Below are positions 1-64,000 of a DNA stretch of 64,000 nt, in pieces; the stretch's first letter is position 1; every line of letters begins with the position of its first letter. Made by a program: the position numbers and the translations under genes. Source of the DNA: Zingiber officinale (lineage: Eukaryota > Streptophyta > Magnoliopsida > Zingiberales > Zingiberaceae); the NCBI RefSeq assembly GCF_018446385.1, contig NC_055991.1, forward strand, positions 119,207,794 through 119,271,793, written 5' to 3'. The notes under the pieces are model-generated. The model was not told the DNA's origin, made no database searches, and saw only the letters and a program-made list of their open reading frames with translations.

Positions 1-1389
1 TGAAGTCACCATGGATCCCTACATAAGGAGTTATGTACTTTGGTTTCGTCAAACGTCACCCGTAACTGGGTGGACTATAAAGGCGATTACTGGGTATGTA
101 ACGAATTATGCAGAGGGATGTGAGTGATGTAGATGGGATCTATCCCTCCTATATGACGGGAGCGACATCAATATTCTTGATAGAGTGAGACCACGAAGTG
201 CATGGCCATGCCCAAATGAGTCAATATGAGATATTGAGCTCATTTGATCGAGTGAGTCTACTTGGAGTTCAAGATTTAGATTGATTAGAGGATGACACGG
301 TCTATGCCTCACATTGATCAATCTAGATGTCTAGAATAGAAGGACACTTGTCATATATTGTGAGGAGTCACAATTAGTAGTCACAAGGTGATGTTGGATC
401 TCAACATTCTTGTAACTTGGGTAGTAATGATGTGTTACTAGATACCGCTCATTACTTATACTCCTAAATGGGCTTAGGGGCATTGCCAACATTATAAGAA
501 CCTATAGGGTCACACACTAAGGACAATTAGATGGAGATTAGGTTCATATGATGAACCAAGAGGATTAGATTCATTTGATGAATCAAATTGGATTAAGAGT
601 AATCCTAATTGGGCTAATTGAGTTGGACTCAAGTTGATTCATGTGTTCAATGAGTCTAATTTAGATTATGACTCATTGAATCAATTTAATTAAATGAATT
701 AGATTCATTATATTAAATTGGCTTGAATTAAATTGTTGGATTAGATCAACCATGAGAGAGATTAAGTCAAGTTTGACTTGACTTGAGAGGAAGAGGGAGA
801 GTCAAGTTTGACTTAACTTTATGCCACATCATTTGTGACTTGGCATTAAGTGGCCAATGATAAGGTGCCACATCATCATGTTTAGCACATGTGTGTGCCA
901 CCTCATGGAGGTTACAAATCTCTTTAATGGCCACACTTAATGCAAAATGGGGGTTACACTTTTGTGAAAGTGGCCGGCCACTTTTGTGAAGGGAATGAAT
1001 TCAATTTTCATTCAAGTGTCATTTACATCTTCTTCTTCCTCAAGTGCTCTCTCTTCTTGCTCTTCCTCTCCTCTCTTGGCCGAACACCATCTAGGTGCTA
1101 GCACACCTATTGTTTGGTCTTCTCCACCTAATTAGTTCGTGTGGATACTTCTAGAGAGTTGTCTACTTTGACAACTTGAGATCCGGCATCTCCTTGGACG
1201 AGCGGGATATGAAAAGGGCACGCATCGAAGGTATAAAAGGTTTCCTCTTTGTAAATCTAGTATAGATCTAGATTAGAAACTCGTACTTATATTTTTGTTT
1301 TATTTCTACTTCGCACGGATTCGGTGGCTTGGGGCTTCGGGGTTTCCGCGACGCGAAAAAGCGATTTTCGCGACCCGAAAAACCCAACA
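1..1389 (+). repeat. 5' LTR of Ty1/copia element (left end probably outside window)
   Basis: The LTR is recognised by its 3' boundary. It ends in CCCAACA immediately before an initiator-Met primer-binding site (TGGTATCAGAGC at 1391). A TATA-like motif TATAAAAGG lies at 1232-1239, about 150 bp before the LTR end, so most of this stretch would be U3. The length of at least 1.39 kb fits the long-LTR Tork/Angela-type copia lineages. The window begins with TG, but I cannot tell whether that is the true LTR start. No intact partner LTR is visible: the last 16 or so bases of the LTR reappear at 4525-4540 at the end of the truncated integrase. Confidence 0.8.
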
Positions 1390-1390
1390 G

Positions 1391-1402
1391 TGGTATCAGA
1401 GC
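1391..1402 (+). promoter_or_regulatory. Primer-binding site, initiator tRNA-Met (copia)
   Basis: TGGTATCAGAGC is complementary to the 3' end of plant initiator tRNA-Met, the usual Ty1/copia primer. It lies one base after the LTR end. Confidence 0.92.
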
Positions 1403-2890
1403 CACGTGCCAAGCTTGTACGAGTTTAGTTTTTGTTTTTATGAAAAAAATTTAGTACTGTAACATTCTGTAAATTTATAATTTTTAGAGATTTTATGGGT
1501 ATTTTTCTCGTAGAAACGAAGCACAAGTGTTACGACACTTGTAGGCTTCGACTACCGAGAAGATTTTTCCGAAATGACAAGGTTTCGCCCCAAAACTTTT
1601 TGGGACAGCGGACTAAGGCGCTGTAGGATCGCTAAGGAACCCTCGCGATGGTTAGATTGCGGGTAGGGGCGCTGCCCCTGGCCCCGCAAGGGGATTCGTT
1701 CCGCGATTGCGCCCGAAAACCGCTAAACGGGACCGCCGAGAAATTTTACTCGTAAAAATTGTAAAAATTAATATTAAAATTACAGAAAATTATGAAAATT
1801 ACATAATTTAGAATTATGTATAATTTGTGATAGTCATGGCCCAAAAAAACCCAATCTGATTGGATTTGTGTTGTAATTCATATTACGGTCTGCGCGCCGT
1901 CATTTGTGTTGTGCGTGTTGTACATTTGATTCGCGACCTGCGCGTCATGCCTTTCTCTATTATTTATTCTTATTGTAAATTAGTTTAGACTCGAATGTAA
2001 CTCGAGTTTTAAAATTGTAATGTACAAAATTAGAGCGGTGGAAGGTCCACTCGAGACGGAGTTACGAGGAGGGCGCGAGCAACACAAGGTGGTCAAAGGG
2101 AGGAGCTTGAGAAGCTGTTGACCCTAGGTTGACCATCCGATCTTCTCATTGGCTTGAGAAGATCGTAGTAGGGTCATGACTAATCACGAATTAATTTAAT
2201 TAATTGCTTGTGTATATGTGATGCATGATTAAGTAATTAATTAGTGCTTAACGATTAGATTAGATCTAAGTCGTGCACATGATGCACCCCTAGATTAGAT
2301 TAGATCTATCGCGTATTTGATACACATCGACGATTAGATTAGATCTAAATCGCGTCAACTCTAATGCCTACCGTGCCGTGATACCTATCACTACCTCGAT
2401 CACATGTGTTGTTGAATCTGCCAAAGCAGAGCAACACATATTATCTTGGTAGGGTACGAAGGGACAATCTTGGTCCCGTTTATCAACGCATGGGCGAGTA
2501 CAAACTCAATTAGATTGAGTATTCCTAGTTAACTCGGTTGGATCGAGTATAACTATAGGCATTCTTCCAATGGTTGGAAAGATAGGACATAAATCACATT
2601 TATATTAATTCATGGGCGTATTAGCCAAAGCTAACTCAAGTTTTAATATAACTGCGGATAATGATCCTATAAACAAGAGTTGCATAGAGATGTAATTGGT
2701 AAATTGTTACTTACCGATCATACTAAGTCTTGGGCGTATTAGCCAAAGCTAACTCAAGGGTTAGTATGATGTGGATCTTGTCCCACATGAATTATAGAAT
2801 TCAGTGGGAGCATCATTTAGTTAAAGGCCTAATTAAATTATTTAAAAGAATATGATATTTATTTTCTGCTTTTTCCTGTTGTAGATAACC
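1403..2890 (+). other. Copia leader between PBS and gag, with direct repeats
   Basis: This is about 1.5 kb of untranslated leader with no gene. It contains a 28-bp direct repeat beginning TGGGCGTATTAGCC at 2613-2640 and 2731-2758 (spacing 118 bp). Three copies of a TTAGATTAGATCTA-type motif occur between about 2251 and 2350. Such repeated leaders are common in Angela-like copia elements; a role in packaging or dimerisation would be inference. Confidence 0.6.
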
Positions 2891-3573
2891 ATGACGTCAA
2901 ATACGAACACTTTCTCCCTACGATCTGTTCTTGAGAAGGACAAGCTCAACGGAGCAAATTTCCTGGACTGGTACAGGAACTTGAGAATAGTTCTCACCCA
3001 GGAACGTAAACTGTACGTTCTGGAGCAGCCCATTCCGGAGGCTCCTCCTGCCAATGCCCCGCAAGCTGACAAAGATGCTTATAAGAAGCATCAAGATGAC
3101 GCATTAGATGTGTCTTGTCTAATGCTCGCGACCATGAACTCTGAGCTTCAGAAGTAAATGGGCGCTTACGATATGGTTGAACATCTTCGTCAACTGTATC
3201 AAGGACAAGCGAGGCATGAGAGATTTGAGATCTCAAGGGCACTATTTCAGTGCAAGATGTCAGATGGGGCTCCCGTAGGCCCATATGTACTCAAAATGAT
3301 TGGGTACATAGAAAACCTACAAAGATTGGGATTCCCACTAGGCCAATGCGATCGACTGATCTTGCAATCCTTGCTAGCTATAGTCGGTTCGTTCTAAACT
3401 ACAATATAAACAAAATTGACAAGTCACCGGCCGAGCTACTTAGCATGTTAAGAACTACGCTGAACCTTAAGAAGGCAAAGCCCCACTGCTGTTCAGAAAC
3501 ACAAGGGCAAGGACAAGCCCAAAGGCAAAGGAAAGTCCCAAGCCAAGGGCAAAGGCAAGACACTGAAGCCTAA
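2891..3573 (+). pseudogene. Copia gag (UBN2-type), broken
   Basis: This is the gag of the leftmost copia element. The start MTSNTNTFSL and the following NFLDWYRNLR and LERPI-like segment are typical of plant copia gag (UBN2 family). The frame opens at 2891 and stops at 3155-3157 (TAA), then continues in the same frame as MGAYDMVEHL to a second stop at about 3395. A frameshift near 3360-3390 moves the matching protein (FVLNYNINKID, LLSMLRT) to another frame ending at 3573. The CCHC knuckle lies further on in a third segment. The protein cannot be made intact, and no selection on it is visible. Confidence 0.85.
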
Positions 3574-4540
3574 AGGAGGGGTCGCCAAGGATGCTACCTG
3601 CTTCCACTGCGGTCAGACCGGGCACTGGAAGAGGAACTGCAAGGTCTACCTGGAAGATCTTAAGAAGAAGCGAAGTGAGACTTCCACTTCAGGTATATAT
3701 GTTATAGAAGTCAATCTATCTATTTCTTCATCATGGGTATTAGATACCGGATGTGCTTCTCACATTTGTACTAATGTGCAGGCGCTGAGAAATAGCAGGG
3801 CATTGGCGAAGGGCGAGGTAAACCTACGTGTAGGCAATGGAGCACGGGTTGCTGCTGTTGCTGTAGGAACTTATCATCTATCTCTTGCCTCTGGGCTTGT
3901 ATTAGAATTAGATGAATGTTGTTATGTGTCTGCATTAACTAAGAACATAATTTCAGTTTTTTGTTTGGACAAGAAAGGCTTCTCTTTTATTATAAAGGAC
4001 AATGTTGTTCTGTTTATTTAAAAGACATGTTCTATTGTAGTGCACCTCTGATGAACGGACTCTACATTCTAGACCTTGAAAGCTCTATCTATAACATAAA
4101 TACCAAGAGGTTCAAGTCAAATGACATGAACCAAACCTATCTCTGGCACTGTCGCTTAGGTCATATAAATGACAAGTGCTTATCCCAGCTCCATAAGGAT
4201 GGTTTGCTGGACTCATTTGATTTTAAATCTTATGAGACGTGTGAGTCATGCCTACTAGGCAAGATGACCAAGACTCCCTTTAGTGGGCACAGCGAAAGAG
4301 CGACTGATTTGTTAGGACTTATACATAGTGATGTATGTGACCCTTTCAATGTCGCTGCTAGAGGTGGTTATAGGTACTTCATCACATTTACTGATGACTT
4401 CAGTAGATATGGTTATGTGTACTTAATGACACATAAGTCTGAATCCTTTGAAAAGTTCAAAGAATTCAAGAATGAAGTACAGAACCAGCTTGGCAAGAGT
4501 ATTAAGATACTTCGATCAGATCGAGGTCCGAAAAACCCAA
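3574..4540 (+). pseudogene. Copia zinc knuckle, protease and truncated integrase
   Basis: In order: a CCHC zinc knuckle (CFHCGQTGHWKRNC, about 3604-3645), a retropepsin with LDTGCASHIC (about 3739-3768), then the GAG-pre-integrase segment (LWHCRLGHINDKC) with its HHCC zinc ligands. The start of the integrase core follows (LIHSDVCDP, FITFTDDFSRYGYVY). A frameshift near 4020 and a stop at 4019-4021 separate protease from integrase. Integrase ends abruptly after LRSDRG, at the first catalytic strand; reverse transcriptase and RNase H are absent. The break leads straight into CCGAAAAACCCAACA, the terminal bases of the element's LTR, so a deletion joined integrase to the LTR end. Confidence 0.85.
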
Positions 4541-4767
4541 CAGAAAGGTATAAAAGAGTATGCTAGGTCTAAAGAAAAATAAGATTCATCTCTGTCCCTA
4601 TTATTTTCGATTTCTCTTCTTCTGTTTCTAACTTGAGCGTCGGAGGGCCAACGTCATGGACCCCTTCCCTGGTTTGGTTTGTTTTACAGATAGGAGAGAG
4701 GTCTTCATCTAGTCAGTAGAACTTTCACATTCCCGACTTTTCAGCTTCACGCTTTCGGAGGGGATCA
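4541..4767 (+). repeat. Fragment of Tat-type Ty3/gypsy LTR (TATA-R-U5 end)
   Basis: The segment starts with a TATA-like GGTATAAAAGAG and contains CTTGAGCGTCGGAGGGCCAA. The same block occurs near the 3' ends of the LTRs at 7194-8217 and 26617-27470. It finishes at GGGGATCA, matching their GGATCA ends. Only the last 230 bp or so are present. It is related to, but clearly diverged from, the large Tat element to the right, so it is a separate insertion remnant. Confidence 0.7.
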
Positions 4768-5805
4768 GTGATATAGAATTTTTTTGGAATAATAAAGTTT
4801 AAATCATGATTTTCTCTTACAGTTTAGCATAAAATATTTATAGATATGATCTGATCTCTTTTGAGACCATCTTAGAACCAGTTAAAAATTAACATATATT
4901 TATTATATTTCATATAATTTTTACACTATACATTTACATCTTTATCTATGTTGTTAATGAAAGAAAATAAAAATATAAGAGGACAAGGAAGGCAGCCACC
5001 ATTAAGAAGTTCATGCACATCAAAGATAGATAATAAACTAAGCAGAGACGAATCAACCACAACAATATCCAGTAAACTTACAATCTGATTTGCCCAAGTA
5101 GGTAAAGGAGTTGATAGAAGACCAGACAACCACGGGGCAACACTAGTGGACGTTGTACATCTAGCTTAGTCATGCCTTCACAGTTTGGCTGGCCACTAGA
5201 AACCGTTTGTCGTTTGTAGAGGATAAAACTTACTCTTTTGTGTTGATACAGAGAACGCGTGAGCATCTATTCTCAAGTGCTCTATTCAAGGCTTGCTATG
5301 GAGGAAGGTCTTCTGATTATCTATAGGAGAATGGTTAAAGTTTTCGAATAATAATACCGAGACATTCAAATTTTAAAGGAAATAAAAAATCTGAAACCGT
5401 CACGTTAGTAGCCCCAAGCCCTCCAAATCATTGGGAGAAATAAAGAGGGAAAGCCCAAGTGACACGTGCCTGAGTGAGATATATAGAGATGATGAAATCC
5501 TTTGTTAAATTTTGATCACTATAACTTTATTCCAAACACTTACGACTAACAATATCCCGAAGATGAATTTTCAGATTTTAAAGAGACACATCTGACACTT
5601 CTCTATGAGATATGATAGGATGTTAAATGTGAACATTGTCATTATTTTTTTTATTAATATAAAAATATTTATTTATAAAAAACTAATATAATACCAAAAT
5701 TATTTTGATAAAGTTGAAATATTTATGTTGAAATTTGTATAATTATGAGTAAGTTAAAAGAATAAATATTTTAATTAAATTAGAGTAGTTTTACCTTTAT
5801 TAAAA

Positions 5806-6293
5806 TTAGGAGTGTAATCGAGCTCTTTTGAATGTTTGAGTTTAGCTCATTTATAATCGAGCCGAGTTCGAACTTTATTTAACGAATATATCCATAACTC
5901 ACGAGCTTATCGAGCTTTTATCAAACCTAAACGAGCTTAATAAATATAAATTATAAATTTAAATATTTATTAAAAACTAAATTATATATTTAGAGAAAAT
6001 TATAATATTTTTGTTAAAATTTATAATTTTATTCTAATAAATAAATTTAATATATTTAGTTATATTTTTCATAAGTAAAATATATAAATTTAATATCAAC
6101 ATTATTATTATTTTTATTTAAAATTGATTCATGAGCTTACTAACGAACATGCTCACGAGCTAATAAGCCAAGTATTATAAAGCTTGAGCTTGATTTGTTT
6201 ATCTTAACGATCTCATTAAACGAGCTCAAACGACCTTTTATCGAATTGAGTTTCAAATAATTCATGAGTAGTTTGGTTTATTTACACCTCTAA
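5806..6293. mobile_element. TIR-bounded, non-coding repeat (MITE-like, 488 bp)
   Basis: The ends are TTAGGAGTGTAA and, inverted, TTAGAGGTGTAA (10 of 12 identical). Just inside each end are repeated CGAGCT/AGCTCG-type motifs (for example ATCGAGCCGAGTTCGAAC and AAACGAGCTCAAACG), giving an overall self-complementary layout with an AT-rich middle. This CGAGCTT-rich composition is widespread in plant genomes. No transposase is encoded. Target duplication is not clear, so the superfamily is left open. Confidence 0.5.
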
Positions 6294-6383
6294 CTACAAT
6301 ATCATTAAAATAAAAATAATTTTAGGATGAAAAATCCTATGAGTTATTCTTTTTACTTTAAAAAATTATTTTTTAAAAAAATG

Positions 6384-6385
<2 letters not shown>

Positions 6386-6443
<58 letters not shown>
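6386..6443. repeat. (TA)n microsatellite
   Basis: An uninterrupted TA dinucleotide run of about 58 bp. Confidence 0.95.
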
Positions 6444-6447
<4 letters not shown>

Positions 6448-7193
6448 AATATTTTAAATCTGATGAGCAAGCTTTGAATTTGTCAAATTACAGTGCGCGA
6501 GCAAAAAATATTAAATCCCTACCAACGATGTTGTTATTGAATTGTAAATTTTAAATTTGTGCAAAAAAGTATTTTTCAAATTTATTTAAATTTCTGTAAG
6601 TTTTAATATTTATTAAATAGCTAAATACTCTTATTCAGTAAGTAAAATATATTGGAAAGCAATTAACTTTAGTTATGATAAAATAACACTGTGACGATAA
6701 TTAAACCAATATAAAAATATTATGCAATAAATAATTACTATTTTCTGGACTATGGCAATTAAATTATTATTTTGCCACTAATTAATTAGCATTTCATGTT
6801 GTAATTTAATTCCTAATTTTAAAAAAAAATAAAACTAAGAAAGATATGAGATGTTTATGCAAATGCGATTCAATCTGAAGTAATTAATGTTTGAGTTTTA
6901 TTCCATTGAAATACTTGTTCAAATTTTAAAGGCAAATATATCAGTTTTAACCAAAATTATTATTTAGTTAACGATTTGACTCAAATGCTTATTCAATTTT
7001 TCTTCAAAGTAAAAAAAAAAAAATCTCTTATCTTTATTATTATTAAAAAGGTATTTTATTTTATATTAAAAATACTTTTATTTTTATATCCTGCACCTGT
7101 TTTAATTAAAAATATTATAATATGAAATAATTTTGATTAAAATGATTCTAAGTTATTTTTGTCAAATTACTTTATCAAAACTGATTTAATATT

Positions 7194-8217
7194 TGACGCG
7201 ATGATAAGGAGAGGTCCCACCCCACAAAAAGATAGATTCGCTATTTTAGCGGCCCCCCTAGTGTCGAGGTCCCACCCCACAAAGGATAGTGGTTACGGTG
7301 GAGGTCAAAGTCAAGTCGATCAACGCGCAGATAGCATTGGCCGGTCAGATAAGCATGCCCCGATCGGGGGGAGAAGTTTCCGGTCCGATCCCGCCTTCGA
7401 CATGGGGAGGTGTCAAACGACCGACGCTCAATGGATTAGGGGACGTCGGACGAAGAAGGAGACGATGTGCAAAAGTCGGGCCGAGCGACTACCCTGCTCG
7501 GCCAACCAGCAAGACTTGGCATTGGCAGAGCGGAACTTTTGTCGAGCGGCTACCCCGCTCGGTCAGGCAGCAGGACGTGGCACAAGCAGAGTGGAACATC
7601 TGTTGAGTGGACGCGACACAAACATAGTGGAGTTCCGGCCGAGCGGACGTGGCACAAGCACGGTTGAGTTTCGACCGAGCGGACGAGATACAAGAACAAC
7701 GAAGTTCCAGCCGAGCGGCCAACCCGCTCGGCCTAGTTACATACTCTCTCAAGTATCCATCGACATCCCTTTAGGAGTTATTGCCGCCGACACTGGGCAT
7801 GGACAGCCAGAAGATCGTATGACGGAACATTCCACTATCACTTCAGAGATATGCTTGGCCTGTTAAGGTACTGTGTCAGGGGCACTTTACTGACAAGTCT
7901 TTTTAAAGAAAATTTAGGGAAGCATGCTCGCCTTGTGAAGCGTGTACATGCGCTATAGGAGCTCTATATAAAGGGGGTCCAAGCATCGACAGAGGTACAC
8001 AATACGAGATACACTGTTCTTGCTATTGTTCATTCTTGCTCTGCCTTCTTCTTCATCACGGGTGACTGACTTGAGCGTCGGAGGGCCAACGCGGGGGACT
8101 CCTTCCTTGGCTCAGCATTGACGTAATTTGTATTGTAGGTCCGAACGGAGTCTATAGGCGGTCAACGGGAGCGCCACATCCCCAGCTTTCCATCTCATTG
8201 ACTTTTGGACAGGATCA
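7194..8217 (+). repeat. 5' LTR of Tat-type element
   Basis: It aligns with 26617-27470: shared blocks include GAGGTCCCACC/GAGGCCCCACC at the start, GACTTGAGCGTCGGAGGGCC, and the terminal GGATCA. TATA box TATATAAAG lies at 7965-7973. The 5' copy is about 170 bp longer, mostly from extra GAGCGGACG-type units between 7590 and 7740. Three self-complementary CCGAGCGG...CCGCTCGG motifs (7479-7503, 7543-7561, 7710-7732) are present. Confidence 0.88.
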
Positions 8218-8219
8218 TA

Positions 8220-8238
8220 TTTGGCGCCATTTGTGGGA
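8220..8238 (+). promoter_or_regulatory. Primer-binding site of Tat-type element
   Basis: TTTGGCGCCATTTGTGGGA begins two bases after the LTR end. A TTTGGCGCC start of this kind is typical for Tat/Ogre-lineage elements. The exact primer tRNA was not assigned. Confidence 0.75.
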
Positions 8239-8264
8239 ACTTAACCTGTATTCGAGTTGAGAAG

Positions 8265-9372
8265 ATGGAGAGCGCTGGACGACTCACCACCGTGATGCTC
8301 ACCAAGGAGGAGCTCGACATGCTTGTGCAAGCTCGAGCGGCGAAGATGTTCGAGCAGCAACAACAGCAAGCACTAGCCGATCGGTTAGTACAACAGCCGA
8401 TGATGTCGGCAGTAAGAGGGCAAACAGGATTGGAAGATCAACCGTAACCAGTTTCCATATGGGGGCAGAATAGAGGTCCGACCGGCACGCAAGAAGCACT
8501 GCCCGTGCCCATCTCCTTTCATCACGTCTTGTTCCAAACCCCCTCAGAAATAGCCCAGGCGAACCAGGAGAGGGGGTCATCCTCGGACGACTCTTCCATT
8601 CAGGATGCGCGAAAAGGAAAGGCGCCTAGAAGTCACGCATCACTCGAGTGGATCAATCTGCAGTTCTCTCAAGCGATCTTGAGTGACCCTCTACTCAGGC
8701 ACTATACCCCACTGGCGATCGGGGAATATAACGGGACGACCGATCTAGACAATCATATGGATAAGTTTTGATAGCGCCGTCATGCTGCACCAGTACACAG
8801 ACGGGGTGAAATGTCAAGTCTTTTTCACTACTCTCTCTGGCTCGGCACAGTACTGGTTTTGAAGAGTGCCGGGTGGCTCAATATGTAGCTTCAAGGACTT
8901 TCGAGCTGTGTTCCAATACTATTTCGCCAGCAGCCGACGCTATCAGAAGACGAGCGTCAAGCTCTTTGCTCTAAAGCAGGTTTCCAAGGAAGCGGTCCAA
9001 GCGTACATTAGACATTTCAATCAAGTAGCCATGGATATACCCTCAGTCTCATTCGAGACGATGATGAACGCCTTCACTCAGGGGTTGGCTGAAGGAGAGT
9101 TTTTCCCATCGCTCATCAGAAAGTCGCCCAGGGACTTCGATCACCTGCTCAAGAAGGCCAATGAATACATAAATGTTGAAGAAGCCCAGGCGGCAAGGAA
9201 AAAGGAGACGTCGACTGAGCCCGCGCTAGCGCTCGAGCCGCGATCATCGAGTAGCCACCAACCGCCCAAAGGGCCAAGAGCGGAGGGAGCGCGGCTACAC
9301 CAGAAGGCTAGGACACATGTCGTGCAGCATGTGGCCTCCAGTCGGCAGAAGACGACAAAAGGCAATGTATAG
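8265..9372 (+). pseudogene. Gag of Tat-type element (Retrotrans_gag domain), broken
   Basis: The start ATG at 8265 opens MESAGRLTTV, followed by a Gln-rich stretch. The capsid-like domain (HYTPLAIGEYNGTTDLDNH, then FFTTLSGSAQYWF and FKDFRAVFQYYFASSRRYQK) is that of the Retrotrans_gag family. The reading frame is interrupted at about 8445, at 8769-8771, and by a stop after AQYWF near 8862. The longest clean piece is 8866-9372 and ends in a basic Lys/Arg-rich tail. The usual zinc knuckle is not visible. It would have formed the particle shell in the cytoplasm; as it stands it is a relic. Confidence 0.8.
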
Positions 9373-9639
9373 ACGCCAATGTTCTGCTCCTTTCATTAGT
9401 CAACGATGCACAGCAGGCGCGACTGCTACAATATGACTCCGATCGATAGCTGATCAGCTCCGAGAGGATACCGCCATCGATCTCCAACTCCCGAACAGCG
9501 ACATAGACAACAATCTACCGGGCAACGAGATGAAAGAAGGACGCCCGAGTGGCACAATCAGCACCAACGGAGGGATAACGCTGATCCTTCCCGAGGCTCA
9601 GCTGAGTGAAATAGACTCTCCGCTCGGGAAGAAGAAAAC

Positions 9640-10445
9640 AGAAGCAACACTGCTCGAGGAGAGATAGGCATGATCGTCGGTGGGTCGACCGTCAGCGACT
9701 CTAACAATGCCAGGAAGTCGTACGCTCGACGGCTGGAGATCCACGCCGTAGAATGCAGCAGGGAGAAGATAGAATGGCCCGAGATCAGCTTCGGCCCAGG
9801 GATTTAGAGGGAGTGGAGATTTCTCACGATGACACGCTGATCATCCGGACTGTAATTGCTAATTACGTTATTCATCAAACTTTTGTGGATATAGGGAGTT
9901 CGGTGAACATCATCTTCAAGAAGGCATTCAATTACAAATTGATCGAAGTGAGTTGCTACCCATGATGACCCCACTCTACGACTTCACAGGCAACGAGGTA
10001 CTGCCGCTCGGATAAGCCCAATTGGTTATCTCGCTCGGGGAAGAGCCACTGAGGAGAACCAAGTCCATAAACTTCATCATGGTGAACGCCCCGTCGGCCT
10101 ACAACGTCATCTTAGGACGACTGACCCTCAACAAATTCTGAGCGGTGGTGTCTACATATTGCCAAAAGATCAAGTTCCTGGTGGACAATCGGGTAGGCGA
10201 TGTCAAAGGCGATCAGATGGTCACGCGGTGATGCTACGTCGAGATGGTCAAGTCCGAAGCGATAAGCGCTCGGAAGAATCCGCGCTTGGAGGTGAACGTT
10301 GTCACCGAGAGGCCTGCATTGGTATACGAGGTTTAAATTCACCCAAGCCAGACGGAGGTCACCACCTCCATCGAGGCCGATCGGGGACCTAAGAAGAAGG
10401 CAGCTCAAGAGGTCGTGGAGCGCGAATCATCTCCAACCCTACAGG
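9640..10445 (+). pseudogene. Protease and linker remnant of Tat-type element
   Basis: A retropepsin-like segment reads IISHDDTLIIR-type text followed by FVDIGSSVNIIF. The catalytic D-T/S-G is represented as DIG, with Ile at a position that is normally Thr. Downstream FIMVNAPSAYNVILGR is the second conserved protease motif of gypsy elements. Stops and frameshifts break it at about 9963, 10014, 10139, 10231 and 10335. Sequence identity ends near 10445, where reverse transcriptase would be expected, and a minisatellite begins about 100 bp later. Confidence 0.75.
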
Positions 10446-10546
10446 GTCGGATGAGAGGTGCACGAGTGAATACATATATTTTTGTATGTTTCCTGAACGC
10501 AGGGCAAAATATGAATAAAAGTGAATAATGTCACTCTTGAGATGCG

Positions 10547-11593
10547 TCTACATCAACGGTCGAGCGACGACCTTAAACCCTCGTCTACATCAACGGTCGA
10601 GCGGCGACCCTAAACCCTCGTCTTCACCAACGGTCGAGCGATAACCTTAAACCCTAGTCTACATCAACGGTCGAGCGGCGACCTTAAATCCTAGTCTACA
10701 TCAATGGTCAAGCGGTAATCTTAAACGCTCATCTTCACCAACGATCAAGCGACGACCTTAAACCCTGGTCTACATTAACGGTCGAGCGGCAACCTTAAAC
10801 CCAAGTCTTCACATATTCTTCATCAACGGGCGAGTGGCGACTTTAAACTCAAGTCTTTACCTAGTCTTCATCAACGGTCAAGCGATGACCTTAAACCCAT
10901 GTCTCCCCCAACAGTCGAGCGACGACCTTAAACCCTCATTTTCACCAATGGTCAAGTGGCGACCTTAAATCCTAGTCTACATCAACGGTTGAGCTACGAC
11001 CTTAAACCCAAGTCTTCACCTATTCTTCATCAACGGTCGAGCGACGACCTTAAACACAAGTCTTCGCTTAGTCTCATCAACGGTCGAGCGGCAACCTTAA
11101 ATCCTCGTCTTCTCCAACGATCGAGCGGCGACTTTAAACCCTAGTCTACATCAATGGTCGAGCGACGACCTTAAACCCTAGTCTACATCAACGGTCAAGA
11201 GGCGACCTTAAACCCTGATCTACATCAACGGTCGAGCAGCGACCTTAAACCCTTGTCTAGGTCAACAGTCGAGCAGCGACCTTAAACCCTAGTCTACATC
11301 AATGGTCAAGCGCGACCTTAAACCCTATGCCAACGATCGAACGACGACCTTAAACCCAAGTTTTCTCCTAGTCTTCATCAACAGTCGAGCGACCACCTTA
11401 AACTCTCATCTTCTCCAACGGTCGAGCGATGACCTTAAATCCTAGTCTACATCAATGGTCGAGCGGTGACCTTAAACCCTAGTCTACATCAACGGTCGAG
11501 CGGTGACCTTAAACCCTCGTCTACGTCAACAGTCGAACAGCGACCTTAAACCCTAGTCTACATTAACGGTCGAGCGGTGACTTTAAACCCTTG
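10547..11593 (+). repeat. 37-bp/48-bp minisatellite, 27 copies, inside Tat-type element
   Basis: I count 27 head-to-tail units sharing the core ACGGTCGAGCGGCGACC followed by TTAAACCC. Most units are 37 bp. Units 8, 9, 13 and 22 are 48 bp and unit 14 is 47 bp, because of an 11-bp insert resembling CACCTATTCTT just before the core. Unit 21 is shortened and unit 20 lacks one base. In many units the core is a small dyad (GGTCG...CGACC). The array sits where pol is missing and before the antisense gene. Tandem arrays in this 3' region are known from Ogre/Tat elements and can seed satellite DNA. Confidence 0.92.
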
Positions 11594-11974
11594 GCTCAAT
11601 GAGCAGGCAAGCGTCGGTCTTATAATCCGAGAGCGATGAACAATCGACCATGAATACGAGTTACTGAAAAAGCACCAAGTCTTCAAAGTACAGCGACCGT
11701 TCAGGAGTATTCTTCAAAATACGCGTCACCGATCGGAAGGTCGTAGAATCATAATGAGCAACTCTAAAAATAAAACGGATCGATCGACTGGAAAGACTAG
11801 TCGTTGCCGATCGGAGGAGTTACGAGGACAAGAGTTTACGCAGTATTTGACAGACGAGTTGAAAAAATAAATACTAGAAGAAGATAAAAAGATCGTCGAG
11901 CGGACGATCATTCATTAATACTTCAGAAAGATTACAAATATCTTGCGGGAGGATTACAAACACTCACTCGAGGC
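11594..11974. other. Spacer between minisatellite and antisense gene
   Basis: This is non-coding Tat-element DNA. On the minus strand it would be the 3' untranslated region of the antisense gene. No polyadenylation signal stands out with confidence. Confidence 0.4.
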
Positions 11975-13487
11975 TCACTCTAGATAATCCAAGGCATCAT
12001 CGGGCAGCGATTCAGTCAGCTTGTCCCGACTGATAACCTTACTTGATAAAGCAGTAGAGAGGTAGTTGCCTACCTGGAGTTGGTCGAACATCCCTTCAAT
12101 CGCAAGATCAAATAGGCGAAGAGCTCGATCGACGACCTTATCATTAAAAGTGTCTGAGCGGATGTAGTTCCTCTTCATAGTCTTGAACCAGCTAGGCTCG
12201 GCATCTTGATAGGTCTTTAAAGCCTTTGTGAGCCTCCAGCTCGTCCTTCGCAGTGGGCAACTCATTATTTTTTGTCGCGAGTTGGCCTCGAATGGATGTT
12301 TCTTTGACCGACCGATTCTTCCGTTCGGCGACCAAAATATCTTCGGCTTCTTTGACCTTCTTAGCGAGGGTCCGAGCTTCTTTATTCTTCAGGTCGAGGT
12401 TTTCGACTGGCCGAAGTTTCCTCGCATTGGTCGATTCGATCTTGGCGTCAAAAGTGGTGACCTGCTTGTTAAGCCGGGCTAGTAGAGCGGTCTGCTCTAC
12501 GCGTTTTCCCCGCTCAGCCTCGAGCAGCGCAGTACTCTTCGATAGATCAGCCCTCAGCTTGGCCACCTTAGCATTTGTCAGCTCTTGAGAGGTGGAGGAT
12601 TGGCCGCTCGACGCCTTCAGCTTCTTGACTTTCTCCTCCAAAAATGCGAGCCTCTAGCACATGGCCAGACTCTCTACCCAATACTGCGAACCAGGAAAAT
12701 ATGAGTGCTGAGTGGAGATAAATTACGAAGAACAAACACAACACTTACACTAGTCGACATCTGGGTATGGTTGTTCGCAAGCGCCCCTGGAGGCATCATT
12801 GATGCACGGGCTCGGGCGTTGGCCGATATCTGTGCGAGCGACCCCTAGATGATTATTTGGTGCTCGGGGGCTCGGGATTCAGCGTCGGTCGACTGGCGGC
12901 ATTCTTAAATCAGGAGATGAAGAACCTCTGTTATATGGCGCTGGCCGCTCGGGGTTGATTGGGCAGAAGTCACTCGGCTAGAAGGCAAGGACGAGGACGT
13001 TGGACAGCCGAGACGAGGACGCCTAACGAATGCTCGATTTCTTGACCTTCGATGGTGGTGGCATGAAGGCCACTAGCGACGCGCAGACAATCCCTGGCGG
13101 TAGACCGGACAATGGTGGCGTCTGATCATATGAAGTGGGGGCAACAGTCTCAACTGGAGCGGGGGTTGAAGTTTCAACCCGTTCGGCTGACCGTACCACC
13201 AAGGACGCGGAGCGGGATGAAGGCTCTGCCTAGCGCCTCTTATGCTTGATCAGCGGCTCTCTTGAGGAAGTCGAACCTGATGCCCCCTCAACTTGAACGA
13301 CCGGATGTCGTTCGAAGGGAGTTGGTGATCCACTAGCCACTCGACCATTCATCAAGACTCTAGCCACTTCTCTCTCGTCTTGGGGGTCTTCCTGAGAGTC
13401 GACCGGCTCCAGGCCGCGGCTCTCCAACTCCTCCACAACTGCTGCATTGATCCCGACATTCACAAGTTTAGCCTTGCCAGCCAGACG
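11975..13487 (-). pseudogene. C-terminal half of antisense gene (aORF) of Tat-type element
   Basis: Read on the minus strand from 13482, the frame continues exactly from the N-terminal part at 25082: RLAGKAKLVNVGINAAVVEELE. It stops at 13230. Further on a splice-like pair is visible (donor GTAAGT near 12751, acceptor TTCGCAG before YWVESLAM near 12686). Then comes a long coiled-coil segment with heptad Leu/Lys/Glu pattern (12192-12641: EEKVKKLKASS, AKLRADLSK) and a final piece 11975-12265 ending DALDYLE. Several stops make it a relic. Antisense extra ORFs are described in Tat-lineage elements (for example gene 23 of Grande); their function is unknown. Confidence 0.7.
13483..13487. repeat. Target-site duplication AGACG, left copy
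   Basis: AGACG at 13483-13487 and again at 25077-25081 flanks the copia element exactly. Removing element plus one copy restores the antisense reading frame across the site. Confidence 0.95.
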
Positions 13488-14578
13488 TGTTGGACCGTTA
13501 GATTCGATAGAGGGGGGGGGGGGTGAATATCGATTCGAAAATATCGAGTATAAGCGCAGCGGAAAAGTAAAGTAGACACAGTGTTTTTTTACTTCGTTCG
13601 GAGCCTGTGACGACTCCTACTCAAAGGCCCGTACTCCTTGAGTACTTTCGTTGGGCAATTCACTAGCAATTCGGATAATTACAATTTAAGTACAAAAAGA
13701 TGCTAATGAAAAGAAAAACAAAGCTGTACCGACAGACAAGGAATTTAAAAGAGCGGGATCGTGTCGTCGGAGCTCTGTGATCGTCGTTGGAGCGTAGAGC
13801 AGCAGAGTGAGTAATCTCAGAGTTCTCAGATGTGAAAGATGATTCTGAAGCTCCTGCCTGGGGCTTCTTTTATATGTTGCTCCGGGCGCCTGGATTCCTT
13901 CCGGGCGCCTGGAATGTGACGTAGCTGCTCAAACCGAGATGCTCCACGTGGCGACGACTTGGCCTGGATATAATTTGCTTTCCGGGCGCCCGGACCTCCG
14001 GGCGCCCGGACCACCTTGTTCCAGAAAACTCCCTTTTCCTGCAAAACAAAGTTAGTCCGAGGCAATATATATCCTGCAAAATAGATTGTTAGCACATTTA
14101 TGAATTTGCACAAATAGTATGACTTAGATTCCGTCTTTCCGAGACCGGAATCTAGTCACGATCTCGACTTAGACATCCGAAATGGATCTAAGCCGGATCG
14201 ACGCCTAATGTTCCCTTCCCGGGAACGCGTCCTCGCAGTCACTCCCCTCTAGTGACTTACCTCACTTACCTGCCAGACGTCCGGTCAGCCCTTCGACCCG
14301 TCTGGACTTCTCGCCAGCTATCCGGTCAGCCCGTCGACCTAGCTGGACTTCTTGCCAAGCGTCCGGTCAGCCCGTCGACCCGCTTGGACTTCTCGCCAGC
14401 TATCCGGTCAGCCCGTCGACCTAGCTGGACTTCGTGCCAGACATCCGGTCAGCCCGTCGACCTGTCTGGACTTATCCTGCACACTCGATCAGAGTGTTAG
14501 ATAACGACGAACCTAACTTAACCTGATTTGTCATTCATCAAAACCTGAGTTAGACCGTTAGTGCTAACCGCACCAACA
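13488..14578 (-). repeat. 3' LTR of Sirevirus-like element
   Basis: This 1091-bp LTR starts (minus strand) TGTTGGTGCGG and ends at 13488. TATA box on the minus strand: TATAAAAG at 13867-13874. Two perfect 14-bp palindromes TCCGGGCGCCCGGA lie at 13981-13994 and 13997-14010. A five-unit hairpin array lies in U3 at 14273-14469. GC-rich palindromes are a known feature of Sirevirus LTRs. Confidence 0.93.
14273..14469 (-). repeat. Five tandem 41-bp hairpin units with covarying stems (LTR U3)
   Basis: Units start at 14273, 14314, 14355, 14396 and 14437, exactly 41 bp apart. Each unit is a 7-nt arm, a 19-nt loop (TCCGGTCAGCCCGTCGACC, one change in unit 1), the reverse complement of the arm, and an 8-nt spacer like ACTTCTCG. 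Left arms are CCAGACG, CCAGCTA, CCAAGCG, CCAGCTA and CCAGACA; right arms are CGTCTGG, TAGCTGG, CGCTTGG, TAGCTGG and TGTCTGG. Every arm pair is perfectly complementary although arms differ between units. The loop itself can pair GGTC with GACC. The same array is present in the other LTR at about 24771-24967. Confidence 0.95.
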
Positions 14579-15473
14579 ATCTCCCCCTTTTTGATGGAAT
14601 GACAACCTGGTTAAGTTAGTGATAAATATATGCAAAAATCAAGCATGATTTTCGAGGTTTTTAAGGTTTTAAGTTAGTTTTTCAAGTTTGCTTTTAGTTG
14701 CTCTAACTTAACCACCTAACCTCCCCCTTTGACATTCATCAAAAAAAAAAATAAGCAAGGGTAAACAATCATAGTGTAGAGTTACTGTAAAAGGTAATCA
14801 AAATAAAAAACAGCTAATTTTGAAAAATATCTAAGTTTGGTTCAAAATTCAAAGATAAAAGTACAATTTTTTAACACTAAGTTAAAAATAGTAAAGTTGA
14901 CTTGGGGGAGACAAGTTGAATTTTGAAAAGTATAATTTTAAAGTTAATCAAGTTTAAATTTTCAAGCGTGTAAAATGTACAAAAGCATTTTTCAAACACA
15001 CACAAAATTTTAATTAATTTCTCCCCCTGAACTTGATACTTAACATTAAACAGCTGTCTAACCAATTAGGTACTAACTAACTATCAGAAGATAGTAGCTT
15101 TCACTTGGTTAGTCAGATTAAGGTGATTACAAGCAGTCAGTGTTTGACTTGACTGATGATCTTAATCTGATTACTGTCTGATTTGTATTTAACGTCCAGA
15201 CTTATGCTGATGCACTGAAATAAGCATCTTAAGTCCAGACAGTTGGCCTATGCATCTCACCCCTTTCTATGTTTGTCAAACACAAGCAAGGTAAGCCTAA
15301 GGTGTTGATGAGATGCTCAAAAACTAGTCCTATGGGTACATGCTTTCTAAGGATTCAAAGCTAGTCTAAGGCCAAAACTGTTTTTGAAAATCTAAAAATG
15401 GAAAGTTTTGAAAACAAACAATTTTAACTTATAATTTGAAAACAATTATTTTTGAAAATAAATTTGAGAAACC
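14579..15473 (-). other. 3' untranslated region and polypurine tract of Sirevirus-like element
   Basis: About 0.9 kb between the end of RNase H and the 3' LTR, with no envelope-like frame. The purine tract (AAAAAGGGGGAGAT on the minus strand) touches the LTR boundary at 14579-14592, and a second CTCCCCC run lies near 14722. The rest is A/T-rich. Confidence 0.7.
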
Positions 15474-18470
15474 CTAGTCTATTAAGCACATCCCTAATTT
15501 TCGACGTAAGTTGCTAAATTCACTTTCAGGGAGTGGTTTTGTGAAAATGTCAGCTAAATTTGATTTGGACTCAATGTATTTGAGTTCAATATCACCTTTA
15601 ATAACATGATCCCTGATAAAGTGGTGCCTAATTTCAATATGTTTGGTTCTTGAATGATGCACAGGGTTCTTGGTTAAGTTAATTGAACTTATATTGTCAA
15701 TTAATACTTTTACATTTGTAATATTTAAGTTGAAATCTTTTAGAGTATGCATCATCCATAATAATTGTGCAACACATTCGCCTATAGCTATATATTCTGA
15801 CTCAGTTGTAGATAGAGCAACACAATATTGCTTTCTACTAAACCAGCTGACAAGTGATGAACCTAATAATTGGCATCCACCACTTGTACTTTTGCGGTCT
15901 AATTTACATCCAGCATAATCTGAGTCAGAATACCCTATTAGTTCAAAATTATTTGTCATAGGATACCAAATTCCTACATTTGTTGTTCCCTTAAGGTATC
16001 TAAAAATTCTTTTGACTTGTGTAAGATGGGATTCCTTAGCACAAGTTTGGTATCTAGCACACATACTAACTGCAAATAAAATATCAGGTCGGCTTGCAGT
16101 TAAGTATAGTAGGCTACCTATTGCACTCCTATAATATTTTAAGTCAACTGGTTTTCCACTTGGGTCATTGTCTAAGATTGTGTTTACTGCCATAGGTGTT
16201 TTTATTTCTTTTGTATTTTTCATTCCGAATTTTTTCAGTAAGTCTTTAGTGTATTTATGTTGATAAATATAATTTCCTTCATTTGTTTGTTTGATTTGCA
16301 ATCCTAAGAAATAAGTTAATTTTCCTACTAGGCTCATTTCAAATTCTTTTTCCATTAGATTAATAAATTCTTCTAAAAATTCTGAATTTGTTGAACAAAA
16401 AATTATATCATCTACGTATATTTGTGCAATAAATATGTCTGTATTTAATGATTTAACAAACAAGGTTGGGTCAATTTGACCTTGGTTGAATCCTTTAGAT
16501 GTTAAGTACGATGTTAGCCTTTCATACCATGCCCTGGGTGCTTGTTTAAATCCATATAACGCTTTCTTTAACTTAAAAACATAATCAGGGTGTTCTAGAC
16601 TTTCAAACCCAGGAGGCTGACCTACATAAACTTCTTCTTTAATTAGTCCATTAAGAAAGGCAGACTTAACATCCATTTGGTATAGTTTAAATCCCTTGTG
16701 GGCTGCATAACTTAGTAACATTCTAATGGATTCTAATATGGCTACTGGGGCATAGGTTTCATCATAGTCAAGTCCTTCAACCTGACTAAACCCTTTGGCA
16801 ACTAGCCTAGCTTTATTTCTAGTAATTTCCCCAGTTTCACTTAATTTGTTTCTGAATACCCATTTTGTTTCTATTATTTTCTTATTCTTAGGTGGTGGTA
16901 CTAGGTCCCAAACTTCATTACGCTCAAATTGGGCTAGTTCTTCTTGCATAGCTATAATCCAGTCTGGGTCTAGTAGGGATTCATCCACAGTGTTGGGTTC
17001 AATTTTTGAAATTAGAGAAATTTGACTTAGGTTTCTAAAGGATGATCTGGTTTGAACTCTCAAGTCTGGGTCACCAATTATTTGATCAGTTGGATGGTTA
17101 GGATTTACTCTTATAGTTCTAATGTGTTCATTTTCTTGAGTGTGTTCATCTTCTTCATAGTCTAGGGATTGATTGGTTTCTTCAGAATTATTAATCTCAG
17201 TAGGTTGAAGTTGAGTTTGTCCTTGGGTTTCTTCAAATTTTACATTTGTGGTTTCCTCGATTTTTAGCGTAATTTTATTATATATTCTGTAACCCCTACT
17301 ATTTAGAGAATATCCTACAAAAATTCCATTTTCTACTTTAGAGGTGAATTTTCCTAAATGTTCTCTAGTATTTAGGATGAAGGCTGGACACCCAAATACT
17401 TTAAAATATTTTATGTTGGGTTATTTGTTATAAAATATCTCAAAGAGGGTTTTATTATGTCTTTTATTTAATGTTGTTCTATTTTGTACATAGCAGGCTG
17501 TGCTAACAGCTTCTGCCCAGAAATATTTAGGTAGGTTATATTCATTTAACATGGTTCTAGAGGCTTCTAGTAAGGTTCTATTTTTTCTTTCTACAATTCT
17601 ATTTTGTTGGGGGGTTTTAGGACATGAAAATTCGTGATGGTAGCCATTTTCAAGACAGAATTTGTTAAAATTATGATTTTTAAATTCTCCCCCATTGTCA
17701 CTCCTAATTCTTTTAATTTTAATATCTTTTTAGTTTTCAATTTGTTTGCAGAAGTTTATAAAGATTTCAAAAGTTTCATCTTTATGTTTTAAGAATTTTA
17801 CCCAAGTAAATCTAGAATAATCATCTATAATTACTAAACAATATAAGTTTCCATTTATAGATTTGACTCCATGGGAGTCAAAAAGGTCTAAATGTAGAAG
17901 TTCTAATATTGAGTTAGTTTGTGGCTGATTTGTTTGTTTGTGAGTGGATTTAGTTTGTTTACCTTGTTGACAAGCATTACATATGGTTGAATCTAAGTTA
18001 GGTAATTTTGGTAAGCCTCTCACAAATCCATTTAGTTTACTTATATTTCTAAAGTTGGTGTGAGACATCCGCCTATGCCATAACTAAGTTTCTTCTTTTT
18101 GTGTTAAATAACACTTAATGGAAGAAGTGGTTAAGTTGATGGCATAGATGTTGTCTTTTCTAAAACCTTTTAGGCTTATGGTAGGATTATCTAGATGTTT
18201 GATTAAACACTCTGTGGATAGAAATTTAACCTTATACCTAGTGTCACACAATTGACTTATACTCAGAAGATTATATTTAAAATTTTCAACAAGTAAAACA
18301 TTTGTAATTATAAAGTCTATTTTTAATTCAATATTACCTATACCAATTACCTTGAGTTTGCCGTTGTTTCCAAAGGCAACTGTTCCTAAGCTTTTGTAAG
18401 TGAGTTGAGTAAACTTGGTGTGATCTCCAGTCATATGTTTGGAGCAACCACTGTCCAAAATCCACTTGGT
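15474..18470 (-). pseudogene. Sirevirus-like pol: protease, integrase, reverse transcriptase, RNase H
   Basis: A single frame runs from about 18470 to 15474, broken only by three in-frame stops (18084-18086 TAG, 17730-17732 TAA, 17421-17423 TAA). In order: protease DSGCSKHMTG, GAG-pre-integrase MSHTNFRN with CNACQQGK zinc ligands, integrase core (LDLFDSHG, IDDYSRFTWV, RSDNGGEF), then the uninterrupted 529-residue block 15474-17063. That block holds reverse transcriptase ([17 protein letters not shown], active site YVDDIIF) and RNase H ([25 protein letters not shown]). Few defects for 3 kb, in line with the similar LTRs. The stops sit in the protease-integrase part, so RT alone stays open. Confidence 0.92.
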
Positions 18471-19257
18471 TTCCTACAGTAAGTAGGATTTAAAATTAGT
18501 CTTTTTATTTTTGAGCAGGCATTATTTAAGTTAAGTTTTTTTTTTTAATTTAAAGTGAGTTTTAAGTTTGAAATTAGAATTTTGAAATTACTTAATAAGT
18601 TTAAAATTAAAGTTTTGAAATTAATTTTTAAGTTTAAAATTAAAATTTTGAAATTAATTTTTAAGTTTAAAATTAAAATTTTGAAATTAATTTTTAAGTT
18701 TAAAGTTAAAATTTTGAAATTAATTTTTAAGTTTAAAATTAAAATTTTGAAATCTTATTCATCTCACCCGATCTATATTATCAATCAGGAAATCCTATGA
18801 TTTTGTGAGATGAAATTAGATTTTTACTTATGGAGTTTTGGTTTAACTTGTGTTAGATTCAGATTTAGCTTTGGTCTCCACAAATAGGCATTCTTCGGAT
18901 AAACTTCTAAGCTTGGTGAGTCACATGGACGTCATTAGAAGTAACCAACCTTTCGAGGTTTTCCGAATAGTCCTATCCACGGAGCTTAGTACTAAATCTT
19001 GGTCTAACTGGTTAGGGTTCATTTAAGGGTAGCTTCGGTCAGTTCCACTTGGCCAAATGCACCAGATCGAAACCATATCTTTCTAGACATGCGATGCCCA
19101 AGCTTCCCTAACGTACTATCATCCAAAAACTTCACCAGTACCATGATTCAAGTTAAACTTGGTCTCTTTTTAACTAATCCTAATTACCCTGCCGGGTTAG
19201 TTAATTTTGGAGGTGCCAGCTATTCTGGAGCCTCCCCCTGAATTATTGACCTTTAAT
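18471..19257 (-). other. gag-pol spacer of Sirevirus-like element
   Basis: About 0.8 kb without a recognisable coding frame separates the coiled-coil part of gag from protease. It includes the 33-bp minisatellite at 18563-18752. Confidence 0.6.
18563..18752. repeat. 33-bp minisatellite, about 5.5 copies
   Basis: Units start with AAGTTTAAAATTAAAATTTT and are 33 bp long, AT-only except for two G/C positions. Because 33 is a multiple of three, one plus-strand frame reads as a KFKIKILKLIF repeat and a minus-strand frame also stays open. I treat both as by-products of the repeat rather than genes. Confidence 0.9.
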
Positions 19258-20923
19258 TTAAATTTTCGTTTTAGGTTTGTGTCGATTCCTTTTATAGTTA
19301 TGGTTAACTTGGTGATAATTTTGTTGATTTTTAAAGTGTTTAAATTTTGATTTAGGTTTGTATTTTGGATTTTGGTTTGGTTTATTCGACTTTACATAAT
19401 GAATTTTTTCTTTAGGTATATAATATTGATTAAGTCCTATTTGCGTGGTTAAGCACGCTTTCGGAACCCAAGCTAGATTGGTTGATTTGTATTGGGTTAT
19501 TAATGATTTGAAGGTTTTATTTGAATTCGACTTATATCCTAGTCCGATTTTATTATAGCATGCTTTTTGATTATTTAGGATTAAGTCTAGATTTTTTGAT
19601 CTTGTTGTGAATTTTTCTAACATTTCTTTTAAATTGTTAATCTCATTTTTTAATGATAAATTTTCCTCCTCAAGTGTTAGATCTTGAGTTGGATTTGTAT
19701 TTTCTTTTTGTTCCTTGAGGTTTTGATTTTCCTCAAGAAGTGATTTGTTTTCGTTTTCTAGTTTAATCACTATTTAAACAGGAAATAATTCTAAAAAAAA
19801 ATTTGTTTAAATTAAAATCTACCTCATTCGGGCCTTCGGAAACGAGTACAGACTCGTGGCTTGTTTCGGGTTCAGACCCGTCTTCATCTTTCGACTCGTC
19901 TTTTGTTTCATCTTCGCGGGCCATCAGTGCGAGGTGGCTCTGATGTTTCTGCTCTTCTTCCTCCGATTCGTCCGAGGAGTCGTCCCACATTGCTTTGAGG
20001 GCCTTCTTTTTGGTTGGCTTCGGTTTGTCGAGCTTCAGTTTCGGGCATTCGTTCTTGTAGTGTCCCTTTTTGTTGCAGCCGTAGCAAGTCACGTTCTTTT
20101 GTTCTGAGGGAGAACTGATCTTTTGAAGGTCCTTTTTGCTGAAGCTCCTTTTTCTCCTGGTGAACATTTTTCTTACCAAGTTCACCAGGTTTTCTTCGTC
20201 TTCGGAGTCTTGGTTGGAATCTTCTTCATATTCAGGTTTGCTCTTCTTTTCTTTGGAGGAACCTGCAAATGAGGCTATACCTTTCTCGGCTCCAGCATTA
20301 GTTTGTTCATGTAATTCTAATTCACAGAAGAGCTCGTCTAATTTTAATTTAGAAAGATTTTTTGAGATTTTGTAGGCATCTACGATTGATGCCCACAAAC
20401 TATTACGTGGAAAAGCATTTAATGCGTAACTTATTAAGTCTCTATTTTCCATCTGGTGGCCTATCGCATGAAGCCCGTTGAGGATGTCCTTGATCCTCGC
20501 GTGGAGCTGATTCGCCGTTTCACCTTCCTACATTTTTATATTAAAAATTTTATTTAAGAGCAGGTCTCGTTTGGTTACCTTGGCGTCGCTCGTTCCCTCG
20601 TGCAGCTCGATCAATTTGTCCCACAGCTCTTTAGCATTTTTGTGTGGACCGACTCTGTTTAGTTCTTCTCTTGTTAATCCGCACTATAGAGTGTTGATTG
20701 CTTTATTTTTTGTTGACGCCTTCTTCTTCAAATCTGCTGTCCAGTCTTCAGGATCCAGTATATTCCCGGAGTTATCAGCTGGAATTTTATAGGGTCTCAT
20801 AACGCTCATCCACTGGTCGAAGTATGTTTTGAGGTAGACCTCCATGCGCTTCTTCCAGTACGGAAAATCGTCCCCATTGAAGAGTAGAGGTCGTACTGTA
20901 CTGAATCCTTCTTGTTGGGACAT
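19258..20923 (-). pseudogene. Sirevirus-like gag, broken by two TAG codons and a frameshift
   Basis: The gag begins MSQQEGFSTVRPLLFNGDDF at 20923 and runs in one frame to 19763. In-frame TAG codons occur at 20684-20686 and 20528-20530; both lie where Gln would fit (CAG to TAG). It contains the UBN2-type domain (YALNAFPRN, VDAYKISKN), the CCHC knuckle CYGCNKKGHYKNEC (about 20050-20090) and a Glu/Asp-rich tail. A run of nine Ts near 19793 accompanies a frameshift into a second part (19258-19770). That part is a leucine-zipper-like coiled coil (LEEENLSLKNEINNLKEMLEKF) ending in a very basic Lys/Asn tail. Gag would form the cytoplasmic particle. Confidence 0.88.
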
Positions 20924-21159
20924 CCTGTATACAAGTAAATAACCAAGAAAAATATCCCAAGACTTGGTCTTGGATTAGTAGTGCGGGAAGAGAAAATAGT
21001 AGAAAAATCTAGATTGGTGTTGCACCAACTTAGATTTAATTGCAAAAAAAATGTAAAAAAATTGATAAACCGGTTTGGAGTTAAGTGTAAAACTGAAGAA
21101 AGAAAAAAAAATTTCACCCCCAATCTGATTGGTGGTTGCACCAAATCAGAGCGGTACGG

Positions 21160-21171
21160 GCTCTGATACCA
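21160..21171 (-). promoter_or_regulatory. Primer-binding site, initiator tRNA-Met (Sirevirus-like element)
   Basis: On the minus strand this reads TGGTATCAGAGC, two bases inside the 5' LTR end at 21174. It fixes the element's orientation. Confidence 0.95.
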
Positions 21172-21864
21172 CTTGTTGGATCGTTAGATTCGATAGAGGG
21201 GGGGGGTGAATATCGATTCGAAAATATCGACTATAAGCGCAGCGGAAAAGTAAAGTACACACAGTGTTTTTTTTACTTCGTTCGGAGCCTGTGACGACTC
21301 CTACTCGAAGGCTCGTACTCCTTGAGTACTTTCGTTGGGCAATTCACTAGCAATTCGGATAATTACAATTTAAGTACAAAAAGATGCTAATGAAAAGAAA
21401 AACAAAGCTGTACCGACAGACAAGGAATTTAAAAGAGCGGGATCGTGTCGTCGGAGCTCTGTGATCGTCGTTGGAGCGTAGAGCAGCAGAGTGAGTAATC
21501 TCAGCGTTCTCAGATGTGAAAGATGATTCTGAAGCTCCTGCCTGGGGCTTCTTTTATATGTTGCTCCGGGCGCCTGGAATGTGACGTAGCTGCTCAAACC
21601 GAGATGCTCCACGTGGCGACGACTTGGCCTGGATATAATTTGCTTTCCGGGCGCCCGGACCTCCGGGCGCCCTGACCACCTTGTTCCAGAAAACTCCCTT
21701 TTCCTGCAAAATAAAGTTAGTCCGAGGCAATATATATCCTGCAAAATATATTGTTAGCACATTTATGAATTTGCACAAATAGTATGACTTAGATTCCGTC
21801 TTTTCGAGACCGGAATCTAGTCACGATCTCGACTTAGACATCCGAAATGGATCTAAGCCGGATC

Positions 21865-24701
21865 TATCACGCCCCGGAGGAGTCTCTGTCCGAAGAAATT
21901 TTGGCAGCATCTCCCCTGTACGGCGGACAATCTGAAACTTTTCTACAAGCACTATACACCTCAGCCACATGCGGCTGGAATAATAACACAAATTAAAACA
22001 AACACCACGCAGTTTATAAAGATATTCAGCCTCTGGCTGTCACAACCACGCAGTTAATAATAGTAATCAATAACAATAGGACTCTGACTCGAAATCCACC
22101 ATATTCCACTACACTCGTAAAGCTCAAATCCAACGAACTCACCTCTTCTGCCGTCCAGGCAGGCACGTAGTAGAATGAAATCCAATATCATATCAAAAAT
22201 CCATCAAAAGGTATCACTCCATACAATATCCATAGGAAAAATCCAAAGACAATACTAAAACAAAGTCTGATATAGAAAAAGGCCAAATAAAAACAAATAA
22301 CGAACTAGTAGGCTCTGCAGGGGATAGCGACTGGAACTCGCTCCTGACAGCTTCAACTGAAAATATCAACAATGGAGGCGGGGTGAGTCCAACACTCAGC
22401 AGGTACAACTGATATGCATAATAAAACAAATAACAGACAACACTAATCATGCGTACAGTCTCCTGAATACGAGAAGGAATAAATGCAACTGAAATGAAAT
22501 CAGGAGATAACTGTACTAACCGGAATCAAGGTACAAAGGTAACAGGTCGTCAGACCGAAGAAATCATAATCCTGTATGCATGTCAATCAAATGCATCCAT
22601 ACAAATGCAGCATATAAGTGCAGCAATCACAATAATAAAATGCAATAAATGCATATGGTGACCGTGCACTCGGACATCACTGCTCCTGACAGTGACTGAG
22701 TGGACGGAATGCTATCGGAGTACTCCTGTCCTCTGTCCCCAAATCATAAATGGGGGAGCTCAATGCTCTCATCTCCCGGTACACAATGACGGAAAGGAAA
22801 AATCTCTGCCGGCTACCACGCTGAGTCTCCTGACCAACGGAGCCAAACAGAGTCCACCATCTGCCGGCTACCACGCTGCTACACTAAATGCCAACGGAGC
22901 CAAACAGAGCAGAACTGACTGCCGGCTACCACACTGAGTCCTCAGACCAACAGAGCCAAACAGCAGAACCGCCACACACCTGCCTGATATACCACTAATC
23001 CATGGGTGGTGGTGGTGTGTGCAATATATGTAACTGGCGATGGGCTCAACCATAGTGGAGCCGACAATCGCACAGCATGCAAACATGATGCATGATACTA
23101 AGCATGGCAATCTCATGAATAGCATAGCAAGATCCATACATAAATAAAAGGTGTACCACAAGTCAATGTATCAGATGGAAGGTACACAAACAGATAGGGT
23201 ATCATATAAACCCTAGGTCCTGAACATGATGTATCATATGGTTGGGTCACTACCGAAAGCATGTATGGTCAGGTCAATAATAACATGCAGTGCATAATAA
23301 ATAAACAAACAACATGTAACAGATCATGTAGTGACCAACCGAATCAAAAGGATAACACAATCATTGCTATATGTTAAACACTTTATTATGCATATCAAAA
23401 GACATAAGTCAAAGTACCCGCCTCCAATAAAGTGGTCCAATCCGGTAATCAAGATACTCGTCGAGATACCGTCCCGAATCAAAGTCCTGTGTCGAACATA
23501 TAGATATATTTTATTTAGCTACAATTCAAATGAATTTAAATAGCTTAATAAAATCCACGAAACTAATATCAGGGAAAGCCCTAATTAACATCACCAATCT
23601 ATTTCTTAATTCCAACTCAATCTACAACACGAATACAACTCTCTACTTCTCACCTCAATTCTTCTTCAGCCGTTCTGTAATGGCAACAGACCCAAACAGC
23701 AATGGGATGGCTGGAATTGAGGAAATTCCAAATCTGCAACCCGGTCAGAACCAAAAGAAAAACAGGATGGTGGCACTATAGAACCTGGTGGTTAATAGTG
23801 CTTGTCGCAGTTAAAACTTGCTCCAGCAAAGGTCACTGCAACAAGGCATCACCCAAATCAGAGGCATTGAATTCTGCAGCCCTAGAACTGTGATCAATAA
23901 ACCAACCTACTGCAATTACCTGAACCTGTGCCCTTCTTTCCCCCTGTCGGCAACTAGTGGACGGAAAAGATCGCCCCAATACTGAGTCTAGGGCACGGGA
24001 GGTGACACTAAGGCACAAGCACAGAGGAACTCGGCGATCGGCTGACACTGCTGTGCTGGCTTCGTGCGGGAAGGAGGCTCGTCTAGGGCACAGGAGACGG
24101 CTCGAGTAGAAGGAGGAGAGGTCGATGCTAGGGCTGAGGAAACCTCGGCTTGATCTGCGCTGCTCGGACGGCTGGCAATCGGAGATAGGCGCGGCGGAGA
24201 GTGAGTGGAGGAAAAGAGAGCACCGCAGGAGATCGGCACTAGGGCACAAGGTGGCCGACGATGACCGACGCTGCTTCGGTCCAGAGAAGGCAGCGACAAG
24301 GGATCGGCGGTGTCGCACGGCACAAGCACAGAGAGAAGAAACACAGAGAGAAGAAAAAGGTCGGCTTCTCCCTTGGTCCGGGCTTATGCACGAGTGGGAG
24401 AGGCGGTTGGTGCTCCGGCGGTTAGGGCTCAGAGAGGGTGCGGCGGCGTCGAGGAGAAAAGGGAAGAGATGCGGGGGATGGCTCGGGTTCGGCGACAAAA
24501 GAAAACGAAAAGAAATAAAGAAAATAAAAAGGAAAAGGATATATAAATATAATCTTTCCCTCGCTTAAATCGGGTAGACTAAACAGGCTTTTCCGGGCCT
24601 CATTTTTATCCCCTTTAATTTGTCCATACGAGTTCCGAAAAATTCCCAAAAAATTTCGGAAAATTCTCTTATTAATATTCGCCTATTTTCGGTATTTTAC
24701 A
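21865..24701 (-). mobile_element. Solo LTR (2.84 kb), Ty3/gypsy type, probably Del/Tekay
   Basis: The insertion is exactly bounded by GGATC duplications (21860-21864 and 24702-24706). On the minus strand it begins TGTAAAATACCG and ends CCTCCGGGGCGTGATA. Long LTRs ending in a GGGGCGTGA-type sequence are typical of the Del/Tekay lineage; this lineage call is inference. There is no primer-binding site, gag or pol inside, so recombination between two LTRs has removed the interior. A minus-strand TATA-like ATATTTATATATCC lies near 24536-24552. It contains a tandem repeat at 22806-22978. Confidence 0.85.
22806..22978. repeat. Tandem repeat of about 55-58 bp, three copies, in solo LTR
   Basis: CTGCCGGCTACCACRCTG occurs at 22806, 22861 and 22919, each followed by a CCAACRGAGCCAAACAG block. 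Confidence 0.85.
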
Positions 24702-25076
24702 GGATCGACGCCTAATGTTCCCTTCCCGGGAACGCGTCCTCGCAGTCACTCCCCTCTAGTGACTTACCTGCCAGACGTCCGGTCAGCCCTTCGACCCGTC
24801 TGGACTTCTCGCCAGCTATCCGGTCAGCCCGTCGACCTAGCTGGACTTCTTGCCAAGCGTCCGGTCAGCCCGTCGACCCGTTTGGACTTCTCGCCAGCTA
24901 TCCGGTCAGCCCGTCGACCTAGCTGGACTTCGTGCCAGACATCCGGTCAGCCCGTCGACCTGTCTGGACTTATCCTGCACACTCGATCAGAGTGTTAGAT
25001 AACGACGAACCTAACTTAACCTGATTTTTCATTCATCAAAACCTGAGTTAGACCGTTAGTGCTAACCGCACCAACA

Positions 25077-25081
25077 AGACG
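25077..25081. repeat. Target-site duplication AGACG, right copy
   Basis: Identical to 13483-13487; confirms the copia boundaries. Confidence 0.95.
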
Positions 25082-25858
25082 TGCACGTATCATGACTTCG
25101 GCTGTAAGAGAGAAAGAAAAATCAGTTAGCATAAAAGGAAGGAGTGAAGAAGTTGCATACCTAGGTTGGACGGAAGCCAGGTGCGAATCGGACTCAGACC
25201 GAAAATGTAGAGGACACCCTCCAATATCAACATGTGGATGTCATACTTCTGACCGACCAATATTGAAGCTGTGTTGAGGTAGTCCGATCGGCTCTTGTAC
25301 TGTTTCAAGGGAGGTTGATTTACCACTTCGAGCTACCAATGGGGGGGGAGGAAGTCTGACTACTCAAGAAAGCGTACAAAAAAGTAATATTCCTTCCAAT
25401 ATTTGTTGGAAGTCGGCATTTGCCAAATAAAACTAAACCCACTCAGGCTTGGAAAAGAAAAATCCCCGATTCGGACAATTTCGGGTAATAAAAATAGTGG
25501 AAGATCCGGATAGTGAGAGGAATGTCGTGCAAGTAGAACAGAACAACTACCTCACACAACAACCAAAAGGAGTTTGACACTAATTGGTGAAGGGAGATGC
25601 GAAAGTATTTGCAAACGGCGGGAAAGAAGGAATGAATAGGAAACCGTAGACCAACGGTAAACTAATCCCTAAAGAAGGTAAGACAACCGCGCGACAGAGA
25701 GTTTGACCGATTGGAAGAAGAAGGACGAGCAATTTGTATCCAGAAGAAAACTTAAAGGCGGCAGTCAAACTCACAGTGTCGTCGGTGTCAAACCTGAACT
25801 CGGTAGAGGTGTACCAAAGCACACGGACGTCGACGGGAGGCTGTGAAGAGCTTGCCAT
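25077..25858 (-). pseudogene. N-terminal half of antisense gene (aORF) of Tat-type element
   Basis: On the minus strand ATG at 25858 opens MASSSQPPVDVRVLWYTSTE. After a frameshift near 25600 the protein continues as CKYFRISLHQLVSNSFWLLC and VVLFYLHDIPLT. This pattern (aromatic-F-x-I-S-x-x-Q-L-x-x-N-x-F/W) resembles the Pfam family Putative gypsy type transposon (PF04195). A canonical intron appears at 25102-25160: exon ...SNL then GTATGC, and acceptor TCTTACAG, resuming as AEVMIRA and running directly into RLAGKAKL at 13482 once the copia element is removed. The gene thus has at least one phase-consistent intron. Frameshifts and stops make this copy inactive. Confidence 0.75.
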
Positions 25859-26600
25859 CGAAACTAAAGCTTAACAAAAAATAGGGAAGAAATGCGACTC
25901 GAAAAAGAGGATCCTACGAGCAACGAACAACTTCAATCAAAGAAAGACGAGGGCTTACTAGAGAGATCGTAGAGATTGCCGGAAAAGGAAGGTAATGGAG
26001 CAAAGCGCGGTGTCACCGAGAGGCTTGTAGGTAGAGACGACGAAGTAAAGTGAAGAAGACAGAGCAGACGTTGTTTATAAACCACGGGGCAGGCCGGCCG
26101 GAGCCGTCCGATGTAGGTCGCAGAAACCCAGGCAGAAATTAGACCATTGAATTTGAACCGCCAAACGTCACATCACCAGTGAATATCCGCCTGTCACATC
26201 AAGCGGGCGGTGGCAGCGGGTGAGACACGTGGCGTCTTACCATGGGCTGACATTTAATGAAGACAATTAAAAGGCATGGGGGTGTGCTCAGCCATAATGC
26301 GCAGGGATTTGTATGATTTCCCAGAAATATGGGCGACGTAAGCCCGGATCGTGCTTGCCCAAGACAGCCCAAGAAAAGATTTCACAAGTATAAATGTTCG
26401 TTGTGCCGATCGGCTTAAGGGAGCAGACCTAGGGTCGAACGACAAGCTTCAATAGGCTGACCGGCAATGAGCGATCACATAGCCGACCGTTGCGCCATGA
26501 TAGTCCGATTAGAAACCAAGGAGTGTCGAAGGTCGATCGGGTGGAAAACTTCATAGACAATTGTCTAGTCAGTTGGACTTGCAGTCTCCTTCGACTAGAC
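25859..26600 (-). promoter_or_regulatory. Promoter and leader of antisense gene, up to the Tat PPT
   Basis: No coding frame is seen. On the minus strand, TTTATAAAC lies at 26073-26081, about 215 bp upstream of the antisense ATG, followed by a pyrimidine-rich leader. Further upstream on the same strand is CCACGTGT, a G-box (about 26225-26232). These are typical positions for a plant RNA polymerase II promoter; activity is inferred. Confidence 0.5.
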
Positions 26601-26616
26601 TTGAGGGGGAGGCATG
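26601..26616 (+). other. Polypurine tract of Tat-type element
   Basis: TTGAGGGGGAGGCATG immediately precedes the 3' LTR start at 26617, the expected position of the plus-strand primer. Confidence 0.8.
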
Positions 26617-27470
26617 TGATGCGGTGAAAAAGAGAGGCCCCACCCTGCGGAGGATAGTGGTCACGGTGGAGGTCAAAGTTAAGTTGGCCAACGCACAGAT
26701 AGCATCGGCCGGTCGGGCGAGCATGCCCCGACCGGGGGGAGAAGGTCCCAGTCCAATCCCGCCTTTAACACGAGGAGGTGTCAAACGACCGACACTCAAT
26801 GGAGTAGGGGATGTCAGACGGAGAAGGAGACGATGTGCAGAAGCCGGGCTGAGCGGCTACCCCGTTCGGCCAGGCAACAGGATGTGGCACAAGCAGAGTG
26901 GAATGTCGGCCAAGCGGACGCGACACAAACATAGTGGAGTTCCGACCGAGCGGACGAGATACAGGAACAACGAGGTTCCGGCCGAGCGCAACATGCTCTC
27001 TCCGGTATCCATCGATATCCCATTGGAAGTTAGTGTCGCCGACACCAGGCATGGACAACCAGAAGATCGGACGGTGGAAGCTTCCACTGTCACTTTAGAG
27101 ATATGTTTGGCCTATTAAGGTATTGTGTCAGAGACGTTTTACTGATAAGTCTTTTCAGGAAAAATTTGGGGAAGCGTGCTTACCTTGGGAAATGTACACG
27201 CGTGCTACAGGAGCTCTATATAAAAGGGGGTTAAGCATCGGCAGAGGTACGCAATACGCAATACACTGTTCTCGCTACTGTTCATTCTTACTCCGCCTTC
27301 TACCTCATCACCGGTGACTGACTTGAGCGTCGGAGGGCCAACACCGAGGATCCCTTCTCTGGCTCAGCACTGACGTAATTTGTGTTGCAGGTCTGAGCAG
27401 AGTCTACAGATAGTCAACGGGAGCGCCTCATCCCCAGCTTTCTATTTCATCGACTTTTCGAACAGGATCA
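26617..27470 (+). repeat. 3' LTR of Tat-type element
   Basis: An 854-bp LTR collinear with 7194-8217, with TATA box TATATAAAAG at 27217-27226 and end AACAGGATCA at 27470. It lacks most of the extra GAGCGG units of the 5' LTR. Because it is in the same orientation as the PPR gene downstream, its promoter points towards that gene. Confidence 0.9.
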
Positions 27471-27647
27471 ATTATAATTAAAAATATTTTAATTTAATCA
27501 AAATGATTTAATATCATTTTAAAACAATATTAATATAATAGTTTTTATCAAAATCATTAATACAATTTTTTTAAAAAAAAATGGATAAAAAAAATAGAAT
27601 ACTTAAAATTGAACTAAAGTGGATCAATGGCCACTAGTTTATTCCAA

Positions 27648-27701
27648 AGCCCAAAAGTCAAGCCCAAGTCCATGGCGAACAAGAGGCAAAACCCTAAACC
27701 C
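27648..27701 (+). promoter_or_regulatory. Site II (AGCCCA) pair and telo-box upstream of PPR gene
   Basis: AGCCCA at 27648-27653 and 27661-27666 are the reverse of TGGGCT (site II type). AAACCCTAAACCC at 27689-27701 is a telo-box. The combination is known from promoters of plant genes for translation and organelle functions. Their position 80-135 bp before the ATG suggests the gene's own core promoter survived the Tat insertion at 27470. Confidence 0.55.
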
Positions 27702-27781
27702 AGACTCCTCCCGCCCCATGGACGAAAAGGAGCGGCTTTCCGCCTCTCCGCTCGTCGTCTCCCGGCTGGTAGCGCTGAAGG

Positions 27782-29971
27782 ATGCTCATCCTCTCCCGCG
27801 CCTTCCCTTATTTCCGGCACTACTACCTTCCCCGTCCTGCTCTCCTCTGCGCCTCCCGGAGCCTCCCGTTTTCTGCCGCCGACGGTAAACCTCTCGACGC
27901 CCCCGACATCGCCGCCGTATCCAGGATCGTGGCAGAGGGTAAGTGGGAAGACCCCCGCCTCTCTGGAATCATCTCCTCCGCCTCGGCCCCCCTCAGCGTC
28001 TGCGGAGTTCTGCGGGAGCTGCGAGAGGACCCAAGGTCGGCCTTTCGGTTCTATCTTTGGGCAGGGAAGCAGAGTGGCTTCCAGCATACAGTGGAATCCC
28101 GGTGCGTTGTTGCCCATATACTCTTCAGGTGCCGGTGGTACTCCGAGGCGCAACAAGTCCTCAAAGATCTCGCCTTGTTGACCCGGAAGTTGCCTGCGTC
28201 GGAGAGCATCGTAGATGTGCTACGGGCGACTGCGAGATTCGTTGGGAAACCTGGATATGGTGTATTTGACGCACTCTTTGGAGTTCTCACTGACTTGGGC
28301 ATGCTCGAGGAGGCCAATGATTGCTTCATTAGGATGAGAAGTTTTAGGATTCTGCCAAAGTTGCGATCCTGCAATCACTTGCTTGAGCGGCTTGTGAGAG
28401 CAGGCAAAAAGGAGTTGTCGAGGAAGTTTTTTGATGATATAGACGGCTCAAATATGGCTCCTTCAGTGTTCACTTTCAATATTATGATCAACTACTTGTG
28501 CAAGGAGGGGGACTTGAATGTAGCAAAGGCGTTATTTCAGCGAATGAAAGAGGTAGGTTGTTTGCCGGACGTGGTCACATACAACTCGCTCATCGATGGC
28601 CATGGTAAGTGGGGGGGACTGGAAGAAGCTGAACAACTTGTTTGTGAGATGAGAGAATCTGGCTGTGAGCCTGACTTGATAACATATAATGCTCTCATTA
28701 ACTGTTTTTGTAAGTTTGGTAAGCTACTGAAAGCTTTTGAGCTTCTTAGGGAGATGAGGAAGAAAGGTATCATGCCCAATGTGGTCACATTCAGCACTTT
28801 TATTGATGCTTTCTGCAAGGAGGGTATGATGCAAGAGGCACACAAGTTTTTTATTGATATGAGAGTGAGAGGAATACAGCCTAATGAATTCACTTACACT
28901 TCTCTAATTGATGGGAACTGCAAGGCTGGGAATCTCAAGGAAGCCCGTATGTTGGTTGAGGAGATGGCGAGTGAATCAGTGGAGTTAAATATTGTAACAT
29001 ACACAGCTCTAGTGGATGGACTGTGTAAAGAGGGGAAGGTTGTTGAAGCAGAAGAGGTTTTCCGAGCTATGGTTGGAATAGGTGTTGTTCCCAATAAACT
29101 TATGTACACTGCTCTTGTTCATGGGCATTTCAGGAATAAGAACAGGGAGAGAGCAATGGATTTGCTGACTGAGATGAGAGAGAGAGAGATCAAACCTGAT
29201 ATCTCACTGTATGGTACCATTATTTGGGGTCTTTGTGATGATGGAAAAATTGAGGAAGCTAAGCTTTTGCTTAACAGCATGGATGATTCTGGCTTACAGC
29301 CAAATCATGTTATTTACACAACTATAATGAATGCTTGCTTCAGGTCAGGTAAGGCCTCAGAGGCCCTTGACGTGCTTCACAAAATGCATGATTCTGGTAT
29401 ACTACCCAGCATAGTTACATATTGCACATTAATTGATGGTTTATGTAAAGAAAGATCAGTTACTGAAGCAAGGTACCATTTTGAAAGAATGAAACTGTCA
29501 GGCTTGCAACCTAATATTTTGGCTTACACTGCACTTATTGATGGCCTTTGCAAAAATGGTTTCTTAGAAGAAGCCGCCCAACTCTTTGAAGAAATGGTGG
29601 CGAATGGCATATCTCCAGACAAGATCACTTACACATCTCTAATGGATGGGTATTTTAAGAAGGGAAATTATCAAGAAGCCTTCATTGTCAAAAACAAAAT
29701 GCTAGATAGCGGTCTTGAGCTTGACCTTCATGCTTATACGTCTCTTATATGGGGGTATTGTGACAATGGTCAAATGGAGGAAGCAAGAAGCACACTAACG
29801 GAGATGATAAATAATAATATTCTTCCTGATGAAGTGGTTTATAATTGTCTTATAAACAAGTACCATAAGTTGGGAAACATGAATGAGGTTGAGGATCTGC
29901 GAAATGATATGAGGAGAAAGGGTATCATTCCTAGCAGAAGAGGCGATGCTATCTCTAATGACAAAGGGTGA
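27782..29971 (+). CDS. P-class pentatricopeptide repeat protein (At2g02150-like), 729 aa
   Basis: A single-exon gene of 729 residues. PPR proteins bind single-stranded organelle RNA, one nucleotide per repeat, to direct processing, stability, splicing or translation. I see 16 consecutive 35-residue motifs from residue 159 to 718 with no spacing errors (for example VVTYNSLIDGHGKWG, IVTYTALVDGLCKEG). All are P-type, with no E, DYW or SMR tail, so editing activity is not expected. The first 35 residues are rich in Arg, Leu, Ser and aromatic residues without acidic ones, typical of a mitochondrial or plastid presequence. Residues 104-158 look like degenerate repeats. The layout and sequence recall Arabidopsis At2g02150; orthology would need a tree. 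The ATG at 27782 is chosen because it precedes the presequence; an ATG at 27627 in another frame probably lies outside the mRNA or is an upstream ORF. Confidence 0.95.
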   Translation: MLILSRAFPYFRHYYLPRPALLCASRSLPFSAADGKPLDAPDIAAVSRIVAEGKWEDPRLSGIISSASAPLSVCGVLRELREDPRSAFRFYLWAGKQSGFQHTVESRCVVAHILFRCRWYSEAQQVLKDLALLTRKLPASESIVDVLRATARFVGKPGYGVFDALFGVLTDLGMLEEANDCFIRMRSFRILPKLRSCNHLLERLVRAGKKELSRKFFDDIDGSNMAPSVFTFNIMINYLCKEGDLNVAKALFQRMKEVGCLPDVVTYNSLIDGHGKWGGLEEAEQLVCEMRESGCEPDLITYNALINCFCKFGKLLKAFELLREMRKKGIMPNVVTFSTFIDAFCKEGMMQEAHKFFIDMRVRGIQPNEFTYTSLIDGNCKAGNLKEARMLVEEMASESVELNIVTYTALVDGLCKEGKVVEAEEVFRAMVGIGVVPNKLMYTALVHGHFRNKNRERAMDLLTEMREREIKPDISLYGTIIWGLCDDGKIEEAKLLLNSMDDSGLQPNHVIYTTIMNACFRSGKASEALDVLHKMHDSGILPSIVTYCTLIDGLCKERSVTEARYHFERMKLSGLQPNILAYTALIDGLCKNGFLEEAAQLFEEMVANGISPDKITYTSLMDGYFKKGNYQEAFIVKNKMLDSGLELDLHAYTSLIWGYCDNGQMEEARSTLTEMINNNILPDEVVYNCLINKYHKLGNMNEVEDLRNDMRRKGIIPSRRGDAISNDKG

Positions 29972-31460
29972 TAGCTGTGCTTGGGTTATCACAACTGTCA
30001 TTAACATCTTGATGATCTGTGTTCATGATGATTTTTTCGTTCACAGAGTCTAATCTTCAGAGCTGCCACAGTTTGTTTGGCGGTTGCAGTTTAATGAATG
30101 TAATTGAATAAGATTGCGGTCTACAACCCTTGGGTTATGGAACTACAAATGACTGGTGGCGCTGGCTTCCACAATGTAAGGTAATGGTCATAAATGTCTA
30201 TAATCCTCTCTCCCACACACTGTCTGGCATGCATTTCTCATCCTGTTACCCCTAAATTTTAGCTTACACAATTCTTCAGTCCACTAAATAAAACTTGACA
30301 TTCAATCAAATTATTTCTGTAAAATTACACATTTCTCTTGTGCATGCTTGAAACTTTGATGCAACTCTAGCTTTAAATACAGAATTTTGGAAGTTTCTTA
30401 GATTCTGCACGCTTCTATGGAAAGCAAATTGTTTTAGTTGCTGGTACAATTTCTTTTTTGTATATTCACAGCCAATCAAATGGTCCACTTATCAACAAAC
30501 CTCGACAAATTTCAGAGAAAAGTTACTTGTCTGCCCTGCAAATTTTTTGAATTGTTTAAGTTGTTACCTTCACCCAACTTGTGTCTTGTCAGGTTAAATG
30601 CAAATGGTTTCTCTCATATCCTCCATCCTGAAATATAGAGAACGGAGTCTCTCATATGTTGCTTCAAATTTTTTTACAGGCGAGTGCTTGTGATATTCTG
30701 GTTGACTATCCTAGAGACACCTGTACGCATTTCTGTTCAATATTTGGTTGCTGTTGATAAGTTTATCATTTCTTGTATTACTAGTCATAATTATTAGCAT
30801 TGCAGAGGTGATATTCTGCACATTTCTTTTTGTTTGCTGTTCACCGATGCTACTTTCATTCATAATTATTAGTCTACGACCTTTTGTTATTCTTGTTGTT
30901 CTTGATAAGCTTATAAGTTTTCATGTTGCTCTTTCAATTCTAAAAATAAATCTGAGTATCCAGAAGATAAAAAGACTTATGTTTTGGGTTGTGCCAGTCC
31001 CACGGGATAATGTAGTCCTGATCTTTGGCGATAAGGATACCCTTGTCTCCATATAATGTAAAGCATGGCTCAATTAGGCGAGAGTTCCTTGTATAACACA
31101 TTCATGGGTAACAACACTACAATAATTCATTCACCACAAATATAGCTCCCAATCAATGCTTTGCGAATTGAACTGTAGATGGAACTGGGAAGTCTACTGG
31201 TTAGTTGGCGAGTACATCTAGTTGATTAAGAGGAAAATAATGTATACTTTTATGCTTATAATATATTTTTATGAGGTTAATAAAGATGGTGATAAATGAT
31301 AAACAATGATAAAATTGACTATATTAAAAACTTTTGACTGGTAAGAAAATAATTTATACTTTTAAATATATATAATATTTCTTATGAATTTAATAAATGT
31401 GTAAATTAATGAGGAATTATTTAAACTTATATATTGTTAAACCTAATCAAATATGTGTAA

Positions 31461-31468
31461 TAAAATCT

Positions 31469-31523
<55 letters not shown>
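31461..31523. repeat. (TA)n(GA)n compound microsatellite
   Basis: A TA run passes directly into about 19 GA units; the MITE-like hairpin at 31525 begins right after it. Confidence 0.95.
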
Positions 31524-31524
<1 letters not shown>

Positions 31525-31527
<3 letters not shown>

Positions 31528-31681
31528 TACTTTGTACACCCATCTGTGAGCAATCCATGAGTACCTAGTGTTAATTTTTTTTTTTTTTTTTCAATTTTCA
31601 CTTCTTTTAGTCTAAATATGAAACCCTAAATTCTAAAAAATATTAACACGGGTTGCTCACAGATGGGTGTGCATGGTAATA
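31525..31681. mobile_element. Short MITE-like hairpin element, about 157 bp
   Basis: The left end reads TGTTACTTTGTACACCCATC and the right end, inverted, TATTACCATGCACACCCATC. Both continue with TGTGAGCAAYCC, giving about 30 bp of terminal inverted repeat, with a further inner TTAACACGGG/CTAGTGTTAA similarity. The middle is a T-rich stretch. No coding potential. Target duplication not resolved because the left flank is a microsatellite. Confidence 0.7.
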
Positions 31682-32059
31682 TTTCATTATACTCAAGATT
31701 TTATAACTGTTTTTTTTCATTCATTTTACCCATTTTCGTACCAATCAATCTTGCAGTCAGAGACGGCCAAATCTGTTGTTGGCCCTCTGTTCAAACACTG
31801 CTCCCCTCCCAATTTGAACTCACTTTAATTAGATAAAGCTTTTTGAGAATTTTTCATGTACTAAATCATTCAGCTTTTCCTGTCAGGATCTGCAAACTCA
31901 GATATAAAGCAATGGATTATGCATTATTTCAGTGGTGTGAGTAAAATCAGATTTGAACAATAGTCAATCTTATTGGGATCTAATGTTATGAATCACATAT
32001 GTCGGCATTCTGCTTATGGGAAGAGATGCTAAAGTATGCCTGCATAATCAGGCAAAAAG

Positions 32060-32900
32060 TTGGAACTCAGACTGAATGACAATGGTATGTTTTTAGTGCA
32101 ATCAATAACTCTCTCCTCTCATTAGTGTTATCCTGGACATGGTCTAGATGTTGTCGCGATATATGGTACCATTTGGAAGCAATCAACATTTACTCATATT
32201 TGATTCATTCATGACTGCAGCACAATTGTTAATGATATCACTGTCAGCGAGAACACCTGTTTGAACTTCAACATTAGTGTTTTTTGGTGCGGTTGTCATG
32301 ATATACATATTGCATTATTAGGAACAAATGAAACATTTCTCCAGTTTGATTCATTCATTACAGAAACACAATGGTGACAATTTTAGTGCCCTTGATGACT
32401 ATATCCTCATAGTTGATCTGGGAACACCTGTTTGGATTTCTTTGCTAGAGTTTTTCCACACAGCCATACTCTAGAAGTTGTCATGGCATACATATGGTTT
32501 CATTTTGAAGCAATGAACTTTACCCAAGTTTTATTCATTCGTGATGGAAATAGAACAGTAGATGATTTCAGCGCACTTGCTGACTTCCTCCTCTCTTAAT
32601 TAACCAAGAACTTGTTCCAACTTTGTTATTAGCATTTGTCGGGACATGCTTCAGTCGTCGTGATATATTATACAGTATGCTTTTAAAATTTGCTCGCATT
32701 TGGTTCATTCATGGCAGAGACATAGGTGAATGATTTTAGTGGACTGGATTACTTCCATAATCAACCAAAAACTTGTTCAGCCTTTGACATTATCATTTTT
32801 CGGAAGATGCTATATTTGGATGCAATGAATGTTCACTAAAGTTTGATTCATTCATGATGCATTTTGCTTGAATGCATAATGAGGTCTCTTCTCTAGTTGA
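32060..32900. repeat. Degenerate tandem repeat, unit about 143-184 bp, about 5 copies
   Basis: The landmark GATTCATTCATG recurs at 32202, 32348, about 32532, 32702 and 32845. Between landmarks the order of words is kept: GATTTTAGTG, TTGATGACT, AACACCTGTTTG, TTGTCATGATATA, then GAAGCAATGAAC. Copies are strongly diverged and differ by indels. No relation to known elements recognised. Confidence 0.75.
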
Positions 32901-33877
32901 TGGAAAAAGGTTCCATGGTTGATCAAATTCTGAAGTTCTCATCAACAATGGCCTGGAGTATTAATAAGCGAGCTAGATGTGGAGATCTTCTTACTAAAGG
33001 TCACAGCTTTGTTGCTCTCTCTTATCTACTGAAATGTCGAGTCACCTAGCAATCAAATGGGCAGATCATCATTGTGAACCATGTTCTCTTTATATTACCC
33101 AAAAGATGCGAGTTGTGCTGCTAAATTTTTGTATTGATTCATTCAATGACAAGTCCATTTTACCCTTTCGGAGAAAATAATTTACATGTTTAGGAAAATT
33201 TGTTTTTTTTTGTTTGGATTTTTATGGCTCTGTAAAGTGACTAATATCTTAAATACTTTTCAGCAAGAGATGACTTTCAAATGACTCTTAAGTTTGTGAT
33301 GTAGAGATTATCCTCCTTGACAAACATTATGCTATGATTTGCCTCTCGTTATATGATAAAATAGTTTATGTAGTGACCGATCGTTCAGTTAGCTCGAAAG
33401 CATTACTGAAATTAGACTGTTTACTCATTCAGCTTGCTGATCTGATTTTTTTTTTAAAAAAGAACATTAATATAAATTATATAGAGATCTCTTTATAATA
33501 CTCTCTACAACAGAGTCGCAATGGATTATGATTCTTTACCATGATCACAGTTAAGTCTTGCTGATTGCTGCAAGCTAGCATCTCCAACTGGTAGCTGACA
33601 TTGATCAGTCGATCATCGATGGCTAGTGGCAGCTTAAAGGACTGCATATCACTTCCACCTCTCCACTCGTTACCTTAAACACCCTCCCTTGCCGCCCTTG
33701 AATTTATTATTGCCCGCCCTCTGCATCTCAATGACTCTCATTGTTACAGGGCAGCATCTGCAGTAGGTTAACCCTGGAATTCATAATGTGTGTTCCGTCG
33801 ATTGGGATGAAAGATGGAACAAGTTTAGGTAATCTTTCGATTACAAATTGAAGAACCTACATGAAAGGAGCAGCAGT

Positions 33878-36800
33878 TCAACATGCACTGAAAATGTTAT
33901 TTGTGATAGCGAATTTCACGTCCGCTGATGATGAGAGTAACCTTATCTGCGTGAGCAAATATATTTCAGAAAAGAAGAATGAATAGTAGCAGCATAAATC
34001 AACACCATGGTTCATAGCCATGGTGTCGAACAATTGGGTATTAGCAATCTGTTTTTGGTGCTCACTAAAAGATATTGAAGTATCATCTATGTGCATAGCA
34101 TCCAATCATGTAATGAGAAATGCCACATGGACAAAATTTGATTGCGAAACTTACAAACCAACCACCTTGAATAAGTGATTTGAAGTAATTTCTAAGGCAA
34201 AAGGTCAGGTGCACTCACATGGGATTCATAGTCTGGACTAATCAAGTTCAAGGCTAAGTTCCTCATCAGAAGCAGCACCTGCACAAGTATTTTAGACAGC
34301 ATCACTTTTCTGTAGGTAAATCGAAAAGCACATGCATAAAAGACATGTAGGTGACACAGTGAGATAAGAATCTCATGCGATAGTATTTTTGATAAGCATA
34401 TTATTGATGAATGTGGAACAAGAATTTTCCAGAAACAAAGAAATTTGTCTATATGATACAGTAGAAAACTAAGATTGGAAACAGTACACACGAGTAAGTA
34501 TATAGCATTGGCCTTGGCCAGGCTTAGGTACTTAGCAACAAAAGTTCTGTTCCAGCAATTGATGAGGTGGACATGTCGGCACAGGATTGAAATGTATATT
34601 CAGGATAGGGTTATGAGAGTTGTGAGGTCTGCACCTCAACAACGATAGTTGTTTACATCCTCAGTGCATATCCAACTCCAAGTAATAAAATGAATAAAAT
34701 AGATTGAAATGGCATGGGTATGTTCAAAAATGAATGTGAATTCTATAGTTAGAAGAGTCAAAATGATTAGAATTGAAGGTGTACAAATCCAAAATAGCTG
34801 GATAAACACTATAAATTTCACAAGATATTGTAGAAGGCACTGCCTGAACTGCTGTGCTCTCCATCAATAATACTAGATAGAAGACACCTTTATTGAGCAG
34901 ATGCTCATAAACTAATTAGAAACTCAAACATTACAGGAATGAAAGAAGTAAAATGTGTTCTTTATCTTCCTCAAACCCTATAAGAACTGAACAAGATGAA
35001 AAAGGTAATTACACACTACAGTAGCATAAGACCGCTAGTTGGTCACACGAAGGCAAGAACCAAATTGAAAACAGTTAAGCAGCAACTGCATTAAAATAGC
35101 ATTATGTTGGAGCATTTCAAGATTAAAGATAAGAATAACTTCCTTGCTAGAAAAACTAAGCATAAGGCATTCTGCAAGACGAGCAACATTTGTAAAAGGC
35201 TCTGGTTGTGGAAGATAGCATACTGTTTCAACATCAATTGGATCCATCTCCTTTAGTTTTTCCAAATGACCAGTACTGCCAGGCTCAAAGACACTTCCGA
35301 GAAAGCTGTAGACTTTAGCAAAATCTGGCATAACCATTTGAAATCCGAAGTCAAAGACAAGAAAGTAATCAAGCAGAAGGTAAGGTCACACCTTAAATCT
35401 ATACAAGAAGTAACAAGAAAATAGCAGAATCATAACATTTCATTCGTAGAAGATTTGGAACGCACATAAACAAAGTTCCTCGATCTATTTACCATATCAT
35501 CTTATATTAAACTAAGTTTGAATAAGAGATACTATTAGTCAATATTTCAGTCAAAGATGGGCATATGCAATACCTGGAATACCAGTAAATACTATAACAG
35601 TTGTATAAAATATTTTTCCCTTATATTAACATTGATTTGTTCTTGCAACCAAATAGTGAGCTAGAGTGGATGTTGTCTCTTCCTCATCAATTGGACAAAC
35701 TAGATAACAAAGACCCTTTATGTAGCAGAAATAAGGGCTCACCACGAGGATCCATGGTAAGCTTTTCTCGATCAGCGGTTTCGGAAGTTGGCCAGGTTGT
35801 AAGGCAGATTGTGCTAGTAGAACAATTATTTGTCGTTGACACTCCCGCAGGCCTTGTATCAGCTGCAAAGCTAACAACTAAGTCAGCGGAAAAAAATGAC
35901 AACGATCAAACTACTGAAGGTAGAATGCCAAACCTGCTGTTTGGTGAGATGCAGTAACTGGCTGGAGACAACTGTGACCCTTGGAATGCATTTGCGCTTT
36001 CGAGGTAGAGTTTCCAGGTGTAGAAGAAATGTCTACCGCGAGGGCATCACCTGGTTCAAGTAAACAGGAAAGCTGGACAGAGGCAGTGCCTTGAGGAAAA
36101 AAAAATAGTTAGAATACTACATGAAATCTGAGAATTAGTATGAACAAGTCTCACCATTTTTAGGGCCTTTATGAGGATATGGATGAGCTGCTTTCCGCTT
36201 GGGTCGAGGTGGAGGTACATGTTCACTTGTACCATTCTTCTGGACCTTAAGGAAATACTTCTGTGCATGGCTCCTTATCTGCAAGGGCATCCTTTAACAG
36301 CGTCGAATTTCATGATACGCAACATCTCAAATTTTTCTTAATTTGACATCTCAGTTCTTCCACACCCAGTAATGCATGTGTGTGGTTGTTTAGGAAGCCC
36401 TTTAAATAAGAAAGGTTGCAAGATAATTTCTAGAATGAAATTCACATTTTACTGCATTAGTCATCCACTACTTTGTCTACTGTCTCGGTATTTTTGCACG
36501 AACTCCTTACTGCTACAAGTCTCTAACTCACCTGAATAGCCGTCTTCGAGCCAACAAATGCTTCTATCTTTTTCCAGTCCCGATCGAAACTGCAAGATCA
36601 GGAAGATAAATGTCATTATCCTCGTAAAGCCTAAACTCAAGGAAAAAGAATAGTTATTATCATCGTACCAAATGGCACTTATACACATTAGAGATGCTAT
36701 GAAATGCATAATGCCCAATAAAGTACAACACTCTGCGGATGAGAGAGGCCATGGCACATGAGATTATCTACACTGCTACAGAAGGGAAGAATTGATATAT

Positions 36801-37540
36801 AATATGTTTGTATGAGAGGAAACCGTGTGGTGTGGTTTATAGGCATCCAAACAACCAAAGTTCTTACATTTTAATTGAACAATCATGCTGTCTAAACAGT
36901 TGTTGAGACCCACTGAATTGAAAAGAAGAGATTTGATTAGATCATATCGAGCATACACGTAAAATTTCGATCAAGAGAGTACAGAGTAGTAGTCGAACTC
37001 TGGGAGAGATTTAAGAGAAATGCCATATAACCCCTCTCTTTTTTGTGTGTGTATGTTTCTTGCACAGGGCATGGCCAGTAATGCCTAATTCTGCAATCGG
37101 CCTGAAAGCGACTAAGAGAATGCCGATTTCAGAAAGAAGTAGCGCATTCATGGCACCAGATATGCTTCGAAGGAATACAAATCGAGCAGCGGATTTGGCC
37201 CCAAATACTCGAAAAAGTCATACCTTCCCGAGCCAAAATCGAAGAAAAGGAAAACCGAACAGCAAATCCATATGAAAGGAGGGATTCTTTTTCCTTACAG
37301 ATGGAGGGCTTCGAGGAACTTGTCGTGCTCCTGCTCGGTCCAGCTCTCGCGGGACTTGGTGATGGTGTAAGGCTTGCGGATCTTCTTGCTGGGGTCGTCG
37401 GTGGAGGCTCGGGGGAGTGACTTGAGTGGAGGAGGTCGGTGGGGAAGAAGACGACTGACGAGGGGCGCATCCTCCGTTGCTCCTCTTCTGTTACCGCTGC
37501 CGCCTCCACCATCGGGTGCGCCGGGTTGAGCAGACACCAT
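33878..37540 (-). CDS. RVE6/8-like: REVEILLE/LCL-type MYB transcription factor (RVE6/RVE8-like), 309 aa
   Basis: Coding exons (minus strand): 37299-37540, 36532-36589, 36155-36278, 35934-36089, 35743-35862, 35224-35324, 34219-34278, 33878-33946. All introns are GT-AG and phases match, giving 310 codons with stop. Nuclear clock-associated activators of this family bind evening elements. Seen here: a single MYB repeat (residues about 53-116; [15 protein letters not shown], helix 3 SHAQKYF at 103-109), a Pro/Lys block PPPRPKRKA (122-130), and the LCL domain (234-293; [28 protein letters not shown]). That domain marks RVE3/4/5/6/8 rather than CCA1/LHY and contacts LNK coactivators in Arabidopsis. 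The start MVSAQPG and EALHLFDRDW lean towards RVE6. Length matches the family (about 290-310). The C-terminal tail after RLLSS is short and unremarkable. Confidence 0.95.
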
Positions 37541-37708
37541 AAGAAGGACAGGTGATCGGGCAAAGAAGAAGAACGCGGACTGCGTACTCGATGGCGGAGG
37601 CCGGTGGCAGGGCGACGGAGTCCTCTTCTGCTATGTATGTGGCCGGTCACTGTTTCGGTTGGTTGGCTCGCGTCCGAGTGCAGAGAAATGGTTGGCGGAG
37701 GAGATGGA

Positions 37709-37714
37709 CACGTG
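37709..37714. promoter_or_regulatory. G-box CACGTG upstream of REVEILLE-like gene
   Basis: GACACGTGGC lies about 170 bp upstream of the ATG at 37540. G-boxes bind bZIP and bHLH factors and are common in light- and clock-controlled promoters. No evening element (AAAATATCT) was found nearby. Confidence 0.45.
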
Positions 37715-37744
37715 GCGAAAGAATCGGGGAGTGGGGTGGGGGAA

Positions 37745-40270
37745 GGATGCAGACTGCAGCCGGACGTATAGAATTTATTTATTTATTTATTTTTGTCAAA
37801 ATGCATTTTTAAATTTCGAGCACATTATTTTGTAAAGTAAGACTATACAAAAAAATAATTATAAATCCCTGTAGAAAATGTATCTGTTTTTCTATAATCG
37901 TGGAATAATTTATATATTTTGAAATGAAAAAGGAAAATAAATATGATGAATGGATAGGCACTTCCGACAACTTAAACCGGAATGGACGAACTACATATGC
38001 CTAATGGAACTAAAAACCTTCATTTGAGTTCTAGAGCATCTCTTAACCTGCTTCCACGCATAACCTATGCCTATGCCTCAATTTTATTGGGGTCCATAAA
38101 ATTGGGGCCATTATTTTTCATATTTTATATTTATTTTTATTCAATTTTTTTTTAAAAAACCTTGACCATAATTTTTAACATTTTAAATTTATTTTAAAGA
38201 AAATATTTAATTTTTAGTATTGATTTTTAATATCATTTATTGTATTTTTTATAATTATTATTTTTAATTATATAATGTAAGATCTAATCACTCTTTCATT
38301 TTCTTAAAAAAATCATAATTGTAGATGATCTCATAATTTTTTGCTTTTATCAATGCTCCATATCTTTCTTCTCTGTATTAACTGTATATTCTTTAGTGGT
38401 GGTGATACTTTCAAAGTTCGTTCTTTTCTATTCTTGCTTTTTCTTCCTCGGTAAAAACATGAATTAGAGCTTTTTATCATACAAAGAAAAATATAATACT
38501 AATAGGAATAACAATAGGTCAGATTTTATATTATCAATTTTCATCCCTATCTATTATATTCATTCTCATACTCATCTCCATACTCATAAAGTATTTAACT
38601 TTCATCCTTATTCTTATACCCATCAGAAGATTACATATTCATATTCTATCCATCATCCTATTACTACTTATAATTATTTTTTAAAAATTAAATTATTTCA
38701 ATGAATATATGAATATTTATTAAATTCTTAATTTTTGTACACGTCTGTTTTTTCCCCTCCTTCGATTGGGTGAGAATTTTCCATGGAAAAGAAGTTGATG
38801 TATTTATTGATGATTAAATAAAGCGGCAAACTAAATTTTTTTCTTTTACAATAAAAAATGAGACTTATATATTAAATAGGATATAGATAAAATTTTATCA
38901 TATCCGTCTTCATTTCTAAACTAAAAAATATTCATATCTAATACCTAATTATTTAATCTGATCTGGAAATTTTCTCCATAATCTTTTCTATTAAGGTCAT
39001 ATGTTGAATTCTCCATCAAATACAGAAGAAATTATCCCTAAAATATTAGTGGTTTGAAATGTTATTTTTTTTTAATTTTCGTGAAGTCTTTAATAACACC
39101 GTGACTTTGATTGTGTTGTTTATGAGTGTTATTTTATCTTTTTGGCTTAGCTGACTGCTAGAATATTGGACTCTTTATTCAATTTATCATCTCAAACCGC
39201 TAAAAAAAATTAAATTTTGTATAAAAATATTTTTTTAAAATATAATATTTTATTTTAAAAAAAAATTAAATCCGTCCGAATGGAAAAGGTTGAGTATTTT
39301 TTTTTTTATAAAAAAAAACTTACCTAGGCCTCTAACAACCTGAGACGCCCGGTGTGGACGACAGCATGCATTTTTTTGTTGTTAAGCTTAAGTACAAGAT
39401 GACCATAGTATGTAGACAGGGACGTTTTTTTGTTGTTAAGCTTAAGTACAAGATGACCCTAGTAAGTAGACGGACGTAAGGTAGAATGCACCCATCAGCC
39501 GTTACACTATCTGACAAATTCGCGATAGAGAATCCCCACGCTGGATAAATCTTCAGATATGATGAGAATGTCTGGTTAGATCAGGTCACATATAGTCAGT
39601 CCTTGCTAGTTTAAATAACAAGTAAACGTGGAATACTTCCAATCATGCTCTTCTATGGTCAATCGATCAAATTTCAATGTCCAGTTGGCCCTTCAACCTC
39701 TAAAAATTATCTGATCAAAACCATCTAAATCCAAATCTTACTTGAAAGCAACACCCTACCAATTTAACCCGAAAGAGGTCGAAGAGAGACAGTCTGGCCA
39801 CGAAGCACAAATCAGGCACATAGCTTCACAATCATGGGCAGCCCAAAACCTGTTTAACCTATTTAATAGTTTGAGAGCACAGAGAAACTATCAAATAATA
39901 GACAGACCAGAATGGCATGAGATAATCAGATACAATAAACAAACAAGCGAAAAATATTAAAGTGATTGAGCAGTAATCTCTGACAAAAGTTCAGGCACAG
40001 CACGTCTACATGTTACATGAGTGAGCAGCTTCTGAAACTCCAGGTTTTAGCGGACACTGAGTGGGAACTAATTAAGAATAGAGAAACCCCTGGGTCACCT
40101 ATACACATGGAAGTCTCTCTGTTTCTCCAAGCTCGTCTGCATTCACCCCGAGACCTTGGGCTGAAGATATTTGAGATATTGTCGATATGGCCCAAAGCAA
40201 GGAAATTAAAAAAAAAACAACACAAACCAAGGCAACACCACCACCAAACTAATCGGAAAGATCTGGAGAG
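37745..40270. other. AT-rich intergenic region between REVEILLE-like and CBE1-like genes
   Basis: No gene recognised. It includes a (TTTA)n run at about 37770-37792, long A/T runs, and a 54-bp tandem duplication at about 39371-39478 sharing TTTTTTTGTTGTTAAGCTTA. The right part is presumably the 3' untranslated region of the CBE1-like gene. Confidence 0.55.
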
Positions 40271-43200
40271 TCATCGGTACCGGAAGCTCATGTCAAATTC
40301 CGGACCATACATACTGGGAATGTGACCAGCAGCTGCAGGGTGGGCATGCTTTTCCTTGGCTCTCATCTCCATCTCCAACAGTCTTTGAAATGCATCTGGA
40401 TGACTGATGCTGCTGCCACCAACAAACGCTCCTGATTTTGGATATAAAAATTTAGAATCATTATGGAATCTGAAACCAATAATAATACAAGAATGTAAAT
40501 CTTAGCTATAGAGGATTACAGCATTGCCACACTACTTAGATCTAAGCAACAAACAGAAAGGCTTTGAGCAGTAACAAGCTCTACATGTGCATTTTGGGTG
40601 TCTTTACTACAAGACAAATTTTAAATATAATAAACGCATTGTCATGCACAAAAATTTGAAAGAAATTATGTAAATTATGAATGTTAATTTGCCTGAATTT
40701 TCTAAATTTCATCAAAATACCGATTCAAGTTATGAAGTGGGACTGTGGAGTTGATAAGCGGAACATGAATGATATAACTTATAAATTTCAAGTAGCAAAT
40801 AAATTGAGGAATCTGTCTATCCAGTGAACACAAGAATGAGAGTGGAATTTACCTGGCATTCCCATTCCAAAGCTACCATAGTTAGACCGCTGAGGCTGTA
40901 ATGCAATGTTATGCATATTATTTGTTTCTGGTACAAACCCTTGCATGTGATTTATCTGATGAGGTAATTGCATAACTCTTGGAAAGCCTGGATGGGGCAA
41001 TTGCTGCGGGAAGTTTCCTGGAGTTGACAACTGCTGTAACATCAAGTGATAGGAAGTAGGATCCATGTGAGGTGCATTAGCATGGTAAGCATCATGAGGA
41101 ACAAGATTTTCAAGAAAATTTTGAGGGTCATGAAAATTTTGTTCAGGCCTAATATGGTTCATTTGTTGATTCCCATTAGTGAGATGATCCAACAATGCGT
41201 GTAGAGGCATTGCATTGTTGACAGTATGAAATGATGCCCTTCCCTGTGAAGGATGATGAAAAGCACCAGTATTTACCAAGTCATGGGGGCTCTGAAAAGA
41301 ACCAGGGTTTTGAATGTCTTCTGCACTTCTTGGAATGGCATTAAGCAAATTATTATTAAGACGCTCGGCATTCATTTTGGAAAACAGCTCCTCTTTACCT
41401 GTATTAGCAAAGGGTATAGGATCTGAGATTGCCGATTCCAGAGCATCACTATCAATGATCAAACTCTGCTCATCTGGCAAGTGAAAATCAAGTATTTTCT
41501 CTCCGGAACCAACAGTGCCCAGAGGTACTGTGTCACTGTGATAACCAGGCTTGTTTGGTTGATATTCACTGGACCTAGAAGAAAAGAAACTAGCATCAGG
41601 GTTTGGAAAAGGCAATCCAGCCGATGATGGAAAGGCATTAGTGTTGGTTCCACCATCTGGCACTCTCTGTGAAGAAACAGGAGCTTGAGCCGATTGAAGC
41701 TCATTCATAAATGCAGCTCCAAATAATGCTTCGAGAGTCAAGGTCTTATCTGCACTGGACATTGTCTCAGTGGAATTCTCAGGAATTGGAAAATTCAAAG
41801 AACTTTTTTTATCAGTTAAAGATGATTGATGAAAGAACTCAACATCCAGACCAGTTCCAGTTGTCATCTCCTCATTTTTTGTTCCTTTATGTAACAAAGA
41901 AAGAAGATGTTGTGATGCATGCTTGTTGATATCAGATTTCTTGAGTTCCTTATTTTCGTCTGTTCTTGTCTCAGGTCCCTGTACCATCATATGCTGGTGA
42001 CTTGGCCCCCCTTTGATGTCAGCCAAGATTGACTGCTCAAGGTCCTCACATGTAAGAACAGCAGGACTTGAATCTAACTTATCAACTTGATGATATTGTT
42101 CAGAGATCCCAATTGTCAAAGTAGTTGTAGGAGACACATCAAATTTCTGTGTAGCATTACTAATATCAGTACTGTCCAGTTCCTCATGTTCAAATACTTT
42201 ATCATGAGAAACTATCGATTCAGATGAGACAACTTTATCATTATTCACAATCAACGAAAGGAGATTCTTTGATGAGAAATCATCTGAAGGCTTATTTTCT
42301 GTGTGCACATAAAAAATCTATTAGCTTATCCCTCAAGTAAAGCAAAAAAAGTTCAAGTAATAATTTCCAGGTTTACCTTCTTCAAGAAACCAACTAGCAA
42401 ACTTAGAAGATACAGAAACTGAAGAAGTCCATGGTTCTTTGTCCTTTTTAAGCCCCAGAGTCTGAGAAAAAGAACAGAAATTGTGTAACTGGTGTATCAG
42501 GGTCTTACAAGTTTTAAACAAGAATCTTATGTCCATAATCGACAACCAACCAAACTTACAAAATAGAAAGTCCTATGTTCAAAATCTCTCAGTGGGAGTG
42601 ACTAAACAGCATGTCCTCAATTAAATCAATCCAAATGCTGGACTTAGTCTAGTTCAGTCACCCCTGCTAAGCTCCTATGAGAGTGCTAAGAATGTAAAAC
42701 TATAGTTTCAGTGTCTTCCATATGGTTTAATCTGCTGTGAGAACTAATCACAAATAAACCTAAAAGATGGATAGATTTACTGAGATAACAAGACAAATCA
42801 ATAACAAAAAGAAGAGAAGATTTTTTGGAATAAAAATGGGACTAGTTTATAGATAACACTTACCGAAGAGGAAGTAGAGGAAGTGGATGAGGTACCAGAA
42901 ATATGTAAAGAACCACCGAGCAACTTTTCCAGAATGGAGACAGAACTGTCGTGTACAAATGAATTTGTACCATCAAACTTCTCTTTTTTCTTGTCAAGAT
43001 CATTCATTATGGCCTCTACCCGAATTTCATTGACATTTTGAAGATCAGATGCTGTAGACGAAAGGCTTTCAATTTCATGTTTTCTAACGCTGTCATTGAA
43101 GCAGACATCTAATTGTTGTCTCTTTTCCTTATCAGTATGGGTGCTATCAAGATGTTTGTTGTCAACAATACCAGCAATACTAGCCTGAGATGACAGAAAG

Positions 43201-46200
43201 TGTGGCAAAAAAAAACAAGGTGATCACCAAATGCGCATGTCAAGTAAATGAACATAGATTTAGCTTTTGTTCATCACATTGATGGGAGTTTTATTGTTTT
43301 GTTCAATATGATTTAGCTCAAGCAGGATTTGCATTGGGAAATATATCACTTAAAAAAAATATCAGCAGGACAATATTATACGACCTGCACAGTCATTATT
43401 GCTTGGCGCTTGGAAGGTCCAACATGGAAAATATGTGACATCACTTCCAGTGGTGGACACATTAGGGCATGTGCTATATCTTAATTTTAAAAATCATAAA
43501 GGCATCCCTTTAAATGTAGGGGGATGCTATCAAAATTTCAAAAAAGTTGGGCTTGTGTCAGAATAATAGTTTTTCTGATCCCTCCTTGCTTATGAATCCC
43601 TCCATGCACAGCCACAGCAAAACTTGCAGCTCTCCTATGGATTCCATGACCCTTTCCTCTCCTCTCTAGCATTGGTGGAGAACTTCCTTTCTGCTTTCAT
43701 AGCCCACTTTGTTTGAAAGTTAGTTCTTAGAATGACTCAATCTCGAGTGATCCAAATTGCTGCCAAATTGTTTCAATCCACCTAAGATATCCCCTTGGAA
43801 TCACCCTACTGGCCCCGGGGCTATGGTGCAGCGATTAGGGCGCTCAGTTGTCTCCCAAGCACCCACGGTGCAATTCCCGCTACGGCGTATTTGCAGAAAT
43901 TTTTCCTCCAAATAGAACTTGCAATTAAGGGATGTTGGGCTTCTGGGACGTCTGCCGCATGTGCTTCCCGATTTACCCTAGTAGCCGGTGTGAAACTTCC
44001 ATGGGCTTGGTTAATCATTTTTTTTTTTTTTTGGAATCACTCTACTGACTGAGAAGTCAAGTGGATGGATTGGATTATGTTGCCAGATTCTAGTTTCCAA
44101 TTTTATTTTGATCCATTATGCCATTTCTGAGATCTGAAACTTTTTTAAAATATCAAAATTACTACTGCCCTTGAGCCAATTTGCTTTGTGTCTGTGAGAA
44201 GTTAGTTTTTATCTTCCCAATGTTTTCCATGTTGAGAATTTAAAGACTAAAGTTGGTTGATTTGGGGTTGCTATGGTGGACCAGTGTTGAAAATTTCGTG
44301 TTGTGCCGGGCGGGACGGGCGAAACTTACCGTTCCACCCACGCACCAAAACCGGCACCAATATAGCTACAATTTCGTGCGATGTCATTGCGTGCACACGA
44401 CAGAGGAATCACGCGCGCTCGTCGTCGCGCAACAATCAGGCATGCTCGTAGCGCGACAAAAGGCCTGTCGCGATTCCATAATGACCGACATTGCTGGATG
44501 AGTTGCGGGACTCCTCCAGCTGCGTCGGAGGAGTTGCGGGACTCCTCCAACGGTGGCGGAGGCATCACACAACTCCTCCAACGGCCCTGGAGGAGTGGCG
44601 CCGGAGGAGTCGCGGGACTCCTCTAACGACCCCGAAGGAGTCTTGCGACTCCTCCGGTGACGCCGAAGGTGTCCCTTGCGACCCTCCGACGCCACCGGAG
44701 GAGCGTGCAGCGATTTCTCGAATTTAGGCTTTAAAAATTAAATATTTTGATTTAATTAATTCAAACATTTCCTAAGGTAAGTGGGATATTTCAAAAAGGC
44801 TTTTATAAAGCCTAATTAAATTATCCCAATAAAATATAAATATATTTAATTTTTTTTTTAAAAAAAATATTAATTAATATTCTGAAAATTAATTTTACTA
44901 ATTTAAATTTTATTTAGAAATTCTAAAAAAATTATAAAAAAATAAAAAATCTAATAAATGAGATTAATATTATGATATTTTTTAACTATTTTATATTTTT
45001 TTCAGTTTTACTATTTAATTAATATTTTAATTTTTTTAATCATTTTAAATATATAGTATTTAAAATAATAATTAATTTAAATAAAAAAATAGTTAATTTA
45101 TACAATTATTATACCTAACATAGTATTTTTTTAATTAATTTATATACTTATTATAGAAAAAATATAGAATCAATTTAAAATTTAGATATATAAAAATTAA
45201 GATGTTTAACTTTTTTACTTTTAAAATTCTTATTTCCTGAACATATAAAACATATATTTTTATCTTAGAATGCCTCTACTAATCTGCTTAGGAAATATTA
45301 TATGTCCTTTATTTAAAAAATTTTGATAACGGTCTCTTAAGTTTATGATTCATAATAAAACACTTATAATCTTGTACCCCTATAATCATTCTAAATTGAG
45401 ATAGTTAAATTATTATTATTATTAGAAAATTATTTCAAGTTTAATTTTAAAAATACCGAAACCTTATCGGCATGACACGATATGATACCGAAACTGTATC
45501 ATTCCGGTCTAAGACCAAAACCTCGGTACGGGTCGAGATTTTAAACCTTGTGTTGGACTTCCATAGCTCCATGAGCTTTTTAGCAGCAAATTGGTATCTA
45601 TGCAGATGACATGCACTCAGGTAATTGAGTGAAGCATATGCATTATGCAAGGGCATGGATGGAGGCTGACAAGATTTAAGATTGGATTATGATACCTGCT
45701 ATCAACCGATAGCTGGAATAGTAAGGCTGCCATATTAACTAATGTAACACATGCCATGGCCAATCATGAAGTAAAAATCAAACAAAGATACTTCCCCTCT
45801 TTCACTTTCCTTTTTCACGTGATTAATTAGTATCCAAACAAGTCCTAAAGGTCAAAGAACAAAAAGTTGACAATAAATGGAATTTGTTTCAAAAATATAA
45901 ATTAAGTATTTGAAACAACATTGGTAATTCAGCACATGCTAATCTGATGTAAGGCATAGTTTGCATATCTATATTGGTGTCAGGATCGGCTGGTAAGTAA
46001 TCTCAATAACTGTATCAGATGGTCAGATCAATAAAGTAGGAATCAGAAAATGGATAATCTTAAATTTGAGTAAAAGGTAAAAACACATAAGAGAAAAATT
46101 AAATGCACCAGAAAATAAATTCTAATGATAATTTTAAATTTAAGCAAACAGAAAAGAATGTAAGAGAAATTCAATACAACAGAATATGAACTTTTAATAA

Positions 46201-47661
46201 TTTAAAAACAACAAAGAATTTGTTAAAATGAAATTTTCTAATGTAAAATTAGATTTCTTTTTATGATTTTAGTACTCAATTGGTAAAACTTTTATCTATT
46301 GATAAGCATGATCAATTTATCCATTACATCATTTGGAACTATATTGTGGATATTAATACTAATTATTTTTTTATCAAAAATCCAAACTATTATCTTAGAC
46401 ATATCTATTCCTCATTGTCCAGTGATGTATTTATCATTTTTACTTCATAAGTTAGTATCATGCTTAAAACATATTTTAAGTACACTTACATTCAGTGTTT
46501 ATTATAGGATATATTTTTAGTTTTATTATTGTTTTAACTTTATTGTTTCATTTTTCATTTTTATATCAAATTTTAATGGCTTTTAATAGGCTGACATTTG
46601 TTAGGAGTGTTTTGGTGTTCTTATCTAAGCAATTTCATAATTATGAATACAATCCGATTGTGCTTAAAAAATGGAAGTTAGTTTACCTTAAATTGTTTCT
46701 GCAAATCACCAAAATTATTTTCTGTATTTACTGTTTTATTTATACATGTCTGGATATTCATTTTAACATAATGTTCCTCTTTTTGGTATGTTTTAATATT
46801 GTCTTTCATACTCAATTTGTAATTGGTTATATCATAAATATTCTTCAATTTAAATTTTGTTATTTTACTGTTCTATAATATAGTTTAAAACAGCTAGTTT
46901 TGCTCATGCATTATTAGCCTCAACATAGAAGGTAAAGGTTAATGTTTCAAACAAAATATATGACTATAGCTGTCACTGACTTCTCTTTCACCATGTTCAT
47001 CTTTATAACAGCCATGTACCAAGATTGAGATCAGGATCTTAGGATCTAAATTGGGCTAGATTTTGCAAACCTATGGTCCAATCCTAGGTCTACTTATTGT
47101 TCCTCCATAGAATCTAGCTCCCAATATCCTTAACTAGATAAAATATATTTACATCAACTTACCCTATGTTTGGATAGGGTGAGGAGAGGCTCATTAATGG
47201 AAAGGGAAGGGAAGGGAAGGGAAGGGAAGTGAGGGGAAGGGAGGGTAACTTCCTTACACCCCAAATCGGGGTGTAAGGAAATAGGCCATTTGAGGGGTAA
47301 GGGAGGGTAGAAGTTCCCCTTCCCTCCCCTCACCCCCTTCCCTCACCTCCGTCCCAAACAAGGTTAAAAGTTACCAACCCTTTACTTACCCTTCTCTCAC
47401 CTCCTCCCAAATAGACTGTTAGACATTTTAAAAATTCACATTTATTGTTGCAAATATTTTTTCCAGTCATAAGATTTTGTTTACTCATAAGTAGAAGAAT
47501 CATAACTAGAAGAATCTTTTTTGGTTATTGTCATTTCATCCATCTTATAGAAATTGCTACTTGCTATATAAAGATGAAATACTATGGATTGTACTCCATT
47601 TTTCAAAATTGAAATGTATGAATAATTTTAATGATATTGATATAAATACTATGCATTGAAA

Positions 47662-47697
<36 letters not shown>

Positions 47698-50683
47698 AAT
47701 GTAGTTTAATTAAATTAGTAACCTTGATTACAGCTGCCTCCAGCTTATTTCATAGTGCATACATTACAACATTACATCAAAATGGAGTCAACTCTATGGA
47801 GGTAAAGTGTTGAAGATGACGACAACGAAGAAGCTCTTCCTCACCATTGAAATGCATCTATAATGTCTTCATGTGTACTGTTTCTAGTCCATCTCTCATG
47901 CATCTTTTACTTTTTATTGTGTAGAAGCAGAAGTCTATTAATTGATTATTTTGTTTCATTTCATCCAATATCCTTCACATTTTCAATCGTTTGACCTATT
48001 TTTCTTCAATTTCAATCATGACAGATTTTTTAAAATCAATTATGATTTTACCCAAGAAATCAGGCAAAAACCAGTCCATCCCAAAACAACTCGCCTAATC
48101 CAGATCAGGATTGGTCAATTTAAAAACCATAAGGTAAACCTCAAAGCAAATAAACATCAAAGGATAAGAGCTGCTAAGAATTTAATTGATCGTGCATTCT
48201 GATAGCTATAACTGAAGAGAAATTTTTGTAAGAATATCCATTTCTCAGAGAAAAATATTTCATGATTAATGATACTAAAATAATATTGTATGCCAATACC
48301 TCAGATGCAATGTAATTAGATTGAACAGGAAGGATTTTGTCCGCTGCACTAGCAAACCCAGGTGGTACAAGTGGCCGAGATAGAGGTGCATGCATAGTAG
48401 AAGATCTAGGAGATTCAACTTCAGATAGTGAAGAGTCATCTGCTTTGTCAGTTTTGCTGATTATTCTTTTCTTATCAGCTGAATTCTCAAGCAATGCAAT
48501 ACTATCAGCATTAGGATTATGTTTATGATTATTTTGCTTTTCTTGCAGTGCTTTCCGTTGTTCTCTTCTCATTAGCTCAAAGGAATCTGCATTCACATAC
48601 CAAAGAAAGTAGAACCACAGGAAACAAGGGAAAAAAAGAGAGACTACAATAGACACACAATCATAAATACAGCTAGTAACCAAATAGCGTACCTCTTCTC
48701 CTTTGTTCTTCAGCTCTGTCCTCACTTGAATAATCAGTTGACCCAAATGTTTCATCATTACATGAATCTCTATCATCCTTTCGCTGAAAAGGCAAAGCCT
48801 GAACCAAAAAGCAGAATTTTTATAACACTACTCTCAGAATGAATATTACTATAATGATGAAAACCAACAAAGCCTTTGTTGCAACAGAGACATGTGTTTT
48901 AATACTTTCCAATTGTCTAACCTTATAAGGTCGTGGAGGCTGATAGGGTCCAGAAGTCTTATTGAGTGTAAATTGACTAGCTGCCCTAGATTTTGCTGTT
49001 GATGGTCCTTCACAACCTGAAGGTCTTGGAAAAGCACCACTTCCCAAAAGTCCATCATGCTCAGCATGCTGAGAGTAACGTCTTGATTGTGTTCCAAATC
49101 GTTGTCCAATATCTGACATTTCATATATGATGCAAGTGGCAAAATCAATCCAGAATAGTGTCAATGATACAAAAGATTTATATGACTGTTAGAACTATAG
49201 ATGGATCACAATCTTTAAGAGAAATAATCTGTATTTAATGATGATGAGCATCAAAATGCATAATTGGGCAATCAGATTCTGATGCTATGAATTTAAAAAT
49301 ATATCCATTAGATATATTGATGATTGTTGCAAAATCCAAGATGGCGCGACTATTTTAATGCATGAAGCTTCGAGTTTTGGAATAGCCTTTCTAACAATGG
49401 CGAAAGGAAATAGATTAATGTCATGAACTCAGCAGCACATAACCCTGTATTATTTGGTGTAGAAGACATGGGCATCTAGGATTCAATCTTTTGTTTGGAA
49501 ATGTTATGGCAGAAATTAGAAAAAAAAAAAAAAAAAAAAAAAAAGGGCAGCCCGGTGCACGAAGCTCCCGCCATGCGGGGTCCCGAGGAAAGATCCATTG
49601 TACGCAGCCTTACCCTGCTTTTTGCAAGAGGCTGTTTCCCGGATTCGAACCCGTGACCTTTTGGTCACATGGCAACAACTTTACCGTTGCGCCAAGGCAA
49701 CTTTACAGAAATTAGAAATGAACAAAATATATATAACTAGTAATACCATTGGTGTTGAATAGGAATTAAGATTCCAATCTTCATCGAACAAAAAAACGAA
49801 CAGCCCGATGCATGAAACTCCCACCAATGCGGGTCCCGAGGAAGGGTCGGACCACATTGTGTCGGAATCTTACCCTACATTGCAAGAGACGGTTTCCGCG
49901 ACTAGAACAAGTGACCTCTAGGTCACACGGCAAAGAAAAGCAAAAGGTTGTATTCAATTATGGCAGGACAAGTTCATGGATTATCCTCCATTAAGCCATA
50001 ACACTAGTTTGCAAAAGTAAATATGCATGTAGTGAAAGTGACAAATAACAGCTGCCAGAATGAAAAATAGACAAGGCAAAGCTTAACTAATAAATCAAGC
50101 ATCAAAATGACTAGCATTTTCTGTTTTTGTTCACTCTGAACAACAAACCTTGTGTATTTGTTTCACGATTAGATTGGAGGTCTCCATCTCTATTATTTAA
50201 TCGTACATCCCACCTCCCAGAGCTTGCACGAGAATAACTGCCTGCAACTTCTGACCTGTTTGGTGGTGGAGATGTATAATCGCTGCGCTTCGTGCTCTGA
50301 AAACTTGAGCCTCCAAAACCTCTTTGCCTTTCGTTTAAAGTATAAGATGCTTCATCCAATTCACTGCTTGATTTAAAAAAAAACAGCAAGTCAGACAAAA
50401 TTATCTATATAAGGCCCCAGAAAAAAGGATAAATAAGATTATATTTCACCATAAATTACCTCAAGACTGAAGCATCAAATCCATTAGGCAATTTGTTGCA
50501 AAGTTTGCTAAAAGATAAAAGTTCATCTCTTGTATAGCATACTTTAGTTTTCCTAGACACAGGGCAAGAAGGTAAAGTATAAGGTACAGACAACAACATC
50601 GATGCATAACAAGAAGCTCTAAAAGCTGCTCACCTAGTATCAGAGCTTCTTTCAAGTAACGGATCCTCATTCTCCAAACTCAT
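40271..50683 (-). CDS. CBE1-like: CBE1-like eIF4E-binding protein (At4g01290 homologue), 980 aa
   Basis: Coding exons (minus strand): 50634-50683, 50460-50552, 50149-50366, 48922-49112, 48693-48783, 48300-48586, 42864-43184, 42377-42461, 40853-42298, 40271-40431. Junctions are GT-AG and phase-consistent; total 981 codons with stop. Arabidopsis CBE1 (Conserved Binding of eIF4E 1) binds cap-bound eIF4E/eIFiso4E in the cytoplasm. Seen: the canonical eIF4E-binding motif Y-x4-L-Phi as YTRDELL (residues 23-29), an Arg/Gly/Ser-rich disordered part with EHDGLLGSGAFPRPSG and GPYQPPRPYK, DETFGSTDYSSEDRAEE, RPLVPPGFAS, KFASWFLEEE (437-446), and a conserved C terminus GSSISHPDAFQRLLEMEMRAKEKHAHP ending DMSFRYR. 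No enzymatic domain is expected. A 5'UTR exon probably ends at 51098 (donor GTAAGT) and splices to about 50696. Length and motif order match Arabidopsis. Confidence 0.93.
43812..44030 (+). mobile_element. tRNA-derived SINE with 3' poly(T)
   Basis: About 219 bp beginning with a tRNA-like head: GGTGCAGCGATTAGGGCGCTC (A-box region) and CACGGTGCAATTCCCGC (B-box-like). It ends in a T run. Target-site duplications of 17 bp (TTGGAATCACCCTACTG at 43795-43811; the copy at 44031-44047 differs at one base) flank it precisely. Confidence 0.88.
44275..45560. mobile_element. Putative TIR element (about 1.3 kb) with GC-rich palindromic array
   Basis: The ends look inverted: GTGTTGAAAATTTCGTG near 44283 versus, inverted, AAGGTTTAAAATCTCGACC near 45550. 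The left fifth is GC-rich, unlike the AT-rich remainder. Within 44490-44705 the 8-mer pair GGAGGAGT/ACTCCTCC recurs around a GCGGG or similar loop. No transposase seen. Boundaries are approximate. Confidence 0.4.
47160..47425. repeat. G-rich/C-rich hairpin repeat with G-quadruplex motif
   Basis: At 47204-47226 five GGG runs are separated by AA, a canonical G-quadruplex pattern on the plus strand (template strand of the host gene). A complementary C-rich tract (CCCCTTCCCTCCCCTC region, about 47315-47350) could form a long hairpin with it. Outer parts GTTTGGATAGGGTGAGGAG and CTCACCTCCTCCCAAATAG are imperfectly inverted, as in a MITE. Confidence 0.65.
47667..47694. repeat. (TA)n microsatellite
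   Basis: A pure TA run inside the large intron. Confidence 0.9.
49519..49705 (-). mobile_element. Au-type SINE
   Basis: On the minus strand: GCCTTGGCGCAACGG head, AAAGTTGTTGCCATGTGACC, a perfect B box GGTTCGAATCC, then CTTGCAAAAAGCAGGGTAAG and GCACCGGGCTGCCC followed by a long T run. This is the Au SINE family pattern known across flowering plants. A 13-bp duplication CAGAAATTAGAAA (about 49510-49522 and 49706-49718) flanks it. It lies in intron 3 of the CBE1-like gene, in the same orientation as the gene. Confidence 0.92.
49800..49936 (-). mobile_element. Second, diverged Au-type SINE fragment
   Basis: Shares the blocks CAGCCCGATGCATGAAACTCCC, GCGGGTCCCGAGGAAGG, CTTACCCT, TTGCAAGAGACGGTTTCC and GTGACCTCTAGGTCACACGGCAA with the neighbour, in the same orientation, but lacks the 5' end and the T tail and has a decayed B box. 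Confidence 0.8.
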
Positions 50684-51189
50684 TCCAGGAGGTTCGCTGA
50701 ACAAGTATCCTTATCTACTAAAATGAATCAGTTCCTTGGTTTATATATGCAAAACTTCCGGCTAATTTAGCCTCTTACGACCCACGACGAACCCAGATCG
50801 AATACAAGTTGCAAGAAGCTGGTAATGCCAAACGGGTTGTCATATCGTTAAGCGAAGAAATAAAAGAAAAAAAATGCGGCGTGCGAGAAGTTTGATTCTG
50901 TACTGTCCCCTGTCAATAATCACAAAAGGGGACCAGCCTCAGAAAGCATAGAGGACGTTAGTCACCAAAAATATCAGCAGAAATCTGAAGATATCCGTTC
51001 AAAATCTAGGCTGACGACTCCGACGCCAACCGAAATGCCATTAGGGTTAACATGAATCAGAAGATAATTAAAATTCCTTGTTGAAAGACAAACTTACGGA
51101 CGGAGAAGCATACACGAGAACCGGAGGGATAGGATAGAGATCAGTGCCGGCGATCGGCGCCGTAGAAGGGATTCGAGCCTAGAAGACCG

Positions 51190-51255
51190 ATTTCTTCTCC
51201 CGGCGGAGGAGGAAGAGAGAGAGGGGGAGAGAGAGAGAGAGAGAGAGAAAGGGAG
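51190..51255. repeat. (GA)n/CT-rich leader of CBE1-like gene
   Basis: A GA-rich run, CT-rich on the transcribed minus strand, just upstream of the inferred 5'UTR splice donor at 51098. CT-rich leaders are frequent in plant genes. The transcription start is not determined. Confidence 0.5.
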
Positions 51256-51660
51256 AGGAAGGAGGCATATAACAGAGAAGTGAATGAAATGGGGAAGGCA
51301 ATGTCACCCAGAACTATACCTTGCGGGCCAGCCATGCGTAACTGACTGTTGAGGATGGGAGGATCTTCTGTGTCAATCAGGACAGGCAACTGCACTAGGG
51401 GCCTGCCAATAAGTCAGCTGACGGGAAAACCAATGGATGACGAGTAAAATTACTCTTCCTGTTCTAGACGCATACGTATCCTTTCGTGAAACCCGAACCT
51501 AATCTCTTAATAATATCTTAAACAGAAAAAATAAAATATAATATTGCGCCTATGGAATAATTAAATGGTGAAATGCCTAACAAAATTATATTATCTATTA
51601 AATTTAAATTATTAGTCATGTAAATATGTAAATATATAATATCCATTCTCATATTATACT

Positions 51661-52570
51661 GGATCATGTCCAGAATACGAGTGAGATGAAGACTGAATGA
51701 GTTGTTATTAGCGTTGATAGAGAGATGACTAGGACATCATTCTCATATGTGCCTATAAGAATGGACTCTCACGTGGTGCTGATAGACGACGATGAAGAAA
51801 CCGGCGGTACTTGAGCTCTGCGAATACTCAGACAAACACACAGGACGTTAGAGGCCAGAAAACAGAGAAAAGTCTCCGGAACAGACCCTCCGACGCTCAA
51901 GTCAGGTACTTTTTTTCCCAGAAAAATAGTGTACGAAGGAGAAAGAAAAGTAGAAGACAAGTGTGAATGTGCGAGAGAACGTACCTACGTAAGGGAGAGG
52001 ACCTCTCTTTTTATATGACAGTGCATACCTCCGGAGCCTGACTGATGTCAAAGAATGTCGGATGTCAGAACTTGTCTGGTGATGGAGGACGCGTGACACC
52101 CTTTTGTGGGCTAGAAAAAGGTTCTATTCGTAGAGGATCGTAGACTGTTAGAATATTCCCTGACATATAACAGTTATTTTTTGACAGACGGTTACGATTC
52201 CCTGACCTTATTGTCATGTAGCAGCACCCTTTGTCCCGGCCGGGTATGAATAGAAGAATCTCGAGATGGTCGGTAGTTGGCCTACTGGGAGGACTAGGCC
52301 TGACTATAGCCGAGCTGTGGAAATCCGACCAGTCAGAGCAGGTCAGGCATCACCCCGACTGCCCACCATGTCTCAGACCTAGGTGTCTCAGATCGGGGGT
52401 CCTAGTCTGTGAGAACCTAACCGGGCATTATACGTCTGACGATATCAGACGGTCCTGCCGCTTATTTCCCTAGTTACTAATTGCTACGTTCTCTTTACTG
52501 TTGATTGTCACGTCTCATTGACTTCTGACTGTCTGACTTTATCAGACCCCCACCATTATACACCGTATCA
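51661..52570 (-). mobile_element. Solo LTR of a Tat-type element
   Basis: On the minus strand it begins TGATACGGTGTATAATGG (compare TGATGCGGTG of the large element), contains GACTTGAGCGTCGGAGGGTC, and ends GGACATGATCC. A 5-bp duplication ATACT (51656-51660, 52571-52575) flanks it exactly. Minus-strand TATA-like ATATAAAAAGAG lies at 52005-52016. There is no internal region. Its transcription direction is towards the CBE1-like gene, whose ATG is about 1 kb further on. Confidence 0.85.
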
Positions 52571-52780
52571 ATACTCATGATAGATATTTATCATTTTACC
52601 TAAATACACAACATTTTTCATATACCCTTATTCCATATAATATTTTTCTATTTAAAAATATATTTAAAAGGGCATCTCATATCTCTAAAATACCTGTATT
52701 CACCCTCACAGTATCGATCCCCTACTGACGGTCACGTGTTGATGAAAGGAGATTCATTAGGAGTATATATATATATATAG

Positions 52781-53318
52781 ACCTTGGGCGTCTGGGTTGA
52801 ATCTAGATGCCCAAGGTTGAATTCAATCAAGGTACCTAAATTCAAGCAAAAAGTTTTTTTTTATTTTATTTTTTAAAATAAGGTATATTATATGTATTTA
52901 GGGTTTAAAATTATAAGATTTAGGAGTTGAGCTATAAAAGGTTTGAGTCAATAAGATTTTCTCTCTAGGAGATTAAGACTTTCCTCTTGGGTTATGGTGT
53001 TCAAAATTAAAAATTTAAGATACTCACATAGTATATTATATGTATTTAAGGTTTAAGATTTTAAGATTTAAGGGTTGGATAATAATGAATTTAAGTTAAT
53101 AAAATTTTTCCTTTAGAATTTATGTTTCTATTTTGATTTATAGTGTTCAAAATTAAAATTTTTAAATATTTACAAAGTATAATTTTTTTTTTTTTTTAAG
53201 AATATGTTGATTTAAAAAATATAGACATGTGGATTCAATCCAGACGCTTAACGCCTGACGCCTAGACGCCTAAATCCCTGATCCAGATGCCTAGATAGAT
53301 TTTATCCAGACACATCAA
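52781..53318. mobile_element. Inverted-repeat element with internal 148-bp duplication
   Basis: GCGTCTGGGTTGAATC (52788-52803) is matched, inverted, at 53232-53247 (15 of 16). The left end also folds on itself (ACCTTGGGC/GCCCAAGGT at 52781-52789 and 52809-52817). Inside, a 148-bp unit starting GTATATTATATGTATTT at 52883 is repeated at 53031. TA runs abut both sides. Non-coding. Confidence 0.55.
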
Positions 53319-54815
53319 CGATATTAGTATATATATATATATCTTCAAAGGCATTGCATATATATATAAACAAAACAAACACTTCTAAGTTTTTCGAGTT
53401 GCATTACTTGATTGATCCGATCAGTTTGGTGAATGGACAAAACAAAAACACATACCAAGTTGTTAGCCCTCTCCATGCCAAACAGCACGGGGCATTCGAG
53501 GCAACTACTGTGCAGCATCTGGTGTCCTGGAATCTCACCAACAAATTACGCTTTTGAAGGCCTATTGGTATGCAAGCAGTGGCAGCTTTGATAATCAGTG
53601 GGGCTTACTTTGAGCACTTTACTTGTATGGCAGTCATACCAAATCATACATTGCCACACCTTTGGAAGGCTTCTATGAACCTTTTGATGCTTGTGGTTGT
53701 GGAGACCAATGAATGCTCATTAAGGATGTTAACTACCCAATGAAATGGGAAACAAAATAAAAAATAGTCTAGAAACACCACTATGGATATACGAGAAGAG
53801 CACACAGAAACTCTAGTTTTGCAGCTGCCATCTCAAAACAATGTTATTTTCATTTTGACTACTCTTTGTCAATGCAAGCTCTTTGTTTTTCTGTTGTTTC
53901 AAGGTTTAATTCAGGAAGCCCATATAGAAATATTTAGCAGTTGGACCAATACAATTTTAAGCAATTAATTGGAGTCACAACAAACTATGTTTACATCCCT
54001 TTCTTGTTAAATTCCTGGAAATGTAAGAGTCGGTGAGAATGCCCATTTTGACATCTCTTTATTCATCATAATTATTTCTGTTAATCATATGAAACAGATT
54101 TGCGTCTACCAAATTAATTAAACAACCAGAACAATTTTATTAGGTGAACAAGTTCAACAAACACATTCTAATTTGAGTACTCAACTTACTGCAAAAGTTT
54201 GATTTACTGAACACATATATGTGCCATAGCTGGTCACTATGCCCAACCTTTATGCATGCACTGATGCATGCTTCAGCCTGCATCAGGATGCTAATTTGAG
54301 ATCCCCTTTTGAACTGCCAAAGCTTTTATTATTTTGAATGTTGGTCGATAATGTGAGTGTTGGGTTCAGCAACATGTTGGGACAACAAACCTATTTATGG
54401 TCCAAGTGCCAAAGAAATCACATTTTGAGTTTTTATTTATGGTTTTGACATGATTTTCATTGCAATGGTTAGAGCTGTGAATTTATCCCCAATGAAGTGT
54501 TCAAAGCTTAGGAGGTGCATTTAGAGGTTGTAGTATATACATAAACTTGTAAAGAAGAGGACCATCTCATAAACGTATCTCTTTTTTTCCATTTGGTTAG
54601 GCGAGATTATCGCATAGGTGAACTATGATCCACTCTATGCTATCAGTAATACTTATGATTGAATAGCAGGTATCTGATCATTATAGGGGTCTTAGAAAAC
54701 TTTAAAAATGTTGAAAAAGGTAAACAAGTAATTCCCAAAGGAAACTAAACAAGTATATTTAATAAGGTAAAAACTTTGTGAATCTTATATTATAATCAAG
54801 TATATTTTAACTATA

Positions 54816-54816
54816 A

Positions 54817-54860
<44 letters not shown>
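54816..54860. repeat. (AAT)n/(ATT)n inverted microsatellite
   Basis: About seven ATA/AAT units switch directly to about seven ATT units, giving a near-perfect hairpin with no loop. Confidence 0.9.
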
Positions 54861-55153
54861 GACTGATTTAAATTGATTGACTTATTACGATCATGTATAA
54901 ATTACTTGTTATACATCATGTCATGCATTTTATCCTTATGCTATTAGTTTAGAATAATTAGTCACAAAAGATTTAACAAACCGTAATAATATAACATCGG
55001 AATGGATTAGGATGATAGTACGTTAAGGAAATTTTGTCGAAAGCATGTCTAGACTGAATCATGTGTATTCTACCTGGTGCACTAGACCAAGTGAATCTGG
55101 CCGAAATTACCCCAATCAAACATGAGATAGTTTGACCAAAACTTAGCTAGTTT

Positions 55154-56047
55154 TGGTTGGAACCCCAAGGTAGTTTTGATGTGATTAAACAAGTTAGGTT
55201 AGGTCATGTTGGGTTTAACCTTGTGTCTAAGTGTGCAGGAACTTAAGAGCACAGGAAGTCGAGATAAAGACGCAGCTAGCGAGAAGGACGGCACGGGAGA
55301 GAGCTGGCGAGCTCGGTGCGTCTGAGGGACGAGGTGCTGCGGAAGAGTACGCAGACAGACGAGAAGGAGACGTGTGACGTTTCCGAGGGACGAGAAGTCA
55401 GAGTGGAAGGTTGCTCGAGGAGTCGGAAGTTGGGTTTGAGTGAGCCCTATTTCGGATGGCCGAAATCACCCAAGAGAGCGGAGCTGGAGCGGAAGACCAG
55501 GACCGAGGCGAGCGGAACCAAAGTGGAAGACCCGGACAAAAAAAGTCAACTGTGTTAACTTTCCTAGTCCGGGCGCTTGGACTTGGTCGGGGCGCCCGGA
55601 ACCAGTCTGAGGCGCCCAGACTATCCTGGCGTCCGAAATCCAAACTTTACCCAAATCGATGTGGCGTTTAACCATTACATCGGGTTATCCCATTCCAGGC
55701 ACCTGGAATCCTTCCAGACACCCTGACCAGGGCTACAAATATAGCTCTGGTCCAAGAGGTTTAGAACAACACTTGTGACTCATTGTAGTTTTGTTTTGTT
55801 CTGTAATTGAGTACTTCAACTGCTGTAAGAGGCTTCTCCGTCTGAAGGAGATTGTTTACTGAGCTCCAACTTCCTTGGATTAACAACCTCTCTGGTTGTA
55901 ACCAAGTAACCCTTTCATGCCTCTTTTCTTTCAGTCATTTACTTTATTTATACAAGTGTTAGATTAATTAAGCCGTAAATTTGAGCAAGGTTCTTTTATT
56001 CGTCAGGGCTATTCACCTCTCTCTAGCTAGCCGCCAACGGTCCTACA
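55154..56047 (+). repeat. 5' LTR of gag-only copia element
   Basis: Begins with GGTTGGAACCCCAAGG and ends GGTCCTACA, matching 58096-59033. It contains repeated GGCGCCCGGA/GGCGCCCAGA motifs around 55570-55640. Confidence 0.88.
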
Positions 56048-56049
56048 AG

Positions 56050-56061
56050 TGGTATCAGAGC
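56050..56061 (+). promoter_or_regulatory. Primer-binding site, initiator tRNA-Met (gag-only element)
   Basis: TGGTATCAGAGC two bases after the LTR end. Confidence 0.93.
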
Positions 56062-56104
56062 GGATTTGCTTCAAAAGGACTAACCGCCGAATGAAGCACA
56101 CGAG

Positions 56105-57030
56105 ATGGCCGGATCGAGCATCCATCTAATGAAGTTTGAGGGAGAATTCACGAACTGGAAAAAATGGAGGTATTTTTTTTAAATAGACTTTGAATTATTA
56201 ATCATTATGAAATATGGTTTTGTAGCCCCGAAAGACAAAGAAGAATATTAGTGGACAAAGAAGGAGCAAGCCGATTTCATGGCAAATGGTAAAGCAGAAT
56301 TTCAGCTGCTTAGTGTTTTACCACCTCAAGAAGTCCACTGTATTGAAGCCTACGAGTCAGCCAAGAAGCTCTGGGAGAAATTCCTAGAACTACACGAAGG
56401 GACCTCAGAGGCAAAACTAGCAAGACGGGACCTTCTTCGGAATCAGATCAGCAACTTTCGGCTAGAAGAAGGCGAAACCGTCGCACACCTCCATTCAAGA
56501 ATCAAGGAGCTAATCACCGGACTCACGAATCTCGGAGAAAAGGTATCCAACCGAAATTCGCTAAGGTACGTACTTAACGCATTTCCTAAGACTCCAGAAT
56601 GGTCAACCTTAGTAGATACATATTTCATCTCTAAGGATTTAGAGGTAAGCACCTTAGAAGAATGTTTTCCAACTTTTGAAATTCATGAGTCAAGATGTGC
56701 AGATCTAAAGAAAGAATCAAGGTAAAATGTTGCTTTAAAAGCAAAAGTGGACGAACCAGATTCCGAGACATCACTTGACGATGATGAAACTATTTTAATG
56801 GTAAAGAGATTTAAAAAATTGTTTAAATCCAATAAGTTTAATCAAGTGCAAGGTAAGAGACGAAAAAGAAAGGTAAAATGCTACCACTGCAATGAAAAAG
56901 GGCACGTAAAAGATAACTGCCCAAAATTGAAAAGCAAGGACAAGCATAAGGATACAAGCACAGACTGGAGACCAACCCAAAAAAGACACAATGACCTAAA
57001 GGTAACGTGGGACGAAATCTCATCAGAATA
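56105..57030 (+). pseudogene. Gag of non-autonomous copia element, broken
   Basis: ATG near 56105 opens MAGSSIHLMKFEGEF, soon frameshifted at a T run near 56174; a stop follows at about 56250. The longest piece (56279-56725) carries the UBN2-type domain (LWEKFLELHEGTSEAKLARRDLL, YVLNAFPKTPEWSTLVDTYF). After one stop at 56723-56725 the same frame continues with an acidic linker and the CCHC knuckle CYHCNEKGHVKDNC (about 56880-56920) to 57030. Only a few lesions, so decay is moderate. Confidence 0.85.
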
Positions 57031-57167
57031 AGAAATCGAGGCCTAACAGAGAGGACGAAGCAAGCTCTTCCGCAATGAACATCAAGAGCATTGATGAAGG
57101 GGGAGCAACATCAGAAGAGAGCAGCTCTACAGGGGGAGTATCAGATGATGAAATCGACAAGGTAAGT

Positions 57168-57398
57168 TAGGTACGATCCTTATCGCCTGATAAGCTATTT
57201 AAATTTATAAAGTTTATGACTAAAACATCTCATAAATTAGAAGTAGAAAATAAGAAGTTAAAATCAATATTAGCTGTTTCTTGTCGATTAGAAGATTTTG
57301 AAAAAGTGAAATTGGAAAATAAAAAATTGAAAACTGAAATAGAAGAGCTGAAAAATCGTACATGCACACATATTAAAAGATATAATGATTTAAATTGA
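57168..57398 (+). pseudogene. Coiled-coil tail of gag in non-autonomous element
   Basis: A short frame LSPDKLFKFIKFMTKTSHKL followed by heptads (LEVENKKLKSIL, VKLENKKLKTEIEELKNR). It corresponds to the coiled coil that follows the knuckle in the Sirevirus-like gag at 19258-19770. No protease follows. Confidence 0.7.
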
Positions 57399-57900
57399 CA
57401 CCTTAGATTTCATAAGAGCAAAATCAGAAAACTGTCAAGAAAATATGTATTTAAGAAATTCTGATTAACCCAGTTGGAAGGAATCTATATTATGTTCCAA
57501 AATCATATTTGAATTAGATCTTTAAATTTTGGGCTTTCAGAGAGTGGATTAAATGTTTGATTTCCTTAAGAGGTTTTGTCTAGAAAGTGGTTGTTCCTCC
57601 AATAACCAAGAAGGCCTAGTGCCTCGCCACAGCCTGGAAGTTAATTAATGAAATAAAATATTTAATTGACTAACTGATAAAACATTTACTTGTAATTAAT
57701 AATGCTTTAAATAGTTGTCAAAATTACTTAAACATTCTTTTCTTGCATTTTTTTAACTTAGAAAATTTTTTCTGCAAAACTTAAAGTTTTTTATCTATCT
57801 CAAAGTTTTTTAAAACTTTATCAACTCAAATTTTTTTTCCCTTAGACTTTTAAGGTACCCTATTTTTTATGTGATTAAAGAGGGAGAAGGAAAAATTAAG

Positions 57901-58041
57901 TCTAGGGGGAGGTAGCTTAAAATTAATAGCAAATTTATTATTTTTACCTAGGGAGAGGTAGCTTAAAATTAATAGCAAATTTATTACTTTTACTTAGAGG
58001 GAGGTAGCTTAAAATTAATAGCAAATTTATTACTTTTACCT
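57901..58041 (+). repeat. 46-bp tandem repeat, three copies, upstream of 3' LTR
   Basis: GAGGTAGCTTAAAATTAATA recurs at 57909, 57955 and 58001, each preceded by a purine-rich CTAGGG(G)/TTAGAGG motif. It lies about 50-190 bp before the 3' LTR. Confidence 0.92.
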
Positions 58042-58095
58042 TATGTTGGTTTACCCAAACTTAACTTGGGTTACTCACATCAAAAAGAGGGCGAT

Positions 58096-59033
58096 TGTTG
58101 GAACCCCAAGGTAGTTTTGATGTGATCAAAAGGTTAGGTTAGGTTCTGTTGGGTTTAACATTGTGTCTAAATGTGCAGGAACCTTGGAGCACAGGAAGTC
58201 GAGCAAAAGACGCAGCTAGTGAGAAGGACGATACAGGAGAGAGTTGGCAGGCTCGGTGTGTCTGAGGGACGAGGTGCTGCGGAAGAGTACACGGACGGAC
58301 GAGAAGGAGGCGCGTGACGTTTCCGAGGGACGAGAAGCCGGAACGGAAGGTTGCTCGAGGAGGCCGGAAGTTGGGTTCGAGTGAGCCCTATTTTAGATGG
58401 CCGAAATCACCCAAGCGAGCGGAGCTGGAGCGGAAGACCCGGACCTAGAGGAGCGGAACCGAAGTGGAAGACCTAGATGAAAAAAGTCAACTGTGTTAAC
58501 TTTCCTGGTCGGGGCGCTCGGACCTGGTCGGGGTGCTCGGACCTGGTTGGGGGCGCTCGAAACCAGTCTGGGGCGCTCGGACCATCCGGGCGCCAGACCA
58601 TCAGGGTGCTCGAAATCCAAACTTTACCCAAATCGACGTGACATTTAATCATTGCATCAGGGATAGAATTCTATCCCATTCCAGATGTCTGGAATTCTTC
58701 CAGGCACCCGACCAAGGCTATAAATACAGTCTTAGTCCAAGAGGTTCAGAACAACACTTGCAACTCATTCTAGTTTTGTTTTATTTTGTAATTGAGTACT
58801 TCAACTATTATAAGAGGCTTCTCTACCTGAAGGAGATTGTTTACTGAGCTCCAACTTCTTTGGATTAATAATCTCTCTGGTTGTAACTAAGTAACCCTTT
58901 CGTGCCTCTTTTCATTCAGACATTTACTTTATTTATGCAAGTGTTAGATTAATTAAGCCGTAAATTCGAGAAAGATTCTTTTTATTTGTCAGAGCTATTC
59001 ACCTCCCTTTAGATGGCCGCCAGCGGTCCTACA
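58096..59033 (+). repeat. 3' LTR of gag-only copia element
   Basis: TGTTGGAACCCC start, directly after a short purine tract (AAAAAGAGGGCGAT), and GGTCCTACA end. TATA box TATAAATA at 58719-58726. A repeated GGTCGGGGCGCTCGGACCT-like motif lies at 58508-58560. Confidence 0.88.
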
Positions 59034-61374
59034 ATATTAAGTTCTTTGGGCAAAACTATTTTGGGAAGTATTCAGAAAGTGGTCTACCGTTGATACATAA
59101 GAAGGTCATATGCTTCACCACTGATTGAAAACTTACTCTTAGGAAGTTTGCTTGATTAACCTAAAATTAAGTTTGAATCTAACATGGTTAAACAACCTTT
59201 TTGATAAATTGTTAAATCAATATAAACTTTAATCAAATAATCCTATTGTATAATTAAATCTAAAACTGATTAATTAACTAAAACTCTAAATCTGAACTCA
59301 AAATCCAATTTAAAGTTAATTCATAATTAATTAATCAATAATATATTACAATTTAATTAAAATAAATTTTTTTTTTGAAATTAATAATTTTTTTAACAAA
59401 TTAAACCTAATTTAAATTAAAATCAATTATAACTTAATTAAAACTTAACTTAACTTAATAACTAAAATTAAAACTTAATTAATTAATTAAAACTTAAACT
59501 TAGATTAAATTAACTCGAGTGTAATTTGAAGGCAAACTAAATCAACTTTAAATTAAAATTAAATTAATTACTAATCAATCCAATTAAATTTGAAATCAAT
59601 AATTAATAAGTTTAACTTAATTAAATTAATCATTAACTTTAAAATTTAACTTAATACACGTAATTAATCCTTAATAAATTTCAACTTAAAATCTTAACTT
59701 TAATCAACACATAAAGTACTTTAACCTTAAATAAAATCAAATTTTCAAAATTAATAAAACTAATTCTTAAATCTTTACCTAATTAATTTCTAATAAACTA
59801 ATTAAATTAATCATTAATAATAATTCATAATCAATTAACCCATAACTAATTAATTATAAAACTTTAATCAATAATTAAAATAATAATCAACCTTAATTGA
59901 AATAAGTAATAATTAATCTAACAAATATAAAGTATACTTTTAATCCTTAATTAATTAAAAATAAACTAAAATAAAATAATCATGATAATTATAAACAAAT
60001 TTAACTCAAAATAATAATAATTAATAAATTTAATCCAGTGAAACTAACTAAGTTTAACTCAAATAATCATTAATCTAAAAATCAACCTATATAAATTTAC
60101 TATTTCAATTAAAATTAATTCACAATTAATTCTTAATTTAATTAATAATCATTAAATTAGAAATGAACTTAATTAACCTTAAATTAATCCTTAATTAATT
60201 AATTATATTTAACAATTAACCTTAAAAATTCTAAACTAAACATAAATTAATAAATTAACAAACAATATTAATTCTAAAAATATATATATTAATGATAACA
60301 TTATTATTGTTATCATTAATATTGACTTGGTTAATCTTAATTTAAATAATCTAATTTAACTTAAAATTAACTTAAAATAATCCAAGATTCAAATTCAATT
60401 CAATTTAAATTATAACAAACTCAAAATCAATAAAGTCGTCTCACACAACTATAAGATAACCATATTTAGAAATTTAGAATAGGTGAGATGCTAAGAAAAT
60501 TAAAATTAAAAATATTTTAAAAATTTATAAATCAATTTTCTTAAAAATATTTTTAAAAATTTTGATTGATGATTGATTGAGTGTATTATATAAAAAAATT
60601 ATTGACCAACACCTACGATCCTAGATTCTAAAGTTAATCATGATATCTCAAAACTCTTAGAAACATATATGAGCAACAAGGATAGTTTAAGGGGTGGCTG
60701 GTTAAAAAGGAGAGACTCTATTGAAAGATATAAGAGGTTTAAAATGATTTTTTTTTAAAAATTATTTCTATATCTTCAAAAAGGGTTTGAAAAGTTCTAA
60801 CTTCAAATATTCTCTTTTAAACATAGTTTCAATATTCTTTAAAATATTCTTCAAAATCATACTTAATTTTAAAAAAATATATTTTGAAAATTTATGTTTC
60901 TTACTTTGAAAAACTCCTTGAAGAAGATGTTTAATACATACTCTTTGCAAATATTTTTCTTATTGCTTGACAAATATTTTTGAAAATAACTTTTACAAAA
61001 TTACTTATAAGATTTTGAAAGCATTAATTCTTCTATATCCTATCTGTGCAAAAATATTTTATGTCTTAAATTTTTTTAAAATATCTTAAATATATTTTTA
61101 CAAGAAAGCCTAAAAATATTTTTAAAATGAGTCTTTCAAAATATATATATTTTTTTGCTTTTTCAAACTATGACAACTAAAATTATCTTTCTGGAGGGAG
61201 ATATTACATCATTGTTGATGCAAAAAATTAAGGAATACCTTAGATATTAAAGATATTTATGAAGGGTTTTTTTTGATGAGTGACAAAAGGAAGAGAAAAA
61301 GGGTTTAAGTTAGAAATCTAAATTAGTAATTCCCTTAACTTAAATATATTTATCAAACATCGAAAAGGAAAAAT
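59034..61374 (+). other. AT-rich interior of a second copia-like element (degraded)
   Basis: The first 150 bp (AGAAAGTGGTCTACC, ATAAGAAGGTCATATGC, TTCACCAC) resemble 57590-57650 of the gag-only element, so this is probably the 3' part of a related copia. The remainder is extreme low-complexity TTAATTAA-type DNA with no coding frame. A perfect 13-bp inverted repeat occurs at 60288-60320. A purine tract GAAAAGGAAAAATT touches the LTR start at 61375. Confidence 0.5.
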
Positions 61375-62979
61375 TGTTGGTGCAATCGACCTCTAAGGTT
61401 TTAATATTTGACAAATATGTTTAATAGAGCTGGATTAAAGGAAGTCCTAGTCGCGGCTAGGCAAGGGTGAGAAGTCAACCAAGTGACTAGTCCCAGTTAT
61501 GGCTAGGCAAGGAAAATCTCGGCAGATAGTGGACCCATGTAGAAGGATTCGGTAGGTCTGGAGGACCCGATATTGAATTTATAGTGGGTCGATCTAATGC
61601 TGAGTCTTGGTGAGAGAAGCCAGGTGGAGAAAACCATAGAGGGAGGTAATCTAGGTTCTTGTGAGTGAAGCTAGATGGAGAAAATCCTAGGGGGAGGTAA
61701 CCTTAGGTAATAGGAAGTCTTGGAAGAGTGAACTTCAAGCAAGGTTGATCGTGTCGCCGACCGGACCAGCGGATCTTAGTAAATCTAAATTTAATATTAT
61801 CATAGTGTTTTGCATTACTATTATTGCTGCTGGATAATATAGTGTTGCAAGAAAAGCCTTAGTAGATCAGCCGATTAGACATTGAGTAGAGAAAGTCCAA
61901 ATAGGTTAGGAGGACCAATGTTTGGTAGGTATGTTGAGGTAAACAACTGGAGAAGAGCGACAGTGAGGTCGTGTTCTAGAAAGGAACAAGTCCTAGGTCA
62001 CTAATGTAACTGAAGAAATCGGGAAAGTTTCCAAGTTGAGATCAAGACAGTTTTATTGTCATTTACTACTCATGCATCTTATATTAGTGTCCTAACTTTA
62101 TTTTGCAGGGATATTTTGTTTAACACTTTTTGCAGGAACCAACATGATCGGTCGACCGAACCCATGGAACGGTCAACCGAACCAAGTTGACATAAATAGT
62201 TATCAGATTGAGCTAAAGTGAAAAATGAAAGCCAAGCTGATCGGTTGATCAAACTCAGGGATCGATCGATCGAACAATAAAAGCTTTAATGAAGAATTAA
62301 TGGTGAATCAAGACGAATAGGGAAAGTACTCTGTTCGGTCATTCGAACAAGGTGATTGATCGATCGAACAATTAATGCACTTAATGTAGCAAAGATTGGA
62401 TCTCGAAGAAGAAGGAAATCCAGGTGTTCAGTCGACTAATAGGGAGACCGGTCGACTGAAAGGATTAGTCAACTAAACGGCTTTTAGGTTGTCCGAACGA
62501 GCCTTATAAAAGAGGAGCACGAGATCCGAGCCAAGGCAACTCCATAATCGAATTCCAATTCACTCTATGTAAAAGTTGTCGTTCGTGCTGCTCTGCTAAT
62601 TATCTTCAAACAAACTACTGCTCCAACAAAGTGTCGACGATCTTCAGCTTTATTCATTTTCGGTATACTTTAATTTAGTTTGTACTATACTTAATTTTAA
62701 ATAACATGGTAGGCTGTTACAATCTTATACTTTGTATTTCTATGAATTACTTCTTTCTGAATGATTTTGGAAAGAAGAGTTATAGTGGATTACTTATCTG
62801 TATAATCAAGGATTGGGGGTCTTGGAGTAGGAGTCAACATAGACTCCAAACCAAGTAACCACTTGAGTTTTCTTTTATTTCTGCTGCTTTACTTTAATAT
62901 GTTTATTTCGATAAAAGAAAAAGTTTTAAATGAGCGATATTCACCCTCCCTTCCTCTATCGCTTCATTTTGATCCTTCA
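61375..62979 (+). repeat. 3' LTR of a copia-like (Sirevirus-like) element
   Basis: Starts TGTTGGTGCAATCGACC after a purine tract; the same TGTTGGTGC start is used by the element at 13488-25076. TATA box TATAAAAG at 62506-62513. It ends near GATCCTTCA at 62979, with the typical TTCACCCTCCCTTCC tail just before. It contains repeated CTAGGGGGAGGTAA and CGGTCGAC/GTCGACCG motifs. No 5' partner is in the window. Confidence 0.65.
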
Positions 62980-64000
62980 GTCCTGAATCATAATTTGCAC
63001 TTACAACCACACATATTCTTAATTTAACTAAATTACTTAAAATAAATAACTACTAGTAACATTTTGTACTGATCATATGGTCCCAGAACTTATTCTACAA
63101 AAGGAAACATTTAGCTATGCGAAAACTAAATTGGAAAGTCTTCGGGTTATACTGCCATCGTCCCGAGCTGGCTCACTGGTCATTGCCTCCTGCCTCATTC
63201 ATCTCATTACTTGAAAAAAATGATTATAATATGTTAGTAGAGAGATTCATCATATTCAGAACTGTATTATGCAATAATTAGTATCTATAATTTAGTGTAC
63301 TAAGGGATACACGGGCTAGGTAACTTAGGACTTACCTACTAGCATATCATGGGCATAAGTAGAGGTGTCGACATAGGCATACGAGTATAAACATAAGCAT
63401 AAGCATAAGCATAAGCATGTAAGTAACTAAGCATAAAATAAACATAATCATGAGCATATACATAAGCATAGACATAAGCATAGTTGCATGACATAAACAT
63501 ACACATAAGAATAGACTTAATCATGAGCAAGTACACATGCAACAATAAATATAACCACGTAGGGTTGGTCATCTCCTGGGCTAAGGTCACCGGTCACACT
63601 CAACTATCGAAGGTCTGGTGAGCTCCCGGGCTAAGGACACCGGTCACACTCAATAAAATGGATTTTGTGAGCTTCCGGGCTAAGGACACCGATCATACTC
63701 AACCACATAGATTTGGTGAACTCCCGAGCTAAGGACATTGTCACACTCTACCACATAAGATTTGGCGAGCTCTCGATCTAAGGTCACCGGTCACACTCCA
63801 CCACATAATTACATAAGCATGAACATAAACATATATAGACATGTATATAACATGATCATGTGCCTAAACATGTGGTCACTACATAAGCATGAAACATAAA
63901 TATAAATCCAAACATAAGTATGCATATTTATAATATAAGCTTAAGTATAGACTTGTGCATCAATATAACATGAGCATGCATAGCAACTTAAACATAAATG
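62980..64000. repeat. Repeat-rich right edge, probably part of a gypsy LTR
   Basis: No gene. It contains CATAAG hexamer runs (63391-63418 and scattered to 64000) and the 49-bp tandem array at 63562-63810. The layout resembles the tandem-repeat zone of the solo LTR at 21865-24701; membership of that lineage is inference. Confidence 0.45.
63562..63810. repeat. 49-bp tandem repeat, five copies
   Basis: CTAAGG recurs at 63581, 63631, 63680, 63729 and 63778 inside units of the form GGTGAGCTCCCGGG-CTAAGGACACCGGTCACACTC. Spacing is 50, 49, 49 and 49 bp. Confidence 0.93.

Follow-up and report, generated by a model that had tools for sequence, protein, structure and literature searches.

A tandem array of palindromes with matched stem modules in the U3 region of a Sirevirus-type Ty1/copia LTR

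Repeated, partly symmetric activator boxes occur in U3 of the copia element Tnt1, and to our knowledge paired-stem variation is not known for these boxes. Palindromic repeat clusters in the LTRs of Sireviruses were described in 2010 (Bousios et al., PMC2829016, which also mentions Tnt1 box I) and were later linked to hairpins and small RNAs (PMC10760457). The repeats, termed RM boxes, are CpG-rich and lie in the upstream half of the LTR, upstream of the TATA box (PMC2829016). In maize, Sirevirus palindromes are reported to fold strongly in prediction and to have matching small RNAs in excess (PMC10760457).

The array studied here lies in the window, the whole 64-kb stretch of DNA that was analysed (C6:119207794-119271793), within a Sirevirus-type Ty1/copia-like retrotransposon on the minus strand between CGTCT target-site copies. 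Its 3′ LTR (13488..14578, about 1.09 kb, boundaries read from the sequence) has the form TGTTGG...CCAACA; on the minus strand it is preceded by AGGGGGAG-AT and has CGTCT at its far side. The other CGTCT copy stands before the 5′ LTR, which runs from 25076 to 21174 and is interrupted by an insertion of about 2.84 kb (about 21865-24701) with GATCC at both flanks. Over about 1 kb of alignment, 11 substitutions, of which one falls in the array, and several indels separate the two LTRs. Pieces of the pol reading frame on the minus strand carry RVT_2 (Ty1/copia reverse transcriptase) and an SH3-like domain (15474..17420) and a Pol_BBD domain (18084..18473). A large gag with a CCHC zinc knuckle is a Sirevirus trait (PMC2829016); here a match to the gag zinc knuckle zf-CCHC scored 20.2 bits, just below the cut-off of 20.8.

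Six non-coding Sirevirus signatures given in PMC2829016 were tested; five were found here, and the sixth, the TATA box, is present but off-centre. At the 3′ junction, the terminal polypurine tract (PPT) AGGGGGAG (14581..14588, minus strand) is followed by AT and then by the LTR start TG, from 14578. The PPT octamer is repeated in the linker, with minus-strand matches at 14581, 14721 and 15021. A further minus-strand match to AGGGGGAG was seen at 19232, in the gag/pol region. In the Sirevirus inverted repeat, the left arm borders the terminal PPT and the right arm lies some 28 bp into the LTR (PMC2829016); here, compared by eye, TTTGATGGAATGACAACCTGGTTAAGTTAG is matched by TTTGATGAATGACAAATCAGGTTAAGTTAG about 37 nt into the LTR. 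The Sirevirus 5′ junction reads CA/ATTGG or CA/AGTGG plus TATCAGAGC (PMC2829016), and this element has CCAACA-AGTGG-TATCAGAGC, in which the primer-binding junction (AGTGG and TATCAGAGC, 21160..21173, minus strand) adjoins the 5′ LTR end. The C-rich integrase signal, about 21 bp from the LTR end in Sireviruses (PMC2829016), is represented by runs of 12 and 9 C in the two LTRs, 24 nt from the end. The TATA box ATATAAAAG (13867..13875, minus strand), a match to TATAAA, is at about 705 of the 1091 nt of the LTR, whereas that of Sireviruses is at about mid-LTR (PMC2829016). Because five of the six signatures are present, the array is, on this sequence evidence, a palindromic repeat cluster of a Sirevirus-type LTR, and thus of an already described kind. 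The first-pass annotation knew of no described element of this type; that claim is superseded by the palindromic repeat clusters known from Sirevirus LTRs (PMC2829016).

The array itself (14273..14469, minus strand) lies within U3 of the 3′ LTR and covers roughly nt 110-306 counted from the LTR start. Its five units start at 14273, 14314, 14355, 14396 and 14437, a period of exactly 41 bp, and each consists of CCANNNN, a 19-nt core with GGTC...GACCGGA, the exact reverse complement of CCANNNN and an 8-nt spacer. The plus-strand stems are, in order, CCAGACG, CCAGCTA, CCAAGCG, CCAGCTA and CCAGACA, here called modules A-B-C-B-D. All five 7-bp stems are perfectly matched, and the loop TCCGGTCAGCCCGTCGACC has one change across the five units, in unit 1. 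The exact period, the matched stem variants around a near-constant loop and the location in U3 upstream of the TATA box had all been proposed in the first-pass annotation, and all were borne out. In the same array of the 5′ LTR (24771..24967, minus strand), four of the five stems are perfect and unit 3 reads CCAAGCG / CCAAACG. That one arm is changed agrees with the annotation, but the G-T wobble it described exists on the antisense strand only, since the element lies on the minus strand; in the element RNA the pair is an A-C mismatch.

Variation among the units is concentrated in the stems, where 8 of 14 columns vary against 1 of 19 in the loop; AAGTCCA, most of the core and TGGC are invariant. 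Tandem Repeats Finder reported periods of 41 and 82 bp, and the array therefore grew partly by two-unit blocks. Since units 2 and 4 have one stem, the array holds four variants and, by parsimony count, about five independent paired changes. Matches to the core with up to 3 mismatches numbered 10, against 0.00 expected in shuffled windows. The array has a CpG observed/expected ratio of 1.05 and a GC content of 0.65, compared with 0.51 and 0.33 in the internal region. Outside the array, U3 has 9 perfect stems of at least 6 bp, some overlapping, where 1.7 were expected (0 of 300 shuffles). Among these surroundings are two tandem copies of the palindrome TCCGGGCGCCCGGA (13981..14012, minus strand), a CGG-CCG type repeat of Sirevirus LTRs, and two more copies of palindromic repeats, TCCAGGCGCCCGGA (13881..13913, minus strand), directly upstream of the TATA box; these TATA-proximal copies are at about 570-700 nt into the LTR. 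A protein-coding repeat was rejected, as the 41-bp period is not divisible by 3 and stops inside the array interrupt five of six frames. The sole open frame over the array runs antisense to the element, and none of the 227 candidates from a protein search with it reached E 1.

A covariation test took in the five units together with the altered unit 3 of the second LTR. Its score was 0.400 against 0.175 in shuffles, and none of 500 shuffles reached it. Cruder measures were unremarkable because rows and variants are few: pairs with a two-sided change numbered 4, a value reached by 53 of 500 shuffles, and the count of further pair types was reached by 445 of 500. With unit 1 as reference, 9/9 changed pair cells of the array are two-sided. 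A control array of 37-bp units (10545-11591), likewise with a GGTC...GACC dyad and represented by 25 of its 26 anchored units, gave 2 two-sided cells and 26 one-sided cells among 28 changed. In the neighbouring element, comparison of the 5′ LTR stems with the 3′ LTR gave 17 one-sided cells and 1 two-sided among 18 changed; in the reverse comparison, where 21 cells fell in gaps, the counts were 2 and 1. For a Ty3-type LTR pair they were 8 one-sided and 1 two-sided, and 3 and 0 when reversed. A general habit of local tandem arrays or LTR stems was rejected on these controls, since the 37-bp array and both other LTR pairs decay mostly one-sided.

The core is abundant in the genome. A scan of 3.09 Gb (211 contigs) found 41,825 exact cores, with allelic copies counted twice if the assembly holds two haplotypes, and 0 matches to the reversed control. 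The matches listed formed 39 array clusters, all on contig C1, and all 39 were analysed. They comprise 183 units with up to 4 core mismatches, 112 with perfect stems and 71 with imperfect ones, and 106 of the 112 perfect stems are the window modules A, B, C or D. Module A is first in 27 of the sampled arrays, D is last in 21 and both hold in 15; C is present in 26. Internally, B alternates with C or with the module i described below. Module D is inside the array only in four decayed arrays (L015, L020, L022 and L031), where D or A is combined with B, without C. As the sampled arrays reuse the same few modules, these modules are common to the copies and shuffled among them, and the copy in the window is not special. 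Outside this genome, the pattern of the array had no match in viral contigs, plasmids or phages, and in genome contigs it had one match in each of 3 bacterial records, which we take as chance. The reverse transcriptase protein gave 3 pattern matches in viral contigs, none a relative.

A fifth module, i (CCAAACG), occupies the slot of C in several arrays. Units with i on both arms, a perfect stem and the core number 143 genome-wide. From 100 matches listed, 60 arrays with i were sampled, including the near-duplicates L064/L065, L068/L069 and L100/L107 (identical stems, on C9 and C10). In 56/60 of them i follows B, and in 48/60 the order is B-i-B; C stands alongside i in only 2/60. The i-arrays look like an older subfamily with i in the C slot. 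In a tree built from the array flanks, with 35 tips after 6 of 41 rows were dropped and a root set by hand on D/B arrays, L042 and the C arrays form a clade (support 94) that excludes three i-arrays and the D/B arrays. Support around the i-arrays is 44 to 89, L035, which has a C-like unit, falls outside the clade, and L042 holds both kinds, so that an order of i before C is only suggested by the tree. The mixed unit C/i was found 83 times, the 5′ LTR of the window among these. Eight C/i pairs are 5.9-11.6 kb apart on the same strand, a spacing as for two LTRs of one element; if they are LTR pairs, one-sided units can transpose. In CCAA..G units of the unselected 39 arrays, pair 5 is G/G in 36, A/A in 4 and G/C in 1, with no G/A or A/G. 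If the two arms changed independently, about 0.8 i/i units would be predicted, against the 143 seen, assuming that i/C is as common as C/i (83) and taking C/C as 8,783, a figure estimated from 21 of 100 exact-core units. The i/i module in the C slot means that the transposing lineage did acquire paired changes, and it strengthens the earlier claim that the stems exceed what plain duplication gives.

Resident copies behave differently from the shared modules. Units were assigned to the five modules, with 169 of 183 usable in the 39 arrays. There were 85 one-sided changes and 5 two-sided ones, all 5 complementary, where 3.7 were expected without compensation; a version with four modules gave 84, 4 and 2.7 expected. 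In the i-arrays (297 units, with the 60 selected i units skipped and 28 dropped, leaving 209), 152 changes were one-sided and 7 two-sided, 5 of these complementary, with 6.6 expected. Compensation in resident copies was therefore rejected (5 against 3.7 and 7 against 6.6). Pairing is unguarded in inserted copies, in line with dead LTRs. A one-sided C unit with 42-bp spacing is common to L012, L029, L030 and L036, of which L029 and L030 may belong together. As decay is uncompensated and one-sided units recur, a strict need for pairing was probably absent in transposing copies too. The first-pass annotation held that pairing itself seems to be under constraint, and it named uncompensated changes in other copies as the observation that would count against this. 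What survives of that proposal is the matched change in the shared modules. For individual present-day copies it fails, as two-sided changes in the sampled arrays occur at about the rate expected without compensation, one-sided units recur and neither strand has a G-U preference.

Taken together, the array is best read as a cis-regulatory block, rich in palindromes, in the LTR of a Sirevirus-type Ty1/copia element. It would consist of old dyads or hairpins whose pairing was favoured, or copied from arm to arm, during the active life of the element and which decay after insertion; we give this reading a probability of roughly 0.7. The arrays would have grown as two-unit blocks were duplicated during the transposing phase of the element. 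In the transposing lineage, a change in one arm would have been followed by a change in the other, either because a dyad or hairpin was weakly selected or by copying from arm to arm in reverse transcription or replication. Judging from their position and from precedent, the repeated dyads upstream of the TATA box may bind regulators or extrude hairpins. U3 in the 3′ LTR would also be transcribed, and could thereby give a structured RNA able to feed small-RNA production. After insertion, the stems would decay as unconstrained DNA. The array family thus separates events in the transposing lineage from the fate of resident copies.

Within this reading, several accounts of how the stems stayed matched can be weighed. 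One possibility, which we hold tentatively and consider rather less probable than its opposite, is that base pairing itself held the palindromes. Stems would then have drifted in the active phase as matched pairs (from D or A to i to C in one slot, with B in another), and the functional object would be a hairpin or cruciform rather than a linear site. If so, tens of thousands of cores would form a natural covariation experiment on the regulatory structure of a retrotransposon. Two of the module differences need no such constraint. Pair 7, which separates D from A, and pair 4, which separates i from A, both differ by C-to-T type changes that affect each arm and fall on methylation-type sites, and pair 7 also occurs in mixed form. 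In the i-arrays pair 7 is G/G in 11, A/A in 27, G/A in 4, A/G in 4 and A/T in 1, or 8 G/A or A/G against 38 matched. Pair 5, which is A-T, C-G and G-C in different modules, alone resists a reading by symmetric C-to-T change.

Arm-to-arm copying, by template switching or snap-back synthesis in reverse transcription or replication, could keep the palindromes perfect without selection for pairing; we regard it as unlikely to be the whole account, though a serious one. Template switching yields multibase compensated changes in one step (PMC8794818), and copying at quasi-palindromes is documented in yeast (PMC3820800). Here the stem differences are at neighbouring pairs (4-5 and 5-6) while the core hardly varies, L036 holds both CTAAGCG/CCAAGCG and CTAAGCG/CTAAGCG units within one array, and most of the few two-sided changes found in the samples are complementary (5/5 and 5/7). 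Against this, the two-sided changes of resident copies are about as many as expected without copying, despite host replication, and in the LTR pair of the neighbouring element 17/18 changed stem cells are one-sided (2/3 when reversed, with many cells in gaps). The decay data thus disfavour copying by host replication, whereas copying confined to reverse transcription is still compatible with them.

About equally improbable is that only a protein-binding dyad in DNA matters, with the invariant CCA...core...TGG as the site and the four inner pairs a neutral spacer that stays paired through palindromic descent and symmetric deamination. The invariance of AAGTCCA, most of the core and TGGC fits such a site, as do the C-to-T type differences of A/D and A/i on both arms, and dyad symmetry is reportedly frequent in retrotransposon activators (PMC2829016). 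What this account leaves unexplained is pair 5, whose A-T, C-G and G-C states are matched in each module and go beyond symmetric deamination, and the excess of i/i units over the 0.8 or so predicted under the assumptions given above for i/C and C/C.

Selection on RNA structure, with the hairpins acting at the 3′ end of the genomic transcript (for example in processing, packaging or dimerisation via the constant loops), is more doubtful still. Structured RNAs with a recognised loop classically combine variable paired stems and a near-constant loop, as seen here, and the covariation score above all 500 shuffles fits this account. However, one-sided changes show no preference for G-U over A-C in the sense strand: plus-strand C>T and G>A, the latter leaving a wobble in the sense RNA, are about equal (29 against 25 in the 39 arrays, 64 against 54 in the i-arrays), so that preservation of G-U pairs there is not favoured. 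One-sided units recur, and Rfam gave no match above the gathering score and none in the array; the sub-threshold matches were MIR8670 over the TATA-proximal palindromes (24.5 bits against a gathering score of 150) and Ocean-V.

The predicted folds also argue against RNA selection, since the sense strand folds only weakly better than shuffled sequence (z -1.76, 8 of 200 shuffles as good; for the 5′ LTR copy z -1.45, 17 of 200) and the antisense strand folds better (z -4.16); the value for DNA is z -3.04. The module order A-B-C-B-D is mirror-like, A and D differing at one pair, and in the predicted minimum units 2 and 4 therefore pair around unit 3. The probability of this pairing in the 3′ LTR copy is 0.99 on the plus strand and 0.50 in sense, and an all-local fold is weaker by 5.6 (plus) and 10.6 (sense) kcal/mol; in the sense strand of the 5′ LTR copy, with one base different in the array, it is 0.01. 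The five separate hairpins expected from the first-pass annotation are thus not formed in the prediction. By the cut-off of PMC10760457 for 110-nt windows (below -40 kcal/mol, the window cut-off alone applied), 30/60 U3 windows qualify in sense and 16/60 in antisense, compared with 0/28 in R-U5 and 0/649 on each strand of the internal region. In the whole 64 kb, 295/12,780 qualify, in 24 merged regions per strand, so that low-energy windows are not special to U3.

The 82-bp two-unit period implies growth partly by duplication, but simple tandem copying of a palindrome whose arms match by chance is very improbable given 9/9 two-sided changes against 2/28 in the 37-bp control and a covariation score reached in 0/500 shuffles, and the first-pass annotation was right to set it aside.

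Compared with the known systems, the reading as a palindrome-rich Sirevirus LTR block has its closest counterpart in the RM boxes. This LTR has in common with them many palindromes upstream of the TATA box, CpG richness and the same PPT, PBS, inverted-repeat and C-rich signatures (PMC2829016). The CpG-island-like composition of RM boxes is also that of the array, as judged from the observed/expected ratio and GC content only. The RM cores CGGTCAGACCG (Osr8) and CGGTCTGACCG (Osr10) resemble the GGTC...GACCGG of this array. RM boxes have a CGG-CCG core, however, which is found here in the TCCGGGCGCCCGGA copies near the TATA box; the array motif lacks its strict form and is symmetric in GGTC/GACC only. 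RM consensuses span just 10-20 bp, and the copies in one element mostly share more than 85% identity, unlike the 41-bp units here with a constant core and several paired stem types (PMC2829016). The RM minimum of 8 palindromic copies is reached when the 5 array units are pooled with the 4 GGCGCC-type copies upstream of the TATA box, two of which are TCCGGGCGCCCGGA, and by neither type alone. RM clusters start 200-400 bp after the PPT/LTR junction, a property that is not definitional (PMC2829016), and this array starts outside that range, at about 110 nt. The words hairpin, compensat and covari are absent from the main text of PMC2829016, and 'stem loop' occurs there once, for a PPT repeat. A constant core with variable paired stems in LTR palindromes was not found in our literature search, a weak negative because key 2016 work was beyond its reach.

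The palindrome clusters in the LTR regulatory region of maize Sireviruses have strong predicted structure, and windows below the 110-nt cut-off occur here too, but the palindrome motif of that work is CACCGGACNNNGTCCGGTG, unlike the motif of the array (PMC10760457, PMC5311732). The template-switch maintenance of hairpins described in PMC8794818 produces matched multibase changes in both stem arms, as seen here. It concerns RNA genes and DNA replication, whereas in this family the matched changes are in shared modules and do not exceed expectation in resident copies. With a near-constant core, paired modules, natural one-sided units and 41,825 cores in one genome, the question of pairing versus sequence becomes directly addressable through counts and through tests of natural variants. 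The U3 boxes of Tnt1 are likewise repeated and partly symmetric, in a different lineage. Among these systems, the Sirevirus LTR palindrome cluster is the known part of what is described here, and the architecture of a constant core with paired stem modules may perhaps be its new part.

An LTR-like pair at 7262-8220 and 26640-27475, which is 84% identical and looks like part of a Ty3-type element, has GAGCGG...CCGCTC-type palindromes in its upstream part, and palindrome clusters are thus not limited to the copia element. A second copia-type element lies on the plus strand at 55157-59034, and there the TATA is preceded by GGCGCC-like palindromes. It has one gag-like ORF (Retrotran_gag_2), a PBS at 56053 (AGTGG-TATCAGAGC) and AGGGGGAG tracts, and its LTRs are ~88% identical with 104 substitutions between them. 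It looks like an old non-autonomous Sirevirus.

The 5' LTR of the main element contains a 2.84-kb insertion (21865-24701), which starts with TGTAAAATACCG, has GATCC on both flanks and is perhaps a solo LTR from another family. The long open frame of 730 aa at 27779-29971 (plus strand) contains ~15 pentatricopeptide repeats and is probably a host gene.

The 37-bp unit array at 10545-11591 (~27 copies; dyad GGTCG...CGACC) served as the control for the 41-bp target array, and its dyad decay was one-sided. A short array of 31-bp units at 44496-44688, of the GGAGGAGT...ACTCCTCC type, is also hairpin-like. The stem modules of the target array (14273-14469; A, CCAGACG; B, CCAGCTA; C, CCAAGCG; D, CCAGACA) have the mirror-like order A-B-C-B-D, by which units 2 and 4 can pair mutually in a larger nested hairpin. 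Among the arrays fetched from elsewhere in the host genome, L028 (393-680), L040 (440-660) and L041 (441-646) carry numerous short deletions with a still recognisable core, whereas arrays elsewhere decay by substitution.
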